From the IMG/VR virus record IMGVR_UViG_3300006880_000022, positions 1 to 52,034 of that record: a stretch of DNA of 52,034 nucleotides; one strand, 5' to 3'. This DNA comes from a virus. The translations under genes were made by a program, and so were the position numbers. This document shows, one piece after another, positions 1 through 52,034 of the stretch. The notes beneath the pieces are model-generated. The model had not been told where the DNA came from, made no database searches, and saw nothing but the letters and a program-made list of their open reading frames with translations. Every line of letters begins with the position of its first letter. Position 1 is the first letter of the stretch.

Positions 1-8
1 GTCGCCCG
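1..8. other. Left cohesive-end half site (putative cos)
   Basis: The first eight bases, GTCGCCCG, joined to the last five, CGGGC, form CGGGCGTCGCCCG, a perfect odd palindrome centred on T. Terminase nicking sites commonly show such dyad symmetry, so this suggests the window runs from one cohesive end to the other. The overhang length cannot be read from the sequence. Confidence 0.55.
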
Positions 9-160
9 CGTTGAATTTCATAGAGATTTGTCGATATAGGACAGAGACAAACATTCTCAGCCATTTATATTGAACATTAGTTACCCGGCATTGGTCACGG
101 GCAGCTCGCCACGGACAGAGTGTGCTAGTACCACTGACCAGGGCACAGAGGCCCTGAGCG

Positions 161-202
161 CGTACGTGCACATGGTTACTATTGAGTACGTACGTGCACA
201 TG
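161..202 (+). repeat. Paired 14-bp direct repeat CGTACGTGCACATG
   Basis: CGTACGTGCACATG occurs at 161-174 and again at 189-202, a 28-bp centre-to-centre spacing (nearly three helical turns), so both copies face nearly the same side of the helix. The core GTGCAC is itself palindromic. Such phased pairs are typical protein-binding sites; a terminase small-subunit or regulator site is inferred from the position near the end. Confidence 0.5.
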
Positions 203-227
203 CAAAGGGATCCCCTTAAAGCTCTCA

Positions 228-284
228 CAGGGCTCAGGGCCAGGCCCCAGGGATCATCAGGGGTCAGGGCTGGGGGCGTCAGGG
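228..284 (+). repeat. Cluster of six CAGGG pentamers
   Basis: CAGGG appears six times in the same orientation, at 228, 235, 248, 258, 265 and 280, in an otherwise GC-rich 57-bp stretch. Density and shared polarity exceed expectation for this composition. A multi-site binding platform for packaging or replication proteins is a reasonable inference. Confidence 0.4.
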
Positions 285-335
285 GTACCACAGTGGAGGG
301 TATATGCGTACTACATATGAGTAACTACACATAGG

Positions 336-540
336 TAATACATAACTAATACATATAACTAATACATATAGTAATGCATACACTAATACATATATAGTAA
401 GTAGTAACTAATACATATATAGTAATACATACACTATTACATATACAATACATATACACAATACACTTATACCCATATACATATGTACCAATACTCCTAC
501 ACCCATATATCATTTACTACCTATATATGCCCGCATATAA
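336..540. repeat. AT-rich iteron-like array, unit ACTAATACATATA
   Basis: The 13-mer ACTAATACATATA is exact at 345, 358, 382 and 407, with degenerate copies around 336, 421 and 434-480, giving a period near 12-13 bp or twice that. The plus strand is almost devoid of G from about 335 to 480. No gene fits. The array resembles an iteron/DNA-unwinding element of a replication origin, or a binding array for an AT-preferring protein such as the Lsr2-like product (11305-11634). Either function is inference. Confidence 0.5.
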
Positions 541-558
541 GCCCCTACATATAGGCCC

Positions 559-855
559 CTATGTACCCCCTTTACTTACATTACACACCCTACACAATAA
601 CTGCCTACGTTTATCCTCCACGCGCTTCTTACGTGGTACCACATGGTCTAATTGTAATGGGCAGCGTGGACATCCCACCGTGGGACACCTACCTCGATAC
701 AGTGCAGCGTGACCACACTTCCTACACACGGGGTTTTGAGCTAAGAGCCGTTCCCTCATAACACGGTGCTGTCGGCCGTATCCCCTCGCATCGGTTCCTC
801 TATGTACGAGGCAATAACTTTTATCCGATAACCTCCCACACACTAAACAAATCAA
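559..855 (-). CDS. HNH endonuclease
   Basis: A 98-codon leftward gene. The C-terminal half has an HNH/treble-clef signature: LDHVVP for the first strand and LLCRVCNVSK for the closing zinc-knuckle and helix, with further CxxC pairs near residues 3-6 and 44-47. In many cos phages a small HNH protein near the end assists terminase cleavage, and its place 0.6 kb from the putative cos fits. The usual middle Asn (NLQ.LC) is replaced by Arg (RRQLLC), so activity may be altered. The start used is TTG at 855; the nearest GGGGG lies rather far upstream, so the N-terminus is uncertain. Confidence 0.75.
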   Translation of the reverse strand: MICLVCGRLSDKSYCLVHRGTDARGYGRQHRVMRERLLAQNPVCRKCGHAALYRGRCPTVGCPRCPLQLDHVVPRKKRVEDKRRQLLCRVCNVSKGGT

Positions 856-954
856 TTGCCTAATAACTAACCCCCTTTCTTACCCGCAGGGTTGCCGGCA
901 CTCGCGGCCCCGACCGACCCTGGCGGAGGGAGGGACGCGAAGTGTCCGGCTACC

Positions 955-992
955 GCTGTTAGCTTACGTCTTTACAGCCTCCAGCTAACAGC
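955..992. promoter_or_regulatory. 10-bp perfect inverted repeat between divergent genes
   Basis: GCTGTTAGCT (955-964) and AGCTAACAGC (983-992) are exact inverted copies separated by 18 bp. They lie in the divergent gap between the HNH gene and the early operon. A weaker outer pairing brackets them (AAGTGTCCGG at 940 with CCGGAC at 1035). The dyad lies upstream of the likely early promoter, so a DNA-level operator for a dimeric regulator is more likely than an mRNA leader. Confidence 0.45.
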
Positions 993-1044
993 TTAGAGGG
1001 CGCAAGATCATCCAGAGGGACAGAACGGTCTAAACCGGACATAC

Positions 1045-1073
1045 TTGATGGTCCAAAAACTCCGTGGTACAGT
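1045..1073 (+). promoter_or_regulatory. Putative sigma-70-like early promoter
   Basis: TTGATG (1045-1050) and TACAGT (1068-1073) match -35 and -10 boxes at four of six positions each, with a 17-bp spacer. Transcription would start near 1080, just upstream of the first early gene (ATG 1108). The promoter overlaps what would otherwise be a longer N-terminus, which argues against the upstream TTG start. Confidence 0.45.
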
Positions 1074-1107
1074 GTGCGTCCCACCCGTCACACGAGAGGA
1101 TGTGATC

Positions 1108-1662
1108 ATGACAGTAATCCCCCCACGAATAGACCCCCATGAGGTCAACCGAGTAGTGGATATCCCTGAATACACATTTGAACACCACGCTTTGATGCGT
1201 AATAGGGATCCACTTATTGCCCCGGTGATCGCTCCCGGGGTAAATGCACTTATTGCATTCTTGGAGGATGGCCCGGCCATTTGGAAAGAATGTATGTATA
1301 TCCTCCTGAGCAAGTCGAGCATGGCACGTAAAACAGCTCGCAACATACTCGCCCGTGCTGTCAATGTCGGATTCATTACCCAATCACAGAATGCAGACGC
1401 TGAGTTGCGTGTAATCGGGTTGACTAAGTGGCCGATGCCCGACAAACACGCATGGGTTCACTACTCCAAGCTATTTCGGAGCGGTGACAACGGCCGAGGT
1501 AAGTTCAAGCCAGTACCGATCTCGGGGCTAGCAAAGGGTATGAACGCGGTAGCCCCAAGTGCCGGTACAGAAGACCGTATCAAGGACGCCATCAAAGATG
1601 GTGCTCTCAAAATCCTAACTGTGGAGGGTGTCAAGTGTGTGGAGGTAGTACCGAAGAAATGA
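1108..1662 (+). CDS. Early protein, possible winged-helix DNA binder
   Basis: First gene of the early operon, 184 residues. ATG 1108 is chosen because GAGAGGA sits seven bases upstream and a promoter overlaps the longer reading. The middle segment (roughly residues 60-110) alternates helices with a basic stretch (ARKTARN) and a GFI turn, which resembles a winged helix-turn-helix. I do not recognise a family. First position after the promoter would suit an early regulator; this is inference. Confidence 0.6.
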   Translation: MTVIPPRIDPHEVNRVVDIPEYTFEHHALMRNRDPLIAPVIAPGVNALIAFLEDGPAIWKECMYILLSKSSMARKTARNILARAVNVGFITQSQNADAELRVIGLTKWPMPDKHAWVHYSKLFRSGDNGRGKFKPVPISGLAKGMNAVAPSAGTEDRIKDAIKDGALKILTVEGVKCVEVVPKK

Positions 1663-1922
1663 TCGAGGGTGATGACCGGACCACACAATCACACGTGGTG
1701 ATCACTCCAGGGCTCGAAGACTTGGATACACAAGAACAGTTCGTGGTTACCCAGGGCATCGAGGACATGGTCTTGTTGTCACAGCAAACTCAGGTGTACC
1801 GAGCCCAGATGCTCCGCTACCTGCGCCGGGCTCAGTGGACATCAAATATGTCTTACGTCTGTGCGTTCTTGTCCATCACCTGTGTGGCATTCATTCTGTT
1901 CAGAGAGATAGTAACCAGATGA
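1659..1922 (+). CDS. C-terminal single-pass membrane protein
   Basis: 87 residues, started at ATG 1659, which overlaps the previous stop as ATGA. It has an acidic, Gln-rich N-terminal part, a basic stretch (RYLRRAQ) and one hydrophobic helix near the C-terminus (YVCAFLSITCVAFILF). This looks like a tail-anchored inner-membrane protein with its soluble domain inside the cell. Function unknown. Confidence 0.6.
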   Translation: MIEGDDRTTQSHVVITPGLEDLDTQEQFVVTQGIEDMVLLSQQTQVYRAQMLRYLRRAQWTSNMSYVCAFLSITCVAFILFREIVTR

Positions 1923-2104
1923 ACCGTGACGAGCGTCGCCGATTTGTGCACCATCGCTTTCAGCAGGTCTACAACTACCATGAATTGTCTATGACCCAAG
2001 TAAGGCGCTTCGTTGACGAGATAGTCAATGCCTGGGGTGTAGATCTCATGGATCAGCGCGAGCAAATGATCGCAGCTCTACACGAGGCACCGGGCAATGA
2101 CTGA
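1919..2104 (+). CDS. Small helical protein, unknown
   Basis: 61 residues, ATG 1919 overlapping the upstream stop by ATGA. Very basic N-terminus (NRDERRRFVHHRF) followed by an amphipathic helix. A longer reading from 1835 lies inside the membrane gene and is not supported. Family not recognised. Confidence 0.6.
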   Translation: MNRDERRRFVHHRFQQVYNYHELSMTQVRRFVDEIVNAWGVDLMDQREQMIAALHEAPGND

Positions 2105-2462
2105 GGACATCGACCTATTGGAGTCCGGCGGTCAACCGTCATTTGCCGATGCGCCCGGTGAGGGTTGGATATCGGGGCAAATGACAAATCTGGCCGGACG
2201 TCCATTGTGGGAGCACCCTGATTACCTGGGTGTGTATTGGGTCGAGCTAGACCCTAGCGACCCGTTCTATCCCAACTTGCCCGCCAGCCGTAATGGCTGG
2301 GCGATGATGAGAAAACCGTGGTGGGTATGCGATGTGTTCGCCTGCCAGGTACGAGCAACATCAGAAAGGAAGATGGTCGCTCAGGTAACACCACACGGAC
2401 ACGATATCTATTACACGTTCTGTCCAGCACACGCAAAACTATGGGTAAAGGAGCATAAATAA
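2097..2462 (+). CDS. Hypothetical Cys/His-containing protein
   Basis: 121 residues, overlapping its upstream neighbour by eight bases. The C-terminal half carries paired Cys and His residues (VCDVFAC, then HGH, then FCPAH) that could bind one zinc. The N-terminus is acidic and Gly/Pro-rich. Family not recognised. Confidence 0.6.
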   Translation: MTEDIDLLESGGQPSFADAPGEGWISGQMTNLAGRPLWEHPDYLGVYWVELDPSDPFYPNLPASRNGWAMMRKPWWVCDVFACQVRATSERKMVAQVTPHGHDIYYTFCPAHAKLWVKEHK

Positions 2463-3119
2463 ATGCCAGACACAACTGTAGTGGAACAATTGGAGCGCAG
2501 CCTAAATCGACTGCTCACCAATGGGTGGCGTCAGGGTGGGGTTGATAAGTTAACGGCAACTGACGCCACAGCAGCATGTCTATTGCTTAGCATTCCCTCA
2601 TTAGTAGAACAGCAAGTCTATGATGTTATCGATGAGCAGTATCCCGGGTACGGTGCCGCTTACCCTAATGAACGAGCCGGCATTATAGTCAATTGGAACG
2701 ACGCCCCACACCGCAAGTACGTCGAAGTCCTCGGTGTGGTCGCGTTAGCCCTTCACCGCGCTCGTGAGGCTGGATATGAACCAACCCTATCCGATGGCAC
2801 ATCCTTCTATGCCCGGCGTGCTGCTGACTTGCAGGAAGGGCTACATGTACTGCTCACCAAGGGCTGGATTAGGGGAACGTCTGCTGATCCTTATGTCTCT
2901 GCCAAGTGCATTATTAATAGCATCCCTCTAAGAGACACCGTTACCGATGGTCGGATATTCCGACTTATCCGATCGGTGATTGTTGAACAATTCCCCGGCT
3001 ACCATTGGTTTAATATATCCGAATGGAATGATGCCGCTGAGCGCAAGTATGTCGAAGTCCTCGGTGTGATGGTGCTCGCTATTCACCGTGCCGAGTTGAA
3101 AGCTAAGGAGGTCTCATGA
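2463..3119 (+). CDS. Two-copy DUF6197-like protein
   Basis: 218 residues made of two tandem copies of one domain (about 8-100 and 120-214). Each copy starts with L..LLT.GW and ends with WNDA..RKYVEVLG followed by an A.HRA helix. That WND...EVL..L..A ending resembles the actinobacterial/phage family I know as DUF6197. The DNA duplication is still visible: the segments coding for KYVEVLG (about 2712-2738 and 3042-3068) are nearly identical. Function unknown; a small helical dimer-like fold made in one chain is inferred. Confidence 0.65.
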   Translation: MPDTTVVEQLERSLNRLLTNGWRQGGVDKLTATDATAACLLLSIPSLVEQQVYDVIDEQYPGYGAAYPNERAGIIVNWNDAPHRKYVEVLGVVALALHRAREAGYEPTLSDGTSFYARRAADLQEGLHVLLTKGWIRGTSADPYVSAKCIINSIPLRDTVTDGRIFRLIRSVIVEQFPGYHWFNISEWNDAAERKYVEVLGVMVLAIHRAELKAKEVS

Positions 3120-3497
3120 ATGTCAACGATGCGATCGTGGCGCTCCTCCGAGCGGCATGGCAAGCACTTAGCCGCATTATTACGACCATCCAATTACGCT
3201 GGGCACTCCGTAATTGCCGGTGTCCCCTGTGCCAATTGCAAACAGAAGACACTACAGCTTATTACGGTTGAGGTGCTGCGCAGCTCAGGCTGGCTAAAGG
3301 ACATTTGCCTGAGGTGCTGGACATTGCGAACGAGCGCACGGTACTTGACAAAACCAGAGCGCCATAGTCTACGGCTATTCAGGTGGTACGGCGACCTTGA
3401 TGATTCAACCGTAGGTCCACGTCATGGGCGTTACAAGGTGACTGCGGAGAGTGGTCGCGCTCAATGGCAGACCTACATCGATCCGAGTCTGTACTGA
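3120..3497 (+). CDS. Zinc-ribbon protein
   Basis: 125 residues. CANC and CLRC, about 28 residues apart, make a four-Cys zinc ribbon, flanked by basic segments. AAGGAGG (3105-3111) is eight bases from this ATG; an alternative ATG at 3116 in another frame is only four bases from it. A nucleic-acid or protein contact role is typical of such ribbons, but the partner is unknown. Confidence 0.6.
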   Translation: MSTMRSWRSSERHGKHLAALLRPSNYAGHSVIAGVPCANCKQKTLQLITVEVLRSSGWLKDICLRCWTLRTSARYLTKPERHSLRLFRWYGDLDDSTVGPRHGRYKVTAESGRAQWQTYIDPSLY

Positions 3498-3522
3498 TCT
3501 CCTACTGTTCATAGTAGCCGTG

Positions 3523-3604
3523 AGGTTCCCCCCACTAGAGCATCTAGACATGATCGTCAATGTGACGTCTGTCACAGATCCACTCGGGGGAGTGGGGGGA
3601 ACCT
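3523..3604 (+). promoter_or_regulatory. 14-bp stem with nested hairpins upstream of GNAT gene
   Basis: The 160-base gap after 3497 holds AGGTTCCCCCCACT (3523-3536), perfectly complementary to AGTGGGGGGAACCT (3591-3604). Inside sits TGTGAC/GTCACA (3561-3576). A competing CACTC/GAGTG hairpin (3581-3594) shares bases with the long right arm, so two mutually exclusive folds exist. There is no T-run, so a simple terminator is unlikely. A leader switch or protein-binding RNA for the downstream GNAT gene is inferred. Confidence 0.5.
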
Positions 3605-3657
3605 TGCATCCATGATGATGAGAGTAAGCCCGTTGCGGATTTAAGGGGGTTGCTCTC

Positions 3658-4050
3658 ATTGGAACACCTAAATGGGTCCACGAAGATTTCGAAGCTCTCC
3701 CCAAGCGGAGAATTACCGTCCATTATTCAGAGTTAAAGTACCGGGTAAAGCACCTACTGACGTTGCGTAAAACGTGGCGGCATCGTATCGAGTGCTACCG
3801 AGGGAGACAGTTAGTCGGCTACATGACGTGGGAATGCAGCTTTAACAATCCGCTCGTGACCTGCGTACAAGTCCGAGCATCGTATCGACGTAATGGCATC
3901 GCCTCACAAATGTGGAGGGTAGCCAACCGCCTAGCCAATTTGTACGTAGTCTGTAGGCCAGTACACAGCCCAGAGCGCACGCACGCTGGCCAGTTGTGGG
4001 CAAAGTCAGTGGGCGGGATACTACCTAGGAGAGCGAGAGGCTGGGCATGA
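3658..4050 (+). CDS. GNAT-type acetyltransferase, apparent ATT start
   Basis: 130 residues. VQVRASYRRNGIAS is a clear acetyl-CoA binding motif A of the GNAT superfamily, followed by the alpha helix and a later strand. The frame is open back to 3628, but no ATG, GTG or TTG exists before TTG 3763, which would remove the first strand and helices. AAGGGGG (3643-3649) stands eight bases before ATT 3658, so an AUU initiator is proposed. Other readings: start at TTG 3763 with a shortened domain, or a sequencing slip. The target of acetylation is unknown. Confidence 0.6.
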   Translation: MGTPKWVHEDFEALPKRRITVHYSELKYRVKHLLTLRKTWRHRIECYRGRQLVGYMTWECSFNNPLVTCVQVRASYRRNGIASQMWRVANRLANLYVVCRPVHSPERTHAGQLWAKSVGGILPRRARGWA

Positions 4051-4134
4051 GTGACCTGTGACTGTTCTGAATGGCCATGCCGTTTACGGCGATGGATATT
4101 GGCACTGAGATCACGACGGAGTGAGAGGTTAGAC

Positions 4135-4758
4135 ATGACTGACGACGCAAATTACGATATTAGAATTCAGGCTCTATCTGGTGTAGTCAGTCGACTTCTC
4201 AGGCGAGTACAAGAGCTTGAGGACAAGGAACTTGGGATGAAATCGACAAGCTTTGAGTTTACTACTCCCGGCTTGCGTTATGTCCATGAGTTTGAGACTG
4301 ATCGTATTTGGGACGTCAAGGCACTGAGGACTAGAATCGATGCGCTAAAGGGAGAGCGCGACAGGCTCGAAAAAGATTGTGATCAGTTCCGACGGAGTGC
4401 CCAATCATATGAATACGCATTTCGAGAGGCAGAGCGAAACCTCGCCGCGCTAAAGAAAGAGCGCGATCGGTTGAGTATTGCGCTTGGTAACGCCAATCGA
4501 AAGGCAAGGGACTATTCAAAGCTTGCAGACTCTGTTAGGGACGAGCGCGATGAATTTCAACGCCTTGCCAAGCATTTCGAAGATCAAGTAGTTGAATTAA
4601 AGAAAACCCGTTATTACCCCCCAGGCACAGAGGCTAGCCTTAATAAGAAAATCAGGGAGCTAAAGGCAAACCTCGATAATAAGCAGGGTGTAATTAACGA
4701 CCTCAAGCGCGCACTGAGGGATATCGCCTCGGATGTCGATCAACTTGACTTAGATTGA
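4135..4758 (+). CDS. Coiled-coil protein
   Basis: 207 residues. From about residue 60 to the end it is almost continuous charged heptad sequence (ERDRLEKD, KKERDRL, RDERDEF), predicting a long coiled coil. ATG 4135 is preceded by GAGAGG at six bases, better than the upstream GTG 4051. It could act as a scaffold or tether in the replication compartment; there is no direct evidence. Confidence 0.65.
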   Translation: MTDDANYDIRIQALSGVVSRLLRRVQELEDKELGMKSTSFEFTTPGLRYVHEFETDRIWDVKALRTRIDALKGERDRLEKDCDQFRRSAQSYEYAFREAERNLAALKKERDRLSIALGNANRKARDYSKLADSVRDERDEFQRLAKHFEDQVVELKKTRYYPPGTEASLNKKIRELKANLDNKQGVINDLKRALRDIASDVDQLDLD

Positions 4759-5150
4759 TGGCCTACATCGACCGGGTACCGATCTTCAAATATATACTGT
4801 CGTGCTCGCACGAATTCTGGACACGTGTAGCCTGCACACCGGACAGTGAAGGTGTGTACTGGTTTTACTGTCACGAGTGCCATGAATTCATCGGACATAG
4901 TAAGGCAGCCGTACGAGAGGTATTACCACTGTCCTCCCGTGGTAAGCGCCGGCTGGGAGCCACCGAGGTAGCAGCATTGATGGACACTGCAATCGTCAAG
5001 GACCGCATAGCCAAGCTCATGCGCCGTCACCACTGGGATACCTCCGCCGAGATTCTAGCTATGGAGCTTGGTGTATCTGCTAAGCTAGTTCGGACAGTGG
5101 GACAGGACATCGGTTGTTACGATGGGAGAGGAATACAGCGTGACGAATAA
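4758..5150 (+). CDS. Zinc-ribbon/HTH protein
   Basis: 130 residues, ATG 4758 overlapping the previous stop as TGATG. The N-terminal part holds C.HE and CHECH clusters compatible with a zinc ribbon. The C-terminal part (ILAMELGVSAKLVRTVGQDIG) reads as a helix-turn-helix. This layout suggests a small DNA-binding regulator. Confidence 0.55.
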   Translation: MAYIDRVPIFKYILSCSHEFWTRVACTPDSEGVYWFYCHECHEFIGHSKAAVREVLPLSSRGKRRLGATEVAALMDTAIVKDRIAKLMRRHHWDTSAEILAMELGVSAKLVRTVGQDIGCYDGRGIQRDE

Positions 5151-5577
5151 ACAGCCTAACGTATCTCGTATCAAGGTTCGTCTATCTCGTATCTTGTCTT
5201 GGGGTGAGGTCGAGTACCTCCGAAACCAATTCAATATCGAGATGCCCCGCCTACCATCTAAGGCGTTCGATCGAAGCGTGTTCATCGTGACCATGCACAA
5301 TCGAGGTAGCCGACGAGTATTCAGTGACTTCGCTGAGTGCCTGGCCGAGGAATTCGTAAATGTCTTCCCGGTGCATGTCAAGACGCTGGCGGAGGCCGAC
5401 CATTTGGCCACTATCCATTTCCTCAAGGCGTTGGAATCTACTAGCTCTCGCTTGGTTGTGCACCATCCACCTGAGCAACAGCGACCACGACCAATTGAAC
5501 CAACACCCGCACCCAAGCCGGCTGACACGTTGTTCCAGCGTCTCGACAATTGGTATAGGACCCTATGGACACGCTAA
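5140..5577 (+). CDS. Hypothetical protein with Pro-rich tail
   Basis: 145 residues from GTG 5140, nine bases after GAGAGGA and overlapping the previous gene by eleven bases. It has an alpha/beta N-terminal part, then a Pro/Gln-rich linker (EPTPAPKP) and a short aromatic C-terminal peptide. Family not recognised. Confidence 0.55.
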   Translation: MTNKQPNVSRIKVRLSRILSWGEVEYLRNQFNIEMPRLPSKAFDRSVFIVTMHNRGSRRVFSDFAECLAEEFVNVFPVHVKTLAEADHLATIHFLKALESTSSRLVVHHPPEQQRPRPIEPTPAPKPADTLFQRLDNWYRTLWTR

Positions 5578-5702
5578 TTAGTGATGAGGAGCGACCTAAG
5601 CGGTGCTGTTACTGTGGATACTCAGGGACAGAGCGGCGTTTTCGTGAGCTGGAGACATATGGAATGAACCCCCTGTATGTCTGTTCGGAGTGTGATAGCT
5701 AA
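5565..5702 (+). CDS. 45-residue zinc ribbon
   Basis: A 45-residue gene overlapping the upstream stop by 13 bases and ending directly at the next ATG (TAAATG). CYCG and CSEC make a complete four-Cys zinc ribbon. AGGA lies upstream of ATG 5565. Similar one-domain ribbons recur through this genome. Role unknown. Confidence 0.55.
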   Translation: MDTLISDEERPKRCCYCGYSGTERRFRELETYGMNPLYVCSECDS

Positions 5703-5939
5703 ATGTTCACATCTTTCTATGTCAAGGTCGAGGACAAACATCGACACCACCACCAGTATCGAATCTGGCCTGAGTTGTATACTCCTACGTTCAGTCCGAC
5801 AGACAAGGTGGTTGACGTAGCTCCGGCGGGAATGTTCAAGTTCGTTGAGCTGGCCGGGCCACCTGAGGCTTTAGCAGAGCTAGCCCGCATGGCTAAGGGT
5901 GGTAAAGCGAGCAAAAAGGTTGCTAAGGGGAAAAAGTGA
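5703..5939 (+). CDS. Small protein with Lys-rich tail
   Basis: 78 residues starting immediately after the preceding TAA. It has a His-rich N-terminal segment (HRHHHQ), a beta-rich middle and a C-terminal tail of Lys/Ala/Gly that could contact DNA. Family not recognised. Confidence 0.55.
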   Translation: MFTSFYVKVEDKHRHHHQYRIWPELYTPTFSPTDKVVDVAPAGMFKFVELAGPPEALAELARMAKGGKASKKVAKGKK

Positions 5940-6157
5940 CATCGAGAGATTTCAATGACTCGGCCGTACGCGCAATGGTGGAGAATAATCATCGACCAAG
6001 GGAGTGCTACAAAACTAACAATGTCACTTTGGAACGCTACCTAGCAAGTATTCGCTGCGAGCTTGATAATGAGCACTGGCCGTGTCGCGCTGTCCAAGAT
6101 CTCAAGGCATGGCGAGACGCTGTTCAAAAGGCGACTCCGATTGACTTCACCAAATGA
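5936..6157 (+). CDS. Small hypothetical protein
   Basis: 73 residues, GTG 5936 overlapping the upstream stop as GTGA, with AAGGGG a few bases upstream. Mostly helical, charged, with two isolated Cys. It is translationally coupled to the sigma-like gene that follows. No family recognised. Confidence 0.55.
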   Translation: MTSRDFNDSAVRAMVENNHRPRECYKTNNVTLERYLASIRCELDNEHWPCRAVQDLKAWRDAVQKATPIDFTK

Positions 6158-6777
6158 ACGATGACGAGATTTACGCGACCTTGAATGAGTACCGCCCGTG
6201 GTTGATCCGAACCGCACTAGGTATCAAGTCCGATCCTGCTCAGGCTGAGGAGCTAATGCAAGAGGGTTGGATTGCTATGTGGCGGGCACTCATTGCCTAC
6301 GATGAACTCAAGGGCGAGTTATATGGATACTTGGTGACTCAAGCCCGCTGGCGTATGCTGTCTATCGCTACCGGGTCAGCCTACCTGTTATCTAGTGAAC
6401 GCCATGTACGTACGGTGTCCATAGGGCATAAGACCGTTATCCCCCCGACAGTAGAGGTACCAACGACCACGGGACTTGATAACCCTGTGATGCCGGAAAT
6501 TGATTCTATGATTACGGCCTATCACCACGGGGAGATATACGCCGCAATAAATGAAGAGCTTACACCAGTACAACGTGAGCGTGTATTCAAGCGATTTTGG
6601 CTTGGAATAGTGGACGGCAATACCACTTGGTGGAATGGTCGCCCCGCGTCGGGCAAGCGGTTACCAACTTGGAACACGGTTAAGTATCCAAACGGCCGGG
6701 TACAAGGGCGTGCCTATATAGGTGCTCGCGACAGATTGAGGAAACGCCTAGGTCACTTGAAGGGGATTGAGGAATGA
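6154..6777 (+). CDS. Sigma-70-like RNA polymerase sigma factor
   Basis: 207 residues. Residues about 25-75 match sigma region 2: D..QAEELMQEGWIAMWRA, then Y.....G.LYGYLV.QARWRM, the core-binding and -10 recognition helices. A region-4-like helix (LTPVQRERVFKRF) lies near residue 140, followed by an atypical basic C-terminal tail. Expected role: redirect host polymerase to phage promoters, probably middle or late ones. ATGA couples it to its neighbours on both sides. Its target promoters could not be identified. Confidence 0.75.
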   Translation: MNDDEIYATLNEYRPWLIRTALGIKSDPAQAEELMQEGWIAMWRALIAYDELKGELYGYLVTQARWRMLSIATGSAYLLSSERHVRTVSIGHKTVIPPTVEVPTTTGLDNPVMPEIDSMITAYHHGEIYAAINEELTPVQRERVFKRFWLGIVDGNTTWWNGRPASGKRLPTWNTVKYPNGRVQGRAYIGARDRLRKRLGHLKGIEE

Positions 6778-7157
6778 TCACACTAGAACAAGCTCGCGTG
6801 TTACTCGCACAGGCAGTAGCCACCCAACCCAAGGGTTTTAGGTATATCCAACCCGGCAAGATTGGTTGCTATTACGCTCCGGTCACGACCGCTCTTTCCC
6901 TTGCTACGCAGTTGGCAGGAGATGACCCCCGGCGGATCACCGGGTGCCTTATCGGAGTTGCTATTAGCCTATCAGGTGAGCGGCGACACCTAGAGGTTAA
7001 CGGCTCTGTGTCCGTACTCAAGGAAGTTTTCCCAGACATGCTGACAGCGGAAGCTGTTGATTACTTCACTGAGGCTCAGACTATACAAGATAATGGTGGC
7101 ACGTGGCAGGAAGCTTACGAAAAGGCTGAGGCATCTCTGGGGGAGAATAAGGAATGA
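6774..7157 (+). CDS. Paralogue A of a tandem pair
   Basis: 127 residues, ATGA-coupled. It shares its start (MITL..AR.LLAQAV.TQP.GFRY), a central GCLIGVA.SL.GE.RHL segment and a C-terminal WQEAY.KAE with the next gene. Family not recognised; the conserved DDPRR..GCLIG core may be the functional part. Confidence 0.6.
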   Translation: MITLEQARVLLAQAVATQPKGFRYIQPGKIGCYYAPVTTALSLATQLAGDDPRRITGCLIGVAISLSGERRHLEVNGSVSVLKEVFPDMLTAEAVDYFTEAQTIQDNGGTWQEAYEKAEASLGENKE

Positions 7158-7597
7158 TCACACTCCCTCGCGCCCGTGCCTTACTCGCACAGGCTGTTAC
7201 GACACAGCCTCCGGGGTTTAGGTACATGACCCCCAATCCTGGAGAACACTCATGCTTTTACCGTGCTCTTGACGCTGAGTTTATCGTCCACCTACGCACT
7301 GTCAGAGATTTCGCAGGTGGTTTAACCTATCGGCGATTGTTTTCTACACTGGAGTATGACGACCCCCGCCGCTGCACAGGGTGTCTTATCGGCGTAGCTC
7401 TCAGCCTGGCAGGCGAACACCGGCACCTAGACTTTGATAGTAGTGTGCGGGATCTTGCAATCAAGTTCCCTGACATGATGACCGGGCGCGCTGCCAATTA
7501 CCTGGCAGTAGCACAATCAGCACAAGATCAAGGGTGGACGTGGCAGGAAGCCTACAAAAAGGCTGAGTACACAGAAGAATTGAAATTCAATGACTGA
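7154..7597 (+). CDS. Paralogue B of a tandem pair
   Basis: 147 residues, overlapping paralogue A by ATGA. It matches paralogue A along its length but carries an extra insertion of about 20 residues before DDPRR. The first dozen bases of both genes are identical, pointing to a recent tandem duplication with later divergence. Function unknown. Confidence 0.6.
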   Translation: MITLPRARALLAQAVTTQPPGFRYMTPNPGEHSCFYRALDAEFIVHLRTVRDFAGGLTYRRLFSTLEYDDPRRCTGCLIGVALSLAGEHRHLDFDSSVRDLAIKFPDMMTGRAANYLAVAQSAQDQGWTWQEAYKKAEYTEELKFND

Positions 7598-7823
7598 GCC
7601 GGATTTTGAGATTCTAGATGAGGATGAGAGTCTGGACTACGGTTTTGAAATCAAAATATACGACGGTCTATACTTCTTGGTAGTGCTCCCCCACCAATGC
7701 GACGATTGGGTTATTGCGGGCGAGCCTTATTGTGGTGGTCCGAAGGCCCAAGCTGTCGCAGAATTGAAGGAATTCATTCGTCAAGCGCAAGCGTGCCTTG
7801 CGGAATTGGAGGCACATGAATAG
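7590..7823 (+). CDS. Small acidic protein
   Basis: 77 residues overlapping the upstream gene by eight bases. Very acidic N-terminus (EPDFEILDEDESLDYG), then beta strands and a C-terminal amphipathic helix. It lies directly before the exonuclease and overlaps its proposed start, so a DNA-mimic or nuclease partner role is possible; that is speculation. Confidence 0.55.
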   Translation: MTEPDFEILDEDESLDYGFEIKIYDGLYFLVVLPHQCDDWVIAGEPYCGGPKAQAVAELKEFIRQAQACLAELEAHE

Positions 7824-8680
7824 CTGATGACAAGGTTTACACATTCTATAGGGGTGATGACCGTTGGTACCGTGACGATACCCGTAGGCTAATGGTGCCT
7901 GGCGTTAGTGCCATCAAAGATATGATGCCTAAGCCCGCTATCGTCAAGTGGGCAGCTAGCCAGGCTGCTGAGTACGCCGTAAGCCATCTTAGATCTATTA
8001 ACGCCCTGGTGAACGATAAACAGCGAGATGAGGCTGTGCAGCTCATCACCGAGGCGTACCAACGGTACATGCGTAAGACTGGTAATAGAGGGACCCGGGT
8101 CCACACTGCCATTGAACGGCTCATAGCTGGCGAGCGACGCTTTCAAGTATCCAGCGAGGTGCTCGCGTACTTACGCCATTATGCGCGCTTCGTAAAGGAA
8201 TGGAAATTCACCCCCATTGAGTCTGAACGGGTGGTGTGGTCATTCGAGCATGAGTACGCGGGCCGGCTGGACTCCATTGCCCAGATTACCGTTCCGGAGC
8301 CCCGTACGGATAAACAGGCCGAATGTTTACGCGCGTCTTACCTCACCCCTGGGGAAAAACTAAGGGCACTGGTCGATTTCAAGACGGGCCAGTCAGGTAT
8401 CTGGGAAGACACCGCGCTACAGCAGGTAGCCTATGCCAAGGGTGATTACATCGTCTTAGAGGACGGTACACAGCGCGAGCTGCCCAAGATAGAGCACGCT
8501 TTTGCCTTATGGCTGCGCCCGGATGGCTGGGCCCTGCATATGTTAGATATCGGTGAATCTACATGGGCCCAGTTCCTCCGGTGTCGGGACACCTACCATT
8601 GGAAACGCGGCGATGCTAAGCGTGCGGTTTATAAGGCAGTTAATGCCAGGCCACTTAGGAGACAATGGAGTGGCAAGTGA
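7820..8680 (+). CDS. RecB/Cas4-type PD-(D/E)XK exonuclease, apparent ATA start
   Basis: 286 residues. Family motifs in order: a VPGVSAIK..MPKP.IV.WA N-terminal segment, GTRVHTAIE, GRLDSI (metal Asp), L.DFKTG (catalytic D-x-K), then LQQVAYA (QxxxY helix). The first ATG is 7892, but the frame is open to 7820 and the extra 24 residues belong to the family's usual N-terminus. GGAGG (7808-7812) is seven bases from ATA 7820, and ATAG overlaps the previous stop just as ATGA does elsewhere, so AUA initiation is proposed. Role: end resection or recombination during replication. Confidence 0.7.
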   Translation: MADDKVYTFYRGDDRWYRDDTRRLMVPGVSAIKDMMPKPAIVKWAASQAAEYAVSHLRSINALVNDKQRDEAVQLITEAYQRYMRKTGNRGTRVHTAIERLIAGERRFQVSSEVLAYLRHYARFVKEWKFTPIESERVVWSFEHEYAGRLDSIAQITVPEPRTDKQAECLRASYLTPGEKLRALVDFKTGQSGIWEDTALQQVAYAKGDYIVLEDGTQRELPKIEHAFALWLRPDGWALHMLDIGESTWAQFLRCRDTYHWKRGDAKRAVYKAVNARPLRRQWSGK

Positions 8681-8864
8681 TGACCCAGTTGACTGGGCAA
8701 AGGTCTATCGGAAAAAGGCTCGTGAAGTTGATAGCATGGGAAATTTCGCTTCCGGTATGGGTTGGTATGATCTTGCTAATCGACTTTGGACCTTTGGGGG
8801 ACACCTAAGAAGACGGGCAAAGGATATTAGAGAACGTAAATTGAAAGAGGGTGGTGATGGATGA
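8670..8864 (+). CDS. Small basic helical protein
   Basis: 64 residues from GTG 8670, after AGGAGA at about seven bases, overlapping the exonuclease by eleven bases. Lys/Arg-rich, mostly helical, with a Trp/Gly-rich centre. The longer upstream reading lies inside the exonuclease gene and is rejected. Function unknown. Confidence 0.55.
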   Translation: MASDDPVDWAKVYRKKAREVDSMGNFASGMGWYDLANRLWTFGGHLRRRAKDIRERKLKEGGDG

Positions 8865-9015
8865 GAATGTAGTTCAAGAATTTGAACTAGGCCCAGAGAT
8901 CCCGGGGGTAGTTCACGAGGACTGCGGCAGCCTGATAGTTGTGCTACTTACGGGGGAGATTTACTGTGACCATTGCGATTTAAGAATTGAGGTACCTAGC
9001 TATTACGATGAGTAA
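8857..9015 (+). CDS. 52-residue zinc-binding protein
   Basis: A 52-residue gene (ATG 8857, AGAGG six bases upstream). HEDC followed by CDHC gives one His and three Cys for zinc, with a hydrophobic strand between. It overlaps both neighbours by a few bases. Role unknown. Confidence 0.55.
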   Translation: MDENVVQEFELGPEIPGVVHEDCGSLIVVLLTGEIYCDHCDLRIEVPSYYDE

Positions 9016-9169
9016 GACTCCGCGCTGTATTAATTGTGGCAACCGCATCGGCTGGACTCGGTATATTCGCGGATTCCTTTTTTGTGTCGGTTGTCGTATT
9101 AAGATAGAGAGGTACGTCCGGGACCGTTGGGCCTATGCCCTGCCAACCATTAGGTGGCGTCAACGCTGA
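9008..9169 (+). CDS. 53-residue zinc ribbon
   Basis: ATG 9008 overlaps the previous stop. CINCG and CVGC form a four-Cys ribbon and the rest is Arg/Trp-rich, suggesting nucleic-acid contact. The ribosome site is weak, so translation probably depends on coupling. Confidence 0.5.
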   Translation: MSKTPRCINCGNRIGWTRYIRGFLFCVGCRIKIERYVRDRWAYALPTIRWRQR

Positions 9170-9495
9170 CTCGGGCACAGTCCCGCAAGCACCGCGGATA
9201 TAAAACCCAACGACTCCTAGCAGCTCGCTGGCGCGCTAAAGGAATAGCTCCCTATGCCAAGGCCGCCGGAGCAGGGGAGCAGGGCGAGGACGTATTAGAT
9301 GTACCCAAGTTCTCGGTAGAGGTCAAAGCTCGTGATACGGTGAGTTTACCAGCCGCATTGCGCCAGGCAGATTATAAAAACGGTAAGGTACCCGTCGTTG
9401 TCTGTCGACACAATGGTCAGGGTGAAGCATCCATAAATGAGTGGACCGTGACAATGCGACTAATAGATTGGGAGGATCTTGCATTTGCTGACTGA
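9154..9495 (+). CDS. PD-(D/E)XK-like nuclease, resolvase-type
   Basis: 113 residues from GTG 9154. A basic N-terminal helix (RGYKTQRLLAARWRAKG) precedes GEDVLDVPKFSVEVKAR, a good match to the D...ExK core of Mrr/Holliday-junction-resolvase-like nucleases. A later ALRQA helix and VPVVVCR strand fit the same fold. It could process replication or recombination junctions before packaging. Assignment rests on the motif only. Confidence 0.5.
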   Translation: MASTLTRAQSRKHRGYKTQRLLAARWRAKGIAPYAKAAGAGEQGEDVLDVPKFSVEVKARDTVSLPAALRQADYKNGKVPVVVCRHNGQGEASINEWTVTMRLIDWEDLAFAD

Positions 9496-9688
9496 TGCCG
9501 AAAAGGCAGAGCAGGCAATGGTGGTTGCCCATATCTTTTCTGAAGGGGAGGCTGCGCTAGCCAAGAGTATTCTCAAAATACTAGGTTCGAATGGCTATCC
9601 AGGGCCTAGGGCGAAGCTAGCCGCAATTTCTTACCGGTGCAGGCGGGCAATTAGCCGGTTTGACAAGATGAATGAAGGGGGAGACTAG
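9479..9688 (+). CDS. Small helical protein
   Basis: 69 residues, TTG 9479 (or TTG 9485) after GGGAGG at 9469-9474. Two amphipathic helices joined by a YPGPR loop, then an Arg-rich helix. Family not recognised. Confidence 0.5.
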   Translation: MHLLTDAEKAEQAMVVAHIFSEGEAALAKSILKILGSNGYPGPRAKLAAISYRCRRAISRFDKMNEGGD

Positions 9689-9982
9689 GTGTCAGAAATT
9701 ATCCCAGTCAAAGTCAACGAGACTACACACCCAATCAAGTTCGCACAGGTCAGTAGTAATGTGGTACTCCCCCCGGTCAAGGTAGCCAAAGAACTTCGTG
9801 TTGTTAGGCAGGGTACAAGTGCGGCTCGGTTATATATAAATGGCGAGCTATTTCCATTTGCAACTGTAGATGGGTTTAAGGTAGGGCCTACGGGGCGTGC
9901 AGTTCCACCAACGGTTAGCTTGACATTGATAGCAGACCGAGTGGAATTAATAGACGATATGTATCCGGATGACGCACCCTAA
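9689..9982 (+). CDS. Small beta-rich protein
   Basis: 97 residues from GTG 9689 with GGGGGAGA just upstream. Alternating hydrophobic strands and an LYINGELFPFAT hairpin suggest an all-beta fold, such as a phage regulatory or decoration module. No family recognised. Confidence 0.55.
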   Translation: MSEIIPVKVNETTHPIKFAQVSSNVVLPPVKVAKELRVVRQGTSAARLYINGELFPFATVDGFKVGPTGRAVPPTVSLTLIADRVELIDDMYPDDAP

Positions 9983-10304
9983 GGCGCCGCCACGCGATAA
10001 ACTACTATGGATTGGGGTGGACCTGGATGGCACCCTTGCCGAACCTCTCTGGACTCCTGCCAATCCGACCAGTGATATCGGTCTACCAATCTGGGAGAAT
10101 GTGGCTAAGCTTTATAAGCTGCACAAGGCTGGTTATAAGCCAGTGATCCACACTTCCCGCCCGTGGACTGACTATCAAAACATCGAAATATGGCTAAATC
10201 ACTATGGCTTCCCTTATAAGGCCATTCAACCCGGGAAGCCATTGTACAGCCTCTATGTCGATGACCGTGGCCGGCACTCCAGTGCAGCAAGTTGGTTGCC
10301 ATAA
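9969..10304 (+). CDS. HAD-superfamily phosphatase
   Basis: 111 residues. VDLDGTLAE is the HAD nucleophile motif I (Asp nucleophile and acid/base Asp). HTSRP gives motif II (Thr/Ser) and YVDDRG the metal-binding motif IV. The protein is small, without a large cap, like phage 5'-nucleotidase or polynucleotide 3'-phosphatase relatives. Beside nucleotide-pool and repair genes it may act on nucleotides or nucleic-acid ends. Substrate unknown. Confidence 0.65.
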   Translation: MTHPKAPPRDKLLWIGVDLDGTLAEPLWTPANPTSDIGLPIWENVAKLYKLHKAGYKPVIHTSRPWTDYQNIEIWLNHYGFPYKAIQPGKPLYSLYVDDRGRHSSAASWLP

Positions 10305-10744
10305 TGCCTGGACAAGCGTTCCTAGATGAGGCAGACAGGCGAGCGATGAACCGTAGCGATGAAATAAGGCTACAAATAGCTGAAAACATCCGCAATAAGT
10401 TTGAAACAAAGGACAGTGGTCAGCACGAGACTTATGATAGTGGAATGGTACGGGACACAGAGCAGGGCAAACCACGATTCGATTTGTTGCTACCTCTCGA
10501 TGTCCCGTTCCCTAACCAATTCCTCACTCGCTGTGCGGAGTTACTGGAACGAGGGGCGAGGAAATACGGCGAACGTAACTGGGAAAAGGGTAAGGGGGAC
10601 AAGGAACTAGCCCGAGCTATCTCATCCGCCATTCGACATCTAGTGCAATGGGCAAGTGGCGAAACCGATGAGGACCACGCGGCCGCAGTAGTGTTCAACC
10701 TACTACAGGCGGAGACATTGAAGTACAGAATGGAGGGTAAATGA
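10304..10744 (+). CDS. dATP/dGTP diphosphohydrolase-like (DUF5664)
   Basis: 146 residues; ATG 10304 overlaps the previous stop as TAATG. The core GKPRFDLL, ELLERGARKYGERNWEKG, then AIRHLVQW..GE..DEDH.AA...N is characteristic of the DUF5664/MazG-fold family, with metal-binding Glu/Asp in the last helix. Members called MazZ split dATP and dGTP and help make Z (2-aminoadenine) DNA. No PurZ partner is seen here, so pool adjustment is the safer reading. Confidence 0.7.
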   Translation: MPGQAFLDEADRRAMNRSDEIRLQIAENIRNKFETKDSGQHETYDSGMVRDTEQGKPRFDLLLPLDVPFPNQFLTRCAELLERGARKYGERNWEKGKGDKELARAISSAIRHLVQWASGETDEDHAAAVVFNLLQAETLKYRMEGK

Positions 10745-11305
10745 TTGGCAACAGCCAAGACTGCCAAGACTACGACCGCAAAGCCGAAGGTGGCTAAGGA
10801 AAAGCCTGCGGCTCCTGCTAAGAAGCCTCGGGCTAAGCCTAAGCCTAAGGAAGTCGAACCGGATCTATTGGAGGGTCTAGACGACGAATCCACCGAGCCG
10901 GATGACGAGGAAGATAGCGACCTGCTAGACGAGATCACTGAAGACGACGGTACTCCATGGTATCCGTGGGAGGAGGAAGATCAGCCTTCCGGCGTTCAGG
11001 TGACCGTTACCTCGGTAGATACCATTCAAGCCGATCCGCAGTATTCCAAGAAGGGTGAAGATCTAACCAGGCCGTTTGTCCAGGGTGAAGACAAAGAAGG
11101 TACCCTGTGGTCGTTCCGTGGTTACTCCACGGTGATGCAACGCCAGCTTGACGAGTGGATTACAAAGGGATTGAAGCCCGGCGATATCTTCGCTATTAAG
11201 TACCTCGGTGAGTACGTGAACAACGGCCCGGCCACCAAGAATAAGAAAGGCGAATACCCGTCCGGCACCTATCACAAGGTGAAGGCGCGAGCTGTCATCA
11301 AGTAG
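10745..11305 (+). CDS. Putative ssDNA-binding (OB-like) protein
   Basis: 186 residues from TTG 10745, six bases after GGAGGG. The first 40 residues are Lys/Ala/Pro-rich, the next 35 intensely acidic (EPDDEEDSDLLDE), and the last 100 are beta-rich with LWSFRGYSTV, GDIFAIKYLGE and a basic YHKVKARAVIK end. Position before the primase and the beta fold suggest a single-stranded DNA binding protein. No signature motif proves this. Confidence 0.45.
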   Translation: MATAKTAKTTTAKPKVAKEKPAAPAKKPRAKPKPKEVEPDLLEGLDDESTEPDDEEDSDLLDEITEDDGTPWYPWEEEDQPSGVQVTVTSVDTIQADPQYSKKGEDLTRPFVQGEDKEGTLWSFRGYSTVMQRQLDEWITKGLKPGDIFAIKYLGEYVNNGPATKNKKGEYPSGTYHKVKARAVIK

Positions 11306-11634
11306 TGGACCACTGTCAATGTGCGGGGTCTAGGCAAAGCGGATTTACCAAGGACCAAACCACTGGACTTTGGGTATGTGGATCGTGTAGGCTACCTACT
11401 GAATTGTATTTAGCGTCTGCTATCCGTAGGGGGTGGCGGGAAAAGCGAAAGGGGAAAAAGAAAATGGGTAAGCGTGCTAGCAAGGCTACTCCTGTCGAGC
11501 CGGCTTCCACCAAGGAAGTTCGGGCGTGGCTGCTAGAGAATAATGTCGATGGCGTGGGAACGCGCGGTCGGCTGAAGCCGGAGCATATTGAGCAGTTCAC
11601 TCAGGCTACTAAGCGGCCCGTAGCCACTCAGTAA
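11305..11634 (+). CDS. Lsr2-like DNA-binding protein with zinc-ribbon head
   Basis: 109 residues from GTG 11305, overlapping the previous stop (TAGTG). The C-terminal part, VRAWLLENN..GV.TRGRLKPEHIEQF, matches the Lsr2 C-terminal domain, whose RGR loop inserts into AT-rich minor grooves. The N-terminal part (CQC, CGSC) replaces the usual Lsr2 dimerisation domain with a possible zinc ribbon, joined by a Lys-rich linker. An internal ATG 11464 with its own AGGGGA could give a DNA-binding-only form. Phage Lsr2-type proteins are thought to counter or mimic host silencing. Confidence 0.65.
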   Translation: MDHCQCAGSRQSGFTKDQTTGLWVCGSCRLPTELYLASAIRRGWREKRKGKKKMGKRASKATPVEPASTKEVRAWLLENNVDGVGTRGRLKPEHIEQFTQATKRPVATQ

Positions 11635-11646
11635 AAGGAAGTGGAA

Positions 11647-11778
11647 TCCACACAGAGGCTTTTTTGGGGGTGTGGAGAGCGCGTAATTTGGTATAACAGG
11701 GTTAAGGCGCGCAACCCTGTGTTAGCCGAACAGGAGTGCGGATCGCACTAAGGCGGGTTCCTAGGACCTGCTATCGGC
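11647..11778 (+). ncRNA. Candidate structured RNA, multi-hairpin
   Basis: The 162-base gap after the Lsr2-like gene contains four strong helices: TCCACAC/GTGTGGA (11647-11676), ACAGGGTT/AACCCTGT (11696-11720), AGTGCG/CGCACT with a GAT loop (11735-11749) and GCGGGTTCC/GGACCTGC (11753-11771, one bulge and one wobble). GCCGA (11725-11729) with TCGGC (11774-11778) closes the last two into a three-way junction. It ends ten bases before the SD of the next gene. It could be a cis-acting leader or a processed small RNA. It is not a tRNA by length or T-loop. Confidence 0.5.
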
Positions 11779-11796
11779 CACTAAGCTTGGAGGATT

Positions 11797-12009
11797 ATGA
11801 AATCACGAATATGGCGAGAGCGACCGGCCATACTAGTGCAGGCAGGTTCCCCTAAACGGGCAATGTGGTATGCCAAATGTGGGGAGTGTTATAGAGAAAG
11901 GCACGCATTCACCAATAGGTTTTTGTCAGGCCACACCATCGTGAAAATATGGCTATTTGCACATCTCTATATTACACACGGAAAGGGTGAGCATAAACAA
12001 TGGCTATAG
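11797..12009 (+). CDS. Basic CxxC/HxxxH protein
   Basis: 70 residues, GGAGG six bases before ATG 11797. CGEC followed by H...H spacing in a basic, aromatic protein resembles a small zinc finger. Directly downstream of the structured RNA, so its translation may be controlled by that fold. Function unknown. Confidence 0.55.
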   Translation: MKSRIWRERPAILVQAGSPKRAMWYAKCGECYRERHAFTNRFLSGHTIVKIWLFAHLYITHGKGEHKQWL

Positions 12010-12188
12010 AGCGTGATAAATGTGCGACTTGTGGCGCTACACTGAAAATTGTTGGTGTTGCAGAGTTTGCTACTCACACCGGTAGGACATACCATCAAGG
12101 GTGTATGTCTATACCAAGACACAAGCATGCACCTTTATGGTGGTGGAATACGCCAATTGCAACAGGGAAAGTACCTCTAGTACCATAG
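12000..12188 (+). CDS. Small CxxC protein
   Basis: 62 residues overlapping the previous gene by ten bases. CATCG near the N-terminus and a later H.GC could chelate zinc; the C-terminal third is Trp/Pro-rich. Family not recognised. Confidence 0.5.
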   Translation: MAIERDKCATCGATLKIVGVAEFATHTGRTYHQGCMSIPRHKHAPLWWWNTPIATGKVPLVP

Positions 12189-12205
12189 GAAAGGGGAAAG
12201 CCTTT

Positions 12206-13981
12206 GTGACAGATACGCTCGAATGGTTGCGCTTTCTGTACGACGGCTCACCCGGCTTCTTTGTGCTCACACCGTTCAAGAATGGCGCGGCACACAAGTC
12301 CCTATGGTATGGGACTGATCAAACCAGCTTGAAGCGGGCCGCTCGCACCATCGACAAGTACGCCGAGTCATTTGACCTATACGTTAGCGTGGCGACACAT
12401 AGGGAAAAGCCCGTCCGTGGTCGTGGATCCGGTAAGACGGTAACCTCGATTCCGGGATTCTGGGCTGACCTCGATATTGGTACCGCCGGTCACAAGCCGG
12501 CTGACTTACCCAACCCAGATAACACGGAGCAAGCTCTAGAGATCATCAAGGGATTACCCAAGCCATCGGCTATTGTGCATTCCGGTGGTGGTCTCCAGGT
12601 GTACTGGAAATTCGATAAGCCGTGGGTATTCGATGACCCTACCGAGGCCGCTAAGGCTAGTGATGGGTGGCAGCGATTACTCGCAAAGAAGGGGGCAGAG
12701 AAGGGCTTTCACGTTGACACGTTGGGAGCCCTTCCCCAAATCCTCCGGGTAGCTGGCAGCCAAAACCACAAACTGGACAACAGCCGACCGGTAAAACTCC
12801 TAGAGTTTAATGGTCCAAGCTTCCCAGCCGCAGAGCTGTGCTCACTGGGTATCCCGATCGAGCGTGAGTATCACGAGGACGCCGGCAATGATCCACTGGG
12901 TACATGGGAGGACATCCTGCTACCCCACGGCTGCACGATCGTGGGCACTCGGGAGAGCGACGGAGCCACCCTTTGGACCCGTCCAGGTAAGTCAGAGAAA
13001 GCCGGTCATTCGTTCGTGACGGATCCCTACGGGGCACCTGTGCTGGTAAATTTCAGCGCTTCGTGGGGGCTGCCTACCGGGCCCAATCAACGGCTTACCA
13101 AGTTCAAAGTATGGGCACTGCTCAACTACGACGGCGATATGAAAGCCGCTAAGCAAGCATTCAAGCGGCTAACTCGTGACAGTCCAGCTCGACTAATTGA
13201 AATTGCTACGCGCTTCTCAGGGTACCTTATTGACTGGCAAACTATTTGGACGGAGACACCTCTTGAACCTGATTGGATTTGCGCACCGCTCATTGAACGC
13301 GGTAAAGCGATTGTTATCTATTCCAATCCAAAGTGTGGTAAGAGTCTATTACTTCATGAGATATGCGCCGGGCTTACCACTGGGCGATCTGTTTTGGGGA
13401 ACCCAGGATCGGAACCGGTAAAGGTCCTCTATATAGACGAGGAAAACACGCGTAAGGACGTAGCCGAGAATATGTGGAAATTCGGCTATGGGGGAACTGA
13501 TTTCAAGAATCTCGCGTACTATTCATTCCCATCACTGGATTTCCTGGACACCGAGGAAGGTGCTCGCCAGCTCTACGCCCTGGCTAAGGTCACCAATGCA
13601 GAGCTGGTAATCCTAGATACATTGTCACGAATGGTTCAGGGGGGCACCAATGACCCTGACACATTCACCAGTTTCTATAAATACACAGGTCGATTGCTAA
13701 AGGCAGAGGGGGTCGCTATTCTCCGAATGGACCATACGGGTAAGGACCGTAATCGCGGGATGATCGGTGCTAGCACGAAGGCCACTGATGTTGACTATGT
13801 GTGGGAATTGGGACAGGTAGAAGGAGGCAGCGGTGATTATCTCCAGCTCACTCGTACCCACGCGAGGCAACCGCACGGAGGGGGAATCGTTATGTTTGAA
13901 CGTGTCGGCAGCCCCACTCCAGGCGAGGATGACCCAACTGAAGATGTAAATGTACGATTGCGAACGGTGGTCTATGAGTGA
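12206..13981 (+). CDS. Primase-polymerase/RepA-type helicase fusion
   Basis: 591 residues from GTG 12206, about nine bases after AGGAAAGGGG; longer readings run through the upstream gene. The N-terminal half is an archaeo-eukaryotic-type primase-polymerase: DLD metal motif (D88, D90), SGGGLQVYW after H125, and HVD...LPQ..RVAGSQNHK (around 169-189). The C-terminal half is an AAA/RecA-like ATPase: SNPKCGKS Walker A (373-380; first Gly replaced by Ser) and LVILD Walker B (D471). One protein would prime and unwind, next to the polymerase it overlaps by GTGA. Confidence 0.8.
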   Translation: MTDTLEWLRFLYDGSPGFFVLTPFKNGAAHKSLWYGTDQTSLKRAARTIDKYAESFDLYVSVATHREKPVRGRGSGKTVTSIPGFWADLDIGTAGHKPADLPNPDNTEQALEIIKGLPKPSAIVHSGGGLQVYWKFDKPWVFDDPTEAAKASDGWQRLLAKKGAEKGFHVDTLGALPQILRVAGSQNHKLDNSRPVKLLEFNGPSFPAAELCSLGIPIEREYHEDAGNDPLGTWEDILLPHGCTIVGTRESDGATLWTRPGKSEKAGHSFVTDPYGAPVLVNFSASWGLPTGPNQRLTKFKVWALLNYDGDMKAAKQAFKRLTRDSPARLIEIATRFSGYLIDWQTIWTETPLEPDWICAPLIERGKAIVIYSNPKCGKSLLLHEICAGLTTGRSVLGNPGSEPVKVLYIDEENTRKDVAENMWKFGYGGTDFKNLAYYSFPSLDFLDTEEGARQLYALAKVTNAELVILDTLSRMVQGGTNDPDTFTSFYKYTGRLLKAEGVAILRMDHTGKDRNRGMIGASTKATDVDYVWELGQVEGGSGDYLQLTRTHARQPHGGGIVMFERVGSPTPGEDDPTEDVNVRLRTVVYE

Positions 13982-15795
13982 GGACCATTAAGCACGAATT
14001 AGGTACGGTCTACGTGCCCGGCGAGAATGACTCGCTAGACAAATTGTACAAACTCCGTCAGACCCAAAAAATCTGGGCGGCGGATACGGAAACGACCGGC
14101 CTAAGAATGTTCGCTCGGGACCGTTTACGCATTGCTCAAGTCGGTACGAAAAATGAAGCGTGGATCCTTCGACCTGAGTGGCACAAAAAGGCAATCATCG
14201 ATTTGACAAAGGATGCGTGGTGGCATCACCTCACATTCGACGCACTATTCTTACAGGAGAGTTTAGGTGTACCTTTCGAAGCAACTGCAATTGGGGCAGA
14301 CGACACTGAAGTGCGTTCTCGGCTATTGGACCCCCGTGGTCCCGAAAAGGGTGGTATTGGACATAAGCTGGAACAAGCCGCTGCCCATTATCTTAAACTT
14401 CCGGGTCTTAAGAAAGACGCTCGTTCTCATATTGTCGAGGCATGTCGAAAACTAAAGATCAAAGCCGCTGATATCTGGCGTGATTGTCCCATTGATTTGC
14501 ATGAATACTTGTTGTACGCCGGGCAAGATGTGTTTCTGACTGCCCGACTGGCAGAGGTCATGATTGAGAAAACAAAGGAGCGCGGGCTACAGAAATTCGT
14601 AGACTTCGAACTACCATTCTCTCGACGCATTGCCAAGATGCAAATCAAAGGTATCCGTTTTGATCATGAATGGGCCAACAAGGCAGAGACACATTTCGAT
14701 GAGCTATTCACTGAGTCCGAGGCTGTGCTACTGAAAAAGTGGGACATCAATCAGACCACTATGTATGCACATACCTCAAAGCAATCCCTGATCAAACGGT
14801 TTAAGGAGTTGGGTGTAGGTGAATGGCCTAAGTACACCTCGGGCGGTAAGAAAGGTATCCCGCAAGAGAGTCTTGATAAAGACGTACTCCAATCTTTCGT
14901 GGTATCAGGCGGTGCTGAAATATCAGCACTTGCTCGGGCGGTGTTCACTGCTAAACGCAACAAGCATTACGGCGATTACATCCGAGGTATGCGCAATAAC
15001 TTGGGTAGTGACGGGCGAGTCCATCCGAATACCCGCCCGATGCAAGCCGCTACGGCGCGTATGTCAATCAGCGATCCTCCTTTGCAACAATTACCCCGGG
15101 GCGACAAGCTCATCCGAGGGTGTCTTATTGCCGATCCTGGACACGAGATCCTATGTGTGGATTATGCACAGATTGAATTCCGGGTTGGTGCGGCTATCTC
15201 GCAGGACCCGGAAATGATCCGCATGATCAAAGCCGGTGAGGACCTACACCATATCGCAGCGTCCTCTATCTATGGACCGGGCTACACCTCCGAGCAACGT
15301 AATATATGTAAGGGTATCGGTTTCGGATGGCTCTATATGGGTCGACCCAAGGGTGTGCTCGCCCAGTTAATGGAGAGCTACCCGGAAGACGCACCATCAA
15401 TCGCCGCCGTGACTAAGGCAATGAAGTCACTCGATAATAAGTTCCCCGTGATGAAGCGGTGGGGGACTCGTGAAATGTATAGGATTAAGAATGGCAGAAG
15501 CACCATCATCACTGCTACTGGGCGTCCTCTTATCGTTGACGTTCCATGGGCAGCGGTTAACTATTACGTGCAATCAGCCGCGCGTGACATCTTCGCTACA
15601 GGAATTAACAAAGGGCACGCTGCTGGTCTCGGGGACTACATGCGTTTGGTGGTACATGACGAGCTTGTCAATAGCGTACCGAAACGATCCACCAAGAAAT
15701 TGATGACTGCCTTTCAGAAGGCAATGGAGTGCACATTCAAAGGTGTACCTATCTTGACCGAGGCGGAGGTTAAAGGTGAACGATGGAGTAAGTAA
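13978..15795 (+). CDS. polA-like: Family A DNA polymerase with 3'-5' exonuclease
   Basis: 605 residues. Exonuclease: DTETTG (D36, E38), a middle TFDALFL and YAGQDVFLT. Polymerase: motif A DYAQIEFR (D395), motif B RNICKGIGFGWLY (Phe at the ddNTP-discriminating site), motif C VHDEL (D561, E562). There is no 5'-3' nuclease domain, as usual in phage enzymes. Motif A has Phe where Leu is commonest. It is the replicative polymerase, GTGA-coupled to the primase-helicase. Confidence 0.92.
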   Translation: MRTIKHELGTVYVPGENDSLDKLYKLRQTQKIWAADTETTGLRMFARDRLRIAQVGTKNEAWILRPEWHKKAIIDLTKDAWWHHLTFDALFLQESLGVPFEATAIGADDTEVRSRLLDPRGPEKGGIGHKLEQAAAHYLKLPGLKKDARSHIVEACRKLKIKAADIWRDCPIDLHEYLLYAGQDVFLTARLAEVMIEKTKERGLQKFVDFELPFSRRIAKMQIKGIRFDHEWANKAETHFDELFTESEAVLLKKWDINQTTMYAHTSKQSLIKRFKELGVGEWPKYTSGGKKGIPQESLDKDVLQSFVVSGGAEISALARAVFTAKRNKHYGDYIRGMRNNLGSDGRVHPNTRPMQAATARMSISDPPLQQLPRGDKLIRGCLIADPGHEILCVDYAQIEFRVGAAISQDPEMIRMIKAGEDLHHIAASSIYGPGYTSEQRNICKGIGFGWLYMGRPKGVLAQLMESYPEDAPSIAAVTKAMKSLDNKFPVMKRWGTREMYRIKNGRSTIITATGRPLIVDVPWAAVNYYVQSAARDIFATGINKGHAAGLGDYMRLVVHDELVNSVPKRSTKKLMTAFQKAMECTFKGVPILTEAEVKGERWSK

Positions 15796-16033
15796 GCGCT
15801 ACGTAGTTGGCAAGCTAACCATTGCGATTCAACGTGACATACCTATCGGTACCTTGCTCGGACCAAAGGACACCACCGGTGAGTGGCTGGTGGTATTCGA
15901 TAAGGATGATGAGAACTACCTAGTTGGTTACGCCACCCAAGATGAGGTAAACAGTGCTGTGGCACGAGCTATTGCTGGTGAATGCCATTCTATTGCGGAG
16001 ACCCGGATTAGGCAAGCTGCGCGGAGTAAGTAA
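15776..16033 (+). CDS. Small protein downstream of polymerase
   Basis: 85 residues from GTG 15776, six bases after GGAGG and overlapping the polymerase end by 20 bases. Beta-rich N-terminal half, helical C-terminal half. Tight coupling hints at a replication accessory role, but no family is recognised. Confidence 0.55.
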   Translation: MNDGVSKRYVVGKLTIAIQRDIPIGTLLGPKDTTGEWLVVFDKDDENYLVGYATQDEVNSAVARAIAGECHSIAETRIRQAARSK

Positions 16034-16138
16034 GTGGACCTATTCGCATTAGGTGTGTTGTCAGTTGTTGTAGGCATGGCTATTGGTCTGCTTACCATAG
16101 AGTTATTAAGGCGATGGTTGGATCGTAAATGGAAATAG
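16034..16138 (+). CDS. 34-residue single-pass membrane peptide
   Basis: GTG 16034 directly follows the previous stop. The sequence is one hydrophobic helix (FALGVLSVVVGMAIGLLTI) followed by a positively charged tail (RRWLDRKWK), giving an N-out/C-in prediction. It forms a pair with the next membrane peptide. Function unknown; interaction with host membrane proteins is possible. Confidence 0.5.
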   Translation: MDLFALGVLSVVVGMAIGLLTIELLRRWLDRKWK

Positions 16139-16239
16139 TCCTTTGGGGTATGCTGCTATTAGGTGTGATGACAACAGATATATTCATTGGCTATTACTTA
16201 GCTGGATTAGTCCTTTGGTGGCTAACTAAGAGGAGGTAA
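16129..16239 (+). CDS. 36-residue membrane peptide
   Basis: ATG 16129 overlaps the previous gene by ten bases. Nearly all hydrophobic (VLWGMLLLGVM, FIGYYLAGLVLWWL) with a KRR end. Its own last codons form the AGGAGG ribosome site of the next gene. Function unknown. Confidence 0.5.
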   Translation: MEIVLWGMLLLGVMTTDIFIGYYLAGLVLWWLTKRR

Positions 16240-16509
16240 GTGTACACAGACGGACTTGCATATCTCGAGATCTGTAACAGGTGTGACACGTTAGTGATCC
16301 GTGCACACTGTATCGGGTTGAGTGCTCGCGTTTGCCGATGGGCAGTGCCCCATAATGTGGCCTTGACATTCAGCAAAATGGATCGGCTAGTCTGGAATGT
16401 TTGGAAGGGTGAGACCCAACTGTGGGTCACGACATGGCATTACCCAACTGACAAACCATCAAGGGGGAGGTTATATCTAGCTCACATTTGTGGGCTCAAA
16501 AAAAGGTGA
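16240..16509 (+). CDS. Small Cys/His protein
   Basis: 89 residues from GTG 16240, immediately after the upstream stop, with AGGAGG in the preceding coding end. CNRC, then H.C and VC could bind a metal; otherwise Trp-rich and basic. Family not recognised. Confidence 0.5.
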   Translation: MYTDGLAYLEICNRCDTLVIRAHCIGLSARVCRWAVPHNVALTFSKMDRLVWNVWKGETQLWVTTWHYPTDKPSRGRLYLAHICGLKKR

Positions 16510-16517
16510 GGGTCAAT

Positions 16518-17072
16518 ATGAGGATCGCTTTTTTCGACATTGAAACAACTGACTTGCGTGCACTTATGGGCCGCGTACTATGCTGCTCATTCCTACCCTA
16601 CAGTCCCGACCCTGATGATCAGTGGGCGCCCTACACATTCAGGGGTGACGCTAGACAGTACAAAGGTCGCAGCGCCATTGATGATTCTAAACTAGTCGAT
16701 GCGATTCGCAATGAGCTAGAGAAATACAACATGATCGTTGGCTGGAATTCCAAACTGTTCGATGTCCCCTTTGTCAATGCTCGCTTGATGCGCGCACGTA
16801 AGCGCCCGTTCTCTGCACAGCTTCACCTAGATCTCATGTGGTATGCCGGAGGGTCCTCTACCCGGGTGGGTAGCCGCAAGCTGGTGAACGTTCAGAAGTA
16901 CCTCGGAGTGGACGCGGTAAAGACAGACATCTCTTGGGATGATTGGCAACTGGCCGGCATGGGTGACACTGAAGCATTTAACAATGTCGTCGAGCACTGT
17001 GAGGCTGATGTTCGGGTACTCGCTGATGTCTATCCTTACCTTATTCCATATGTCAAGAACATCCATAAGTAG
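16518..17072 (+). CDS. DEDD-family 3'-5' exonuclease (RNase H-like)
   Basis: 184 residues from ATG 16518 (GGTGAGGG upstream). FFDIETTDL is ExoI, IVGWNSKLFDVPFVNAR is ExoII, and HCEADVRVL is ExoIII, all carrying the metal acidic residues. The layout is like PolB-type or YprB-type stand-alone exonucleases. The polymerase has its own proofreading domain, so this second enzyme may trim RNA primers, process ends or act on RNA. Confidence 0.75.
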   Translation: MRIAFFDIETTDLRALMGRVLCCSFLPYSPDPDDQWAPYTFRGDARQYKGRSAIDDSKLVDAIRNELEKYNMIVGWNSKLFDVPFVNARLMRARKRPFSAQLHLDLMWYAGGSSTRVGSRKLVNVQKYLGVDAVKTDISWDDWQLAGMGDTEAFNNVVEHCEADVRVLADVYPYLIPYVKNIHK

Positions 17073-17082
17073 GAGCTAAAAA

Positions 17083-17346
17083 ATGAGTATCAACGTAGTC
17101 ATCGAGGACCTAGTGTTGAATGTGTCCATTCAAAATCTTACCTGGGAAGCTGGACTTCAAGCTATTCGCGCATTAGGTAAAGGTGTCTTGGTAAGTCTAA
17201 CGACACAAGGGAATGGTTTTGCATTGCGTTTGACAGATGTCAAGTGGACTGACCTAGAGCGTGCAATGTACAGCCTCAATAAGGTAGTGCCCTCTGGCCC
17301 TGTCACATTGAAGCCAGTAACTCCCGACACTATTGAGTACCGATGA
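17083..17346 (+). CDS. Small hypothetical protein
   Basis: 87 residues, AGGAG before ATG 17083. Alternating hydrophobic strands with a central helix (WEAGLQAIRALGKG). No family recognised. Coupled by ATGA to the micro-gene that follows. Confidence 0.55.
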   Translation: MSINVVIEDLVLNVSIQNLTWEAGLQAIRALGKGVLVSLTTQGNGFALRLTDVKWTDLERAMYSLNKVVPSGPVTLKPVTPDTIEYR

Positions 17347-17420
17347 CATTCTTCTACGTCCTACTGCTCTTGCAGTGGGCCTGGCAATGTTACGTAAATG
17401 ATTGGGGCATGTACCGATGA
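17343..17420 (+). CDS. 25-residue hydrophobic micro-gene
   Basis: ATG 17343 overlaps the previous stop as ATGA, and its own stop overlaps the next ATG the same way (17417-17420). The peptide is hydrophobic and aromatic (TFFYVLLLLQWAW). The perfect coupling at both ends suggests it is translated, either as a membrane peptide or to hand ribosomes to the ClpP-like gene. Confidence 0.4.
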   Translation: MTFFYVLLLLQWAWQCYVNDWGMYR

Positions 17421-18064
17421 CCGAAGAGCTTGATGTCTGGCGCATCAAAGATGATAACGAGCTAAATGGACTGCGCGATAGGGCAGAGCTACAAAAGCTG
17501 CTACTGGAATCGGAGGTCCTAAAGTACAGTATCAATAGGACCAATTATAGTATGCCTGGTAAGCAGACGCTATTAATCACTGATGTTTCAGATTTCACTG
17601 CGACCGGTGTTTTGGATACGCTACTGTATCATGAATCCAATACCCCCGGTAAGCCTATTCGCATCAGGCTATTGTCCCCCGGCGGATCAGTGTTCGCAGG
17701 CTTCGCTATATACGATGCGGTTAAATCAAGTGCCTCCCGTGGCCATGAGATTGAGGTTACCGGCTATGGGTACACGGCCAGTATGGCTGTGACCATTCTC
17801 CAAGCCGGTACAGTCCGACGCCTACGGCCAAATGCATACATGATGATTCACGAGGTCTCGTCAGGGATGCTCGGGAAGTATTCCGAGATGAAAGACGAGG
17901 TCGACTTTGTCAATAGGCTAACAAACCGAGTGTGGGATGCACTGGCGGAGAGGTCCACCCTTTCTGCCGCACAAATCAAGCGTAAGTGTGCTCGTAAAGA
18001 TTGGTGGCTAGACGCGGAGGAGGCCCTAAAGTATGGATTCATTGATGAAATCGCTACGGATTGA
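17417..18064 (+). CDS. ClpP/SppA-like serine protease
   Basis: 215 residues from ATG 17417. Catalytic triad readable as S122 (YTASMAV), H145 (MMIHEVSSG) and D195 (KDWWLDAEEA), with spacing close to bacterial ClpP. Also SPGGSVFAGFAIYD and the C-terminal YGFIDEI typical of the family. Phage ClpP folds usually mature capsids, but this genome has a separate prohead protease (39467-40147) and this gene sits in the replication operon. It may act with, or against, host Clp machinery. Confidence 0.8.
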   Translation: MTEELDVWRIKDDNELNGLRDRAELQKLLLESEVLKYSINRTNYSMPGKQTLLITDVSDFTATGVLDTLLYHESNTPGKPIRIRLLSPGGSVFAGFAIYDAVKSSASRGHEIEVTGYGYTASMAVTILQAGTVRRLRPNAYMMIHEVSSGMLGKYSEMKDEVDFVNRLTNRVWDALAERSTLSAAQIKRKCARKDWWLDAEEALKYGFIDEIATD

Positions 18065-18362
18065 TGGGCGCTTTGACGCACTAATCCAAGAGATAAAGGC
18101 TGAGGCTGCACGCGCTCTGCGTAAGCATGGTTTTACCAACACCCCCGCCTGGCCATCGATGCCTAACAATGATAGATTCGTCATTGTTGCTGAGGAGTTC
18201 GGCGAGGTAGCTAGGGCATTGACCTATGACGAGGGGTCCCAAGACGGTTTACGTAAGGAGCTTATTCAATTGGCCACCATGGCTCTGATGTGGGTAGATG
18301 GTTTAGACTCTATGTTACACAACAAAAAGGCAATAGTCGAAGCTGTAATCAAGAATGAGTAA
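18033..18362 (+). CDS. MazG-like nucleotide pyrophosphohydrolase
   Basis: 109 residues from ATG 18033, nine bases after GGAGGAGG, overlapping the protease by 32 bases. VAEEFGEVARAL and the later KELIQLATMALMW give the EExxE and ExxD-type helices of the all-alpha MazG fold. It would hydrolyse noncanonical or excess (d)NTPs. Confidence 0.65.
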   Translation: MDSLMKSLRIDGRFDALIQEIKAEAARALRKHGFTNTPAWPSMPNNDRFVIVAEEFGEVARALTYDEGSQDGLRKELIQLATMALMWVDGLDSMLHNKKAIVEAVIKNE

Positions 18363-18558
18363 CCTCCTTCCCTTTCCTCCATACTATATGGGTCCCGAAG
18401 AGCCTAAGGACCGCGCTCCACGTGTGGAGTATCAAGGATACATGCATAGAAAAGAGTGCATGCTAATTATGCAACCACCAATTGATCCTGATATGGACAC
18501 TGGCGATTGGCAAGATTTCTGCACCTGTCCCTATAAGCGTAAGGTGAAAGATGCTTGA
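18355..18558 (+). CDS. Small Cys-containing protein
   Basis: 67 residues, eight-base overlap with the previous gene. Pro-rich N-terminus; the C-terminal FCTCPYKRK and an earlier KEC may bind zinc. Family not recognised. Confidence 0.5.
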   Translation: MSNLLPFPPYYMGPEEPKDRAPRVEYQGYMHRKECMLIMQPPIDPDMDTGDWQDFCTCPYKRKVKDA

Positions 18559-18772
18559 GTTAAAGCCTGAGTACACAGGCGAGCAGATTCTAGCAATGAT
18601 TAAAGAACTACGTGTCGAGCACAAGCTCTGGCAAGATCGCCAGCTCAATGGCTACGTGCGCGCGTGCAAGCTGCTAGGTAAACCAATCAGTCATGGTGTC
18701 AACCACCGTGCAACCGTAAAGCGTCGGGCTAAGAACAAGGTAGCTCGCGTATCTAGGAGAGTGAACCGTTGA
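18551..18772 (+). CDS. Small basic DNA-binding-like protein
   Basis: 73 residues. An acidic helix, then a C-terminal tail crowded with Arg/Lys (VKRRAKNKVARVSRRVNR), suited to nucleic-acid contact. Overlaps both neighbours. Function inferred only. Confidence 0.5.
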   Translation: MLELKPEYTGEQILAMIKELRVEHKLWQDRQLNGYVRACKLLGKPISHGVNHRATVKRRAKNKVARVSRRVNR

Positions 18773-18939
18773 CGTACCTTGAGGGTGCTGCACTAGGAAT
18801 TGTATTGGGCGCAATAGGAACAGCCATTGTAACTCTATTCATTATCCATCCCTGGCCTATGCTTGCCATTTTATCCTTTGTTATTGTTTTTGGTGGTGCT
18901 GGCATGGCCATTGTATGGCTGGGTAGGAAGTATGGCTAA
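18769..18939 (+). CDS. 56-residue two-helix membrane protein
   Basis: TTG 18769 overlaps the previous stop as TTGA, with AGGAGA eight bases upstream. Two hydrophobic helices (ALGIVLGAIGTAIVTLFII and MLAILSFVIVFGGAGMAIVWL) joined by HPWP, ending in RKYG. A holin-like size, but far from the lysis genes and in the early operon, so a membrane modifier is more likely. Confidence 0.55.
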   Translation: MTYLEGAALGIVLGAIGTAIVTLFIIHPWPMLAILSFVIVFGGAGMAIVWLGRKYG

Positions 18940-19225
18940 GTTGTCGTACAAAGAAAAGGAACGCTTGGACAAGCGTATGAAATACTTCCTCAACCTATTG
19001 AGAATTGAGCGCGTATACAAGGCTGCTGTTAGAGCTGGGTACTACACTTTCCCCGTGCAGCGCATTCTTGATGAAACTATACCGTACGACTTCGGCGATC
19101 GTATTGTATTCTTCCTAGCGGATGAGGACGCAAAGAATTCTTACGGCAAATACCAAGTGGTCGATTACAAGAACAATACCGTAACTGCCCGGCGTATTGA
19201 CACAGTTGAACAGGTGACTATATGA
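18932..19225 (+). CDS. Hypothetical protein
   Basis: 97 residues from ATG 18932 (GGAAG upstream). The N-terminal helix is Lys/Arg-rich (KEKERLDKRMKYFLNLLRIERVYKAAVRAG); the C-terminal half is beta-rich. A longer reading would run through the upstream membrane gene. Family not recognised. Confidence 0.55.
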   Translation: MAKLSYKEKERLDKRMKYFLNLLRIERVYKAAVRAGYYTFPVQRILDETIPYDFGDRIVFFLADEDAKNSYGKYQVVDYKNNTVTARRIDTVEQVTI

Positions 19226-19428
19226 ATAATGATCCTAATAAGTATGTAATCGCCACGGTAACGCTGGTCATCGATGGTCAACAGATCAGGGGTGAGCGTG
19301 TACTCCCTCGCAATGAACTAAACTCATGGCGAGGTTACGGACCTTGTGATGGGCTAGCCCAGATTTACCGTGTGCTAGCTACCGATGTGATTGAGGATTG
19401 GTCGCGGGCCAATGCCCAGAAGGAATAA
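19222..19428 (+). CDS. Small hypothetical protein
   Basis: 68 residues, ATGA overlap with the upstream stop. Beta-strand N-terminal half (YVIATVTLVIDGQQI) and a helical end. Family not recognised. Confidence 0.5.
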   Translation: MNNDPNKYVIATVTLVIDGQQIRGERVLPRNELNSWRGYGPCDGLAQIYRVLATDVIEDWSRANAQKE

Positions 19429-19573
19429 TAGGTATAAGAAGATGTCGCCGGCTGAGTTTCGTTTCTATATGGCGCTTCGCAAAGACAAGCCCATCGAGCC
19501 TGCGACCAAACACCAAGGGCGCAAGCACCGTTCTAACAAGACTCGTACTATCACCACAGTGGAGGAATCATGA
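19412..19573 (+). CDS. Small very basic protein
   Basis: 53 residues if started at ATG 19412; ATG 19442 is an alternative with a nearer AGG. Rich in Arg/Lys/His (PRRNNRYKK, HQGRKHRSNKTR), which suggests nucleic-acid binding. It ends in the GGAGGA ribosome site of the next gene. Confidence 0.45.
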   Translation: MPRRNNRYKKMSPAEFRFYMALRKDKPIEPATKHQGRKHRSNKTRTITTVEES

Positions 19574-19956
19574 CACTCAAGTTCACACCGCCAAAGGATC
19601 TCACGCGCCGCTATGCTATTTACATTCCGAGGCGTAACCGGTTCATTCAGTACCTGACTTTGGGGAATGCCAAGACTGGATTTTATGCTCACGGCTGGGG
19701 TAGTGGCAGTGACGCCTGTACTTATGGCCCCGGTAAGATCTTAGAACTAGTGGATGGTGAATGGTACACACTATTTGACATCCCTACCTCCGTGGTACGG
19801 GATAAACTACCCTGGCGAAAGGATGTCAAGACGTATTCTTGGCATAAGTCCAGTACCAATAGGGCTGTCCAAATGACCCGGGAAGAATACGCCGATTGGC
19901 GCTTGGCTGTATTCCGAGAGCAGAACCCACAGCCTGACTTCTTTGGCCTACGGTAA
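19570..19956 (+). CDS. Hypothetical protein
   Basis: 128 residues, ATGA-coupled, GGAGGA upstream. A beta-rich N-terminal half with Tyr/Gly loops (GFYAHGWGSGSDACTYG) and a helical C-terminal part. Family not recognised. Confidence 0.55.
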   Translation: MTLKFTPPKDLTRRYAIYIPRRNRFIQYLTLGNAKTGFYAHGWGSGSDACTYGPGKILELVDGEWYTLFDIPTSVVRDKLPWRKDVKTYSWHKSSTNRAVQMTREEYADWRLAVFREQNPQPDFFGLR

Positions 19957-20126
19957 TGACTGACGACGCGGAAGCGTACAAGAAAGAATGGGCCACTAAG
20001 TCAGGTAGGGCAGAGAGGGAAATCTACGTGCCCTATGCTCTCGACAATCAACCCCCACCAGAAATGAGTGACCCTGTCTGGTGTGAAACCTGTCAAGAAT
20101 ACCATGACTATAACGACTGGTACTAA
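19956..20126 (+). CDS. 56-residue CxxC protein
   Basis: ATG 19956 overlaps the previous stop as TAATG. Acidic/helical N-terminal half; WCETCQEYHDY at the C-terminal end provides two Cys and a His for a metal site. Role unknown. Confidence 0.5.
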   Translation: MTDDAEAYKKEWATKSGRAEREIYVPYALDNQPPPEMSDPVWCETCQEYHDYNDWY

Positions 20127-20403
20127 GGGCACCAAGTGCACGAGCAAGTGCAGGGCACCCTCTGAAGCTCAGGCGCATTGCTCGATATGTCACGAGACCT
20201 TTGCGAGTGTCTCTCTATTCGATGAGCATCACCGCGACTTCAAGATTGTGGGTCGTAATCAGAGTTACCGAGGCACTTGTCTAAAGCCAAAGGTTCTCAA
20301 GCTGGTCAAAGTCTACGACGTATGGGACACGAAAGCTCATGCCAGCGTAGTTCGCAGGAGGGTCGAGGCCATGCACAAGGCGCGATCCGAGGGGTCTGTG
20401 TAA
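20104..20403 (+). CDS. C2H2-like zinc-finger protein
   Basis: 99 residues from ATG 20104, overlapping the previous gene by 23 bases. HCSICHETFASVSLFDEHH follows the C-x2-C-(F)-x-(L)-x-H-H layout of a classical zinc finger, rare in bacterial proteins but recurrent in actinophages. A CTSKC pair precedes it, and the tail is basic and helical. Probably DNA or RNA binding. Confidence 0.55.
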   Translation: MTITTGTKGTKCTSKCRAPSEAQAHCSICHETFASVSLFDEHHRDFKIVGRNQSYRGTCLKPKVLKLVKVYDVWDTKAHASVVRRRVEAMHKARSEGSV

Positions 20404-20436
20404 GCCACAGGCTTTAGATCTTTGGAGGTTGGTAGG

Positions 20437-20637
20437 TTGGTGTACCCCAGCGACAGTGACAAGCCCTGCCAGGTCTGTCACGAGGCACCAAGAATGCAGA
20501 GACTAGGTATCCATTTCATGGTGTGTCAGGAGTGTTTTGATTCCCAAGCGTATTACGACAGCTTGACACCTGATGAACGACGCGAGGAAGAGGAATCGAT
20601 TGCAAGGTATGTAGATGAGACCAGCGGGGGTGTCTAA
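20437..20637 (+). CDS. Zinc-ribbon protein
   Basis: 66 residues from TTG 20437, eight bases after GGAGG; GTG 20440 is equally possible. CQVCHEA and CQECFD form a four-Cys ribbon, followed by an acidic helix. A small AAGCC/GGCTT hairpin lies in the short gap upstream. Confidence 0.55.
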   Translation: MVYPSDSDKPCQVCHEAPRMQRLGIHFMVCQECFDSQAYYDSLTPDERREEEESIARYVDETSGGV

Positions 20638-21097
20638 GTACGTGGATCGACCCAATATTGATACAACACTTATGACAATTGCCATCCTCTTTGGTGATCG
20701 CTCGACATGCTCACGGAAACAGGTTGGTGCAGTAATCGCAAGAGACAGTAGGGTAATAAGCTCTGGCTATAACGGTGCTCCCGCCGGAATGCCCCATTGT
20801 GACCATAGCCGTGACCATGAGATCATTCCAATGTCCTATACTGACGAGTATATACTCAAGATTGAAGGATGTAAGGTCGCTGTCCACGCGGAGGTTAATG
20901 CTATTGCCTTTGCCGCTCGTTATGGTCTGCGTACCGAGGGATGCACGCTATACACCACGCTCTCTCCCTGTGTGAGCTGTGCTCAGTTGATTATCAACGC
21001 GGGAATTACCCGCGTAGTATGGAACGAGATCTATCGGGATACGACGGGGGCAGAGTTACTAAAGAAGGCTGGAGCAACAATTGATAGGATAAGCTAA
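20615..21097 (+). CDS. dcd-like: dCMP deaminase (ComE-type)
   Basis: 160 residues. VAVHAEVNAI carries the zinc His and catalytic Glu, and SPCVSCAQ the two zinc Cys. FGDRSTCSRKQVGAVI and GYNGAP are typical of dCMP deaminases of the T4/ComE kind. It converts dCMP to dUMP, a dTMP precursor; no thymidylate synthase is seen, so host enzymes would finish the path. ATG 20615 has AAGG upstream. Last gene of the early operon, ending just before the terminator. Confidence 0.88.
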   Translation: MRPAGVSKYVDRPNIDTTLMTIAILFGDRSTCSRKQVGAVIARDSRVISSGYNGAPAGMPHCDHSRDHEIIPMSYTDEYILKIEGCKVAVHAEVNAIAFAARYGLRTEGCTLYTTLSPCVSCAQLIINAGITRVVWNEIYRDTTGAELLKKAGATIDRIS

Positions 21098-21101
21098 ATA
21101 C

Positions 21102-21169
21102 AAAGAAGCCCCCTCACTCTCACCCGTGGCTCATGGCCATTGGGATTGAGTGAGGGGGCTTCTTTTTTT
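21102..21169. terminator. Bidirectional intrinsic terminator
   Basis: AAAGAAGCCCCCTCACTC (21102-21119) and its exact complement (21148-21165) form an 18-bp stem with a 28-base loop. The plus strand continues into a seven-T run, and the minus strand ends in TTT. It sits between the convergent early and late operons and would stop transcripts from both sides. Confidence 0.9.
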
Positions 21170-21208
21170 ATGCCCCCAGCGAGGGGGCGGACACTGAGGG
21201 CAAGGTTT

Positions 21209-21439
21209 CTATTCCTGGGAGTCGCCAGCCGAACCGTCCACGTTGCCAGTGGGGGTTACCCGGGCACGTAAGCTTTCGACGGTCGGTACGGCTAGGAGAG
21301 CGGCGCCTAATGCCAGGAACAAAGGTACGGCGGCCGTGGTCACAACTCCGTAGAATACTAGAACCGCGAGCACCGCCCCGACAATACCATATAGGTATAA
21401 CCGGACGGGCTCATTCTGTAACCAAGATACCCAACTCAT
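21209..21439 (-). CDS. Holin
   Basis: 76 residues with two membrane helices (LYLYGIVGAVLAVLVFYGVV and AVPLFLALGAALLAV) and a hydrophilic, acidic C-terminus. Its place directly after the two lysins, last in the late operon, supports a holin that opens the membrane for endolysin release. Confidence 0.75.
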   Translation of the reverse strand: MSWVSWLQNEPVRLYLYGIVGAVLAVLVFYGVVTTAAVPLFLALGAALLAVPTVESLRARVTPTGNVDGSAGDSQE

Positions 21440-21440
21440 C

Positions 21441-22346
21441 TTAAACCACCGGTGGCTTTAACAGGGCCTCGATAGCTTCGAGCTTGGTATTGACCCTATC
21501 CAGCTTGAGATTCAACTCATAGAACTGACGAACTAGCCAGTTAATTGGAATGCCGCCGGCCATAGTCTGATTCGGTTCGGGTCGCTTACCCTTCTCAAGC
21601 ACATAATCTACGCGCTCAGCATGGTCCACGTTACTTGCCTCCTTAGGTGGTGATGGTTGAGACGGAGCAGCCGAACCGCCAATCATCGTGGCAAAGTCCG
21701 CTTCCGTTCCCCTGAATGCATTAGCGTCACACGTCGACTGCCCACCAATGATTGCCCGCGATCCGTATTGCCAGATTCTCGGCATCCGGCCAGAGTAGGT
21801 AACCCAACCTGCGCCTGTGTCACCCGGATAGAGTGGCTTGAAATGCGCAGCGGGGTTATTGCCATAGTTGGCATTCCAAAGGACCCGGCCAGTATTGGGT
21901 ATAGAATTGCCATACTGTCCGCGCGACGCATAAAGGATAGCCTTTTTACCGGTACGTCGTTCCAGCTCAGCAGCTACTGCCTCACCTAAGATGGGTGACA
22001 CAGCATCATACGGCCACTTCTCCAAGTCGACCTGATGAAACCACCCGGGGTAGGTCCGCCACCACGGCACCTGCTGATCTAGGAATGCTAGACAGGTAGT
22101 GACCTGGGTAGCCGGTGGCACATTACTACGCACCACAATATAGTGACCAATGAATGGAATACCCACCGCCTTGGCAGCATTCAACTGAAGTCCCATGCGA
22201 GTATGTTTGAATACGTTACCCGATGACTGCTCAGTTGACTTGTGAGTCAGGAACTTAATTCCCTCGTTCTTAGCATTCTGAATGTGGGCCGGTCGGGCGC
22301 CTCGATCGTAATCAAAGTCGCTCATATCCCAACCAAAGATGGTCAT
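21441..22346 (-). CDS. lysA-like: Endolysin, GH25-like lysozyme
   Basis: 301 residues. The N-terminal 215 residues read as a GH25-type muramidase barrel: FGWDMSDFD at the start, IPFIGHYIV, QVDLEKW (D107, E109 as the acid pair) and RIWQYGS...CDANAF at the end. After a Pro/Ser linker, residues 241-275 hold a short module (RPEPNQT and PINWLVR) shared with the next lysin, then a coiled-coil tail. It would cut the glycan backbone of the host wall. Confidence 0.75.
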   Translation of the reverse strand: MTIFGWDMSDFDYDRGARPAHIQNAKNEGIKFLTHKSTEQSSGNVFKHTRMGLQLNAAKAVGIPFIGHYIVVRSNVPPATQVTTCLAFLDQQVPWWRTYPGWFHQVDLEKWPYDAVSPILGEAVAAELERRTGKKAILYASRGQYGNSIPNTGRVLWNANYGNNPAAHFKPLYPGDTGAGWVTYSGRMPRIWQYGSRAIIGGQSTCDANAFRGTEADFATMIGGSAAPSQPSPPKEASNVDHAERVDYVLEKGKRPEPNQTMAGGIPINWLVRQFYELNLKLDRVNTKLEAIEALLKPPVV

Positions 22347-22945
22347 TAGTGAACCTCCAATGCATCGGCTCGCTGTGACACATTCGCCAGTCGACCTTGT
22401 ACCTTGGCCAATTCCCTTACCAGCCAGTTAATAGGCACACCACCAATGGTTTGATTAGGCTCAGGCCGATTACCGGTCTCAAGGATGTGGTCCACTCTGG
22501 CCATATCACCAGCCACCACCACAGGGGTATTCCGCAGTAGCCGATCCAAGGTGCCCTCGTCCATAGCAAGATGGACATGGTTGACATGATCTGCCTTGGT
22601 GCCAGCATCGAAATCTCGCCAGACACCATGCTGAATATACCAACCCCGATCGGGACTGGTGTGGATCAGTTCGGCCAGGTCAACGCGGTAATTGTTGTAC
22701 AACCATTCCGCAAAGGCTCGCATCTTCTGCTGACCAACAGCAATGCCGTACTTGTCATAAGCACCAACATCAATGGCAGCCGTAGGATACCCACGATACG
22801 ACAGGCCACCGTGGTGAGACCCGGGGCCAGCGCGATAGCCACTAGTTATATATAACTCTTCTGAATGGGGATACCTATCCGCGAAAGCCTTTAGCTTAAG
22901 GCCAACAGGACCTAGTGTCGCCCCATACCTAACTTCAATAGCCAC
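22346..22945 (-). CDS. Endolysin, M15-like peptidase
   Basis: 199 residues from GTG, overlapping the lysozyme gene as TAATG. SGYRAGPGSHHGG, then AIDVG (D59) and DHVNHVHLA (H120-H125) give the zinc ligands of the M15/LAS peptidase fold, which cuts cell-wall peptides. The C-terminal segment 150-178 repeats the lysozyme's RPEPNQT/PINWLVR module. Two separate enzymes would thus share one localisation or assembly tag. Confidence 0.7.
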   Translation of the reverse strand: MAIEVRYGATLGPVGLKLKAFADRYPHSEELYITSGYRAGPGSHHGGLSYRGYPTAAIDVGAYDKYGIAVGQQKMRAFAEWLYNNYRVDLAELIHTSPDRGWYIQHGVWRDFDAGTKADHVNHVHLAMDEGTLDRLLRNTPVVVAGDMARVDHILETGNRPEPNQTIGGVPINWLVRELAKVQGRLANVSQRADALEVH

Positions 22946-22958
22946 TTTAGTCCTTTCC

Positions 22959-25571
22959 TTAGGCGCCGCTTAGTCCTTTCACAACCCTCTCCCCATCACT
23001 GGTATCGCCGACTTTCCTACGCCAGATATCTTGTGAATGCAGCGCAGGTGTACTGCCCTGAGGGTCGGGGTTTCTGATGATAACAGTTATTACCCCGTTC
23101 TCACTATCGGGATCGAGAGTTACGAATGGTTGATTGGGCTCGACATAGTCCATGCTGATGCGGTGCCTAATAGGTGCACCTTCTAAGCCTTCCGAATTCT
23201 TAGTTGTCAATTGAACGACGTAGGACTTGTTGTCCACTAAGAAATAGCCAGGAACATAGGCCCTATCAGCCGACCCCACTAGCCATTGACTATCGTAAAC
23301 AGTCAGACCATCGGAATCATCGATGATGGTAATTCGGTATTGTGACTGTGAGGTATTGGTCCACGTTACTTCGATACTGCTAAGTACATGTACCTGCGCT
23401 GCTGTTGCAGCGTCAGCAGTCAACTCAAGCACCTTCATTCCGGTACTTGACGCGGGCTGTGTCAACGACATACGTATACCATCTACAGCGGCCAGGGTAG
23501 TGCGCTCACTGTCGGAAACAACTCCGACCAGTTCCCATCGCATTGCACCCTGTGTCAAAATCACTCTAGCTAGGTGACCATCCAACGCAATAACCATAGT
23601 CATGGCTGTCGTGGTACCCGTAGGCATACCAACAAGTTCAACGGTACCAAGGACCGTGGTTGCACCGTTAGTAATCTTTGCCAACTCCATTGTCTTGACA
23701 CCGGCCGGAGTGATCGCGATGGTTGCCCTGATAACTTGTCCACCACCTGTAGTGGTGTACTTGGCTGCGACATAAACGGTACGGTCATTACCAGATGGTG
23801 ACGTGGTATCCAATTCAAAGGGTAGGGTAACCCGACAGTCACCAGTCCCGTTGATATCTAGGTCAGCTACATGAGGCGTACCAATTACCGTCGGGTTGGC
23901 TGTGGCCTTCGTACCGTCACATGTCCACCCGTTAGCTACCCAGTTTGCACCGGGACTGGTAGGTGATGGTGTGCTTGCGTTCAAGGCACCGGATCTAGTG
24001 AACTGATCCAATGCTTTAGTAATATAGGTTTCCGGGGGATAGGTCATAACCACAGTGCTATTCACAGATGGAACTACAACAGCGGCAGAGCTATAAACAC
24101 CACTGGTCAAGCTCCCCGAATCCCAGATTTTTACCTTGTACGTATGGTTAGCATCCCCATCCGTACCCCACGCCGCCGGTAAGGTAACACCCTGCGTGGC
24201 CGTGCTATTCTGTTGCTCGGTAGCTTGCCACGTGCTATCGCTAGCTCGCCAGTAGGACAGAGACCCGGCACCAATTTGCCTGCTCAATGCATACGCGCTC
24301 TGCGTCTCCAGCTCATTGAGATCTGTGAAATCCCAGGTGAAACTAAGAGGCAGCCCTACATCAGCCGTGCTGAATTCCGCGGGCGTTAGGAAAAACGGGG
24401 TACCTGGTGTTACCTGCTGCGCTATCTGCGTGTGCGTCTGGACATTGCTGGCGTGATCAGAGTAGATATCATACTTGGCTGTCCAGTGTGCACTAGCCCT
24501 GATTCCCCAGTTATTACCAGCGGAGTCCTCGGTAGTCGATACAGCTAACGTCCACGTTCCCCATACTGCACCGGAGTTTGTAAAATCTATGTAGTAAATA
24601 TTGGTGTTGGACGTTCCAACGGCGAAGATCTTGAAATCACACCCCCCTGCCTTAGGGAGGAATGCAATTGCACAGGTCTTGACTACACCGGCCGGATGAG
24701 CAGTTGGCGTAGTCCTAATAGTGGTCGATGTGTTGGCCGAGTTACGCTCATAGACAGTAACAGCAGTGTCATTGGGAATAGGCACAGAGAATACACCCGG
24801 TGCCCAGCGTCCGCCGACAGCTTCCTGTGCCGCGACACCCGTAGCCAGGGTAACTGTGGATGGGCTGAGTAACCATCTACCAATGTACTTAATCTTTGTC
24901 AGCCGGATGGTAGTTCGGCCCCACGCTAGCCACATATTCCACGTACTACTGCTGTGACCGTTGCCGATATGTTCAAGCTCCAATATCGGTCTGATCGTCC
25001 CACTGCCAGTGTGTAACCATACGCTGCTACCTTGGAAATTTGCTTTAGTGGCAGTGAATGTCCACGTTGCACCTAGGTCAATATTCACACTGCACAATTC
25101 GACTCCGTGCAGAGATCCGGACACTCGACCGAACGCAATGAATGCCTTAAATCTATGCGGGGCAAAACGCATTACAACTAGGCTCATCCCACCCGTAGTA
25201 GATCCGGGGGTACCCCCGTCAGCTAGGTTGCTTACCACAACCTCAGGGCCTGCCGTATATGAGGTGTCACTGTTCTTAGTGAACCTAATATAACAGACCT
25301 TGTCCCGACCACCCTCATTAACACGGTAGGCCAAGTGCAGGTAGATCAACGAATCAGTGATCAGGTTTGACCACTCCTGTAACCCGGTCCGGGTAAAGGT
25401 GAACGTCGAGCTGGACCACGTTGACCCTTGATTGTTACTGTAATACAGGGTGAGTGTAGTAGACCCAGTCTTGACGAACATATACATAGGCCCACCCGAG
25501 AACTGATCGAGGTGCGCTTGACCGGGATACTTGAATACGCTAGCTTGTGTGGAGTTAGCAATAGTGGACAA
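22959..25571 (-). CDS. Large tail fibre or receptor-binding protein
   Basis: 870 residues from TTG. The N-terminal 350 residues are repetitive beta sequence with TWS/WTF motifs like sialidase-type propellers. Then come fibronectin-like stretches and a beta-sandwich (about 520-720) resembling concanavalin-type lectin folds, with another fibronectin-like end. Its position between the tail-tip genes and the lysins fits a host-recognition fibre. Domains are judged by eye. Confidence 0.6.
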   Translation of the reverse strand: MSTIANSTQASVFKYPGQAHLDQFSGGPMYMFVKTGSTTLTLYYSNNQGSTWSSSTFTFTRTGLQEWSNLITDSLIYLHLAYRVNEGGRDKVCYIRFTKNSDTSYTAGPEVVVSNLADGGTPGSTTGGMSLVVMRFAPHRFKAFIAFGRVSGSLHGVELCSVNIDLGATWTFTATKANFQGSSVWLHTGSGTIRPILELEHIGNGHSSSTWNMWLAWGRTTIRLTKIKYIGRWLLSPSTVTLATGVAAQEAVGGRWAPGVFSVPIPNDTAVTVYERNSANTSTTIRTTPTAHPAGVVKTCAIAFLPKAGGCDFKIFAVGTSNTNIYYIDFTNSGAVWGTWTLAVSTTEDSAGNNWGIRASAHWTAKYDIYSDHASNVQTHTQIAQQVTPGTPFFLTPAEFSTADVGLPLSFTWDFTDLNELETQSAYALSRQIGAGSLSYWRASDSTWQATEQQNSTATQGVTLPAAWGTDGDANHTYKVKIWDSGSLTSGVYSSAAVVVPSVNSTVVMTYPPETYITKALDQFTRSGALNASTPSPTSPGANWVANGWTCDGTKATANPTVIGTPHVADLDINGTGDCRVTLPFELDTTSPSGNDRTVYVAAKYTTTGGGQVIRATIAITPAGVKTMELAKITNGATTVLGTVELVGMPTGTTTAMTMVIALDGHLARVILTQGAMRWELVGVVSDSERTTLAAVDGIRMSLTQPASSTGMKVLELTADAATAAQVHVLSSIEVTWTNTSQSQYRITIIDDSDGLTVYDSQWLVGSADRAYVPGYFLVDNKSYVVQLTTKNSEGLEGAPIRHRISMDYVEPNQPFVTLDPDSENGVITVIIRNPDPQGSTPALHSQDIWRRKVGDTSDGERVVKGLSGA

Positions 25572-25588
25572 GGTCTAACTCCCTTCAG

Positions 25589-25822
25589 CTATGGCGTAGG
25601 TGTAAATGCCTGTGTATACCTCATGAGTTTCTGAGCCTCACCCAATATGGCAATGTTCGGTCGACCATCTAAGAAGTCAATCAGGTTCTGAAAAAGTGCA
25701 TCAGCCTCAGCGTCAGTACCATTAGGTACTTGCAATGTGATATTGAAGATCAGAACATCGTTGAGTTTGAATTCCGCTACTCGCGAGATAACATTGTGCT
25801 GTACCGGTGTTGCGGCTGGCAT
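25589..25822 (-). CDS. Small tail-tip protein
   Basis: 77 residues, AAGGGGG before ATG. Beta strands followed by an acidic helix (DAEADALFQNLIDFLDG). It lies between the spike-like and fibre genes, so a baseplate or fibre-attachment part is inferred. Family not recognised. Confidence 0.5.
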   Translation of the reverse strand: MPAATPVQHNVISRVAEFKLNDVLIFNITLQVPNGTDAEADALFQNLIDFLDGRPNIAILGEAQKLMRYTQAFTPTP

Positions 25823-25834
25823 TGACTTACCCCC

Positions 25835-26440
25835 TTATTGCGTTAGCCCATCCCATTGCACTCTGAAATCACTCTCCAAAACAGTGCAAGTGAATGACGA
25901 GACTTGGAAAGTTACCTCATACACGCGAGTCCTCAAAGGAAACAACGTCCGTCTATAGTAGATTGTTTGCCGGGCATTCACACCCTGCAATTCACCCGTA
26001 CCACCCAGGATCGTTTGTGTCCAGAATGTATTACCGTCTTCCTTGATTCTGACTGTGGTATCACGGTTATCACCATTCATACCATGTACTGCGTGATACG
26101 TTAAAAGTACACGCTCCCCTGGCTTAGCCGGATAGGTCAGAGTGGTAACAGGGTCCTCGGTAGTTGTACCGGTGGCCTGGTCTATATACTCATAGAGATT
26201 GGGTCGCTCGCCATACGATGAGGTAACTACAAAGTCCTTACCTACACGGCTGATGATAACCCGGTTACCCTCTCGCAGATCAAGTCCACCAACAGCCCGC
26301 ATAGGCACTGCCAATCCCGAGCCATCCATCTTTACGGCCAACGGGGAAACCTCAACGATGGTGCCAGCATAAAGTGCATCGCTGGTAGTCGCTTCTATTC
26401 TTTGGTCAACCGCGTCTAAGACACCTTCGATGAACGTCAT
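25835..26440 (-). CDS. OB-fold tail-tip/baseplate protein
   Basis: 201 residues from ATG 26440 (GGAGG eight bases upstream, TAATG overlap with the hub gene). YAGTIVEVSPLAVKMDGSG through VGKDFVVTS reads as an OB fold like the gp5/gpV central spike; the rest is beta-rich. It probably closes the tail tube with the hub protein encoded just before it. Confidence 0.55.
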   Translation of the reverse strand: MTFIEGVLDAVDQRIEATTSDALYAGTIVEVSPLAVKMDGSGLAVPMRAVGGLDLREGNRVIISRVGKDFVVTSSYGERPNLYEYIDQATGTTTEDPVTTLTYPAKPGERVLLTYHAVHGMNGDNRDTTVRIKEDGNTFWTQTILGGTGELQGVNARQTIYYRRTLFPLRTRVYEVTFQVSSFTCTVLESDFRVQWDGLTQ

Positions 26441-27573
26441 TACACATTCCTCCAAGTATGTCCCATGTCCCCACCATCTAGTGGCAGCTCCCAGGCATAA
26501 CCCAAAACCTCGACCGGCTGAGTCAGTGCGTTATCGTTCAAGGTTAATCTATCAAAGTGCCAGTGCAAAGGGTTAGGAACAGTTTTCAACGAGTATGTGG
26601 TCGCGACATCCTTGTCCGCTGCAATGGTGACCCTGGCCTGTTCTTCCAAAGATGCCTGATCAGCTGCCTCTACCTGAATGGTCTTAGTAATGACTCGACC
26701 CCCACGCGCAGCCACACTAGTTGGCCCATCAAAATCATTGATGTATGTGAAGATACCATTACCCTCTTCTGGTGTCTCATCAGCGAGGTTGTTATTCCGT
26801 ACAGCTACCCAGCGATTAGGTGCTTCGTAAAAATCGAAAGTGACCGAACGATCGGGGGAGATATTACCTCTAATCGAGTCAGTGTCATAGGTCCACTCAC
26901 TGGCCCTATTAACAGGTGCAATATATGGCTGCACTCTGAGTGCACCATTCCAGTCAGACCATATACCTTGATAGTTGATAGCTGCCAACAGATCATTGAC
27001 CACTGTCAACCAAGTAATCTGATCCTGCATAGGCCAGATTCTATCAGCCGGTAGGACTGATGTAATCTTCTGAGGGTCAATGATATATGAGGTAAACCCC
27101 TGGTCAATCAGGATAGCCTCGACGGCCGCCAGGTAACCCGTACCTGTCGCCTCAAAATGTGCATCGCCCACGGGGGTAGCCAACCTGTGCAGGATATCTA
27201 CGCCCTTTACCTCGTACGTGATTGGTATCCTAGAGAGATCTCTAGTAGGAGCATTGGTATAGTACGCACCGAGGTTGAACCGGGCACTATCGCCATCCGC
27301 CGAGATAACCATATACGGTCGAATGATTGCTTGTCCCCAGTCCAACTCCTCAGTGAGTGTAATGCTCAATTCAGCATGAATATTGGCAAAGCTCTGCCGT
27401 CGGACAGATCCACCTTGCCGTTCAACAAACTCACTAATATCGTGGATAACCAATAGACTCTGATCTAATAGTTCACAGCCCAAATCCACATGGATCGATG
27501 AAGCATCAGTAAGTAGTCGCTGAATAGTTTCAGTAGTCAGATTCTCTCGGGGGGAGGTAAGCAACCCTTGCAA
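26440..27573 (-). CDS. Tail hub/baseplate protein
   Basis: 377 residues from TTG after GGAAGGGGG. The layout (beta-barrel N-terminal part, helical insertion, ANIHAELSITL, then WVAVRNNN) and the place after the distal-tail gene match the gp27/gp44-like hub proteins of siphoviruses. It would form the ring linking tail tube and fibres. Confidence 0.55.
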   Translation of the reverse strand: MQGLLTSPRENLTTETIQRLLTDASSIHVDLGCELLDQSLLVIHDISEFVERQGGSVRRQSFANIHAELSITLTEELDWGQAIIRPYMVISADGDSARFNLGAYYTNAPTRDLSRIPITYEVKGVDILHRLATPVGDAHFEATGTGYLAAVEAILIDQGFTSYIIDPQKITSVLPADRIWPMQDQITWLTVVNDLLAAINYQGIWSDWNGALRVQPYIAPVNRASEWTYDTDSIRGNISPDRSVTFDFYEAPNRWVAVRNNNLADETPEEGNGIFTYINDFDGPTSVAARGGRVITKTIQVEAADQASLEEQARVTIAADKDVATTYSLKTVPNPLHWHFDRLTLNDNALTQPVEVLGYAWELPLDGGDMGHTWRNV

Positions 27574-27576
27574 GGT

Positions 27577-27951
27577 TTAACCCCCTTCCACAAAAGTCAC
27601 CTCTTCTAGTGAGATGGTACAGTTATATTCATCAGGTTCTCTATCGGGCTCTTCCCACGGGACACTGAAATAGACACCGAAGAACTTGTTACCCCGGTTG
27701 TCCCTTACACATACCGTCTGGCCAACCCACTCTTCGAGTTTGCGCAACTGGGCAAAGGAAATACGTACCAAGGTGAATACGTATTTCCCCTGCAATCCCA
27801 CAGTTGTTACTGCTCGCTGCCGGCCACCGGCATATTGGCGTACATCACCTTCACTAGATCTGTTAGCTGTTCTGCTATTACTCTGTGCGGCTACTGATTC
27901 ACCAGTCTCTGCCAGATTGATCCACAACTTAGTCAGCGTAATAAGAGCCAT
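27577..27951 (-). CDS. Minor tail (distal tail-like) protein
   Basis: 124 residues immediately after the tape measure. An all-beta pattern (KYVFTLVRISFAQLRKLEEWVGQTVCVRDNRGNKFFG) is like the N-terminal part of distal tail proteins. Position supports a tail-tip ring protein. Confidence 0.55.
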   Translation of the reverse strand: MALITLTKLWINLAETGESVAAQSNSRTANRSSEGDVRQYAGGRQRAVTTVGLQGKYVFTLVRISFAQLRKLEEWVGQTVCVRDNRGNKFFGVYFSVPWEEPDREPDEYNCTISLEEVTFVEGG

Positions 27952-30900
27952 TAGCGCCGCCTCCCTGTGGATTTGATCTGTGCACCAACTGAATTGATTT
28001 CAGCACCTACTTGCCCGCCGACATTTTCAACAGCGTTGGTATTCTTCTTAGCTTCACCGAGCAGCTCAGACAGCTTATTACTAATATTAATAAGGAGAGT
28101 GGCCACAGCCGTTTCCTCATCATGGGTACGAACAAACTCGGTCTTACCCGAGCCGTTATATCCCCACATACCGTCAGGCCAGGCACCACCCTTATCGAAC
28201 ACACCGATACTAGGCTGTACCGCACCACCCCGCTTGAATCCATTGGGATCATACCCAGGATCAAAGCCTCGGATAATAGATACAGCTTCGCCGCGCCTTT
28301 GCTGGTACCTCTGGGGGAATGCAGAAATCTGCACAGCCTGAGCCAAGGATCCGGCATTACCATAGCGACCCTCGATCGCTTGGGCACGACGTACGAAGCT
28401 GGCCGTAGCGTACGGGACATTCATAATCTGTTGAGGCGTACCCCAACCCGCCGATGGACGTTGCTGCAAGAAACCCAGCGAGTCACGATCACCGAAGTTC
28501 AGATTACGCATACCACTTTCAACTAAGCCGGCTTCGAACAGAGCCAACATGACCTTACGTGATGCATTCATGGCCTTAGCCTGATTGTATGCATCCCTGG
28601 CTACGTCGCCACTAGCACCGACAACTACACCACCAGACCTAGAATCAAAGAGACTCTTGAGCGCATTAATTGGTAGCATACCCACTCCCTTGATTGCCTG
28701 TGAAGCCACAGACGCATCCTTGGGGAGGAAGTTAGTTGCCGCATTCAATGCCTTATCGAATAGTTTCTTTATTAACTTACCGGCTGGGCTGAGTAGCCAA
28801 GACAGTAAGCCACCTCCGCCACCCGGGCTCGCACCGATAGGGATAGGTCCACCCATCATCTCGGTCAAACCCACTTGCTCAGCGGCAAAGTGAAGGTGGT
28901 TACGGTGCTCATTTACAACTGGCCCGGTCATAGTAACCCGGCGACCACGTGTTACGTAGTAGCCACCACGACCGGTAGTGTGGATAAGCTCCAAAATGGA
29001 CGCTGCCGATGCGAGCAACCTACTAGCCACAGCATCCTGATTGAAACCACTGAAGTCAGCAGCCAACCCGGAACCGTGCCATAATGGATCGCCTGGCCGA
29101 TAACCAGACGACATCGGACCGGTACCACCATACTTACGGTAAACCGCATTGATGGCTGGAACCATTCCCATGTCTCGACCCATACCGGGGCGTACACCAC
29201 CACCGATACTGAAGCCTGGCATGTCGCCAACTCCAGAGGCTCGCCCAGAAATAGCACCGCTTCTGATCATAGAACGAATGTTGTACATACCCTGTTGCCC
29301 GCCTACCTGGCGAACTTCATTAGCAGTTACGACATGTTCCCCAGCGGAAAGCTTGAAATACTCTGGGCCCTTGTTCGGAGTGAACATTCGCGCCCACACA
29401 CTGTCAGAAGTACCATTACCCGGGCCGTAGACAGCACCACCCTGAGCGAATCCAACAGGCCCACCACCGGCCAACGGCGTAATGTGTGGGATCTTCAAAC
29501 CCGGTGGGATCTTGTTAACCGCATCGACGACCTTATTCAATAGGCCAATGAAGTCATTCAATAGATTCTTAGCTCCGCCGACCATAGCACTTAGTGCATT
29601 GAGAACAGACACCCGGACCCTATTAATCCACTCATTGATTTGATTGAACATTGCCACCCATGCATTAGGTACAGTCTGCGTTACCCACTTAATCATGGGA
29701 GCGAAAATCACATCGCGGATGAATCCCCAAGCGGCAGAAACAGCAGAAACTACCCTACTCATTGTCTGACCAATGAAGTTGTCAAAAACTCTCCAAGCCG
29801 TCGTCAACGGCCCAGCAATGAAGTTAATCATGGCCTGGAGTATAGATCTAATAAAATTAGATGCTGCCTGTATAGCAACACTAACAGCGTGCCATACAGC
29901 TTCAGCCACTGATTGGAAAAATCTCCAAGTCGGTGCCATGACATTGTGGATATAGAAGAACATCAAATCCCACTGGCTCTTGATAAAGACCCATGCGGCA
30001 CCGATAATTCCTCTAATAGCTGCCCAAGCTACTGCAAACACAGCCTGCCATAGCCACATCATGGTATTACCCAATAACTGCAAGGCAAGAGTCTGCGCGC
30101 TCCAAATAGCTTGCATGATACCCCAGGCAAACGACACAATGCTAGCAATGGTTCGCCATGCCGGTACAAATATGGTATTGACAACCCACGACATGGTGTT
30201 ACCCACTACTTGCAGTGCAGCATGAAGAGCACCAAGGATAGGACTGATGATAGACCAGGCAAACGCTATGGCTCCCCTGATAGCATTCCACGCAGGGAGC
30301 ATGACATTTTGCCATAGCCAGTTGGTTAAGTCACCACTCTTTTGAGTACCCGTATTCATACCACTGAACACAGCACCAATAATATTCCAAGCTGCTTGGG
30401 CAGCACTCTTAATACCGTTCCAAGCAGGCACCATAACAGTTTGCCATAGCCACAACATAGCCGCGCCTACAGCTTGAGTAGCTAGTCTAATACCATCCCA
30501 AACTGCATTTAGCGTACGAGCACTGAGTGTTACGGATAGAATAGCCATGTACACAGAGCCCATCATCATGGATCCTAGTGCACCAAACACAACCCTTAAC
30601 ATATCACCAGTGATGCCGATCTCACGCAATGCCGCCCCCATCTCGACCAACGCAGGGCGAAGGGTAGCCCAGTTGGCACTTAGAGATGCCAGTAATTCTC
30701 CGGACATACGGATTAGTAGACCGACCAACCTAATCAGATCAGACATGGCTAGTCTGGCACCCTCTACAGCCTCAGGGCTACTTAGCTTACTAAAGAAATA
30801 GGATATTGAATCACCAAGACCGGGGAGCGCCGCAGCTAGTGCGTCAATAATAGGTCTAGATGCTATTACAGCCTGTGTCAATCCCGGCATAGAATTTTCA

Positions 30901-31832
30901 GCTAGCTTGGCTATACCATTGGCCAATGCACCTATGGTAGGTAGCACTGCCTTAAACATTTCCTCAATTCTAGGCATCACACGAGTAGCAGTCAGTGCAA
31001 ACCTATCAAGGGCACTGGCAATCAAAGGAGCCAATGGCTTAGCAGCTTCTTTCAAAGGCCCTATTACACGGTCCTTTAGTCGTTGCCCAGCCGCAATAAC
31101 TCTAGGGTCATCAGCTACTAAAGCAATACCTCCGGCAAGTACAGCGATGTTCAACCCACCGAGGATGGCGGCGGTAATAGCTGCACCCAAGAACACAGTA
31201 CCAGCGATAATACCGTTACCAATGCTGGCAACTATTACAGATACAGCAGCCACACTAATAGGTGTAGACAATGCAGCAGTAATTGATCTAGATATACCAT
31301 GTGCAACAAACTCAAAAAGCGAGGCACCGAAGGCAGGGTCCGGTACGAACGCTCGGGCCAACCCTGACTTAATCTTTGCCCCTAAGGTCTCAGTATCTAC
31401 GTCAGCCTTAACCTCAAAGGCCATAGACTTCTTAAGCCGCTCAATCTCCGCGAGCGCCTTGACACTATCAATTCTAATGGTAGCGTTGGGAGGGTTGGTA
31501 GCAAGCTCGCGCAGCTCAGCCTCAACACGGTCAATCTCTCGCAGAGCATCTGACACATCAGCGTCTAAATCAATAGGTGCAACATTCAACCTGGCTAGCC
31601 GTTCGTTAAATGCATTAGCTGCCTTGTCTCCCGCATCCGCGCCAGCCTGTTGTCCAGCTACTCCAAGAACATCAAACATACCCTTAGATGCTTTGATTAC
31701 TTCCTTGGAGAATTCCTTTGCGAATGCATCACCCGCCTGATCACCAGACTCTGACCCCATTGCACGAGACTCTACAATTAGCTTGGAACCTTCCGCGCGT
31801 AGGCTGATGAATGCCTCTGCGAGAGTAGCCAT
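27951..31832 (-). CDS. Tape measure protein with two wall-degrading domains
   Basis: 1293 residues, the largest gene. Long Ala-rich helices, hydrophobic stretches around 190-245 and a central run of repeated W..V..P.W..I units are typical tape-measure features; length sets the tail length. About residue 908 an M15-like peptidase begins (SGYRPGDPLWHGSGLAADFSG, later HRNHLHFA). About 1092-1135 an SLT/lysozyme-like segment follows (ALFEAGLVESGMRNLNFG, LGFLQQRPS). Both would open peptidoglycan during DNA entry. Confidence 0.88.
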   Translation of the reverse strand: MATLAEAFISLRAEGSKLIVESRAMGSESGDQAGDAFAKEFSKEVIKASKGMFDVLGVAGQQAGADAGDKAANAFNERLARLNVAPIDLDADVSDALREIDRVEAELRELATNPPNATIRIDSVKALAEIERLKKSMAFEVKADVDTETLGAKIKSGLARAFVPDPAFGASLFEFVAHGISRSITAALSTPISVAAVSVIVASIGNGIIAGTVFLGAAITAAILGGLNIAVLAGGIALVADDPRVIAAGQRLKDRVIGPLKEAAKPLAPLIASALDRFALTATRVMPRIEEMFKAVLPTIGALANGIAKLAENSMPGLTQAVIASRPIIDALAAALPGLGDSISYFFSKLSSPEAVEGARLAMSDLIRLVGLLIRMSGELLASLSANWATLRPALVEMGAALREIGITGDMLRVVFGALGSMMMGSVYMAILSVTLSARTLNAVWDGIRLATQAVGAAMLWLWQTVMVPAWNGIKSAAQAAWNIIGAVFSGMNTGTQKSGDLTNWLWQNVMLPAWNAIRGAIAFAWSIISPILGALHAALQVVGNTMSWVVNTIFVPAWRTIASIVSFAWGIMQAIWSAQTLALQLLGNTMMWLWQAVFAVAWAAIRGIIGAAWVFIKSQWDLMFFYIHNVMAPTWRFFQSVAEAVWHAVSVAIQAASNFIRSILQAMINFIAGPLTTAWRVFDNFIGQTMSRVVSAVSAAWGFIRDVIFAPMIKWVTQTVPNAWVAMFNQINEWINRVRVSVLNALSAMVGGAKNLLNDFIGLLNKVVDAVNKIPPGLKIPHITPLAGGGPVGFAQGGAVYGPGNGTSDSVWARMFTPNKGPEYFKLSAGEHVVTANEVRQVGGQQGMYNIRSMIRSGAISGRASGVGDMPGFSIGGGVRPGMGRDMGMVPAINAVYRKYGGTGPMSSGYRPGDPLWHGSGLAADFSGFNQDAVASRLLASAASILELIHTTGRGGYYVTRGRRVTMTGPVVNEHRNHLHFAAEQVGLTEMMGGPIPIGASPGGGGGLLSWLLSPAGKLIKKLFDKALNAATNFLPKDASVASQAIKGVGMLPINALKSLFDSRSGGVVVGASGDVARDAYNQAKAMNASRKVMLALFEAGLVESGMRNLNFGDRDSLGFLQQRPSAGWGTPQQIMNVPYATASFVRRAQAIEGRYGNAGSLAQAVQISAFPQRYQQRRGEAVSIIRGFDPGYDPNGFKRGGAVQPSIGVFDKGGAWPDGMWGYNGSGKTEFVRTHDEETAVATLLINISNKLSELLGEAKKNTNAVENVGGQVGAEINSVGAQIKSTGRRR

Positions 31833-31852
31833 ATCTCAACCTACCCCCTCCC

Positions 31853-32137
31853 CTAGCTTAATTGCCGGCGCCTCAACGCGGTACGCAGATACTTTTTCTT
31901 AAGCTCTTGGAACATACCGTAATTGAATAACTTCCTAGCAGCCTCGGTAGATACCCTGATTTCACCAATGCCAGATTTCTTCACCAGGATCTTAGAAATC
32001 AAAAGACCGGTACGCCTTGGGGCTAGGGGTACAGCCTCTAGTCTGAGTTGCACACCCTGCCTATATACCTCTTGGCTAACCTCTCGACTATTCAGTAATT
32101 CCTCTACCTCGTCAAGGTTTACATTGACTTCTGACAT
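31853..32137 (-). CDS. HK97 gp10-like tail/neck protein
   Basis: 94 residues, GGAGG before ATG 32137. AVPLAPRRTGLLISKILV matches the APxxTGxLxxS segment typical of the HK97 gp10 family of neck/tail-completion proteins. It is unusual in lying between the chaperones and the tape measure rather than next to the tail terminator. Confidence 0.5.
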   Translation of the reverse strand: MSEVNVNLDEVEELLNSREVSQEVYRQGVQLRLEAVPLAPRRTGLLISKILVKKSGIGEIRVSTEAARKLFNYGMFQELKKKYLRTALRRRQLS

Positions 32138-32193
32138 CTAATACCTCCGTAGGGTTGAAACCTACGCTCATAATACGGAGAGCATAGGGCGCA

Positions 32194-32432
32194 TTACTTC
32201 CTATACTCTCCCATACCAAAGGCTTCCATCAATGTTCGAACCTTACTGGACCTCTCCGGAGCCTTAGATTCTTCTAGTGGGCTATCCAGCCATTGATTGT
32301 ATTCGTATATCTTATCGTCAATGTCGACAAGCTCCACCTCTACACCCTGAGATTTCGCTATTGCAGTCAACAGCCGTTCTGTCTGTGCACGCTGCTCTAC
32401 AGTGCTCAAGCGAATGACATAGATGAGCGAGA
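32194..32432 (-). CDS. Tail assembly chaperone T region (via -1 frameshift)
   Basis: This frame has no ribosome site and no ATG; its first possible start is a TTG at 32409. It is open upstream through the end of the preceding chaperone gene in the -1 frame, adding LRQLISLI and a GTFRSL stretch. In most siphoviruses the G and GT chaperones are made this way from one message. The GT fusion would help load tube protein on the tape measure. Confidence 0.75.
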
Positions 32433-32954
32433 TTAGTTGCCTGAGGTTGAGCGACCTGAACGTGCCTCGATACGTAGCATCAAAGCCCTTTGCAGATCCT
32501 CCCGCCCCTCCAAAAGCTTGAATGCCTCCTCCTCCGAAGGCGTATAAGATCCTACCTTCAAGTTCGAGTCTGTGCTCGAATCCCCATGCGCCGAGTCTCG
32601 CGACTCTTTCGTAGGGACCCCCGTCACCGCCGCCATTAGATCTTGAGACAGTTTCATTAAGTCATCAAGCTGTTGGCGGTGCTTCTTAGACAGAGCCCAA
32701 AACGTATCGAAGTCATCCTCATGGATAAGGCTACGTAGGTAATCCTTAATGGCAATAATAGCCTTGATATTAGCCTTAGCCGTAGCCTCATCATCACCTT
32801 GCTTATACTCTACACTAGCAGCAACCTCCATAAAGTCCATATAGTCGAGCGAAGATGCCTCAGGGTTAATCCTAATAGGCGTACCGAAATATTGAAAAGT
32901 CTCTTCCTCGTCTGCCTCATGCGAAGTACCAAAAATACCTAGATCCTTAGCCAA
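32433..32954 (-). CDS. Tail assembly chaperone G
   Basis: 173 residues from TTG after AAGGGGG. A helical, acidic N-terminal domain (YMDFMEVAASVEY, DYLRSLIHEDDFDTFW) is typical of siphovirus chaperones encoded between tail tube and tape measure. Its last 30 codons overlap the -1 frame of the T region. I did not find a classical heptamer; GGAGGGG and CAAAGGGC near 32480-32510 are candidate slip or stimulator sites. Confidence 0.75.
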   Translation of the reverse strand: MAKDLGIFGTSHEADEEETFQYFGTPIRINPEASSLDYMDFMEVAASVEYKQGDDEATAKANIKAIIAIKDYLRSLIHEDDFDTFWALSKKHRQQLDDLMKLSQDLMAAVTGVPTKESRDSAHGDSSTDSNLKVGSYTPSEEEAFKLLEGREDLQRALMLRIEARSGRSTSGN

Positions 32955-32979
32955 GTTTGTTGCCCCCTTAAACTGCTAA

Positions 32980-33558
32980 CTACGCGCGGCCATCGCCAGC
33001 GGTCCAAATTTCGAACGGCTGACCAGCGGCGGGAATTTCGAAGTTGAACGTACACGGGATGACGGCAAGCGCCGGAGCCTTCTTAAACGCCATCTTGACC
33101 TCACCACCCTGGAGAGCCTGATAAACAACAATGCGTACAGTATTGTCAAGCGATTCCCAACCAACCATCAATCGCTCTTCCTGACCAGGGGAGGGAAGGG
33201 TGTACTTATTGAGCTGTGTTAGACCAGTACCAGAGACCACCGTACGGGTACCACCATTAAAAGCAGCCTCTACACGAGCTAGAGTCCAATCAGCCAAGTT
33301 AAAGGCAAACGTACCGGATCGCTCCGTAGTGGAATACTTAATAGGATCGAAGAATTCCGCCACCATAGTAGGCTCCACCTTGGTGGAATAACTAAACTCG
33401 GAACCATCCTCGGTAGCACCGGCGGAACCCCAGGCAACCGGCCACGCATCGGTGAATACACCACCAGCCACAGTATTGACAGGTAGCGAACTACCCGGCT
33501 GGGCAAAGAACAAATAGCCCGGATCCTGGAGGATCGTAGGGCGTGCAACAGAAGGCAT
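32980..33558 (-). CDS. Major tail tube protein
   Basis: 192 residues, AAAGGTGG upstream. Beta-rich with long-strand motifs (GSEFSYSTKVEPTMVAEF, SGTFAFNLADWTLARVEAAF, VIPCTFNFEIP) typical of the siphovirus tail tube family. Position between tail terminator and chaperones supports it. Polymerises as hexamer rings around the tape measure. Confidence 0.75.
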   Translation of the reverse strand: MPSVARPTILQDPGYLFFAQPGSSLPVNTVAGGVFTDAWPVAWGSAGATEDGSEFSYSTKVEPTMVAEFFDPIKYSTTERSGTFAFNLADWTLARVEAAFNGGTRTVVSGTGLTQLNKYTLPSPGQEERLMVGWESLDNTVRIVVYQALQGGEVKMAFKKAPALAVIPCTFNFEIPAAGQPFEIWTAGDGRA

Positions 33559-33597
33559 TATCTAGCCACCTTTCTTCTTTTGTGCCCGTTTGTTGGG

Positions 33598-34053
33598 CTA
33601 ATCGAACAGCATGACGATTCTGACAACCGCCGACATAATGGCACCTCGGCCAGAGTTTGCGTCCATACCCTCTTCAAACTTTAAGGGCACTACCTTGACC
33701 ATTGACACACCCTGTATCCCCAGAGACTTACTCTGTGAAAACAGATCCTTTAAACTTAGATACATCTCTTTGACGCGGGCATTAGCCTGAGCTTGATTGT
33801 CCGCCGGCCAGTGCGACTCAATGAATACGGAGATATCAAAGGCTTCCCCATCGGGGTAACCCTCATACGGTACTACTCGCACAATCTCATTACCTAAGAC
33901 CCATTTTATATCACTAAACCAGATCAGTTCTTTAGGTAACCTATCCGTGTAAACCGAATCCCAAATTGCATCATCCTGATTCAATCTAGCGAACTGTGGC
34001 GCAGCTCTAGTGCGTTCTACCAATGCATCTTTTACTTCAAACGCAATGGTCAC
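33598..34053 (-). CDS. Tail terminator protein
   Basis: 151 residues from GTG, GTGA overlap with the connector gene. An alpha/beta pattern (VKDALVERTRA, FDISVFIESHW, ARVKEMYLSLKDLF) and the slot before the tube gene match the gpU-like tail terminator that caps the tube and joins it to the head. Confidence 0.6.
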   Translation of the reverse strand: MTIAFEVKDALVERTRAAPQFARLNQDDAIWDSVYTDRLPKELIWFSDIKWVLGNEIVRVVPYEGYPDGEAFDISVFIESHWPADNQAQANARVKEMYLSLKDLFSQSKSLGIQGVSMVKVVPLKFEEGMDANSGRGAIMSAVVRIVMLFD

Positions 34054-34934
34054 CCCACACCCCCTCTGGTGAGCTGGTGTTTATCAAGCACCACATCAAT
34101 ATCAGGGTCACCTACCCACGATCCACCGCGACCTGGAGTAGCCAAACTGAATGTTCCAAGCTCCGTCTGTTGCGTAGTTGCACGTCGATCAATACGTCCA
34201 GAGTCATCGATCAGCATATTACGAGCACGTTTGAGCGCGGCCCTTCTGATACGTACCGGTGGACTATTAGCCCCGTATTCATATTCGAGCACGATATTAG
34301 GGACAGATGATGCCGGCCAGACAAGCCCAGCCTTGAGCACCAAGATAAATGCATCATCGTCATCCGTAACTAAAAAGCCATCCTCCACCCAAGAGCTCTG
34401 GTCAACGTCATTTACCAATAAGGTAAGCGCTATTCGGGGCTCGGGCTTGCTCAAAACCAAGGGGTAATTAGTACCATTGCCCTGGAACAACTGACGATTA
34501 AAGCGTGGACGAAACGCACGACCACAGATATCTTCAAACTCCCTTTCAACCTCTTCTCTGACTTCGATTAGCTCTGAGTCAGGGAACCTGGTGGTATTCT
34601 CCAGTCCCGGTTTTGCGCGCAAGGCGGGGATGTCGAAGATAAACCCTCCAACAATCTCGATGAGATCATCAGCCATTACAGGGACACCATCCTTGATACC
34701 TTCGGCCAACACAGTAAGCTCATTGAGCAAAGCCTGTGGGGCTACAGGCCAGGTATATATCCCCACGCCCGTATGAGTAGCTGTACCAGAGGTCAGTAAG
34801 CTACCATCCGCTTTGTTAACTGTCACACTACACGTACCATCTAAGTCGAATGGAATACCCTGAGCATCAGTAAAGGTAATCTGAATGGTCGCAGGTGTAT
34901 TCCTAAGTATGCTGCGCGGAAGAATCTGCGCCAT
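34050..34934 (-). CDS. Head-tail connector with Ig-like N-terminal domain
   Basis: 294 residues (second ATG, six bases after AAAGGGG). The first 90 residues look like an Ig-like beta sandwich (ILRNTPATIQITFTDAQG...). The rest (FPDSELIEVREEVEREFEDICGRAF, then RIRRAALKRARNML) matches gp6-type head-tail adaptors with their helical dimer face. The added Ig domain probably displays on the neck surface. Confidence 0.6.
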   Translation of the reverse strand: MAQILPRSILRNTPATIQITFTDAQGIPFDLDGTCSVTVNKADGSLLTSGTATHTGVGIYTWPVAPQALLNELTVLAEGIKDGVPVMADDLIEIVGGFIFDIPALRAKPGLENTTRFPDSELIEVREEVEREFEDICGRAFRPRFNRQLFQGNGTNYPLVLSKPEPRIALTLLVNDVDQSSWVEDGFLVTDDDDAFILVLKAGLVWPASSVPNIVLEYEYGANSPPVRIRRAALKRARNMLIDDSGRIDRRATTQQTELGTFSLATPGRGGSWVGDPDIDVVLDKHQLTRGGVG

Positions 34935-34950
34935 CATTCACCCCTTTCAA

Positions 34951-35832
34951 TTAAGATACCCAAGCGGACCACACCACCGTGCCGTTGATACCGTGCACTA
35001 GCACTCGATATTCGTAGTCCACACCAGAAGCTGGAGTGTAATCGTCATAGAACGCGAGAGATTGAACCACACCAACTGTCATCACACCCTGCGCAGACAG
35101 ATTTGCAGCATTAGTTAGTGGCTTTGCCACCATATTTGACTGGGCAGAGATTGCCGATGATGCATTGGGCCCTGTCCTACCAATGACGGTAAGCCCGGAC
35201 TGGGCACTAAGCGCAGCCTGCCCAGCGATTCTAAGTGGCCAGAATGATGCGGAAATACCAAGCCGTGTGCTCGCCGTGGGACAATCCATTGAGTCCACAC
35301 CAGAGGCGCCAGGACCCCGGCGCTCTTCGAAACACGAACCGCTGGACGAGGGGGTTGCTACCTCGATAACCTCAAGGAATCCAGCGGGAGGGTTCCATGA
35401 ACCTGTAGCAGAAACCGTACCACAACAAATAAGCAAAGACTCAGGTGCGGGCAGGTCAATTGAATGGGTCTCTATCTCCGACCCAGTTAAACCAGACTCA
35501 TACTCGATGGAATCATGTAATGGATCAAATGGGTCAACGCCTCGGAAAATGAATACCCGGGCAGCCATACTGGCACCATTGGCAGTAAAAGTATAGCTAC
35601 CAGGCTCGGAGCCTCCGGCTATCTTAAATACCAGAGCGTTGCGATAACCGTTTCTAGAATTCTGTTGAACAATGGTCCAACCACTAGGCACACTGTCTAA
35701 CGATGTTGGGCCACCTACCCAGATGACGTGAGAAAGTAGAAGGTCACCAGTAGTAGTACCAGACGGTTTACCCGGAGAAATAGTGTCGTCGCCACTGCCT
35801 AGGGTACCAACGCCTTGCCCGGTAATAGCCAC
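34951..35832 (-). CDS. Head-region beta protein, short-repeat paralogue
   Basis: 293 residues from GTG. The N-terminal 180 residues are a jelly-roll-like domain (GDLLL..V, PSGWTIV, VFKIAGGSEPGSYTFT) homologous to the next gene upstream. It is followed by about three degenerate copies of the 20-residue repeat (ALSAQSGL, AISAQSNM, NLSAQGVM) and a fibronectin-like end (YRVLVHGINGTVVWSAW). The GRTGP signature is shared with one repeat of the longer paralogue. Likely a head or neck surface protein. Confidence 0.55.
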   Translation of the reverse strand: MAITGQGVGTLGSGDDTISPGKPSGTTTGDLLLSHVIWVGGPTSLDSVPSGWTIVQQNSRNGYRNALVFKIAGGSEPGSYTFTANGASMAARVFIFRGVDPFDPLHDSIEYESGLTGSEIETHSIDLPAPESLLICCGTVSATGSWNPPAGFLEVIEVATPSSSGSCFEERRGPGASGVDSMDCPTASTRLGISASFWPLRIAGQAALSAQSGLTVIGRTGPNASSAISAQSNMVAKPLTNAANLSAQGVMTVGVVQSLAFYDDYTPASGVDYEYRVLVHGINGTVVWSAWVS

Positions 35833-35844
35833 GTTTATACCCCC

Positions 35845-37545
35845 TTAGTTGGTGCGAACACGAGACACACCAGTTAATCCCCCAGGGGGGTTGTCTCCCG
35901 AGAGTTTCGCGAATCGTCGCCTCACTGGCCTTAGCACAAACATCTTACTAATCGCTGAAAGTGAAGCACTGAAGAATACATCACCGGTGACCCGGCCAAT
36001 AGCAAGTAGTGAAGACTCACCCTGCAATTGACTAGTACTAATTACACGAACATCAGCAAGCACGGTCAATGAGGTCTGAGAACTTAGCTGAGCTAATCCG
36101 ATAACCGAAACAGTACCAAGTGCAATTAGACTGCTTTGTCCAGAAAGGGCACTCGTCCCAAAGGAACTTACTACAGCCTGAGCTGTTAGTGTGCTCTCCG
36201 TAGATAGTGCTGCTCTAGCTCCGCCGAGCGTAGCCGCACACGTAAGGGATGACTGCCCATCCAATGGAGCGACAGCAAAGACCTTTACGCGTGCTGCGAC
36301 AATAAGTGAGCTATCGGCGGCAAGGTTAGCTTGGCTAAGGACCTTGACCACGCTGGTCGATATCAACGATGATTGTGCACTGAGCGCACTTAAAGCAGAG
36401 GGACCACGCCGACCAACGGTAATTGCAGAAGACTCAGCGACCAATGCCGATTGAGCGAAGCTATGAACTGTCGCAGCTAACGTCAAAGAAGTCTCAGAGC
36501 TTAGCGGTGCCGAACCTGGTACCTTGACATTACCAATAGCCACTAGGCTAGACTCAGAGGTCAGTGCTGCGGAGGCTTCCTTACGGACAGCACCGGCAGC
36601 AATCAATAAGCTTTCCGAGGATAAAGCACTAACAGCAAAGGTCTGAACCTTTGAAGTAGATACCAAGCTCGATTGGCTACTCAGTGCTGAGGCTGCAAAT
36701 ACCGTATCCTTGGCAGTGACAATTAGCGAAGACTCACTCACCAGTGCAGCGGCACCGAGCTTAACTGGAATACCAGTGGCAGTTAATGAACTGTCCGCCG
36801 CAAGCGCAGCACTACCCTCGACGACAGTTGCGGTAACCTCTCGTACCCGAATGAATAACTCAGGGCCAGCAACGTTGGTAGCAGTGGCCGGGACAGTGGC
36901 TGTGTGTGTTGGTGCTGCCGTACCACTGCCAGCGGTACAAGACTGTGGGGCACCACGTACAGCCATATCATTACCTAGAGTGGTTTCATTATATGGCGTA
37001 TTGCTCAGGTCGAATGATAAAGTACAACCGGTAAGCGTTTGAGATTCAGAGGTCCAAGCCCCCGAAGTCGCATCAGTGGGAATAGCACAAGCTGTCAGGA
37101 GCTTGTCACCCGAGGCCATTTGAATGGTCTGACCGGCGGTCACAGACCAGCTCGACCCGGCCGAGTCATCCGAACCATTGGCTACGGCAATGCTATAGAC
37201 ACCACTCGTTGCCCTACATTGGTAGATAAACCCACCGGCAACACTGGGCGAGTTACCAACCGTAACGTCTAGAGTCCCGGATTCGCTACCCGTGGCAACC
37301 TTATAGAAGACTTTGATTTTCAACGGCCCGGTATCAACACCAACCGCGCCAGTACCACCGGTCTTTTCTCCGTTTGTCGGATCAGTCCATCCGCCGGGAG
37401 TTGTAATAGTAGATGTATCAGGCTTTACCGCTACTATAGCAATAAGTATGTCCCCGGCCGATACAGTAGGGTAAGGAATAGCAAGGGGGGAGGGAGTGGC
37501 ATCGAAAACTGGGGTACCAACAGGGCCAATGTATGTTAGCGACAT
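35845..37545 (-). CDS. Head-region repeat fibre protein
   Basis: 566 residues from ATG 37545 (GGAGAGGGT upstream; the TTG 15 bases earlier lies within the ribosome site). The N-terminal 240 residues are jelly-roll-like (VSAGDILIAIVAV, PGGWTDP, FYKVATGSESGTLDV). Then 14-15 tandem repeats of exactly 20 residues follow, consensus SALSxxSSLxxxAxVxxFAx. The basic tail reads RPVRRRFAKL. It lies between capsid and connector genes, so a capsid-displayed fibre of beta-solenoid type is proposed. Confidence 0.6.
   Translation of the reverse strand: MSLTYIGPVGTPVFDATPSPLAIPYPTVSAGDILIAIVAVKPDTSTITTPGGWTDPTNGEKTGGTGAVGVDTGPLKIKVFYKVATGSESGTLDVTVGNSPSVAGGFIYQCRATSGVYSIAVANGSDDSAGSSWSVTAGQTIQMASGDKLLTACAIPTDATSGAWTSESQTLTGCTLSFDLSNTPYNETTLGNDMAVRGAPQSCTAGSGTAAPTHTATVPATATNVAGPELFIRVREVTATVVEGSAALAADSSLTATGIPVKLGAAALVSESSLIVTAKDTVFAASALSSQSSLVSTSKVQTFAVSALSSESLLIAAGAVRKEASAALTSESSLVAIGNVKVPGSAPLSSETSLTLAATVHSFAQSALVAESSAITVGRRGPSALSALSAQSSLISTSVVKVLSQANLAADSSLIVAARVKVFAVAPLDGQSSLTCAATLGGARAALSTESTLTAQAVVSSFGTSALSGQSSLIALGTVSVIGLAQLSSQTSLTVLADVRVISTSQLQGESSLLAIGRVTGDVFFSASLSAISKMFVLRPVRRRFAKLSGDNPPGGLTGVSRVRTN
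35940..36813 (-). repeat. Tandem 60-bp coding repeats (20 residues)
   Basis: Within the fibre gene the ALS..SSL motif recurs every 20 residues for about 14 units, with only one or two units off by a residue. Codon use differs between units, so the array is old and kept by selection on the protein rather than freshly amplified. Fixed spacing implies one structural coil per unit. Confidence 0.75.
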
Positions 37546-37563
37546 ACCCTCTCCCCCCAACTA

Positions 37564-37950
37564 CTAGCTAATCGTCAAATCAAGCTCTCCAGCCAAAACG
37601 GTAAACGTGTCACCGGAGTTGGTTACCTTGCTCGCGGTCAGCGCGCCATGCCAGAGACGGACTGGGGTACCAGCACTATCCCAAATAGCAACGTGCGTAA
37701 CCGTAGCGGCAGGCATATTAGTAAAGTTGACATCAGCCGTGTTAGCCGTAGCACCACCAGACGCAGCAGAAAACGCTATATTCTGTCGGGCATAAGAACC
37801 ACCGGTCACCTCGGTACCCGTCGCGGAATCAGAAGGGGCCGATGTGTATAGCGCAAGCTTTAACGACGTTGTCGGACGTGTTGGCGAACCAACACCTAGG
37901 ATCCAATCAAGGATCAGATTCTCAGCGGTATCGGTGAGGTTATCAGCCAT
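37564..37950 (-). CDS. Small head/tail beta protein
   Basis: 128 residues, strong GGAGGGGG upstream. LKLALYTSAPSDSATGTEVTGGSYARQ, then VTHVAIWDSAGTPVRLWHG is a widespread phage family often labelled tail-fibre-like or decoration. Directly downstream of the major capsid gene, so a capsid decoration role is favoured here. Confidence 0.6.
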   Translation of the reverse strand: MADNLTDTAENLILDWILGVGSPTRPTTSLKLALYTSAPSDSATGTEVTGGSYARQNIAFSAASGGATANTADVNFTNMPAATVTHVAIWDSAGTPVRLWHGALTASKVTNSGDTFTVLAGELDLTIS

Positions 37951-38025
37951 TTAGTGGCCCCCTCCTTCTCAAATAGATAGTGTGTAGAGGGAGAATCGGA
38001 GTAGTGAATCTCCCTCCACAATTGA

Positions 38026-39387
38026 CTACGTAGTAGAAGTGAACTTAATCGAGGCGCCCGTGTCAAACAACTTGCCGTCCAGATACATGACACCCTTGAT
38101 ACCAACGAGATCATTCTCGAAGTAAACGTCATTAGAACGCTCCACCCGCATAGTGCCAACCACACGAGCGTAATACTTAGAGAAGTCTGCAAAGATGGCC
38201 TGAATGGTACCGTTAGTGGCAGCGGTGGCCATGTCAGGGTTAGTCAATACCGGATAACCAAGAATGCTGTCAGGCTGAGCCGGATCCTTTACCGCATCAT
38301 AAATGAAGTGGTTAGCCGGATCCTTAATCAATCGAACCTTCTTGACAATGGCACGGTTCATCATGAACTTGGCATTACGCGCGTACTTTTCACCGATACC
38401 ATAGATAAGTTCGATAATATCATCGTGCTTGGAAATACCACCAAGGGCTACCGAACCGGTAGGTGCATAGTTGAGAGTAGTCTGCGTAACAATACCACCC
38501 GGACTCTGCGCACCGGCAGTACCAAGGGTAAGGTCAAGAGCAGTTACCGAACCAAGCACATCACCGAGATCCTCAGCCATAAGCGACTCACCATCGAAGA
38601 CAGTGAAATCAGCGAATTCACGAGAAGCCTGGATAATCTGAGCATACTTAATAGCACCCAGAGTCTCAGTCGTGAACGAGCCCTTAGTCTTGGCAATGGT
38701 CGCGGCTTCCTGAGACACAACCGTAGTACGGTTGGCCGCAGGGCTGGACGCCTTGACCGATCGTACCTTCTTAGGCAAAGTCAGAACTTCATTTCGCTCA
38801 GTGGTAATAATGCGAATACCCGACTCAAAGATCGGGTTGGTCGCTACCAGCGCACGATAAAGCTCCCTGACGAACGTACCAGGGTTGATTTCCTGACCTT
38901 CACCGGCAGCCGCAGACGCAGAACCACCGACGTTAAAGAACACCTCGGCGCGTTCCTCAGCCTCACGACCGTAACGACCGGACAGCGCCAGCGTATGGCG
39001 AACATCCGACAGCTTCAATTCAAAGCCCTGCTTATCGCCGGAAACTACAGAACGAAGCTCTTCCGAAAACTCCTTGTCAACCTTTGCACGACCAGAAAGA
39101 TCCCGCCTACCACCACCACTGCCACGCCGTTCTAGCGCAGCCTTAGCCGCAGCTTCCTGCTCAGCCGTACGCTTCTCTTCCTCACGGTCAAATTCCTCAT
39201 TCCGGCGCTCACGATTGATCAGATCCTCATAACGATCAATATCCGCATTGGCACGGTTATACTTCTGATCGGCAGTTGCGATCTGCTCGTTAGTGAGACC
39301 TTCCTGCGCTGCCTCCTCCGCAGCGGCCCGCGCAGCCTGCACAGCCTGCATCCGCTTCTCAGATAGATCCTTAATTCGATCAGACAT
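38026..39387 (-). CDS. Major capsid protein, HK97 fold
   Basis: 453 residues from ATG 39387 (AAAGGA upstream). The first 110 residues are a charged coiled-coil scaffold (delta) domain (EKRMQAVQAARAAAEEAAQEG), which the prohead protease would remove. The remainder has the HK97 pattern: N-arm, E-loop region (PKKVRSVKASSPAANRTTVV), spine helix and a VVGTMRVERSNDVYFENDLVGIKG P-domain end. Confidence 0.85.
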   Translation of the reverse strand: MSDRIKDLSEKRMQAVQAARAAAEEAAQEGLTNEQIATADQKYNRANADIDRYEDLINRERRNEEFDREEEKRTAEQEAAAKAALERRGSGGGRRDLSGRAKVDKEFSEELRSVVSGDKQGFELKLSDVRHTLALSGRYGREAEERAEVFFNVGGSASAAAGEGQEINPGTFVRELYRALVATNPIFESGIRIITTERNEVLTLPKKVRSVKASSPAANRTTVVSQEAATIAKTKGSFTTETLGAIKYAQIIQASREFADFTVFDGESLMAEDLGDVLGSVTALDLTLGTAGAQSPGGIVTQTTLNYAPTGSVALGGISKHDDIIELIYGIGEKYARNAKFMMNRAIVKKVRLIKDPANHFIYDAVKDPAQPDSILGYPVLTNPDMATAATNGTIQAIFADFSKYYARVVGTMRVERSNDVYFENDLVGIKGVMYLDGKLFDTGASIKFTSTT

Positions 39388-39466
39388 ATTAGCTGATCCT
39401 TTCTGTTTAGCTCCCTGTGGAGCGAGATACATATTCAAATGTGGGTGATCTCTCGGCCCACGGGAG

Positions 39467-40147
39467 TTAGAACTCTTTGAGAGCCCTTTCTAGCCGATCA
39501 AGAGCATCAATGCGTCGCTTCCAAATGGTAGTATCACGTGGGGTGGATTCCTCCGGCCCTGCGGAACCTTCACCATTGATTGCACGTTTGATAGCGTCTA
39601 CATCGGACAAGTCTGTAACGTTGCGCCCACTACGATGAGCTAAACCATATAGTGCATTGCTTCTTAGCCCGCTGGTCGTAGTCAGATAGGCAGGATAAGT
39701 AACTGGAGACACATCGACTAATTGAACTTCCTTGAGAGTCCTGAGAATTACGTCTCCGTCTTCCTCCCAGTCATCATCAATTGCACGAAAAGCAAAGGAG
39801 CTTTCCCTGATGTCCTGGCGTTCCATCAAAACACGAAGATCACGAGCATAGGTGGTATCGGGAAGCAATACCTCATAAGGGAGACCCTTACTATCCGTGC
39901 TGACCTTCAGAGTCCCCGCACTAGACCGACCAAGCAACCTATTCTCGTCGTGATTGATAACAGCGCGAACATCCGACTCCTTCAATGTCTTATTGAATGC
40001 CTTCCTGTCCACCTGCTCAATAAACCCGCCTAGATCTGGGCTGCGAACATTGAATAGCGCAGCATAACCCTCGACTAAGTACTTATCGCCAACCGATCTA
40101 ATCTCTACATCATGCACCGTAAGTCGGCGCTCTAGTGGTCCCTTCAC
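39467..40147 (-). CDS. Prohead maturation protease (HK97 U9/S78 family)
   Basis: 226 residues from GTG, GTGA overlap with the portal gene. VEGYAALFNVRSPDLGGFIEQV, VINHDENRLLGRS (His) and RESSFAFRA (Ser) are the family signatures, followed by VSPVTYPAY. It cleaves capsid delta domains inside the prohead. Confidence 0.85.
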   Translation of the reverse strand: MKGPLERRLTVHDVEIRSVGDKYLVEGYAALFNVRSPDLGGFIEQVDRKAFNKTLKESDVRAVINHDENRLLGRSSAGTLKVSTDSKGLPYEVLLPDTTYARDLRVLMERQDIRESSFAFRAIDDDWEEDGDVILRTLKEVQLVDVSPVTYPAYLTTTSGLRSNALYGLAHRSGRNVTDLSDVDAIKRAINGEGSAGPEESTPRDTTIWKRRIDALDRLERALKEF

Positions 40148-41358
40148 TTGGCACCATCCTTTCCGGTGGGGGTTGGCTTCTTAGCCGGCACCTTTCCATT
40201 AAGCGTTTGACCCTCACGCAGCTTGTCCCCACCTTCAATACGAGGTAGGCCCAGATTCTTACGAGCTTCGTTGGGTGTAGCGACACCTTCCTTAACCAGA
40301 TTTGTCCAAGTCTCCGCTGCCTCAGCGAACGTGCCTCGGAGTAGCTCTGACTTATTTAGCCGGATGAATAGACCTAGTCCATCGCCACCTGGTGAATAAG
40401 CGGTATAGGTCTCTTCCCATCGCTGAATCCAGGGCGCATAGGTGGACTGCACAAGAGACGTATTCTGCTCGGCCAGTCCAGAACCCCAACTAGTTTCCTT
40501 GGAGATAACACCAACCTTGTGTGGGGGAACCCGCAACCATCGAGCTACATCCAATGCTTGGAATTCTCGAGACTCTAAGAACTGAGCATCCTCTGGCGGG
40601 ATAGAAATTGTCTTGAGATCCGTCCCCTGTGGACCGGACAATACTGAAGGTCTATGCCAGTTAGTGGGCCCACGATGGGCACGCTCATAGTTTCGAATAG
40701 TCTGCTTTACCTGGTTATCGTCAAGAATCTTTCCCGGCAAAACCAATACGGTCTTGGAGAAACTACCCTGAGAGAAGTACCTAGCTCCGAATTCCTCAAG
40801 TGTGAGACCGAGCGAGATTGACTCACTTGCAGCATTGATTACTGACATACCCGTGGGCTTGCCCGGCTTAGTAGGACCTTGCAAATGGAATATTTCCCTA
40901 GGGCCTAGCCACGGTCCGGCATTAATCTGGTAACGCCTGGATACACCCTCCATCTTGGGAACCCATTCACAGTGAACAGTCTTGGTGTCAAGAGGGACCA
41001 TACCAATGATTACGTCATCACTAGACCGTCTGAGAAGTTGTGCATAACCATTACCATGACATAGTACCGAAGTCTGTAACTGATTACGAACTAATGAAGG
41101 GCGCAGCTCAGGGTGAGGTTTCCTAATCCACTGAGGCAATGGACGAACATCAATCTTACCATCCTCTGATTCAACGAATGCCTCAGGCGTTAGACTGGCA
41201 ACGGCATCAGCGATCAACGTCACGCCGGACCAAAACACTGAATATTTAAATGCTACATCCTCGTCTACACGCTTACCCGACGCTGTAGGCTGTCCCCGAG
41301 CCCAGTCCGGAACGTCATACCAAATCGGTTCGGCGCGCGTTTCCTTCTTTCGAAACAC
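40144..41358 (-). CDS. Portal protein, HK97 family
   Basis: 404 residues from GTG, six bases after GGGAGG. Features: N-terminal VFWSGVTLIADAVASL helix, GNGYAQLLR, an FHLQGPTKPGKPTGMSVI region and DVARWLRVPPHKVGVISKETSWGSGLAEQ typical of HK97-like portals; Pro/Lys-rich C-terminus. It forms the dodecameric DNA channel. Confidence 0.88.
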   Translation of the reverse strand: MFRKKETRAEPIWYDVPDWARGQPTASGKRVDEDVAFKYSVFWSGVTLIADAVASLTPEAFVESEDGKIDVRPLPQWIRKPHPELRPSLVRNQLQTSVLCHGNGYAQLLRRSSDDVIIGMVPLDTKTVHCEWVPKMEGVSRRYQINAGPWLGPREIFHLQGPTKPGKPTGMSVINAASESISLGLTLEEFGARYFSQGSFSKTVLVLPGKILDDNQVKQTIRNYERAHRGPTNWHRPSVLSGPQGTDLKTISIPPEDAQFLESREFQALDVARWLRVPPHKVGVISKETSWGSGLAEQNTSLVQSTYAPWIQRWEETYTAYSPGGDGLGLFIRLNKSELLRGTFAEAAETWTNLVKEGVATPNEARKNLGLPRIEGGDKLREGQTLNGKVPAKKPTPTGKDGAK

Positions 41359-41532
41359 CTACTCACCTCCCGATCTCTCAAGTTCCAGGCCCACATAGAA
41401 AAACACGCCGGCTAAGCACAAGGCCCCCAGGCTAAAGCCGACTACCCACCCCAGATAAACACTCGCAATTACAGTGCTACTGCATACAGCAATAAAGAGA
41501 CCGACGAGCTGTAAAATATCACCTACTCCCAC
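41359..41532 (-). CDS. 57-residue two-helix membrane protein
   Basis: It lies between TerL and portal. GTG 41532 is seven bases after GAGGAGG and overlaps the TerL end by ten bases; the stop TAG touches the portal start. Two hydrophobic helices (LQLVGLFIAVCSSTVIASVYL and WVVGFSLGALCLAGVFFYVGL). A membrane protein inside the packaging module is unusual; a holin-like or antiholin role is possible. Confidence 0.6.
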   Translation of the reverse strand: MGVGDILQLVGLFIAVCSSTVIASVYLGWVVGFSLGALCLAGVFFYVGLELERSGGE

Positions 41533-43223
41533 TCGTCGACCTCCTCATCAGTCTCGTATAGTTCCTGGTCTGTGAATGAATGGAATTCAGCCATAACAAA
41601 CTCAGGCAGAGCCTCCATTACACAGAGCGCATTTACCATGGCAGTAATACCATCGATGTTGTCCGAGCTAAGTGCTTTATCAGGCTTGATATTGCGTTCA
41701 TTGTCTTGCTTATACGCAGCATTATCAGCCATCCATCGCATAATGGGGTTGTGATTAGTAGACAACCTACGTAAACCCATCTCACGGGTAAGGGCCTTAG
41801 CTCCTGAATTCATTCGACCAGTGGTTTGCGGGATCTTTACCATGGGAAGACTGGTACGCGAATCGATGTGCTTAGCTATAGATACAGCGTTATATCCATC
41901 GTAACCAATAGCTTGTAATTCAAACTTCTCAATGTCCCCAAGAATACGCTCCTCGATCACATCATAATCGTGAATCTCTTCCTCAAATACAGTCAGATAA
42001 CCTTGCTCTTCCCAACGAAGAAACGCGGAGACCATTTTCTTATGATGAAGCTCAATAGCTTTACGAGTAATCCAGAAATGGGGAATTACCCGGACGCCTT
42101 CAGAGGTTTGAAACACCATCACCCATGCGGTCAGGTCAGACACCTCAGCCAGGTCTAGACCACCAATGCCGGGTACACCTCGTAGGTCTTCCTCAGTCCA
42201 CCCTGCCGAGTTATCTTCACTCTCATCCCACACGCGCAGATCTAGCCAGCGATTCTTTCCAGTCCCCCAACGATTGAGCCGGAAGATACAAAAGTTATTG
42301 ATTTGTGATAGGTCACCCTTGTTTTGTAGCTCGATAACCTCATCACGAATAGTCTGAATATCAAAGAATGAACCGAGCGCGGGCATTGCCTCCGGCCAAT
42401 GGCTCTCATCTTTCCAGTCCACGCCCTCTGGCACACTGGCAACACAAACGAATCTCTTAGGGTCTAGGTTAGGGTTCTCCGCAACCTGGAGACTAAACTC
42501 ATGCTCAACAAACGCAAAGGTCTCCCGATCCCATCCCGCCGTCGTAATACCAAATAGCAATGGATCAGGTCGAGTACCGAAGCCCTGGCGTAGTGAGTCC
42601 CACAAACGCTCATCAGGCTGGGCTAAAACCTCATCGAATAATACGGCGAACGCATTAGCTCCAAGGTTACCAGCGGCATCAGCCGCAATCACACGATAAA
42701 TAGAGCGCGAGGGCACATGGATAATTCGCTTGGTAGAATCAATTACCTTGATCTCACCGAGTCGCTTCATTCGGGAAAGCACAGGGGACAATAGGACCAT
42801 ATCCCTAGCCACATTGAAAACAGCGGCGGCCTGGTCCTTATCGGATGCTGCGCTATAGATTTCAGCGCCAGCCTCACCACAAGCAAGTAACAGGTAAAGC
42901 CCTAATGCCGCCACCAACTCTGACTTACCTTGCTTACGAGCTAGCTCGATCCAAGCAAGCGTGAACTGCCTAACCCACTTACGGTGCATCGCATTCCAAC
43001 GTACCGCACCAAATAGAGGGGCGACAATACCATCAAATCTCCATATACCATTGTCATCCTGCCACGCTTCACCCCGTTGCCAGGGATCCATAATGAATGG
43101 CTTACCAGAATATGAAGACTTGGTGTGGACTGTCGCCCTCTCGACAAACTTAACAGCGCGGTTGGCACGCTTTAAACTAAACTTGGCTCCGTCAGGGAGC
43201 CTAGTTGTCTGCACTAATGGCAT
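41523..43223 (-). CDS. terL: Terminase large subunit
   Basis: 566 residues. ATPase: RKQGKS Walker A (96-101) and VLFDE Walker B (D197, E198). Nuclease: GGLDLAEVSDLTAW (D357) with later AIGYDGYN and LSSDNIDG acidic motifs of the RNase H-like fold. It pumps DNA through the portal and cuts at the end site. Family typical of P27-TerS/HK97 phages. Confidence 0.92.
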   Translation of the reverse strand: MPLVQTTRLPDGAKFSLKRANRAVKFVERATVHTKSSYSGKPFIMDPWQRGEAWQDDNGIWRFDGIVAPLFGAVRWNAMHRKWVRQFTLAWIELARKQGKSELVAALGLYLLLACGEAGAEIYSAASDKDQAAAVFNVARDMVLLSPVLSRMKRLGEIKVIDSTKRIIHVPSRSIYRVIAADAAGNLGANAFAVLFDEVLAQPDERLWDSLRQGFGTRPDPLLFGITTAGWDRETFAFVEHEFSLQVAENPNLDPKRFVCVASVPEGVDWKDESHWPEAMPALGSFFDIQTIRDEVIELQNKGDLSQINNFCIFRLNRWGTGKNRWLDLRVWDESEDNSAGWTEEDLRGVPGIGGLDLAEVSDLTAWVMVFQTSEGVRVIPHFWITRKAIELHHKKMVSAFLRWEEQGYLTVFEEEIHDYDVIEERILGDIEKFELQAIGYDGYNAVSIAKHIDSRTSLPMVKIPQTTGRMNSGAKALTREMGLRRLSTNHNPIMRWMADNAAYKQDNERNIKPDKALSSDNIDGITAMVNALCVMEALPEFVMAEFHSFTDQELYETDEEVDEWE

Positions 43224-43245
43224 TCAATGAGCCCCCTCAAATCCA

Positions 43246-43572
43246 CTAGCTTAGAACGGCAAAAGTCACATCCACATCGGTAGACCAGGTCAGCGACACG
43301 AGGTTATCCGCCCCACGATAACCAGCATCTGGAACACGAATGAAAATAGACCCACCGGAACCAACAGCAGGGATAGTGTCCACCCGATCCGCTACAGCTA
43401 GATCAGCATCGAATACGGCAACAGTGACAAGGGTCAACGTGCGGGAGGCCGCATTTGCATTCTTGACATGTAGCAAACTGCCCGGCGGTACCTTATCACC
43501 GCCAGCGCTGGCCGGGTGATAGGTGGGCTGTAGACCAGAGCTGGTAACAAGCTGGGGGGTACGAGTAGCCAT
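43246..43572 (-). CDS. Small beta-sandwich protein between TerS and TerL
   Basis: 108 residues, AAAGAGG upstream. All-beta, Ala/Val/Thr-rich (LLHVKNANAASRTLTLVTVAVFDADLA), similar to small head-fibre or decoration proteins found in actinophage head modules. Its place between terminase subunits is unusual but seen in relatives of this architecture. Function inferred. Confidence 0.5.
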   Translation of the reverse strand: MATRTPQLVTSSGLQPTYHPASAGGDKVPPGSLLHVKNANAASRTLTLVTVAVFDADLAVADRVDTIPAVGSGGSIFIRVPDAGYRGADNLVSLTWSTDVDVTFAVLS

Positions 43573-43604
43573 TTAAAGCACCTCTTTCTGTGTGTTAAAA
43601 ATGC

Positions 43605-44096
43605 CTATTTGGCATCCTCGGTTTCATCTTCATCAGTATTAAGCAAGCTGTTAAGGTCTTCACCATCATCGCCAGGTAGTTTCATTCGTGCCCTACTAGA
43701 AGGGGTCATACCAAACTCAGCGGCCAAAGACCGCAATGAGTTAGTGGCTGACGCAAAGGATGCGAGCGCGGGGTTTCGTACCGGCCCCCGGGCACCGGCA
43801 ATGGTCATTCCAGCTTTCTTTATTTCACGCAGCGCCTTCACCATTACTCCCACGTTCGCACAGTATGCAGCAAAGGGGATAATGTCTGCCTCAGTCAGAA
43901 GCCCATTAGCATGAAGAAATGGACCACAGCGGCGCCATTCCTTTTTACCTACCAAGTCGAGCCAAGTAGGCGGATTAGGTAGGGAGTCCAAGGGTTTAGG
44001 CTCAAACTCTTCGCCAGCCTTAGGCAGCCGTCGCTTACCTGGATTTCCATTCAGCACTTTAGTTACAGTTGGTACTGCTTTTCGCCCTACCGTCAT
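43605..44096 (-). CDS. terS: Terminase small subunit, P27 family
   Basis: 163 residues, TAATG overlap with the preceding gene. GRKAVPTVTKVLNGNPGKR and P.PPTWLDLVGKKEWRRCGPFL are hallmarks of the P27-like family; the helical middle and acidic tail (NTDEDETEDAK) also fit. It recognises the packaging site and recruits TerL. Confidence 0.85.
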   Translation of the reverse strand: MTVGRKAVPTVTKVLNGNPGKRRLPKAGEEFEPKPLDSLPNPPTWLDLVGKKEWRRCGPFLHANGLLTEADIIPFAAYCANVGVMVKALREIKKAGMTIAGARGPVRNPALASFASATNSLRSLAAEFGMTPSSRARMKLPGDDGEDLNSLLNTDEDETEDAK

Positions 44097-44488
44097 TAGC
44101 TCCCCCCTTTCTCCTGAATTACTAGGCGCTGCTCCATATCAGCGATAGTCATCCTTAGCTCAGAAATTGTACGTTTGAATTGCACACAGGTATCTTCCAA
44201 AGCTCCAATGCGCTCGTCTTTGTCTTCGATCTCTCGCCTCAACTGCAATTGCTGCTGACGCAATTGGGTCTCTGACTCCTGTGTAATCCGTAGCATCTTT
44301 TCCATTACCTCTAGGGCATTCTCTGCACCACGCACAGCAATGGAATCACGCTCAGCCCGCGCCTTGATAGTTAATTCACTGGCGTCTATAGCTTCCTTTT
44401 TACGATCCCTCAGAAATTTGTACAAGTTAATGGCTGTACCAATCGCTGCCAACGCAAAAGCAGCAATAGCCAAAAGTGTACTTATCAC
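44096..44488 (-). CDS. N-anchored coiled-coil membrane protein
   Basis: 130 residues from GTG, GTGA overlap with the gene before it. One N-terminal membrane helix (LLAIAAFALAAIGTAINLYKFL), then a long charged coiled coil (ERDSIAVRGAENALEVMEKML...). The layout resembles inner spanins (Rz), though it is far from the lysis genes. It may organise packaging or lysis at the membrane. Confidence 0.55.
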   Translation of the reverse strand: MISTLLAIAAFALAAIGTAINLYKFLRDRKKEAIDASELTIKARAERDSIAVRGAENALEVMEKMLRITQESETQLRQQQLQLRREIEDKDERIGALEDTCVQFKRTISELRMTIADMEQRLVIQEKGGS

Positions 44489-44952
44489 TTGTGCTTTTCC
44501 GTTTCATCCAATAGCAAGCTCTCCAGTCGCCGCGTGCGGTACTTGATGAACTGGCCGAGTACCCAGTACCTAGCACCCATTGCCAAAGCGAAAACGGTAT
44601 ACGTTAGGAATACGAACATTGATTGAGGTAGAAACGCCGCAACGGCCGTACCAAAGATGATAGTCAATGCGAGCAGATTGACCACTCCGATACGCTCGAT
44701 GTAATAATTAGCTATCGCTATGCCTACCAAGGTCATCCCGCCTCCCACCACCATTCCAGCCGCCCAGCCATAGACCGCCCACAATGGAAACTGTGTCATG
44801 ATCGATGTTGGCGCGAGTAGGCCAGGGTTGATCAAAATAGGTAAACCGGACACTAAACACAATAGCGCAAGAAACGCCTCAACAGATGTGAAAAGTAATG
44901 AATATAGAACTTTTCGCCACCCCAAGGCAGAGATCATTGTGCGCAGCAACAC
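44485..44952 (-). CDS. Four-helix membrane protein, first late gene
   Basis: About 155 residues. GTG 44952 (or TTG 44949) is favoured because GGGAGG lies just upstream; the longer reading to 45069 has no ribosome site. Four membrane helices (VLYSLLFTSVEAFLALLCLV; WAAGMVVGGGMTLVGIAIA; LLALTIIFGTAVAAFL; FVFLTYTVFALAMGA) and a basic C-terminus. Unknown; heads the late operon with a coupled coiled-coil partner. Confidence 0.5.
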   Translation of the reverse strand: MLLRTMISALGWRKVLYSLLFTSVEAFLALLCLVSGLPILINPGLLAPTSIMTQFPLWAVYGWAAGMVVGGGMTLVGIAIANYYIERIGVVNLLALTIIFGTAVAAFLPQSMFVFLTYTVFALAMGARYWVLGQFIKYRTRRLESLLLDETEKHK

Positions 44953-45403
44953 GTACCTCCCCGCCATATAGTTGAACGTTAATTTCCTCGGAAACGCCCC
45001 TGAGAGCGCCGTACAGCCGTTCGACCCCACTGCGCATCGCTTCCCACTCGACCGGCCCTGTTCGTCCACCAGCGGACAACACCGCAGGTCAGAGGCATGA
45101 TCATTGAACCCGTGTAACCCGGTAAGCGGAGAAAACTAAAAAGATCTTGAGAAAACCCTTGACGGCACGCGGCAACGGGTGTGAGCTAGACCCATACAAC
45201 TACAGAGGAAAGCAGCAAACGCGATTGCCATAGATGATCATACGTAAGGTCTGCGTGAACCCCCGGACTGAAGTGAGAGCTTCAATCCCGTGCTAAACCT
45301 CATCGCTGCCGGTACTTACCGAATATCGAATGTCTTAGATGGTAGGCAGGCCACCGGCTTGTCTACCGTCTTGGTGTATTCGATATTCAAAAGAGGTAAT
45401 AAA
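44953..45403. promoter_or_regulatory. Divergent control region of late and right-arm operons
   Basis: No convincing gene. It must hold the leftward late promoter and the rightward right-arm promoter. An A-rich stretch (45130-45157) precedes TTGACG (45159-45164), but no good -10 follows at normal spacing, so that promoter may need the phage sigma factor. A TGAAG/CTTCA hairpin flanked by GGA/TCC lies at 45270-45290, and a large hairpin fills 45321-45388. Confidence 0.4.
45321..45388 (+). promoter_or_regulatory. Long leader hairpin before right-arm operon
   Basis: GAATATCGAAT (45321-45331) pairs perfectly with ATTCGATATTC (45378-45388). Inside, GGTAGGCAGGCC (45341-45352) pairs with GGCTTGTCTACC (45356-45367) over all 12 positions using two G-U pairs. 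Wobble pairs work only in the rightward RNA, which suggests selection on RNA. It ends four bases before the GAGG ribosome site of the 45404 gene. Translational control or an RNase III-type processing site is inferred. Confidence 0.6.
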
Positions 45404-45529
45404 ATGTGTCTCTGTCGCCGTTGCGGCATTGAGGTTACGTACGAATGGTTCGGCTGGTGTCATGTGAAGACCACAACCCACCGGCCAGTAATCCCACTAG
45501 CGGTGCTCATACACCAGCTAGAAAAGTGA
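45404..45529 (+). CDS. 41-residue zinc-knuckle protein
   Basis: ATG 45404 is seven bases after GAGG and just behind the leader hairpin; a longer reading would pass through the hairpin. CLCRRCGIEV and a later WCH give Cys/His ligands for zinc. First gene of the right-arm operon, so probably abundant early. Role unknown. Confidence 0.55.
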   Translation: MCLCRRCGIEVTYEWFGWCHVKTTTHRPVIPLAVLIHQLEK

Positions 45530-45540
45530 GGGGAGTTTGA

Positions 45541-45693
45541 ATGGATCCGAATGCGACACTCGACGAGTTACGCGAATGTGTGCGTACGGAGGACTACGAA
45601 GGTCGAATGATCGAGCTGTTCGAAGCACTCGACAACTGGCTAACCAAAGGTGGCGGCCTACCGAAAGATTGGTTATTGAGTGAAGCGCTGTGA
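45541..45693 (+). CDS. 50-residue helical protein
   Basis: ATG 45541 with GGGGAG upstream. Acidic helices (TLDELRECVRTED, MIELFEALDNWL) ending in GGGLPKDWLLSEAL, a pattern I associate with small actinophage proteins of unknown role. Overlaps the next gene by 14 bases. Confidence 0.55.
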   Translation: MDPNATLDELRECVRTEDYEGRMIELFEALDNWLTKGGGLPKDWLLSEAL

Positions 45694-45841
45694 GTGGTGC
45701 CGAAATTTTGACGCTGAGGATGCGGAGAATCCCGAAGACCTATGCCGAACACATCAAGCGGAATGGGAAGGGCTTAGCCTCTCAGAATTAGAACGTAGGG
45801 ACCGCGAGCAGTACGCAGAGTGGATGGACACACAGACATGA
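45680..45841 (+). CDS. 53-residue CxxC/CxxH zinc protein
   Basis: GTG 45680 lies inside the end of the previous gene. RCEWC and CRTH supply a zinc site, followed by an acidic helix (LSLSELERRDREQYAEW). Recurring actinophage microprotein type. ATGA overlap with the next gene. Confidence 0.55.
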   Translation: MKRCEWCRNFDAEDAENPEDLCRTHQAEWEGLSLSELERRDREQYAEWMDTQT

Positions 45842-46005
45842 TCAAGCAAATGAAGGATTATGCAAAGGTATTCAGCCCATGTTGTGGGACAATCCTTCAC
45901 CGGCCATACACCGGTCAGGACTCAGGCCAATTCTTCTGCGCTGCCTGTGGCAGTGTATACGACGTGCAAACATCCGAGGGTAAGAATAGGGTTACAAAGT
46001 GCTAA
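45838..46005 (+). CDS. 55-residue zinc ribbon
   Basis: ATG 45838, ATGA overlap. FSPCCGT and FCAACGS form a classical two-knuckle ribbon of the transcription-factor type. It may bind nucleic acid or RNA polymerase; unproven. Confidence 0.55.
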   Translation: MIKQMKDYAKVFSPCCGTILHRPYTGQDSGQFFCAACGSVYDVQTSEGKNRVTKC

Positions 46006-46142
46006 CCAAACTCAAAGAGGCTGCGAGCCCATTTACACTAGCGGCTCGCGGCCTGGCGTCACTAGGGCGTAGGGCATTCTGGGCCGTTATCTGGCCGGCT
46101 AGAGGTCAACAGTTCGAACCGTACGAGTACAGCGAGGAATAG
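45999..46142 (+). CDS. 47-residue amphipathic peptide
   Basis: GTG 45999 overlaps the previous stop region; AGGG lies upstream. Basic, Ala-rich amphipathic helix followed by AFWAVIWP and an acidic tail. A membrane-surface peptide is possible. Confidence 0.45.
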   Translation: MLTKLKEAASPFTLAARGLASLGRRAFWAVIWPARGQQFEPYEYSEE

Positions 46143-46146
46143 CACT

Positions 46147-46389
46147 GTGAACATTCAGCAAGTTCAGCGAGCCATGGAAACTCTAGAAGACGTGTTTACT
46201 CCGGCGGGTAACGCCGGGGTAATCAGTAACGTGATCTGGAACGACCACGACAAATCACACGGCTTCTGGGAAGCCTGCGTTACCGGCGTAGATCACGGGG
46301 ATGACACAAGCTGGCCATGGTTCGATATCAAAGACCTAACAGCAAAGGAGGACATCGTTGACGATCAAACGACACAGGTACGAGAGTGA
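46147..46389 (+). CDS. Small acidic protein
   Basis: 80 residues from GTG 46147 with GAGGAA upstream. N-terminal helix, then Trp/Asp/His-rich segments (VIWNDHDKSHGFWEACV, DDTSWPWFDIKDL) and an acidic tail. Family not recognised. Its end contains the ribosome site for the next membrane gene. Confidence 0.5.
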   Translation: MNIQQVQRAMETLEDVFTPAGNAGVISNVIWNDHDKSHGFWEACVTGVDHGDDTSWPWFDIKDLTAKEDIVDDQTTQVRE

Positions 46390-46525
46390 GCCCACCACGA
46401 AGCTTGTACGCACCGGATTGCACATGCTGATTCTAAGCGTGTTCATTGTGCTCTCAGCGGTACTCGTTTCGCTGGCAGTAGTCATCATCGTGTCCACTTA
46501 TGTAGCTCTAGGGCAGGCGGTCTAA
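46358..46525 (+). CDS. 55-residue single-pass membrane protein
   Basis: TTG 46358, five bases after AAAGGAGG, a very strong ribosome site. Basic N-terminus (IKRHRYES), then one long hydrophobic helix (MLILSVFIVLSAVLVSLAVVIIV). TAATG overlap with the next gene. Could alter the host membrane or exclude other phages. Confidence 0.55.
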   Translation: MTIKRHRYESEPTTKLVRTGLHMLILSVFIVLSAVLVSLAVVIIVSTYVALGQAV

Positions 46526-46722
46526 TGACCATTGACGAGTTAATCAACACTCTGCAAGCTGTGCGAGACGCTGAGGGCGATATAGAGGTCAAGGCTGCAA
46601 TGGAAACAAGCGAGCTGACCTTTCAAATAAGGCCCATTAGCGGGTTGAGACTTGATAGTCAAACCCGGATGGGGGGTCGAGCACGTAAGGCGCTATGGGT
46701 GGTTGCCCGATGGCCGATATGA
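46525..46722 (+). CDS. Small hypothetical protein
   Basis: 65 residues, TAATG overlap. Begins TIDELINTLQAVRDAEGDIEV, a pattern found in many small phage proteins, then beta strands. Function unknown. Confidence 0.55.
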   Translation: MTIDELINTLQAVRDAEGDIEVKAAMETSELTFQIRPISGLRLDSQTRMGGRARKALWVVARWPI

Positions 46723-46991
46723 CATTTCAATGGGGTGACTTCGTATCGCTCCGGGCGCCCGTTGAATTCTACCGAGAAACCATGATCACGAAGTTCAATG
46801 GTAAGCGGGACACAGCCAATAGCAGTGAATGCGGAATGGCCACTCTCGGCCCGGGGGATATTGTCGAGTACATATCCCCCCAGGGATTTATCCACAACAC
46901 CGGAATACACATGCTATGCATAACACGGGGGCCGTACCGGATGTACGCCACTGTGCCGGATAACTTTTTCGAACATCCACGAAGGAACTAA
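46719..46991 (+). CDS. Small beta-rich protein
   Basis: 90 residues from ATG 46719 (ATGA overlap); ATG 46710, with GGTGG upstream, is an alternative. Beta-rich with a KOW/SH3-like opening (FQWGDFVSLRAP, GPGDIVEYISPQG). Function unknown. Confidence 0.5.
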   Translation: MTFQWGDFVSLRAPVEFYRETMITKFNGKRDTANSSECGMATLGPGDIVEYISPQGFIHNTGIHMLCITRGPYRMYATVPDNFFEHPRRN

Positions 46992-46993
46992 AT

Positions 46994-47578
46994 ATGGTAC
47001 TGAAATTCCTCGGCGGTAAACAAGAATTGGGCCGCCCATCGAAAGCAACAGTCGCAGTTTGCGCCGGAATCTTTGTAGCTAGCATTCTGGTGACGATAGG
47101 CATCGTGTCCTACGATCCACCCGTCGCCACCACTGAGCAGCCCCCACCGGCCAGCACAGAGCCCCAAGTACAAGCACCAAGGGGTAAGTACGGAAAGGAG
47201 ACTGCCTTACTCGGAGGCGCCCTCCACGTCACCGTGAGCGCACCGACAGTCGGCCCCAAGTTCCCCGGTATCGAGGACAAGGGCAATCCTCTGTTGGTCG
47301 ATATCACCCTGCGCGCGACATCAAACGCTGATCCAATACCGCTGGGCAGGATCACTGCCAATTACTACAGCCCCGATGGCGTCTGGACAGACCAGGTGAT
47401 GACCGGTTTCGGTGACCCGGATCGGGTACTAACGGCCGGCAACACAGCCACTTGGAATGACGTTCAGATCTGGCCGGCTATCGGCCAGGGTGGCGGGCCC
47501 GAGGTTAGCTCGCCTCAGCCCGGAGGAATGCTGACCCTGATTATGGATGACATTGAGATTGGGGTGTTTAGCGCGTAA
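46994..47578 (+). CDS. Membrane-anchored surface protein
   Basis: 194 residues. One membrane helix near residues 20-40 (VAVCAGIFVASILVTIGIV), a Pro/Thr/Gln-rich stalk, then a C-terminal beta-sandwich (ALHVTVSAPTVGPKF, LLVDITLRATSNADPI, WNDVQIWPAIG) resembling DUF4352/Ig-like exported domains. The globular part would face outside, which fits a superinfection-exclusion or surface-modifying role. Confidence 0.55.
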   Translation: MVLKFLGGKQELGRPSKATVAVCAGIFVASILVTIGIVSYDPPVATTEQPPPASTEPQVQAPRGKYGKETALLGGALHVTVSAPTVGPKFPGIEDKGNPLLVDITLRATSNADPIPLGRITANYYSPDGVWTDQVMTGFGDPDRVLTAGNTATWNDVQIWPAIGQGGGPEVSSPQPGGMLTLIMDDIEIGVFSA

Positions 47579-47958
47579 TGGCTAAGGTGGTCAAGCTGGT
47601 TTGTCAGATCTGCACCAAGCAGTTCCCTAAGCCAACAACACGCGGTAGGCCACCAACACGCTGTCCTAAGTGCAGAGCAAAAATTGCGGCGAAAAAACAA
47701 CCACCAAAACCGAAACCACAACCGAAGCCGGAACCGGTAACAGTCAAACAGTGGACCATCAATTGTCGTGCCTGTCGTAATGATTTCACTATGCCCGCTA
47801 AGCAGGGACGGAAACCAGTACACTGCCCCGCGTGCTCTGCACCTGGCACGACTAAAAGCAGCGTGAGCAATGCTGGTAACGCTGTTGTCGACCGACTAGA
47901 GATGATGTTGCGCTCACGAGGGACGCACATTAGTCAGAATAGGGGAGAGTACGAATGA
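47578..47958 (+). CDS. Double zinc-ribbon protein with Lys-Pro linker
   Basis: 126 residues, TAATG overlap. Two similar ribbons (CQICTKQF...CPKC and CRACRNDF...CPAC) separated by a KPKPQPKPEP linker. The two halves are internal duplicates. Likely a nucleic-acid or protein bridging factor. Confidence 0.6.
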   Translation: MAKVVKLVCQICTKQFPKPTTRGRPPTRCPKCRAKIAAKKQPPKPKPQPKPEPVTVKQWTINCRACRNDFTMPAKQGRKPVHCPACSAPGTTKSSVSNAGNAVVDRLEMMLRSRGTHISQNRGEYE

Positions 47959-48251
47959 GCAAGGAAACCGAAACCATCGCTGAGCTGCGCGCCGGACTCG
48001 AAGAGCTGGCCACTGCACGGGCAGAGGCTGAGACTCGGGCCGAGGAATTCCGTAAGGTGGTCGAGGCACAGGCCACAGTGGAAAACCGCATGTGGGCTGT
48101 CACCGTATACGACGGATATATGAACGTATTCAGTCGGCATGATGTGTTCGGCCCAACCGAAGATTTCGCATGGGACTATGCAAACACCCTTGTCGAACAA
48201 CGGTGGCCATCCGGCGCCCGTAAATGCAACGTGAGGGAGTACAAACGGTGA
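47955..48251 (+). CDS. Coiled-coil/helical protein
   Basis: 98 residues, ATGA overlap. The N-terminal half is a coiled coil (IAELRAGLEELATARAEAETRAEEF); the C-terminal half is aromatic and mixed. Function unknown. Confidence 0.55.
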   Translation: MSKETETIAELRAGLEELATARAEAETRAEEFRKVVEAQATVENRMWAVTVYDGYMNVFSRHDVFGPTEDFAWDYANTLVEQRWPSGARKCNVREYKR

Positions 48252-48448
48252 CCGATGACCCTGCACAGACTATCCGCATGATGCGCTACTACGCGACTCT
48301 AGACGGCGGTACCGGCCAGTACGCAAGCGAGATGACCAGGTGTATTCAAGCACTGGAAAGCTGGCTAAACAAGTGGCTCGCCAGTGAAGGCTACGAAGGA
48401 TGCTGCAATCAGCACTCACTAATCCTGAGAGAGGAAGATCAGAGATGA
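48248..48448 (+). CDS. Small helical protein
   Basis: 66 residues from GTG 48248 (GTGA overlap, GAGGGAG eight bases upstream). Helices with a CC pair (YEGCCNQH). Function unknown. Confidence 0.55.
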   Translation: MTDDPAQTIRMMRYYATLDGGTGQYASEMTRCIQALESWLNKWLASEGYEGCCNQHSLILREEDQR

Positions 48449-48720
48449 CTGCAATCGGACCACCCCCTGAACACATCGAAGCACCGCTCGGGCGGCGGTA
48501 CCAACGCGACTCGGCATTCTACGTGATGGTACACGGTGTCAGCGCTAACGGGGAAGCTTGCCAGTGTGGTAACCACGCTACCCGGCCGATAAACGAAGGC
48601 CCTAGGGCAGCGTTCACCTGGCGAGCGTCACAGCTCCTGCGAGAGAACGACACTACCAACTCACTGATAAACGAGTCACTGCTATTCGGCAACGCAACCG
48701 TGTACCGAAAGGACGCCTAG
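48445..48720 (+). CDS. Hypothetical protein
   Basis: 91 residues from ATG 48445 (ATGA overlap, GAGAGGA upstream). Contains CQCG and an Arg-rich N-terminus (LGRRYQRDS). Function unknown. Confidence 0.5.
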   Translation: MTAIGPPPEHIEAPLGRRYQRDSAFYVMVHGVSANGEACQCGNHATRPINEGPRAAFTWRASQLLRENDTTNSLINESLLFGNATVYRKDA

Positions 48721-48722
48721 TC

Positions 48723-48917
48723 ATGGCAGTCACTAAGTGGGATCTACTCACCGAGGACGAGCGCCGCGCATTGGAAAACACGCCATTTGAAGGGGAGTGT
48801 TACTACTGCCAAACGCCACTGAAAACAGAGGCAGAATTCGCGCAGCATTTCATCGTCCCTAACACTGGATACCGCAATCTGGGCTGGTGTCCAGCCAACG
48901 TCGGGCGGCCATCATGA
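48723..48917 (+). CDS. Zinc-binding small protein
   Basis: 64 residues. ECYYCQ, a later QHF and WCP give a possible C2HC zinc site; helical LLTEDERRALEN start. Function unknown. Confidence 0.5.
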   Translation: MAVTKWDLLTEDERRALENTPFEGECYYCQTPLKTEAEFAQHFIVPNTGYRNLGWCPANVGRPS

Positions 48918-49102
48918 AAGCACAAATAGTCGACGGTATGTGGTCAATCTCCGAGATACCGGCACAGGAAATGGGTCAGCTACTAGCCTTCGTGGACAGC
49001 TACAGCTATATAGCCGGCAGCCACGTCAATCGGGTAGCAGCCCAAAAGCTCTATCGAGAACTGTGCGAGGCCACGGGGGTAACTGATGACAGGGTGCAAT
49101 AA
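48914..49102 (+). CDS. Small helical protein
   Basis: 62 residues from ATG 48914 (ATGA overlap). Two helices with hydrophobic faces. Function unknown. Confidence 0.5.
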   Translation: MKAQIVDGMWSISEIPAQEMGQLLAFVDSYSYIAGSHVNRVAAQKLYRELCEATGVTDDRVQ

Positions 49103-49394
49103 ATGCCCAAAGTGCTTAGAGTGCCTTTGTATTTCTGACGTACATGTTTGTTCAAACGATAGGATCACCTCCCACCACATAGAAGGGTCACAAGTGAATC
49201 TACGTGAATGGAACGTACAAGAGGATCAGCCCCAGACATGGGGTCTCTACTTCAATAAGCGACTGGAGGGGGTAAAGGACCTACTCGAAGACCTGAACTT
49301 ACCCAGTATCTGGACACCGGCAGAGCTAGACGCGGTGGACGGCCTAGTCATGGATCTGTGGACCGCTACCGAGAGGGTAAGACAATGTCTATGA
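49086..49394 (+). CDS. Cys-rich N-terminal protein
   Basis: 102 residues, overlapping the previous gene by 17 bases. Six Cys in the first 22 residues (CNKCPKCLECLC, then VC) imply one or two bound metals; the rest is helical with Trp. Function unknown. Confidence 0.5.
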   Translation: MTGCNKCPKCLECLCISDVHVCSNDRITSHHIEGSQVNLREWNVQEDQPQTWGLYFNKRLEGVKDLLEDLNLPSIWTPAELDAVDGLVMDLWTATERVRQCL

Positions 49395-49576
49395 CTGAGC
49401 ACTTTCTCCATATAGGTAAAGAATTTGGGGACGGGCAATACGTCAAATTCGAGATGGTGCCGACCAACGTCGGATTCATGGTGCACGCACCGGGCGTTAT
49501 TCCATTCGGTGCAGCCAACGTGCGGGAGGCAAAAGACATACTGTATTCCGTACTGTGCAAAGAACAGGAGGACTAG
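49385..49576 (+). CDS. Small beta-rich protein
   Basis: 63 residues from ATG 49385, after GAGAGGG, overlapping the previous gene by ten bases. Beta strands (VKFEMVPTNVGFMVHAPG) and a C-terminal helix. Last gene before the GH16 promoter. Function unknown. Confidence 0.5.
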   Translation: MSMTEHFLHIGKEFGDGQYVKFEMVPTNVGFMVHAPGVIPFGAANVREAKDILYSVLCKEQED

Positions 49577-49601
49577 ACACCCCCGACCCGGGGTGTATAA
49601 T
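49574..49601 (+). promoter_or_regulatory. Strong sigma-70-like promoter with internal dyad
   Basis: TAGACA (49574-49579, five of six to TTGACA), 16 bp, then a perfect TATAAT (49596-49601). ACACCCC (49577-49583) and GGGGTGT (49590-49596) form a 7-bp inverted repeat lying exactly between and touching the two boxes. It looks like an operator that blocks polymerase when bound. It drives the GH16 gene independently of the operon. Confidence 0.7.
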
Positions 49602-49638
49602 GTTGGGCGACCAACCCGGGTCAAGTGAAGGGGTACAC

Positions 49639-50805
49639 ATGAGGTATAAGGGGCGATTTGCTGTCGCCTTGTTGGCAGCCCTGACTACCGTGGGCCTAGT
49701 CGCGCAGTCAGGGCTGGCAACGCCAGCCGGCACAGTCGACTACACCACGCTAGCGCCGATCACAGTCCAAGCTTTCGGGCGGGACATTCAAGCACCGACA
49801 TCGAACGATTCGATTCTCTTCGGTGCTCGACTGGTCGCGGCCACCCCGGTTCACTTCGATGAGCTGGTATTCGCCATTCGTGGGCCGGCTGGTCAGAACT
49901 ACGACGTGGGCGATAGGGACGGTTACGACCTCAGTACGGCTCAGCAGACGTTTACCGCGTCGCGGCCAGCTCTGCCGGTGGGTAACGGCTACACGGTGTG
50001 GCTAGCGCACCGTATCGGATCGACATGGACGGACCTAGCGCCTAATCCGGCGCAGACGTTCAATGTGATTGCGGCGCCTCCACCAGGTGGCGGGCCGGCA
50101 TTGCCCGGACCGGCGGGACCGTGGACACTGCAATTTTCCGATGAATTCAGCGGAACAGCAGTAGATACCACTAAGTGGGGATTCCAGTCATCGGCGGAGG
50201 CCCTATGGTGCTCATCGCCATTCGGTACCGGTAACCCGAATAACAAGCAACTCGAATTCGACCGTCCGCAGAATGCCTCGGTGGCCAATGGCAACCTGAC
50301 CATTACAGCTCAGCGAGGCAATATCACGGCCTGTGGTCGAACCTACGGCTGGACATCATCTCTCCTGACCTCCGCACCCTCGTACGCCTTCCGCTACGGC
50401 TACATCGAGATCCGAGCTGACCTCCCCGACCCACGGGGATTCTGGCCGGCATTCTGGACATGGCAGGCGGCCGGCAACAATGTGTGGACCGAGACTGATG
50501 TATTCGAGTATTACTCGGATAATCACAATGCGTTGTACCTCTCCCAGCACGCCGGTTCGGGTGGCGGATGCATCATTGATCCTGCTTTTGACCCGTCCAC
50601 CGGGATGCACACGTACGGCGCTGATATTCAGTCGACCGGTACGCGGTTCTACGTCGATGGGCAACTCGTCTGCACGGCGTCGGGATCACCGACCGGCAAC
50701 ACCAACATCTTGGTGGACATGTTCGTGTTCGCGGACGTGCCACCCCTGGCCGGCACCAACAGTGCTACAATGGTCGTAGATTACGTGCGAGCCTGGCAGC
50801 ACTGA
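49639..50805 (+). CDS. Secreted GH16 beta-glucanase (moron)
   Basis: 388 residues from ATG 49639 with GAAGGGG upstream; longer readings pass through the promoter. Signal peptide: MRYKGR, hydrophobic FAVALLAALTTVGLVA, then small residues near 26-30. Residues about 35-140 look Ig-like, followed by a PPPGGG-type linker. The GH16 domain has LQFSDEFSG at its start, YIEIRADLPDPRGFWPAFW and catalytic ETDVFE (E285, D287, E290). It would cleave beta-1,3 or mixed beta-glucans outside the cell. Its own promoter and terminator and a more GC-rich composition mark it as acquired. Confidence 0.85.
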   Translation: MRYKGRFAVALLAALTTVGLVAQSGLATPAGTVDYTTLAPITVQAFGRDIQAPTSNDSILFGARLVAATPVHFDELVFAIRGPAGQNYDVGDRDGYDLSTAQQTFTASRPALPVGNGYTVWLAHRIGSTWTDLAPNPAQTFNVIAAPPPGGGPALPGPAGPWTLQFSDEFSGTAVDTTKWGFQSSAEALWCSSPFGTGNPNNKQLEFDRPQNASVANGNLTITAQRGNITACGRTYGWTSSLLTSAPSYAFRYGYIEIRADLPDPRGFWPAFWTWQAAGNNVWTETDVFEYYSDNHNALYLSQHAGSGGGCIIDPAFDPSTGMHTYGADIQSTGTRFYVDGQLVCTASGSPTGNTNILVDMFVFADVPPLAGTNSATMVVDYVRAWQH

Positions 50806-50818
50806 TCAAGAGGCGTGG

Positions 50819-50863
50819 GCGCGTGTGTGCACTTGGGGGAGTGTGCACACGCGCTCACTTTTT
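50819..50863 (+). terminator. Intrinsic terminator of the GH16 gene
   Basis: GCGCGTGTGTGCAC (50819-50832) pairs with GTGCACACGCGC (50843-50854) over 12 bp with a two-base bulge. It is followed within four bases by TTTTT (50859-50863). It closes the one-gene GH16 unit. Confidence 0.75.
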
Positions 50864-50882
50864 GTGCGCGTGGAGGGAATAA

Positions 50883-51059
50883 ATGCCAATGCCGGAGATT
50901 AGAGGGCAACCTACACTTGATCGATCAGAGCAGCGAATTGATTGGATTACAGCAGCATACACACCAGTGCCCTATAGCGACGGGCCAATATGTGAAAAGT
51001 GCTGGTTACTGTGTGGACAGGTAACAGCGCATAAGAGAGAGGTCAGCAGGGTGCAATGA
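50883..51059 (+). CDS. 58-residue zinc protein, tandem paralogue 1
   Basis: ATG 50883 after GGAGGG. PYSDGPICEKCWLLC carries the metal Cys, and the same block recurs in the next gene. Basic C-terminal helix. ATGA overlap with the next gene. Function unknown. Confidence 0.55.
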   Translation: MPMPEIRGQPTLDRSEQRIDWITAAYTPVPYSDGPICEKCWLLCGQVTAHKREVSRVQ

Positions 51060-51331
51060 ACGAACTATATAAACTTCAAAGCTCTGGCCGGTCAGTTGGG
51101 ACAGTTCGCGAATTCTTTCAACTAATCAACTGTGAACGGGGGCATACAATCAGATCATACGCACCACGACCCTACGCCGAGGGTCCTATCTGTGAGCAGT
51201 GCTGGTTAGAATTTGGGATGGTACACGGTAAAGACACGTGGCAATGTTTCCCTGGTGGTCAGAAAGGTCAGGGCGATGAGCAGATCCCACCTTTGGAGGG
51301 TTCGAGACTCAGTAACCAGGAATTATTGTAG
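51056..51331 (+). CDS. Zinc protein, tandem paralogue 2
   Basis: 91 residues, ATGA overlap. CERGH plus PYAEGPICEQCWLEFG: the second block matches the preceding gene. Longer N- and C-terminal parts. Function unknown. Confidence 0.55.
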   Translation: MNELYKLQSSGRSVGTVREFFQLINCERGHTIRSYAPRPYAEGPICEQCWLEFGMVHGKDTWQCFPGGQKGQGDEQIPPLEGSRLSNQELL

Positions 51332-51346
51332 ATAAGGAGAGCAACG

Positions 51347-51607
51347 ATGGATGACAGGATTATCTCAGGGTACGCGGCGGTTATCGAGCGGCTCACAATC
51401 TCGGACATCGTACCTTGCCGATTCGTAATATCAAATGTGCGGCCACAATTCCTCGACGTGAGACTCTTCGAAAAGATCCGCCTGAGGGTAAAGGAAAATT
51501 CGTTTGGGTGTCCTCGGGTGATGTTCTATGACCAGTCGATGATCCCACTTTGGTGGATTCACCTTTCCGTACGTGTCCGAGCTGGTGACATGGTTAAGGT
51601 CGATTAG
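51347..51607 (+). CDS. Small beta-rich protein
   Basis: 86 residues, AAGGAGAG before ATG 51347. Alternating strands (CRFVISNVRPQFLDVRLF, PLWWIHLSVRVRAGDMVKV) suggest a beta barrel. It converges on and overlaps the last leftward gene by 14 bases. Function unknown. Confidence 0.5.
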   Translation: MDDRIISGYAAVIERLTISDIVPCRFVISNVRPQFLDVRLFEKIRLRVKENSFGCPRVMFYDQSMIPLWWIHLSVRVRAGDMVKVD

Positions 51608-51920
51608 ATTCGCTCGGCCTCGATGACCAAAACGAAGAATCACAATCAGCCTGAGCGACGCCGCCATCATAAACGGCGCTATTGACATCACTGGCTAGTT
51701 GCTGACACACCCAATACGTCTCACCTTCAAGTAAGTACGCCATATTGAGCTGCCTCACGCAACCTTCCTCGTGTGGCGGGTCGAGTACAACTAATTCGTG
51801 ACTGCCACTCACAATGTGCTCCACATTAGTCTCTACCCAGTCAGTAAGCCAAGCGTCGGCCGCTTCGCCGTCCACGGCACTTTGATACTGGGCATGACCG
51901 CCAAATAAGCTAGTAGCCAT
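51594..51920 (-). CDS. Leftward protein beside the right end
   Basis: 108 residues, AAAGGAGC five bases before ATG 51920. Acidic, mixed helix/strand, with VVLDPPHEEG and YWVCQQLASDV segments; no family recognised. It is the only leftward gene in the right arm, so it has its own promoter near the genome end. Confidence 0.55.
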   Translation of the reverse strand: MATSLFGGHAQYQSAVDGEAADAWLTDWVETNVEHIVSGSHELVVLDPPHEEGCVRQLNMAYLLEGETYWVCQQLASDVNSAVYDGGVAQADCDSSFWSSRPSESNRP

Positions 51921-51942
51921 CCTGCTCCTTTCAGCTAGTATT

Positions 51943-51964
51943 CAGGTCGATCGAGATCGGCCTG
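51943..51964. promoter_or_regulatory. 22-bp dyad upstream of the end gene
   Basis: CAGGTCGATC and GATCGGCCTG are inverted 10-bp arms (one mismatch) around a GA centre. A second small dyad, ATGAT/ATCAT, lies near 51998-52011. Both sit between the leftward gene and the right end, so they could be operators for that gene or part of the packaging site. Confidence 0.4.
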
Positions 51965-52029
51965 AGTTGATTTGAACGCGAGTCGCCTCATATAGAATGA
52001 TAAGATCATCAATATGCGGCGGCTCACGT

Positions 52030-52034
52030 CGGGC
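52030..52034. other. Right cohesive-end half site (putative cos)
   Basis: The last five bases, CGGGC, complete the 13-bp palindrome with the first eight bases of the window. A GC-rich run (GCGGCGGCTCACGTCGGGC, 52016-52034) precedes the end, as is common at actinophage cohesive ends. Confidence 0.5.

Follow-up and report, generated by a model that had tools for sequence, protein, structure and literature searches.

Where does translation of a phage exonuclease gene begin when the stretch of its frame in which relatives start contains no ATG, GTG or TTG? The question is raised by positions 7808-7894 of the window, as the whole analysed stretch is called here, a virus record of 52,034 bases with 51% G+C. 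The features concerned are the following.

7590-7823, plus strand: upstream ORF of 77 aa, whose TAG stop (7821-7823) overlaps ATA
7793-7815, plus strand: possible 7-bp hairpin GUGCCUU...GGAGGCAC, which covers the Shine-Dalgarno sequence; stability not unusual
7808-7812, plus strand: Shine-Dalgarno sequence GGAGG, 7 nt before ATA, read directly
7816-7827, plus strand: out-of-frame mini-ORF ATG AAT AGC TGA, near the terminating TAG 7821
7817-7819, plus strand: TGA in the exonuclease frame, barring any start farther upstream
7820-7822, plus strand: ATA, the proposed AUA initiation codon, aligned at or a few residues off the start codons of relatives
7820-8680, plus strand: predicted PD-(D/E)XK (Cas4/RecB/MGME1-like) phage exonuclease (phrog_298, tblastn and MGME1 profile), read from ATA 7820
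7827-7892, plus strand: 21-codon out-of-frame mini-ORF, linked to the previous mini-ORF through TGATG and to ATG 7892 through TAATG
7892-7894, plus strand: ATG, the first canonical start in frame, with a weak Shine-Dalgarno sequence; a start here would drop 24 family residues

Organization of the start region

Direct reading bore out the layout described in the initial annotation, namely GGAGG seven nucleotides from ATA, a frame opening right after an upstream stop (TGA 7817-7819) and an overlap of ATA with TAG, the two triplets sharing the bases TA in ATAG (7820-7823). The exonuclease frame cannot be extended upstream because this TGA lies in it, and no ATG, GTG or TTG is present among its codons from 7820 to 7891; ATA 7820 is the sole near-cognate codon at a good Shine-Dalgarno spacing in frame between TGA 7817 and ATG 7892. 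From 7820 to 8677 the frame runs through 286 codons with no stop. The upstream 77-aa ORF (7590-7823) has no PHROG match.

The likeness of the ATA/TAG overlap to the ATGA joints of the operon, also pointed out initially, was found as well. Joints of four nucleotides, either ATGA or GTGA, are common in the operon holding the exonuclease gene, with ATGA at 6154, 6774 and 7154 and GTGA at 5936, all upstream; another GTGA occurs at 13978. On the plus strand of the window, 22 ORFs that are 60 codons or longer end in an ATA context followed by G or A. ORF 7590-7823 is the only one to combine a Shine-Dalgarno-like tetramer with an ATA frame that stays open for 60 codons or more and lacks a canonical start within 20 codons. 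On the minus strand, none of the 14 ORFs of this length ending in the same context has an ATA frame open for at least 60 codons. Between 7816 and 7892 of the plus strand, the out-of-frame mini-ORFs are chained via TGATG and TAATG and end at ATG 7892.

Identity of the gene product

On the basis of sequence comparison, frame 7820-8680 is predicted to encode a PD-(D/E)XK exonuclease of the phiC31 type (phrog_298, phiC31 gp1). The match to phrog_298 covers residues 8-274 of the 286-residue frame (E 2.1e-31), and the exonuclease MGME1 was reached by a profile search (E 2.1e-5). A tblastn search matched 247 phage records, at least 80% of the query being covered in 239; the matched phages are mostly those of Microbacterium, Arthrobacter, Streptomyces and Curtobacterium, with phiC31 included. 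Residues H95, E136, D151, D186 and K188, invariant in 17 of the 17 aligned rows, are taken by us to be the active-site positions (His, Glu, Asp and D-x-K). Since they are intact, the gene is no evident pseudogene.

Pfam gave no relevant match for the exonuclease. No DNA-level relatives of the window were found among phages, no close relatives of the exonuclease in IMG/VR by a single-protein scan, and none in bacterial genomes by two scans; the scan for relatives used a 4-row alignment, the 17-row one being too diverse. A structure model of the protein has a mean pLDDT of 63, with values below 50 for the N-terminal 61 residues, and as a model it provides neither support for the N-terminus nor an argument against it.

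Start positions in related phages

The position of the start was examined in 17 annotated phage genes, picked across the ranking of the 247 tblastn matches. In six of them (L003, L004, L005, L010, L011 and L057) the match from query residue 1 begins exactly at the annotated start, and the remaining genes start between about 5 residues before and about 5 after that residue. The start codons of 16 were read (9 GTG and 7 ATG), that of L057 being left unread. Five more distinct relatives from IMG/VR were added, with starts assigned by the analyst, namely ATG in L039, L040, L044 and L045 and TTG in L041; L042 and L043, identical to L041 here, were dropped, and L035-L038 duplicate the loci of L039, L040 and L042.

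All 22 relatives with a located start begin at or within about 6 residues of ATA 7820, and none near the equivalent of ATG 7892. The claim of the initial annotation, according to which the family's N-terminal segment is encoded upstream of the first ATG, thus survives the comparison on which it had been staked, that of the starts of homologues. The alignment it had proposed also revealed that relatives carry canonical codons, ATG among them, at or near the ATA position: ATA was the start in none of the 21 codons read, all of which are ATG, GTG or TTG. When the window was aligned with 21 relatives (without L057), their starts were located 19-31 residues before the Pro of a VPGV motif and the ATA of the window 26 residues before it; ATG 7892 would sit two residues before this Pro.

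The closest relative, L039, is 43-45% identical. Its exonuclease ATG (2995) overlaps the TGA (2996-2998) of a 102-aa ORF (2690-2998) as ATGA (2995-2998), which stands exactly where the window has ATAG. By eye, this 102-aa ORF and the 77-aa ORF of the window look unrelated; hence the correspondence of ATGA and ATAG would be one of layout rather than of shared ancestry of the joint. In L040, L041, L044 and L045, three to six tRNA genes lie upstream of the exonuclease gene, and in L041, L044 and L045 they stop some 20 nt short of its start. The window is devoid of tRNA genes.

Coding of the segment upstream of ATG 7892

A profile built from the N-terminal columns of the 21 relatives, with the window excluded, was used to rank every peptide of 15 aa or more from the six frames of the window. 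The 7820 frame came first (E 0.0018), followed by a runner-up with an E-value of 0.064. Residues 2-24 scored 67 against L039, a value reached by none of 20,000 codon shuffles, while the two other frames over the segment scored 14 and 8. Against L040, L003 and L006 the score was reached by 235, 7 and 0 of 20,000 shuffles, respectively. Profile rank and codon shuffles thus back the initial assignment of this segment to the family, and at the level of sequence it can be regarded as demonstrated, along with the layout of the site, that the family N-terminus is encoded before ATG 7892 and that the relatives start at the same place.

The pattern of substitutions was compared as well. In an alignment of 19 N-terminal codons, L039 shares 11 residues, five of them through synonymous codons, and the bases differ at 4 first, 4 second and 10 third positions (10 of 18 in the third). 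Identity to L039 amounts to 11/21 in residues 1-24 versus 111/256 in the rest of the protein. The N-terminal part is slightly more conserved than the rest in L003 and L006, whereas it is less conserved in L040, L041, L044 and L045 (5-6 of 21-22 versus 91-96 of 242 elsewhere).

Initiation signals and proposed mechanism

With a generic anti-Shine-Dalgarno tail, the ATA site pairs at -9.3 kcal/mol with a spacing of 6-7 nt. Pairing as good as this was found at 3.05% of 4,000 random positions, and GGAGG 4-10 nt upstream at 0.7%. For ATG 7892, the corresponding pairing is only -2.6 kcal/mol at 2 nt. The same GGAGG is shared by the out-of-frame ATG 7816, at 2-3 nt, and ATG 7827, at 13 nt. The hairpin covering GGAGG was considered as a coupling switch and rejected: its z-score of -1.87 in a hand-picked 33-nt window is borderline, and wider windows gave -0.87, -1.33 and +0.66.

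The reading that we favour, and hold to be reasonably probable, is that translation of the exonuclease begins at AUA 7820 by reinitiation, which would be the least complicated way of obtaining the complete family protein. Ribosomes completing the 77-aa ORF would halt at UAG 7821-7823 with GGAGG 7808-7812 beside the anti-Shine-Dalgarno sequence; the P site would then be one base off AUA, and some ribosomes could slip back by a single base and use fMet-tRNA to begin anew on AUA, which overlaps the stop. Initiation at AUA is probably coupled to the termination event at UAG; some 30S subunits may also bind GGAGG de novo. The yield of exonuclease would probably be low compared with AUG because the third base of AUA pairs improperly, and such a start might limit the level of the nuclease. 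E. coli infC, which is not a phage gene, starts on AUU, likewise a rare AUH codon and one considered to hold expression down, and is autoregulated by IF3.

Alternative explanations

Several points count against an AUA start, namely the weak AUA initiation known from the literature, the absence of ATA from the 21 start codons read in relatives, a hairpin that is not significant, an upstream ORF with no PHROG match and a joint that resembles that of L039 in layout only, and a site for which no second independent sequence turned up. The last point bears on an unlikely explanation, in which an error of sequencing or assembly, or an indel of one base among the reads, conceals a canonical start of the real genome. 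Either 7820 would in fact be ATG, or one base fewer between 7819 and 7826 (e.g. near 7825) would bring ATG 7816 into frame, giving M-N-S-D-D-K and an 8-nt overlap like that at 7590/7597. ATG 7816 indeed follows GGAGG at a distance of 3 nt, which recurs at 11797 in this phage, and the window is a virus contig for which a pattern search allowing any third base in ATA found no other contig over the site. However, ATG at 7820 would turn TAG into TGG and so abolish the stop that forms the 4-nt joint; with G at 7822, the upstream ORF would continue for another 23 codons as far as TAA 7890-7892, so that an ATGA joint would not simply be restored. Site 7820 does not lie in a homopolymer either, and L019, together with L034 plus L046, all from IMG/VR, agrees with the window at every one of 40,311 bases (11,683-32,655 and 32,697-52,034), with the qualification that these contigs may share reads with the window and that neither L019 nor L034/L046 reaches 7820. 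At 32656-32696, a gap of 41 bases is flanked by the ends of two contigs identical to the window.

It is also rather unlikely that the exonuclease starts at ATG 7892 without its first 24 residues, the upstream coding being left over from a start codon since lost. ATG 7892 is the first ATG, and the overlapping mini-ORFs (7816, TGATG 7827, TAATG 7892) could pass terminating ribosomes on to it; moreover, with the N-terminal 61 residues modelled at low confidence, their importance is not established by the fold model. Against this stand the very weak Shine-Dalgarno sequence of ATG 7892, the 0 of 22 relatives that start there and the absence of decay, N-terminal identity to L039 being no lower than in the rest and the differences falling mostly in third positions. 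In the same low-confidence model, truncation would cut a predicted strand pair (17-19/24-26). Loss of the start codon could instead have turned the gene off, making it a null or near-null allele, which we consider very unlikely. Natural ATA starts can be null, as in silCR of one streptococcus, where the consulted part of PMC2766830 describes an ATG to ATA change as preventing the SilCR peptide, and ATA is private to the phage of the window among the sequences read. Nevertheless, a well-placed GGAGG has been retained, the frame and active-site residues are intact and the N-terminus is under coding constraint, a pattern with which a fresh mutation would still be compatible. Least probable is frameshifting, either +1 at AGC UGA after a start at ATG 7816 or -1 at GAA UAG, fusing the 77-aa ORF to the exonuclease. 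Both starting frames adjoin the exonuclease frame at the site, but a slippery heptamer is absent, re-pairing of the P-site tRNA is absent in the +1 and -1 cases alike, and in the relatives the genes are separate, with starts of their own.

Precedents and significance

Initiation at AUA 7820 would have its nearest bacterial parallel in Staphylococcus aureus infC, ccpN and citZ, which, according to the consulted part of PMC13009471, natively start on AUA, have strong Shine-Dalgarno sequences and are expressed below the AUG level. In the exonuclease gene, too, no canonical start fits the conserved N-terminus and a strong Shine-Dalgarno sequence lies at normal spacing. In the S. aureus cases, AUA reporters of ccpN and citZ grown in poor medium reached about 10% of the AUG level, and in rich medium that of ccpN reached up to 30% (PMC13009471, consulted in part); elsewhere, AUA initiation is cited as up to 1% of AUG (PMC12864459, consulted in part). 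The S. aureus genes differ in being cellular and, as far as the consulted part of that paper goes, are not described as stop/start overlaps (PMC13009471); moreover, the noncanonical codon of ccpN is conserved among relatives (PMC13009471, same part), unlike the exonuclease ATA, found in 0 of the 21 start codons read.

As to the overlap itself, the 4-nt AUGA overlaps of phages, such as SPP1 genes 1/2 and 42.1/42.2, have the same operon layout, with the start overlapping the end of the upstream gene (PMC6316719, consulted in part). In the present case, likewise, the start shares bases with the upstream stop, and the overlap recurs at the homologous joint of L039. In contrast to the AUGA overlaps described in the consulted part of PMC6316719, the stop here is TAG; the overlapping start can only be ATA, never ATG, GTG or TTG, and the joint is therefore invisible to standard gene callers. 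The exonucleases of phiC31 (gp1) and other actinophages (Cas4 family, phrog_298) share full-length homology, start position and conserved active-site positions with that of the window, but those whose start was read begin on GTG or ATG instead of ATA. Reinitiation at noncanonical starts has been reported in a eukaryotic system (PMC4648390, consulted in part), a result that is not drawn on as evidence here. Among the open-licence papers listed by keyword searches, none dealt with an AUA start in a phage gene, as judged by titles and abstract beginnings, which does not imply its absence from print.

If AUA works here, some phage genes are annotated with N-termini that are too short, and stop-proximal reinitiation would be a context where an otherwise inefficient start codon suffices; bacterial AUA starts are already documented, which limits the surprise (PMC13009471, consulted in part). 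As a tentative and rather doubtful generalization, phage genes ending in UAG might hand ribosomes over to a natural AUA via ATAG, a joint missed by gene callers restricted to ATG, GTG and TTG and serving here as a nuclease throttle, and a second AUH start (AUU 3658) may hint at relaxed start selection in the host.

A second candidate gene and additional observations

The stop-to-stop frames of the window were compared with the contigs of three relatives. In the GNAT-like frame 3628-4050 (plus strand), for which the Pfam match is below the cutoff, homology extends upstream of the first canonical start, TTG 3763: an L-x-Y-R motif at 3733-3744 is common with L039 (1021-1377), and phage Tonenili shows a comparable L-R-Y motif. 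The candidate start ATT 3658 has AAGGGGG 8 nt upstream (-11.4 kcal/mol), which the out-of-frame TTG 3659 could use as well, and another candidate, ATT 3712, aligns better with the GTG of L039. A further distant relative, L059, matches only from residue 59 and is uninformative on this point. This gene, too, may be without a canonical start, an assignment informed by one close relative and weaker in its evidence than that of the exonuclease. Other flagged frames were rejected, being, as judged by position, apparent antisense or out-of-frame shadows of other genes, the probable tail chaperone with its frameshift at 32661 on the minus strand, or extensions no longer than 7 codons.

At about 32195-32975 of the minus strand lies the second frame of a probable tail assembly chaperone pair, a role presumed from its position. 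Homology is present 74 codons ahead of any canonical start in this frame, as it is in the relative G002, and points to a likely programmed frameshift. ORFs 6774-7157 and 7154-7597 (plus strand) are tandem paralogues, 51% identical over 138 positions and both assigned to phrog_572. In G002 they match different halves of one 280-codon frame; the two are either fused in G002 or split in the window. In addition, ORF 6154-6777 (plus strand) exhibits a weak match to the phage sigma-factor family phrog_351 (E 0.003).

Follow-up and report, generated by a model that had tools for sequence, protein, structure and literature searches.

Background

Fiber I of the Ralstonia podophage GP4 (PDB 8jou), which is located at the tail vertex, is the one solved relative of the genes described here. 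In this fibre an elongated rope protein reportedly links five gp80 dimers, an account attributed to Zheng et al. (J Mol Biol, 2023), and the ten copies of chain a in 8jou are consistent with this number. The bead protein has given its name to the Pfam family PF23140 (Gp80), 'Podophage GP4 fiber I protein'. A comparable module was described in 2026 in the Alishewanella siphophage LSH1 (PMC13243795): its genes gp34, gp35 and gp36 are found together and relatives can do without them, gp35 is a GP4-like bead, gp34 is a payload with a lyase-like beta-helix and an unexplained C-terminal part, and the third gene encodes an Ig fold. The same paper states that the beads are dimers in both GP4 and LSH1 (8JOU_g being a dimer) and that the GP4 fibril joins an adhesin to the tail collar. 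Finally, the neck fibre of the cyanophage A-1(L) (gp80-gp82) is also a bead chain, with about 14 gp81 trimers and end pieces (PMC10966104); its beads are modelled as trimers joining head to tail, without a repeat rope. The likeness to this last fibre is one of description only and the name gp80 is shared by coincidence with PF23140 Gp80; we considered whether the present genes belong to the A-1(L) type and dropped the idea, as there was no evidence of relation.

Gene order around the repeat proteins

The window, that is the whole stretch of DNA that was analysed, is a single IMG/VR record of 52,034 bases (IMGVR_UViG_3300006880_000022). On its minus strand one reads successively the portal, the protease, the major capsid protein, a PF23140 gene, the two repeat proteins (A and B), a head-tail adaptor, neck and tail-tube genes, and a tape-measure protein of 1293 residues. 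The tape-measure gene and this order mean that the virus is most likely a siphophage, which sets it apart, together with its HK97 capsid, from the podophage GP4. The Pfam and phrog assignments thus bear out the position proposed in the initial annotation for A and B, between the capsid and the connector genes. The features discussed below are the following, all on the minus strand:

38026..39438, minus: major capsid protein of HK97 type, upstream border of the cassette (PF05065, E 3.5e-41)
37564..37950, minus: bead protein of the PF23140 Gp80 / phrog_240 family, 128 aa (Pfam, phrog and PDB profile matches)
35845..37545, minus: protein A, the long rope protein, 566 aa (ORF with ATG at 37545 and a purine-rich site upstream)
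36817..37545, minus: N-terminal domain of A, residues 1-243, jelly-roll-like ('GD-L...P-GWT...YK-A'), probable payload (residues 17-218, E 1.5e-8)
35977..36813, minus: repeat region of A, residues 245-523, 14 units of 20 residues, one interval being 19 (autocorrelation, repeat HMM, chained profile)
35848..35976, minus: basic C-terminal tail of A, residues 524-566 (...RRRF...SRVR), possible anchor (pI 12)
34951..35832, minus: protein B, the short paralogue, 293 aa (ORF; N-terminal domain E 4.4e-21)
35065..35220, minus: two or three degenerate units of B, residues 205-256 (phmmer against A, E 4.6e-7)
34050..34937, minus: head-tail adaptor, downstream border of the cassette and possible attachment site (phrog_442, E 1.3e-5)

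A gene that the initial annotation had missed separates A from the capsid gene. It matches PF23140 over profile positions 2-128 of 128 with 111.7 bits (E 3.8e-32), well above the curated cut-off of 27 bits, and hence belongs to this family; it also matches phrog_240, annotated 'head protein' (E 9.9e-25), and its family profile matches chain a of PDB 8jou (E 1.1e-22). The bead of the window is therefore of the same Pfam family as that of GP4 fiber I. Protein A begins 18 bases downstream, the adjacency that one expects of a GP4-type rope.

A related virus, L006, shows the same region without these genes. Its portal, protease, capsid, adaptor, neck and tube proteins are colinear with those of the window and 43-65% identical to them, while the adaptor directly follows the capsid gene and the bead, A and B are all absent; no match to PF23140 was obtained in the whole 50-kb record, which may be incomplete. 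Since the three genes were lost or gained together, this comparison supports a joint, non-essential function for them. The view that the repeats form part of an apparent cassette for a virion appendage is supported. The position of the cassette in the head module suggests attachment at the head or at the neck; in other phages, however, the bead and repeat genes are placed with tail or baseplate genes, and the GP4 fibre is at the tail vertex. The N-terminal part of the adaptor of the window looks Ig-like by eye, as it does in L006 and L008, which both lack the cassette.

The repeats of protein A and its paralogue

We computed the identity autocorrelation of the repeat region of A: it reaches 0.363 at a lag of 20 residues, 0.308 at 40 and 0.286 at 60, while the maximum over 2000 shuffles was 0.21 at any lag. 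A chained profile of 20 columns places 14 units between residues 245 and 523 with a score of 81, as against 5.9 for the best shuffle. A is thus an elongated protein built of units of about 20 residues, which is what we call a rope. The initial annotation had counted 14-15 units of exactly 20 residues: the repeats are real and 14 is the better count, but the spacing is nearly, not quite, exact, one of the intervals being 19.

The units, in which Lys and Arg are scarce, share on average 38% identity in protein and 0.42 in DNA, and the identity in DNA is distributed unequally over codon positions (0.44, 0.51 and 0.32 for positions 1, 2 and 3). As second positions are the most conserved and third positions the least, these sequences indicate that the units are old and that the pattern is maintained by selection at the level of the protein rather than produced by a recent expansion of the DNA. 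No tandem array of DNA was detected over A when the whole virus was scanned with TRF.

Protein B carries the same N-terminal domain as A, a putative jelly roll, as had been proposed from inspection: a profile built without either protein, solely from relatives in Rhodococcus, Rhizobium and Mycobacterium phages, finds both (B at E 4.4e-21, A over residues 17-218 at E 1.5e-8), its best reversed decoy being at 0.22. The same domain is found in minor tail proteins of the phrog_3329 type in those phages; unlike A, its carriers there are mostly tail proteins and are devoid of the 20-residue units. The profile also found, in an Actinomycetes prophage (L118), a protein with the N-terminal domain of A followed by 3 units and with a bead gene directly upstream, so that by sequence the architecture of A recurs elsewhere. 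The second shared element that had been noticed, a GR.GP signature, is confirmed once in each protein and at the same place in the unit (GRRGP at residues 378-382 of A, GRTGP at 218-222 of B). The units of B are more elusive. A repeat HMM finds one unit (E 1.5e-4) and phmmer aligns residues 202-253 of B, signature included, with residues 362-416 of A (E 4.6e-7), while the chained profile gives a number of units which does not exceed that of shuffles. The initial count of about three units in B consequently receives weak support.

No match was obtained by tblastn against phages with A or with its N-terminal domain alone; scans of IMG/VR with A and B singly found just an identical fragment from the same virus; no curated Pfam or NCBIfam model covers the 20-residue units of A, B or other ropes. 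In the PDB, the alignment of the repeats retrieved one spurious match, a human protein, and no rope sequences were found. The C-terminal tail of A resembles, by eye, the tails of rope proteins in three other loci (L070, L181, L186).

Association of bead genes with a period of 20 residues

We gathered bead genes from two independent collections, IMG/VR and GTDB genomes, and scored the neighbouring ORFs for periodicity at lags of 8-44 residues against shuffles. In a first set of 84 bead genes (77 from IMG/VR and 7 from named phages), the best period was 20 or 40 for 41 of the 84 genes lying directly downstream of the bead, compared with 4/71 directly upstream and 1/70 at the second downstream position. 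For the bead genes of GTDB prophages, the same periods were found in 15 of 72 genes directly downstream, 9 of 60 at the second downstream position and 3 of 70 upstream. After removal of redundancy at 60% identity, a periodic protein is present among the three neighbours in 25 of 56 loci, as against 16 of 572 other ORFs of the same loci (Fisher p 7e-19); this comparison of three neighbours with single ORFs favours the pairing somewhat, and when single genes are compared the count is 17/51 (p 1e-11). At a strict 50% the excess directly downstream becomes marginal (7/26 versus 1/22, p 0.04). The bead genes were clustered greedily here, single linkage at 55% having merged nearly all of them. An unconstrained profile search over the neighbours was discarded, as it drifted to composition.

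The consensus unit reads (A/S)A(S/T)(L/V/I)S(A/G)(A/T)(A/G)(T/S)(V/L)(S/T)Ax(G/A)xR(V/I)(R/A)xG: about 13 alternating residues are followed by a turn-like stretch. Among named phages, a repeat protein stands beside the bead gene in Burkholderia phages JC1 and BcepIL02, in Sinorhizobium phage PBC5 and in mycobacteriophages Daisy (gp33) and Faith1 (gp24); further pairs are found in DSL-LC06, C72C1 and two uncultured Manatee Spring phages. At lag 20, the z-score is 7.8 for BcepIL02 and 4.7 for JC1; that of BcepMigl, 3.5, is not significant alone. A unit profile built from A-like ropes gives no score above shuffles for the ropes of JC1, BcepMigl, Daisy and Faith1. This means that these ropes share their period with A, while a common origin is not thereby proven. 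In JC1, the bead protein gp53 was found associated with the virion by mass spectrometry, in a list from which the rope gp54 is absent (PMC9144972).

In Slickus01, a myophage of 141 kb related to the LSH1 module, a single ORF of at least 200 aa has a clearly significant period of 20 or 40 residues: it encodes the payload protein, of 2319 residues, two genes away from the only candidate bead gene (a weak match, E 0.0054). In this protein Asp, Phe and Val, and not Ala and Ser, abound in the units; the 20-residue period thus does not simply arise from a low-complexity composition.

For many bead genes, no repeat protein could be detected alongside. In one group (L025, L030, L035 and similar loci) the gene directly before the bead is capsid-like and encodes about 343 aa, and the bead is accompanied by a conserved protein of 114 aa but by no repeat protein; such loci suggest that beads may sometimes function with no rope. 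Directly behind the bead of Psychrobacillus phage PVJ1 (L021, 6393-7418), one protein combines weak repeat-like units with a baseplate domain (phrog_521, E 1.2e-35). In Faith1 and Daisy (L195, 4340-6628; L196, 2751-3953), the protein that holds the units also has a glycine-rich domain, of a kind typical for minor tail proteins. Many podophage ropes start with 'LDxLxxSLDxxxW' and finish with Trp repeats about 10 residues long (L095, 2804-3694; L056, 4384-5262; L017, 6389-8878), which could possibly be docking and capping elements; the starting motif is also seen inside the neighbouring stabilisation/nozzle-like protein.

Number of units and length of the rope

The Burkholderia relatives of GP4 resemble the window in that a protein with a 20-residue period follows the bead gene: the rope starts 2-8 bases after it in 13 of 13 IMG/VR loci. 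Counted by eye, the ropes of these phages contain roughly 8 to 12 units, and those of the BcepMigl type are shorter than those of the JC1 type by one exact unit of 20 residues and a block of about 3 units. Such unit-sized steps between related ropes fit well with the earlier suggestion that the length of the appendage is set by the number of repeats. If the rope of GP4 is similar to these, the ten Gp80 chains of its fiber suggest one unit per bead subunit and not per dimer, although this remains a guess by analogy. As an extended unit of 20 residues measures at most about 6.6 nm, the chain of beads carried by A could reach about 90 nm at most.

Discussion

We propose, with a probability of roughly 0.65 in our own estimate, that a bead-chain fibre of the virion is built by a single accessory cassette comprising Gp80, A and probably B. 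Gp80 dimers would be the beads, and the 20-residue units of A would make up an extended rope threading them; each unit would occupy either a single subunit of a bead or a whole dimer, so that the number of units would set the length of the fibre. The payload, carried at one end, would be the jelly-roll-like N-terminal domain, probably acting as a head that binds surfaces or glycans; the likely anchor in the virion would be the basic C-terminal tail. B would be either a second, short payload protein like A or a terminal or anchoring piece. The binding of units to beads, its stoichiometry, the polarity of the chain, the role in adhesion and the site of attachment are all points that we infer. 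Compared with GP4 fiber I, the rope of the window would differ by its fusion to a jelly-roll-like domain and by the presence of two paralogues.

This proposal must be weighed against an unlikely reading which follows the initial annotation: the units would form a beta-solenoid or a trimeric beta shaft on their own, as a spike on the capsid or the neck, and Gp80 would be merely a neighbouring base or decoration protein. The strict spacing of 20 residues and the pattern of about 13 alternating small and hydrophobic residues do suit repeated beta strands, and AlphaFold gave a beta helix for the corresponding part of LSH1 gp34 (PMC13243795). That model of a probable relative is, however, poor in confidence over the C-terminal part and is doubted by its authors; the units moreover offer few bulky positions to form a core, no relative was found in the PDB, and it would be left unexplained why bead genes accompany the repeats in many phages. 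The bead gene next door and the fibril of bead dimers in GP4 argue instead for an extended, bead-bound rope. We had also considered a helical head fibre of the phi29 type, which was dropped because the units look strand-like and no helical heptads are seen.

A variant of the bead-chain fibre, to which we give an equally low probability, is that A and B are alternative ropes of two appendages, a long one and a short one, for example a head fibre and a neck fibre. Two paralogues with the same N-terminal domain and 14 versus about 3 units are what one would expect from it; yet the units of B are degenerate and barely detectable, and its C-terminus looks different, so B may rather be an anchor or a cap. 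Lastly, the repeats could be a flexible, largely disordered low-complexity linker from an N-terminal adhesin domain to the virion, in keeping with a region rich in Ser, Ala, Leu and Val and devoid of Trp, Tyr and Met and with the poor AlphaFold confidence for LSH1 gp34 (PMC13243795), but this is very improbable, as a mere linker needs no fixed unit, whereas a length of 20 was held through 14 old units, second codon positions are conserved above third ones, and changes of length include an exact whole unit.

The bead-chain fibre suggests a wider generalisation, to which we would give somewhat less than an even chance: proteins with 20-residue units would form a widespread, unnamed class acting as a molecular ruler for Gp80 chains in podo-, sipho- and myophages and in many prophages, each unit docking one bead subunit. 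Their N-terminal tip domains (jelly roll, DNRLRE-like, LamG-like, lyase-like) would be interchangeable, so that the length of the appendage and its payload could evolve separately. If this were true, a large set of unannotated virion genes would receive a function, the question raised in the LSH1 paper of why a well-folded payload always adjoins a stretch that cannot be modelled would have a possible answer, and a simple rule would predict the fibre from the count of units. Such a rule would be directly testable in Faith1 and Daisy, which carry the pair of bead and rope and grow on Mycobacterium smegmatis.

Two further observations concern the window outside the cassette. Near the left end of the record, positions 312-517 contain AT-rich tandem repeats with periods of 37, 12 and 30. 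On the plus strand, positions 49555-50805 encode a protein of 416 aa that contains a domain of glycosyl hydrolase family 16 (PF00722, E 2e-13); such cargo is unusual in phages of this type.

Follow-up and report, generated by a model that had tools for sequence, protein, structure and literature searches.

The IMG/VR virus record IMGVR_UViG_3300006880_000022, all 52,034 bases of which were analysed and are here referred to as the window, carries a gene for a GH16 enzyme (P0001) that a tailed phage probably captured as a bacterial secreted exoenzyme and has retained as an autonomous cargo unit (moron/AMG). The enzyme has the GH16 fold, an intact catalytic motif and an architecture common to bacterial exoenzymes, and the gene is foreign in composition and enclosed by promoter and terminator signals (Table 1). 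Viral GH16 cargo of this kind has already been reported from soils and kelp, and the unit in the window is a good further example. This is a clean case in which a phage, probably of actinomycetes, carries a complete, apparently secreted polysaccharide-degrading enzyme together with its own transcription signals.

Table 1. Features in and around the GH16 unit (positions are those of the window).
Feature	Position	Strand	Basis or remarks
Small ORF without functional assignment	49358..49576	+	Last of a tightly packed run of small plus-strand genes, ~45.4-49.6 kb
Sigma70-type promoter, TAGACA-16-TATAAT, 11/12	49574..49601	+	Sequence scan and shuffles; -35 TAGACA at 49574-49579, 16-nt spacer, -10 TATAAT at 49596-49601
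Inverted repeat ACACCCC-CGACCC-GGGGTGT, 7-bp arms, 6-nt loop	49577..49596	.	Sequence, folding, shuffles
Ribosome-binding-like purine stretch (within gtgaaggggtacac), 5' of ATG	49625..49638	+	Sequence
GH16 enzyme gene, P0001, 388 aa	49639..50805	+	Pfam, PDB sequence search, AlphaFold2, Foldseek
Layout of P0001			Residues 1-27 signal-peptide-like; 34-144 beta-sandwich module; ~158-388 GH16 catalytic domain
Codons of the catalytic motif ETDVFE	50491..50508	+	Residues 285-290
Intrinsic terminator, 20-bp stem, 4-nt loop, then TTTTT	50815..50858	+	
Three small ORFs downstream of the GH16 gene	50883..51607	+	50883-51059, 51056-51331, 51347-51607

The phage and its probable host

The gene set of the window is that of a tailed phage, with terminase, portal, protease and capsid genes on the minus strand and a plus-strand gene for a family A DNA polymerase. 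TerL matches were obtained in 8 of 297 actinomycete genomes (best identity 39%), and were both rarer and weaker in gammaproteobacterial genomes (2 of 229, best identity 31%). The closest phage relative found, contig L007 (TerL identity 72%), contains an XRE/DUF397-like pair, recognised by eye, and a serine recombinase gene adjoining its terminase genes. Since the TerL matches are more common and stronger in actinomycetes and L007 carries the XRE/DUF397-like pair, the host of the phage is probably an actinomycete. A search of the window for integrases of the serine or tyrosine type gave 0 matches, and a lysogenic role is therefore unsupported by the window itself.

Some other features of the window are recorded here. 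An ORF at 6154-6777 matches sigma-70 region 2 (Pfam E 2e-11, with a weak PHROG sigma-factor match) and is a possible phage-encoded sigma factor; 3' of it, the ORFs 6774-7157 and 7154-7597 lie next to each other and are related, both being assigned to phrog_572 and having 72% DNA identity in parts. A plus-strand gene at 17402-18064 codes for a ClpP-like protease (PF00574, E 2e-33); it lies apart from the structural module and is distinct from the gene for the head maturation protease (39467-40147). The non-coding left end of the window contains AT-rich repeats of the type ACTAATACATATATAGTAA at 300-560.

A GH16 enzyme with a signal-like sequence

An earlier note on this DNA had described the product of the gene as a secreted GH16 beta-glucanase with a signal peptide and an intact ETDVFE site, which takes no part in standard phage lysis. 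The assignment to GH16 was borne out by Pfam, the PDB sequence search, AlphaFold2 and Foldseek, all of which agree. P0001 matched the GH16 profile PF00722 with 50.9 bits (E 1.7e-13), above the curated cut-off of 22, and the laminarinases of the PDB with E ~2e-18. Its AlphaFold2 model (mean pLDDT 81.8 from an alignment input of 11 sequences) shows the beta-jelly-roll fold of GH16 and consists of an N-terminal beta-sandwich and a C-terminal domain, the best Foldseek matches of the latter being GH16 laminarinases (E 4e-17). The residues E285, D287 and E290 of the E-x-D-x-x-E motif are invariant across 11 aligned homologues.

The claim of secretion stands in part, as a prediction. The N-terminus has a basic n-region, a hydrophobic segment with a mean hydropathy of 2.40 and a signal-peptidase-like site, GLA|TP, that is common to the Lysobacter homologues. 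With these features of a Sec-type signal-like sequence, P0001 is apparently exported.

The best matches in fold were the Thermotoga laminarinases 4dfs and 3azx (TM-score 0.76-0.77 by target length), thermophilic enzymes whose identity to P0001 of ~25% is too low for a transfer of substrate. Identification of P0001 as EglC, ExoK, BglS or a kappa-carrageenase was rejected, as the scores were far under the NCBIfam cut-offs. Because of the low identity to solved enzymes and the sub-cut-off scores to the NCBIfam equivalogs, the substrate can be given only as a most likely class, namely beta-1,3 or mixed-linkage glucan. The sequence does not discriminate between capsule, biofilm and environmental glucan as the target.

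A role as a virion or lysis enzyme is unlikely, given the signal-like sequence and the location of the gene outside the tail and lysis modules and the core genes, all of which are found elsewhere in the window. The separate GH25-type endolysin at 21441-22346 agrees with the view that the GH16 enzyme stands outside standard lysis. A less probable but possible reading is that P0001 is an exopolysaccharide depolymerase working for the benefit of the phage, which, whether secreted or released at lysis, would serve the spread of progeny by degrading the host matrix, and not the nutrition of the host. Such a function is suggested by the depolymerase-like GH16 proteins of other phages (rhizobial phages and contig L002) and by the best NCBIfam relatives, which include the beta-glycanases EglC and ExoK, although far below cut-off. 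It fits less well with a protein whose N-terminus is signal-like, whose gene forms a transcription unit of its own far from the tail genes and whose nearest relatives are ordinary bacterial exoenzymes; the benefit proposed would nevertheless be compatible with all of this.

Bacterial relatives and foreign composition

To place the enzyme, we inferred a tree from 84 GH16 domains. P0001 fell within a bacterial group of secreted GH16 enzymes including those of Lysobacter and Streptomyces (clade support 100/99), while the support for its exact sister was weak (89/22). The nearest bacterial homologues are only ~50% identical to P0001 overall. Those of Lysobacter antibioticus, Lysobacter sp. ISL-50 and Streptomyces milbemycinicus (L021, L022 and L023) have the signal sequence, N-module and GH16 domain in the same order as P0001 and the motif ETDVFE or ETDAYE, and their identity to it is 47-52% over nearly the whole length, with values of 45-46% for the N-module and 55-57% for the catalytic part. 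These three genes are located in bacterial genomes with a local GC content of ~66-70%, and upstream of them the promoter and the inverted repeat of the P0001 gene are absent. Neither was present upstream of any of the nine bacterial homologues inspected, and we therefore rejected the idea that the promoter or the repeat was inherited along with the GH16 gene.

The Sinorhizobium and Rhizobium phages phiM9, phiM12 and RHph_X2_24 also encode GH16 proteins, annotated as beta-glucanase or laminarinase. These are only 25-33% identical to P0001, and rhizobial-phage proteins are found, like other viral GH16 proteins, elsewhere in the tree; those of phiM9 and RHph_X2_24 are on a separate branch, have no signal peptide and differ from P0001 in the N-terminal region.

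Both the GC content (59.8%) and the GC3 content (66.8%) of the GH16 gene are the highest among the 47 genes of the window. The mean GC content of the other 46 genes is 51.5% (sd 2.6), which corresponds to a z-score of 3.2 for the GH16 gene, although the adjoining genes of the right arm are also somewhat GC-rich, with values up to 58.5%. The bacterial homologues, the position in the tree, the deviant GC and GC3 values and the dissimilar GH16 proteins of the rhizobial phages together speak for the capture of a bacterial exoenzyme in an acquisition separate from that of the rhizobial phage genes.

We also looked for relatives with and without the block. No DNA similarity of the window to phage records was detected, and no GH16 gene was present in the 50 kb L007 contig or in any of the eight TerL relatives. 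Scans with the two flanking genes retrieved only an identical contig that contains the block; a relative in which these flanks enclose an empty site did not turn up, so the argument for an insertion comes from composition and phylogeny. This second IMG/VR contig matches the window without a difference over 19,338 bases, the block among them, and ends at the last base of the window; it is possibly from the same sample and does not count as independent support. It is extremely improbable that an assembly error attached a piece of bacterial DNA to the phage here. The foreign GC content and the bacterial type of the gene would be expected from such an error, but small phage-like genes flank the block on both sides, and the second contig, perhaps of the same sample, contains the same junctions.

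Promoter, terminator and read-through

The near-consensus promoter and the terminator that the earlier note had described were both recovered. The promoter is the only site in the 52 kb window that matches at 11 or more of the 12 positions and is correctly placed, 37 nt 5' of the start codon and on the strand of the gene. Shuffled windows contained on average 0.67 sites of this quality, which means that the score by itself is not rare, and it is the position and strand that make the promoter credible. The first three bases of its -35 element are the stop codon TAG (49574-49576) of the upstream ORF. The terminator is strong, with a folding energy of -38.9 kcal/mol and a z-score of -6.3.

In the papers from which we took the criteria for morons (PMC2920897 and PMC5567305), such genes are recognised by traits that are found here: a promoter and a terminator of their own, in this case as sequence signals, a GC content unlike that of the rest of the phage, and a function outside the core tasks of structure, replication and lysis. 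A further trait in these papers is insertion between two genes that are neighbours in related phages, and for the GH16 unit no relative with the flanking genes was retrieved. The description of the gene as autonomous cargo thus holds for the promoter-gene-terminator unit and its foreign composition, and has to be qualified in one respect. The gene ends a run of small genes on the same strand, and no U-tailed terminator was detected between these and the GH16 unit, so that read-through into the GH16 gene is possible. We consider it unlikely that the gene is transcribed essentially by such read-through, its own transcription being insignificant and the promoter match a product of chance. The open upstream end and the frequency of 11/12 matches in shuffled windows would allow for this, but the placement of the promoter ahead of a gene with a ribosome-binding-like site (chance ~0.001 by a rough estimate for 100 nt of a single strand) and the strong terminator that closes the unit argue for separate transcription.

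Directly 3' of the terminator there is a tandem duplication (50883-51331), in which the first two downstream ORFs are partial duplicates with a CxxC-containing stretch common to both (68 nt at 71% DNA identity).

The inverted repeat in the promoter

The inverted repeat was previously said to span exactly the spacer between the -35 and -10 elements and to imply a repressor of the host or phage. Such a repeat exists, but beyond the spacer it also covers three bases at the end of the -35 element and one at the start of the -10 element, and the repressor could not be substantiated. The window contains 19 inverted repeats with 7-bp arms and loops of 3-8 nt, no more than its shuffles (19.7), and a dyad such as this one arose in 1% of shuffled versions of the 28-nt promoter and, when the surrounding 240 nt were shuffled, in 7%. 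With one copy in the phage and none in 297 actinomycete genomes, it is neither a phage-wide repeat nor the mark of a host regulon, and it is absent from the relatives L007, L013 and L015. A search of all IMG/VR for the dyad followed by TATAAT identified the contig itself and two unrelated contigs, L117 being one of them, where by a rough estimate ~1 is expected by chance.

The dyad begins one base past the stop codon of the upstream ORF and its hairpin of -11.6 kcal/mol is among the stronger ones behind the genes of the window. For these reasons a hairpin at the 3' end of the upstream transcript is no less likely than an operator, and either such a hairpin or chance explains the dyad as well as an operator does. 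According to the first of these, which we regard as a tentative possibility, the upstream small-gene unit would have its transcript end at the stop codon in a hairpin that has no U tail and no role in repression; the missing U-run and the weak z-scores of the dyad (-1.8 for 20 nt and -0.3 for 45 nt) detract from it.

Binding of a dimeric host or phage repressor to the dyad, with blockage of RNA polymerase, appears distinctly unlikely. The symmetric 7-bp arms are centred in the promoter, and the unrelated phage contig L117 contains at 3435-3462, 5' of an exonuclease-like gene, a perfect promoter of the form TTGACA-CCCCCACTAGGGGGTG-TATAAT with an equally symmetric 16-nt spacer. However, neither the frequency nor the conservation of the dyad clearly exceeds chance, and no repressor gene was identified. 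The G-tract dyad may resemble operators of the CsoR type. A broader version of the idea, in which a symmetric operator within the spacer would answer to a repressor of the host or phage, one that may sense nutrients or lysogeny, and the layout would recur in unrelated phages such as L117, is very doubtful; if true, the phage would switch on polysaccharide digestion upon a cue.

A model for the unit and its place among viral GH16 genes

Returning to the cargo unit that we favour, the following course of events can be proposed. A gene for a secreted GH16 endo-beta-glucanase of a soil-type bacterium would have been captured by the tailed phage. Host RNA polymerase with the housekeeping sigma factor would transcribe it from the promoter, and the transcript would end at ~50858. 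P0001 would then leave the infected (or lysogenic) cell by the Sec pathway, and outside the cell its GH16 domain, which the N-terminal beta-sandwich may help to position, would cut a glucan of the beta-1,3 or 1,3-1,4 type or a related extracellular polysaccharide, thereby providing sugars for the host or loosening the matrix around infected cells.

Viral GH16 genes have been described before, in mangrove soil (PMC6460857), in tundra soil (PMC10127799), in a survey across habitats (PMC9636769) and in kelp, where the set comes with predicted promoters and terminators (PMC11126160). By its description the kelp set clusters with enzymes of Flavobacteriaceae (PMC11126160), unlike P0001. The unit supports the view that phages move carbon-degrading exoenzymes of soils, and it allows two designs to be told apart, namely secreted stand-alone enzymes and GH16 domains within large proteins near structural genes.

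The second design is represented by phage contig L002, in which a protein of 1269 aa has a GH16 domain and a related N-module (42% and 46% identity to P0001). Whereas P0001 is a stand-alone enzyme, the GH16 domain of L002 is part of a giant protein with an M23 peptidase and fn3, encoded beside terminase- and portal-like genes. The region L002:5180-14176 contains two giant GH16-domain proteins, of 1269 and 1331 aa, one of them also with the M23 peptidase and fn3, and these are possible multi-enzyme virion proteins.
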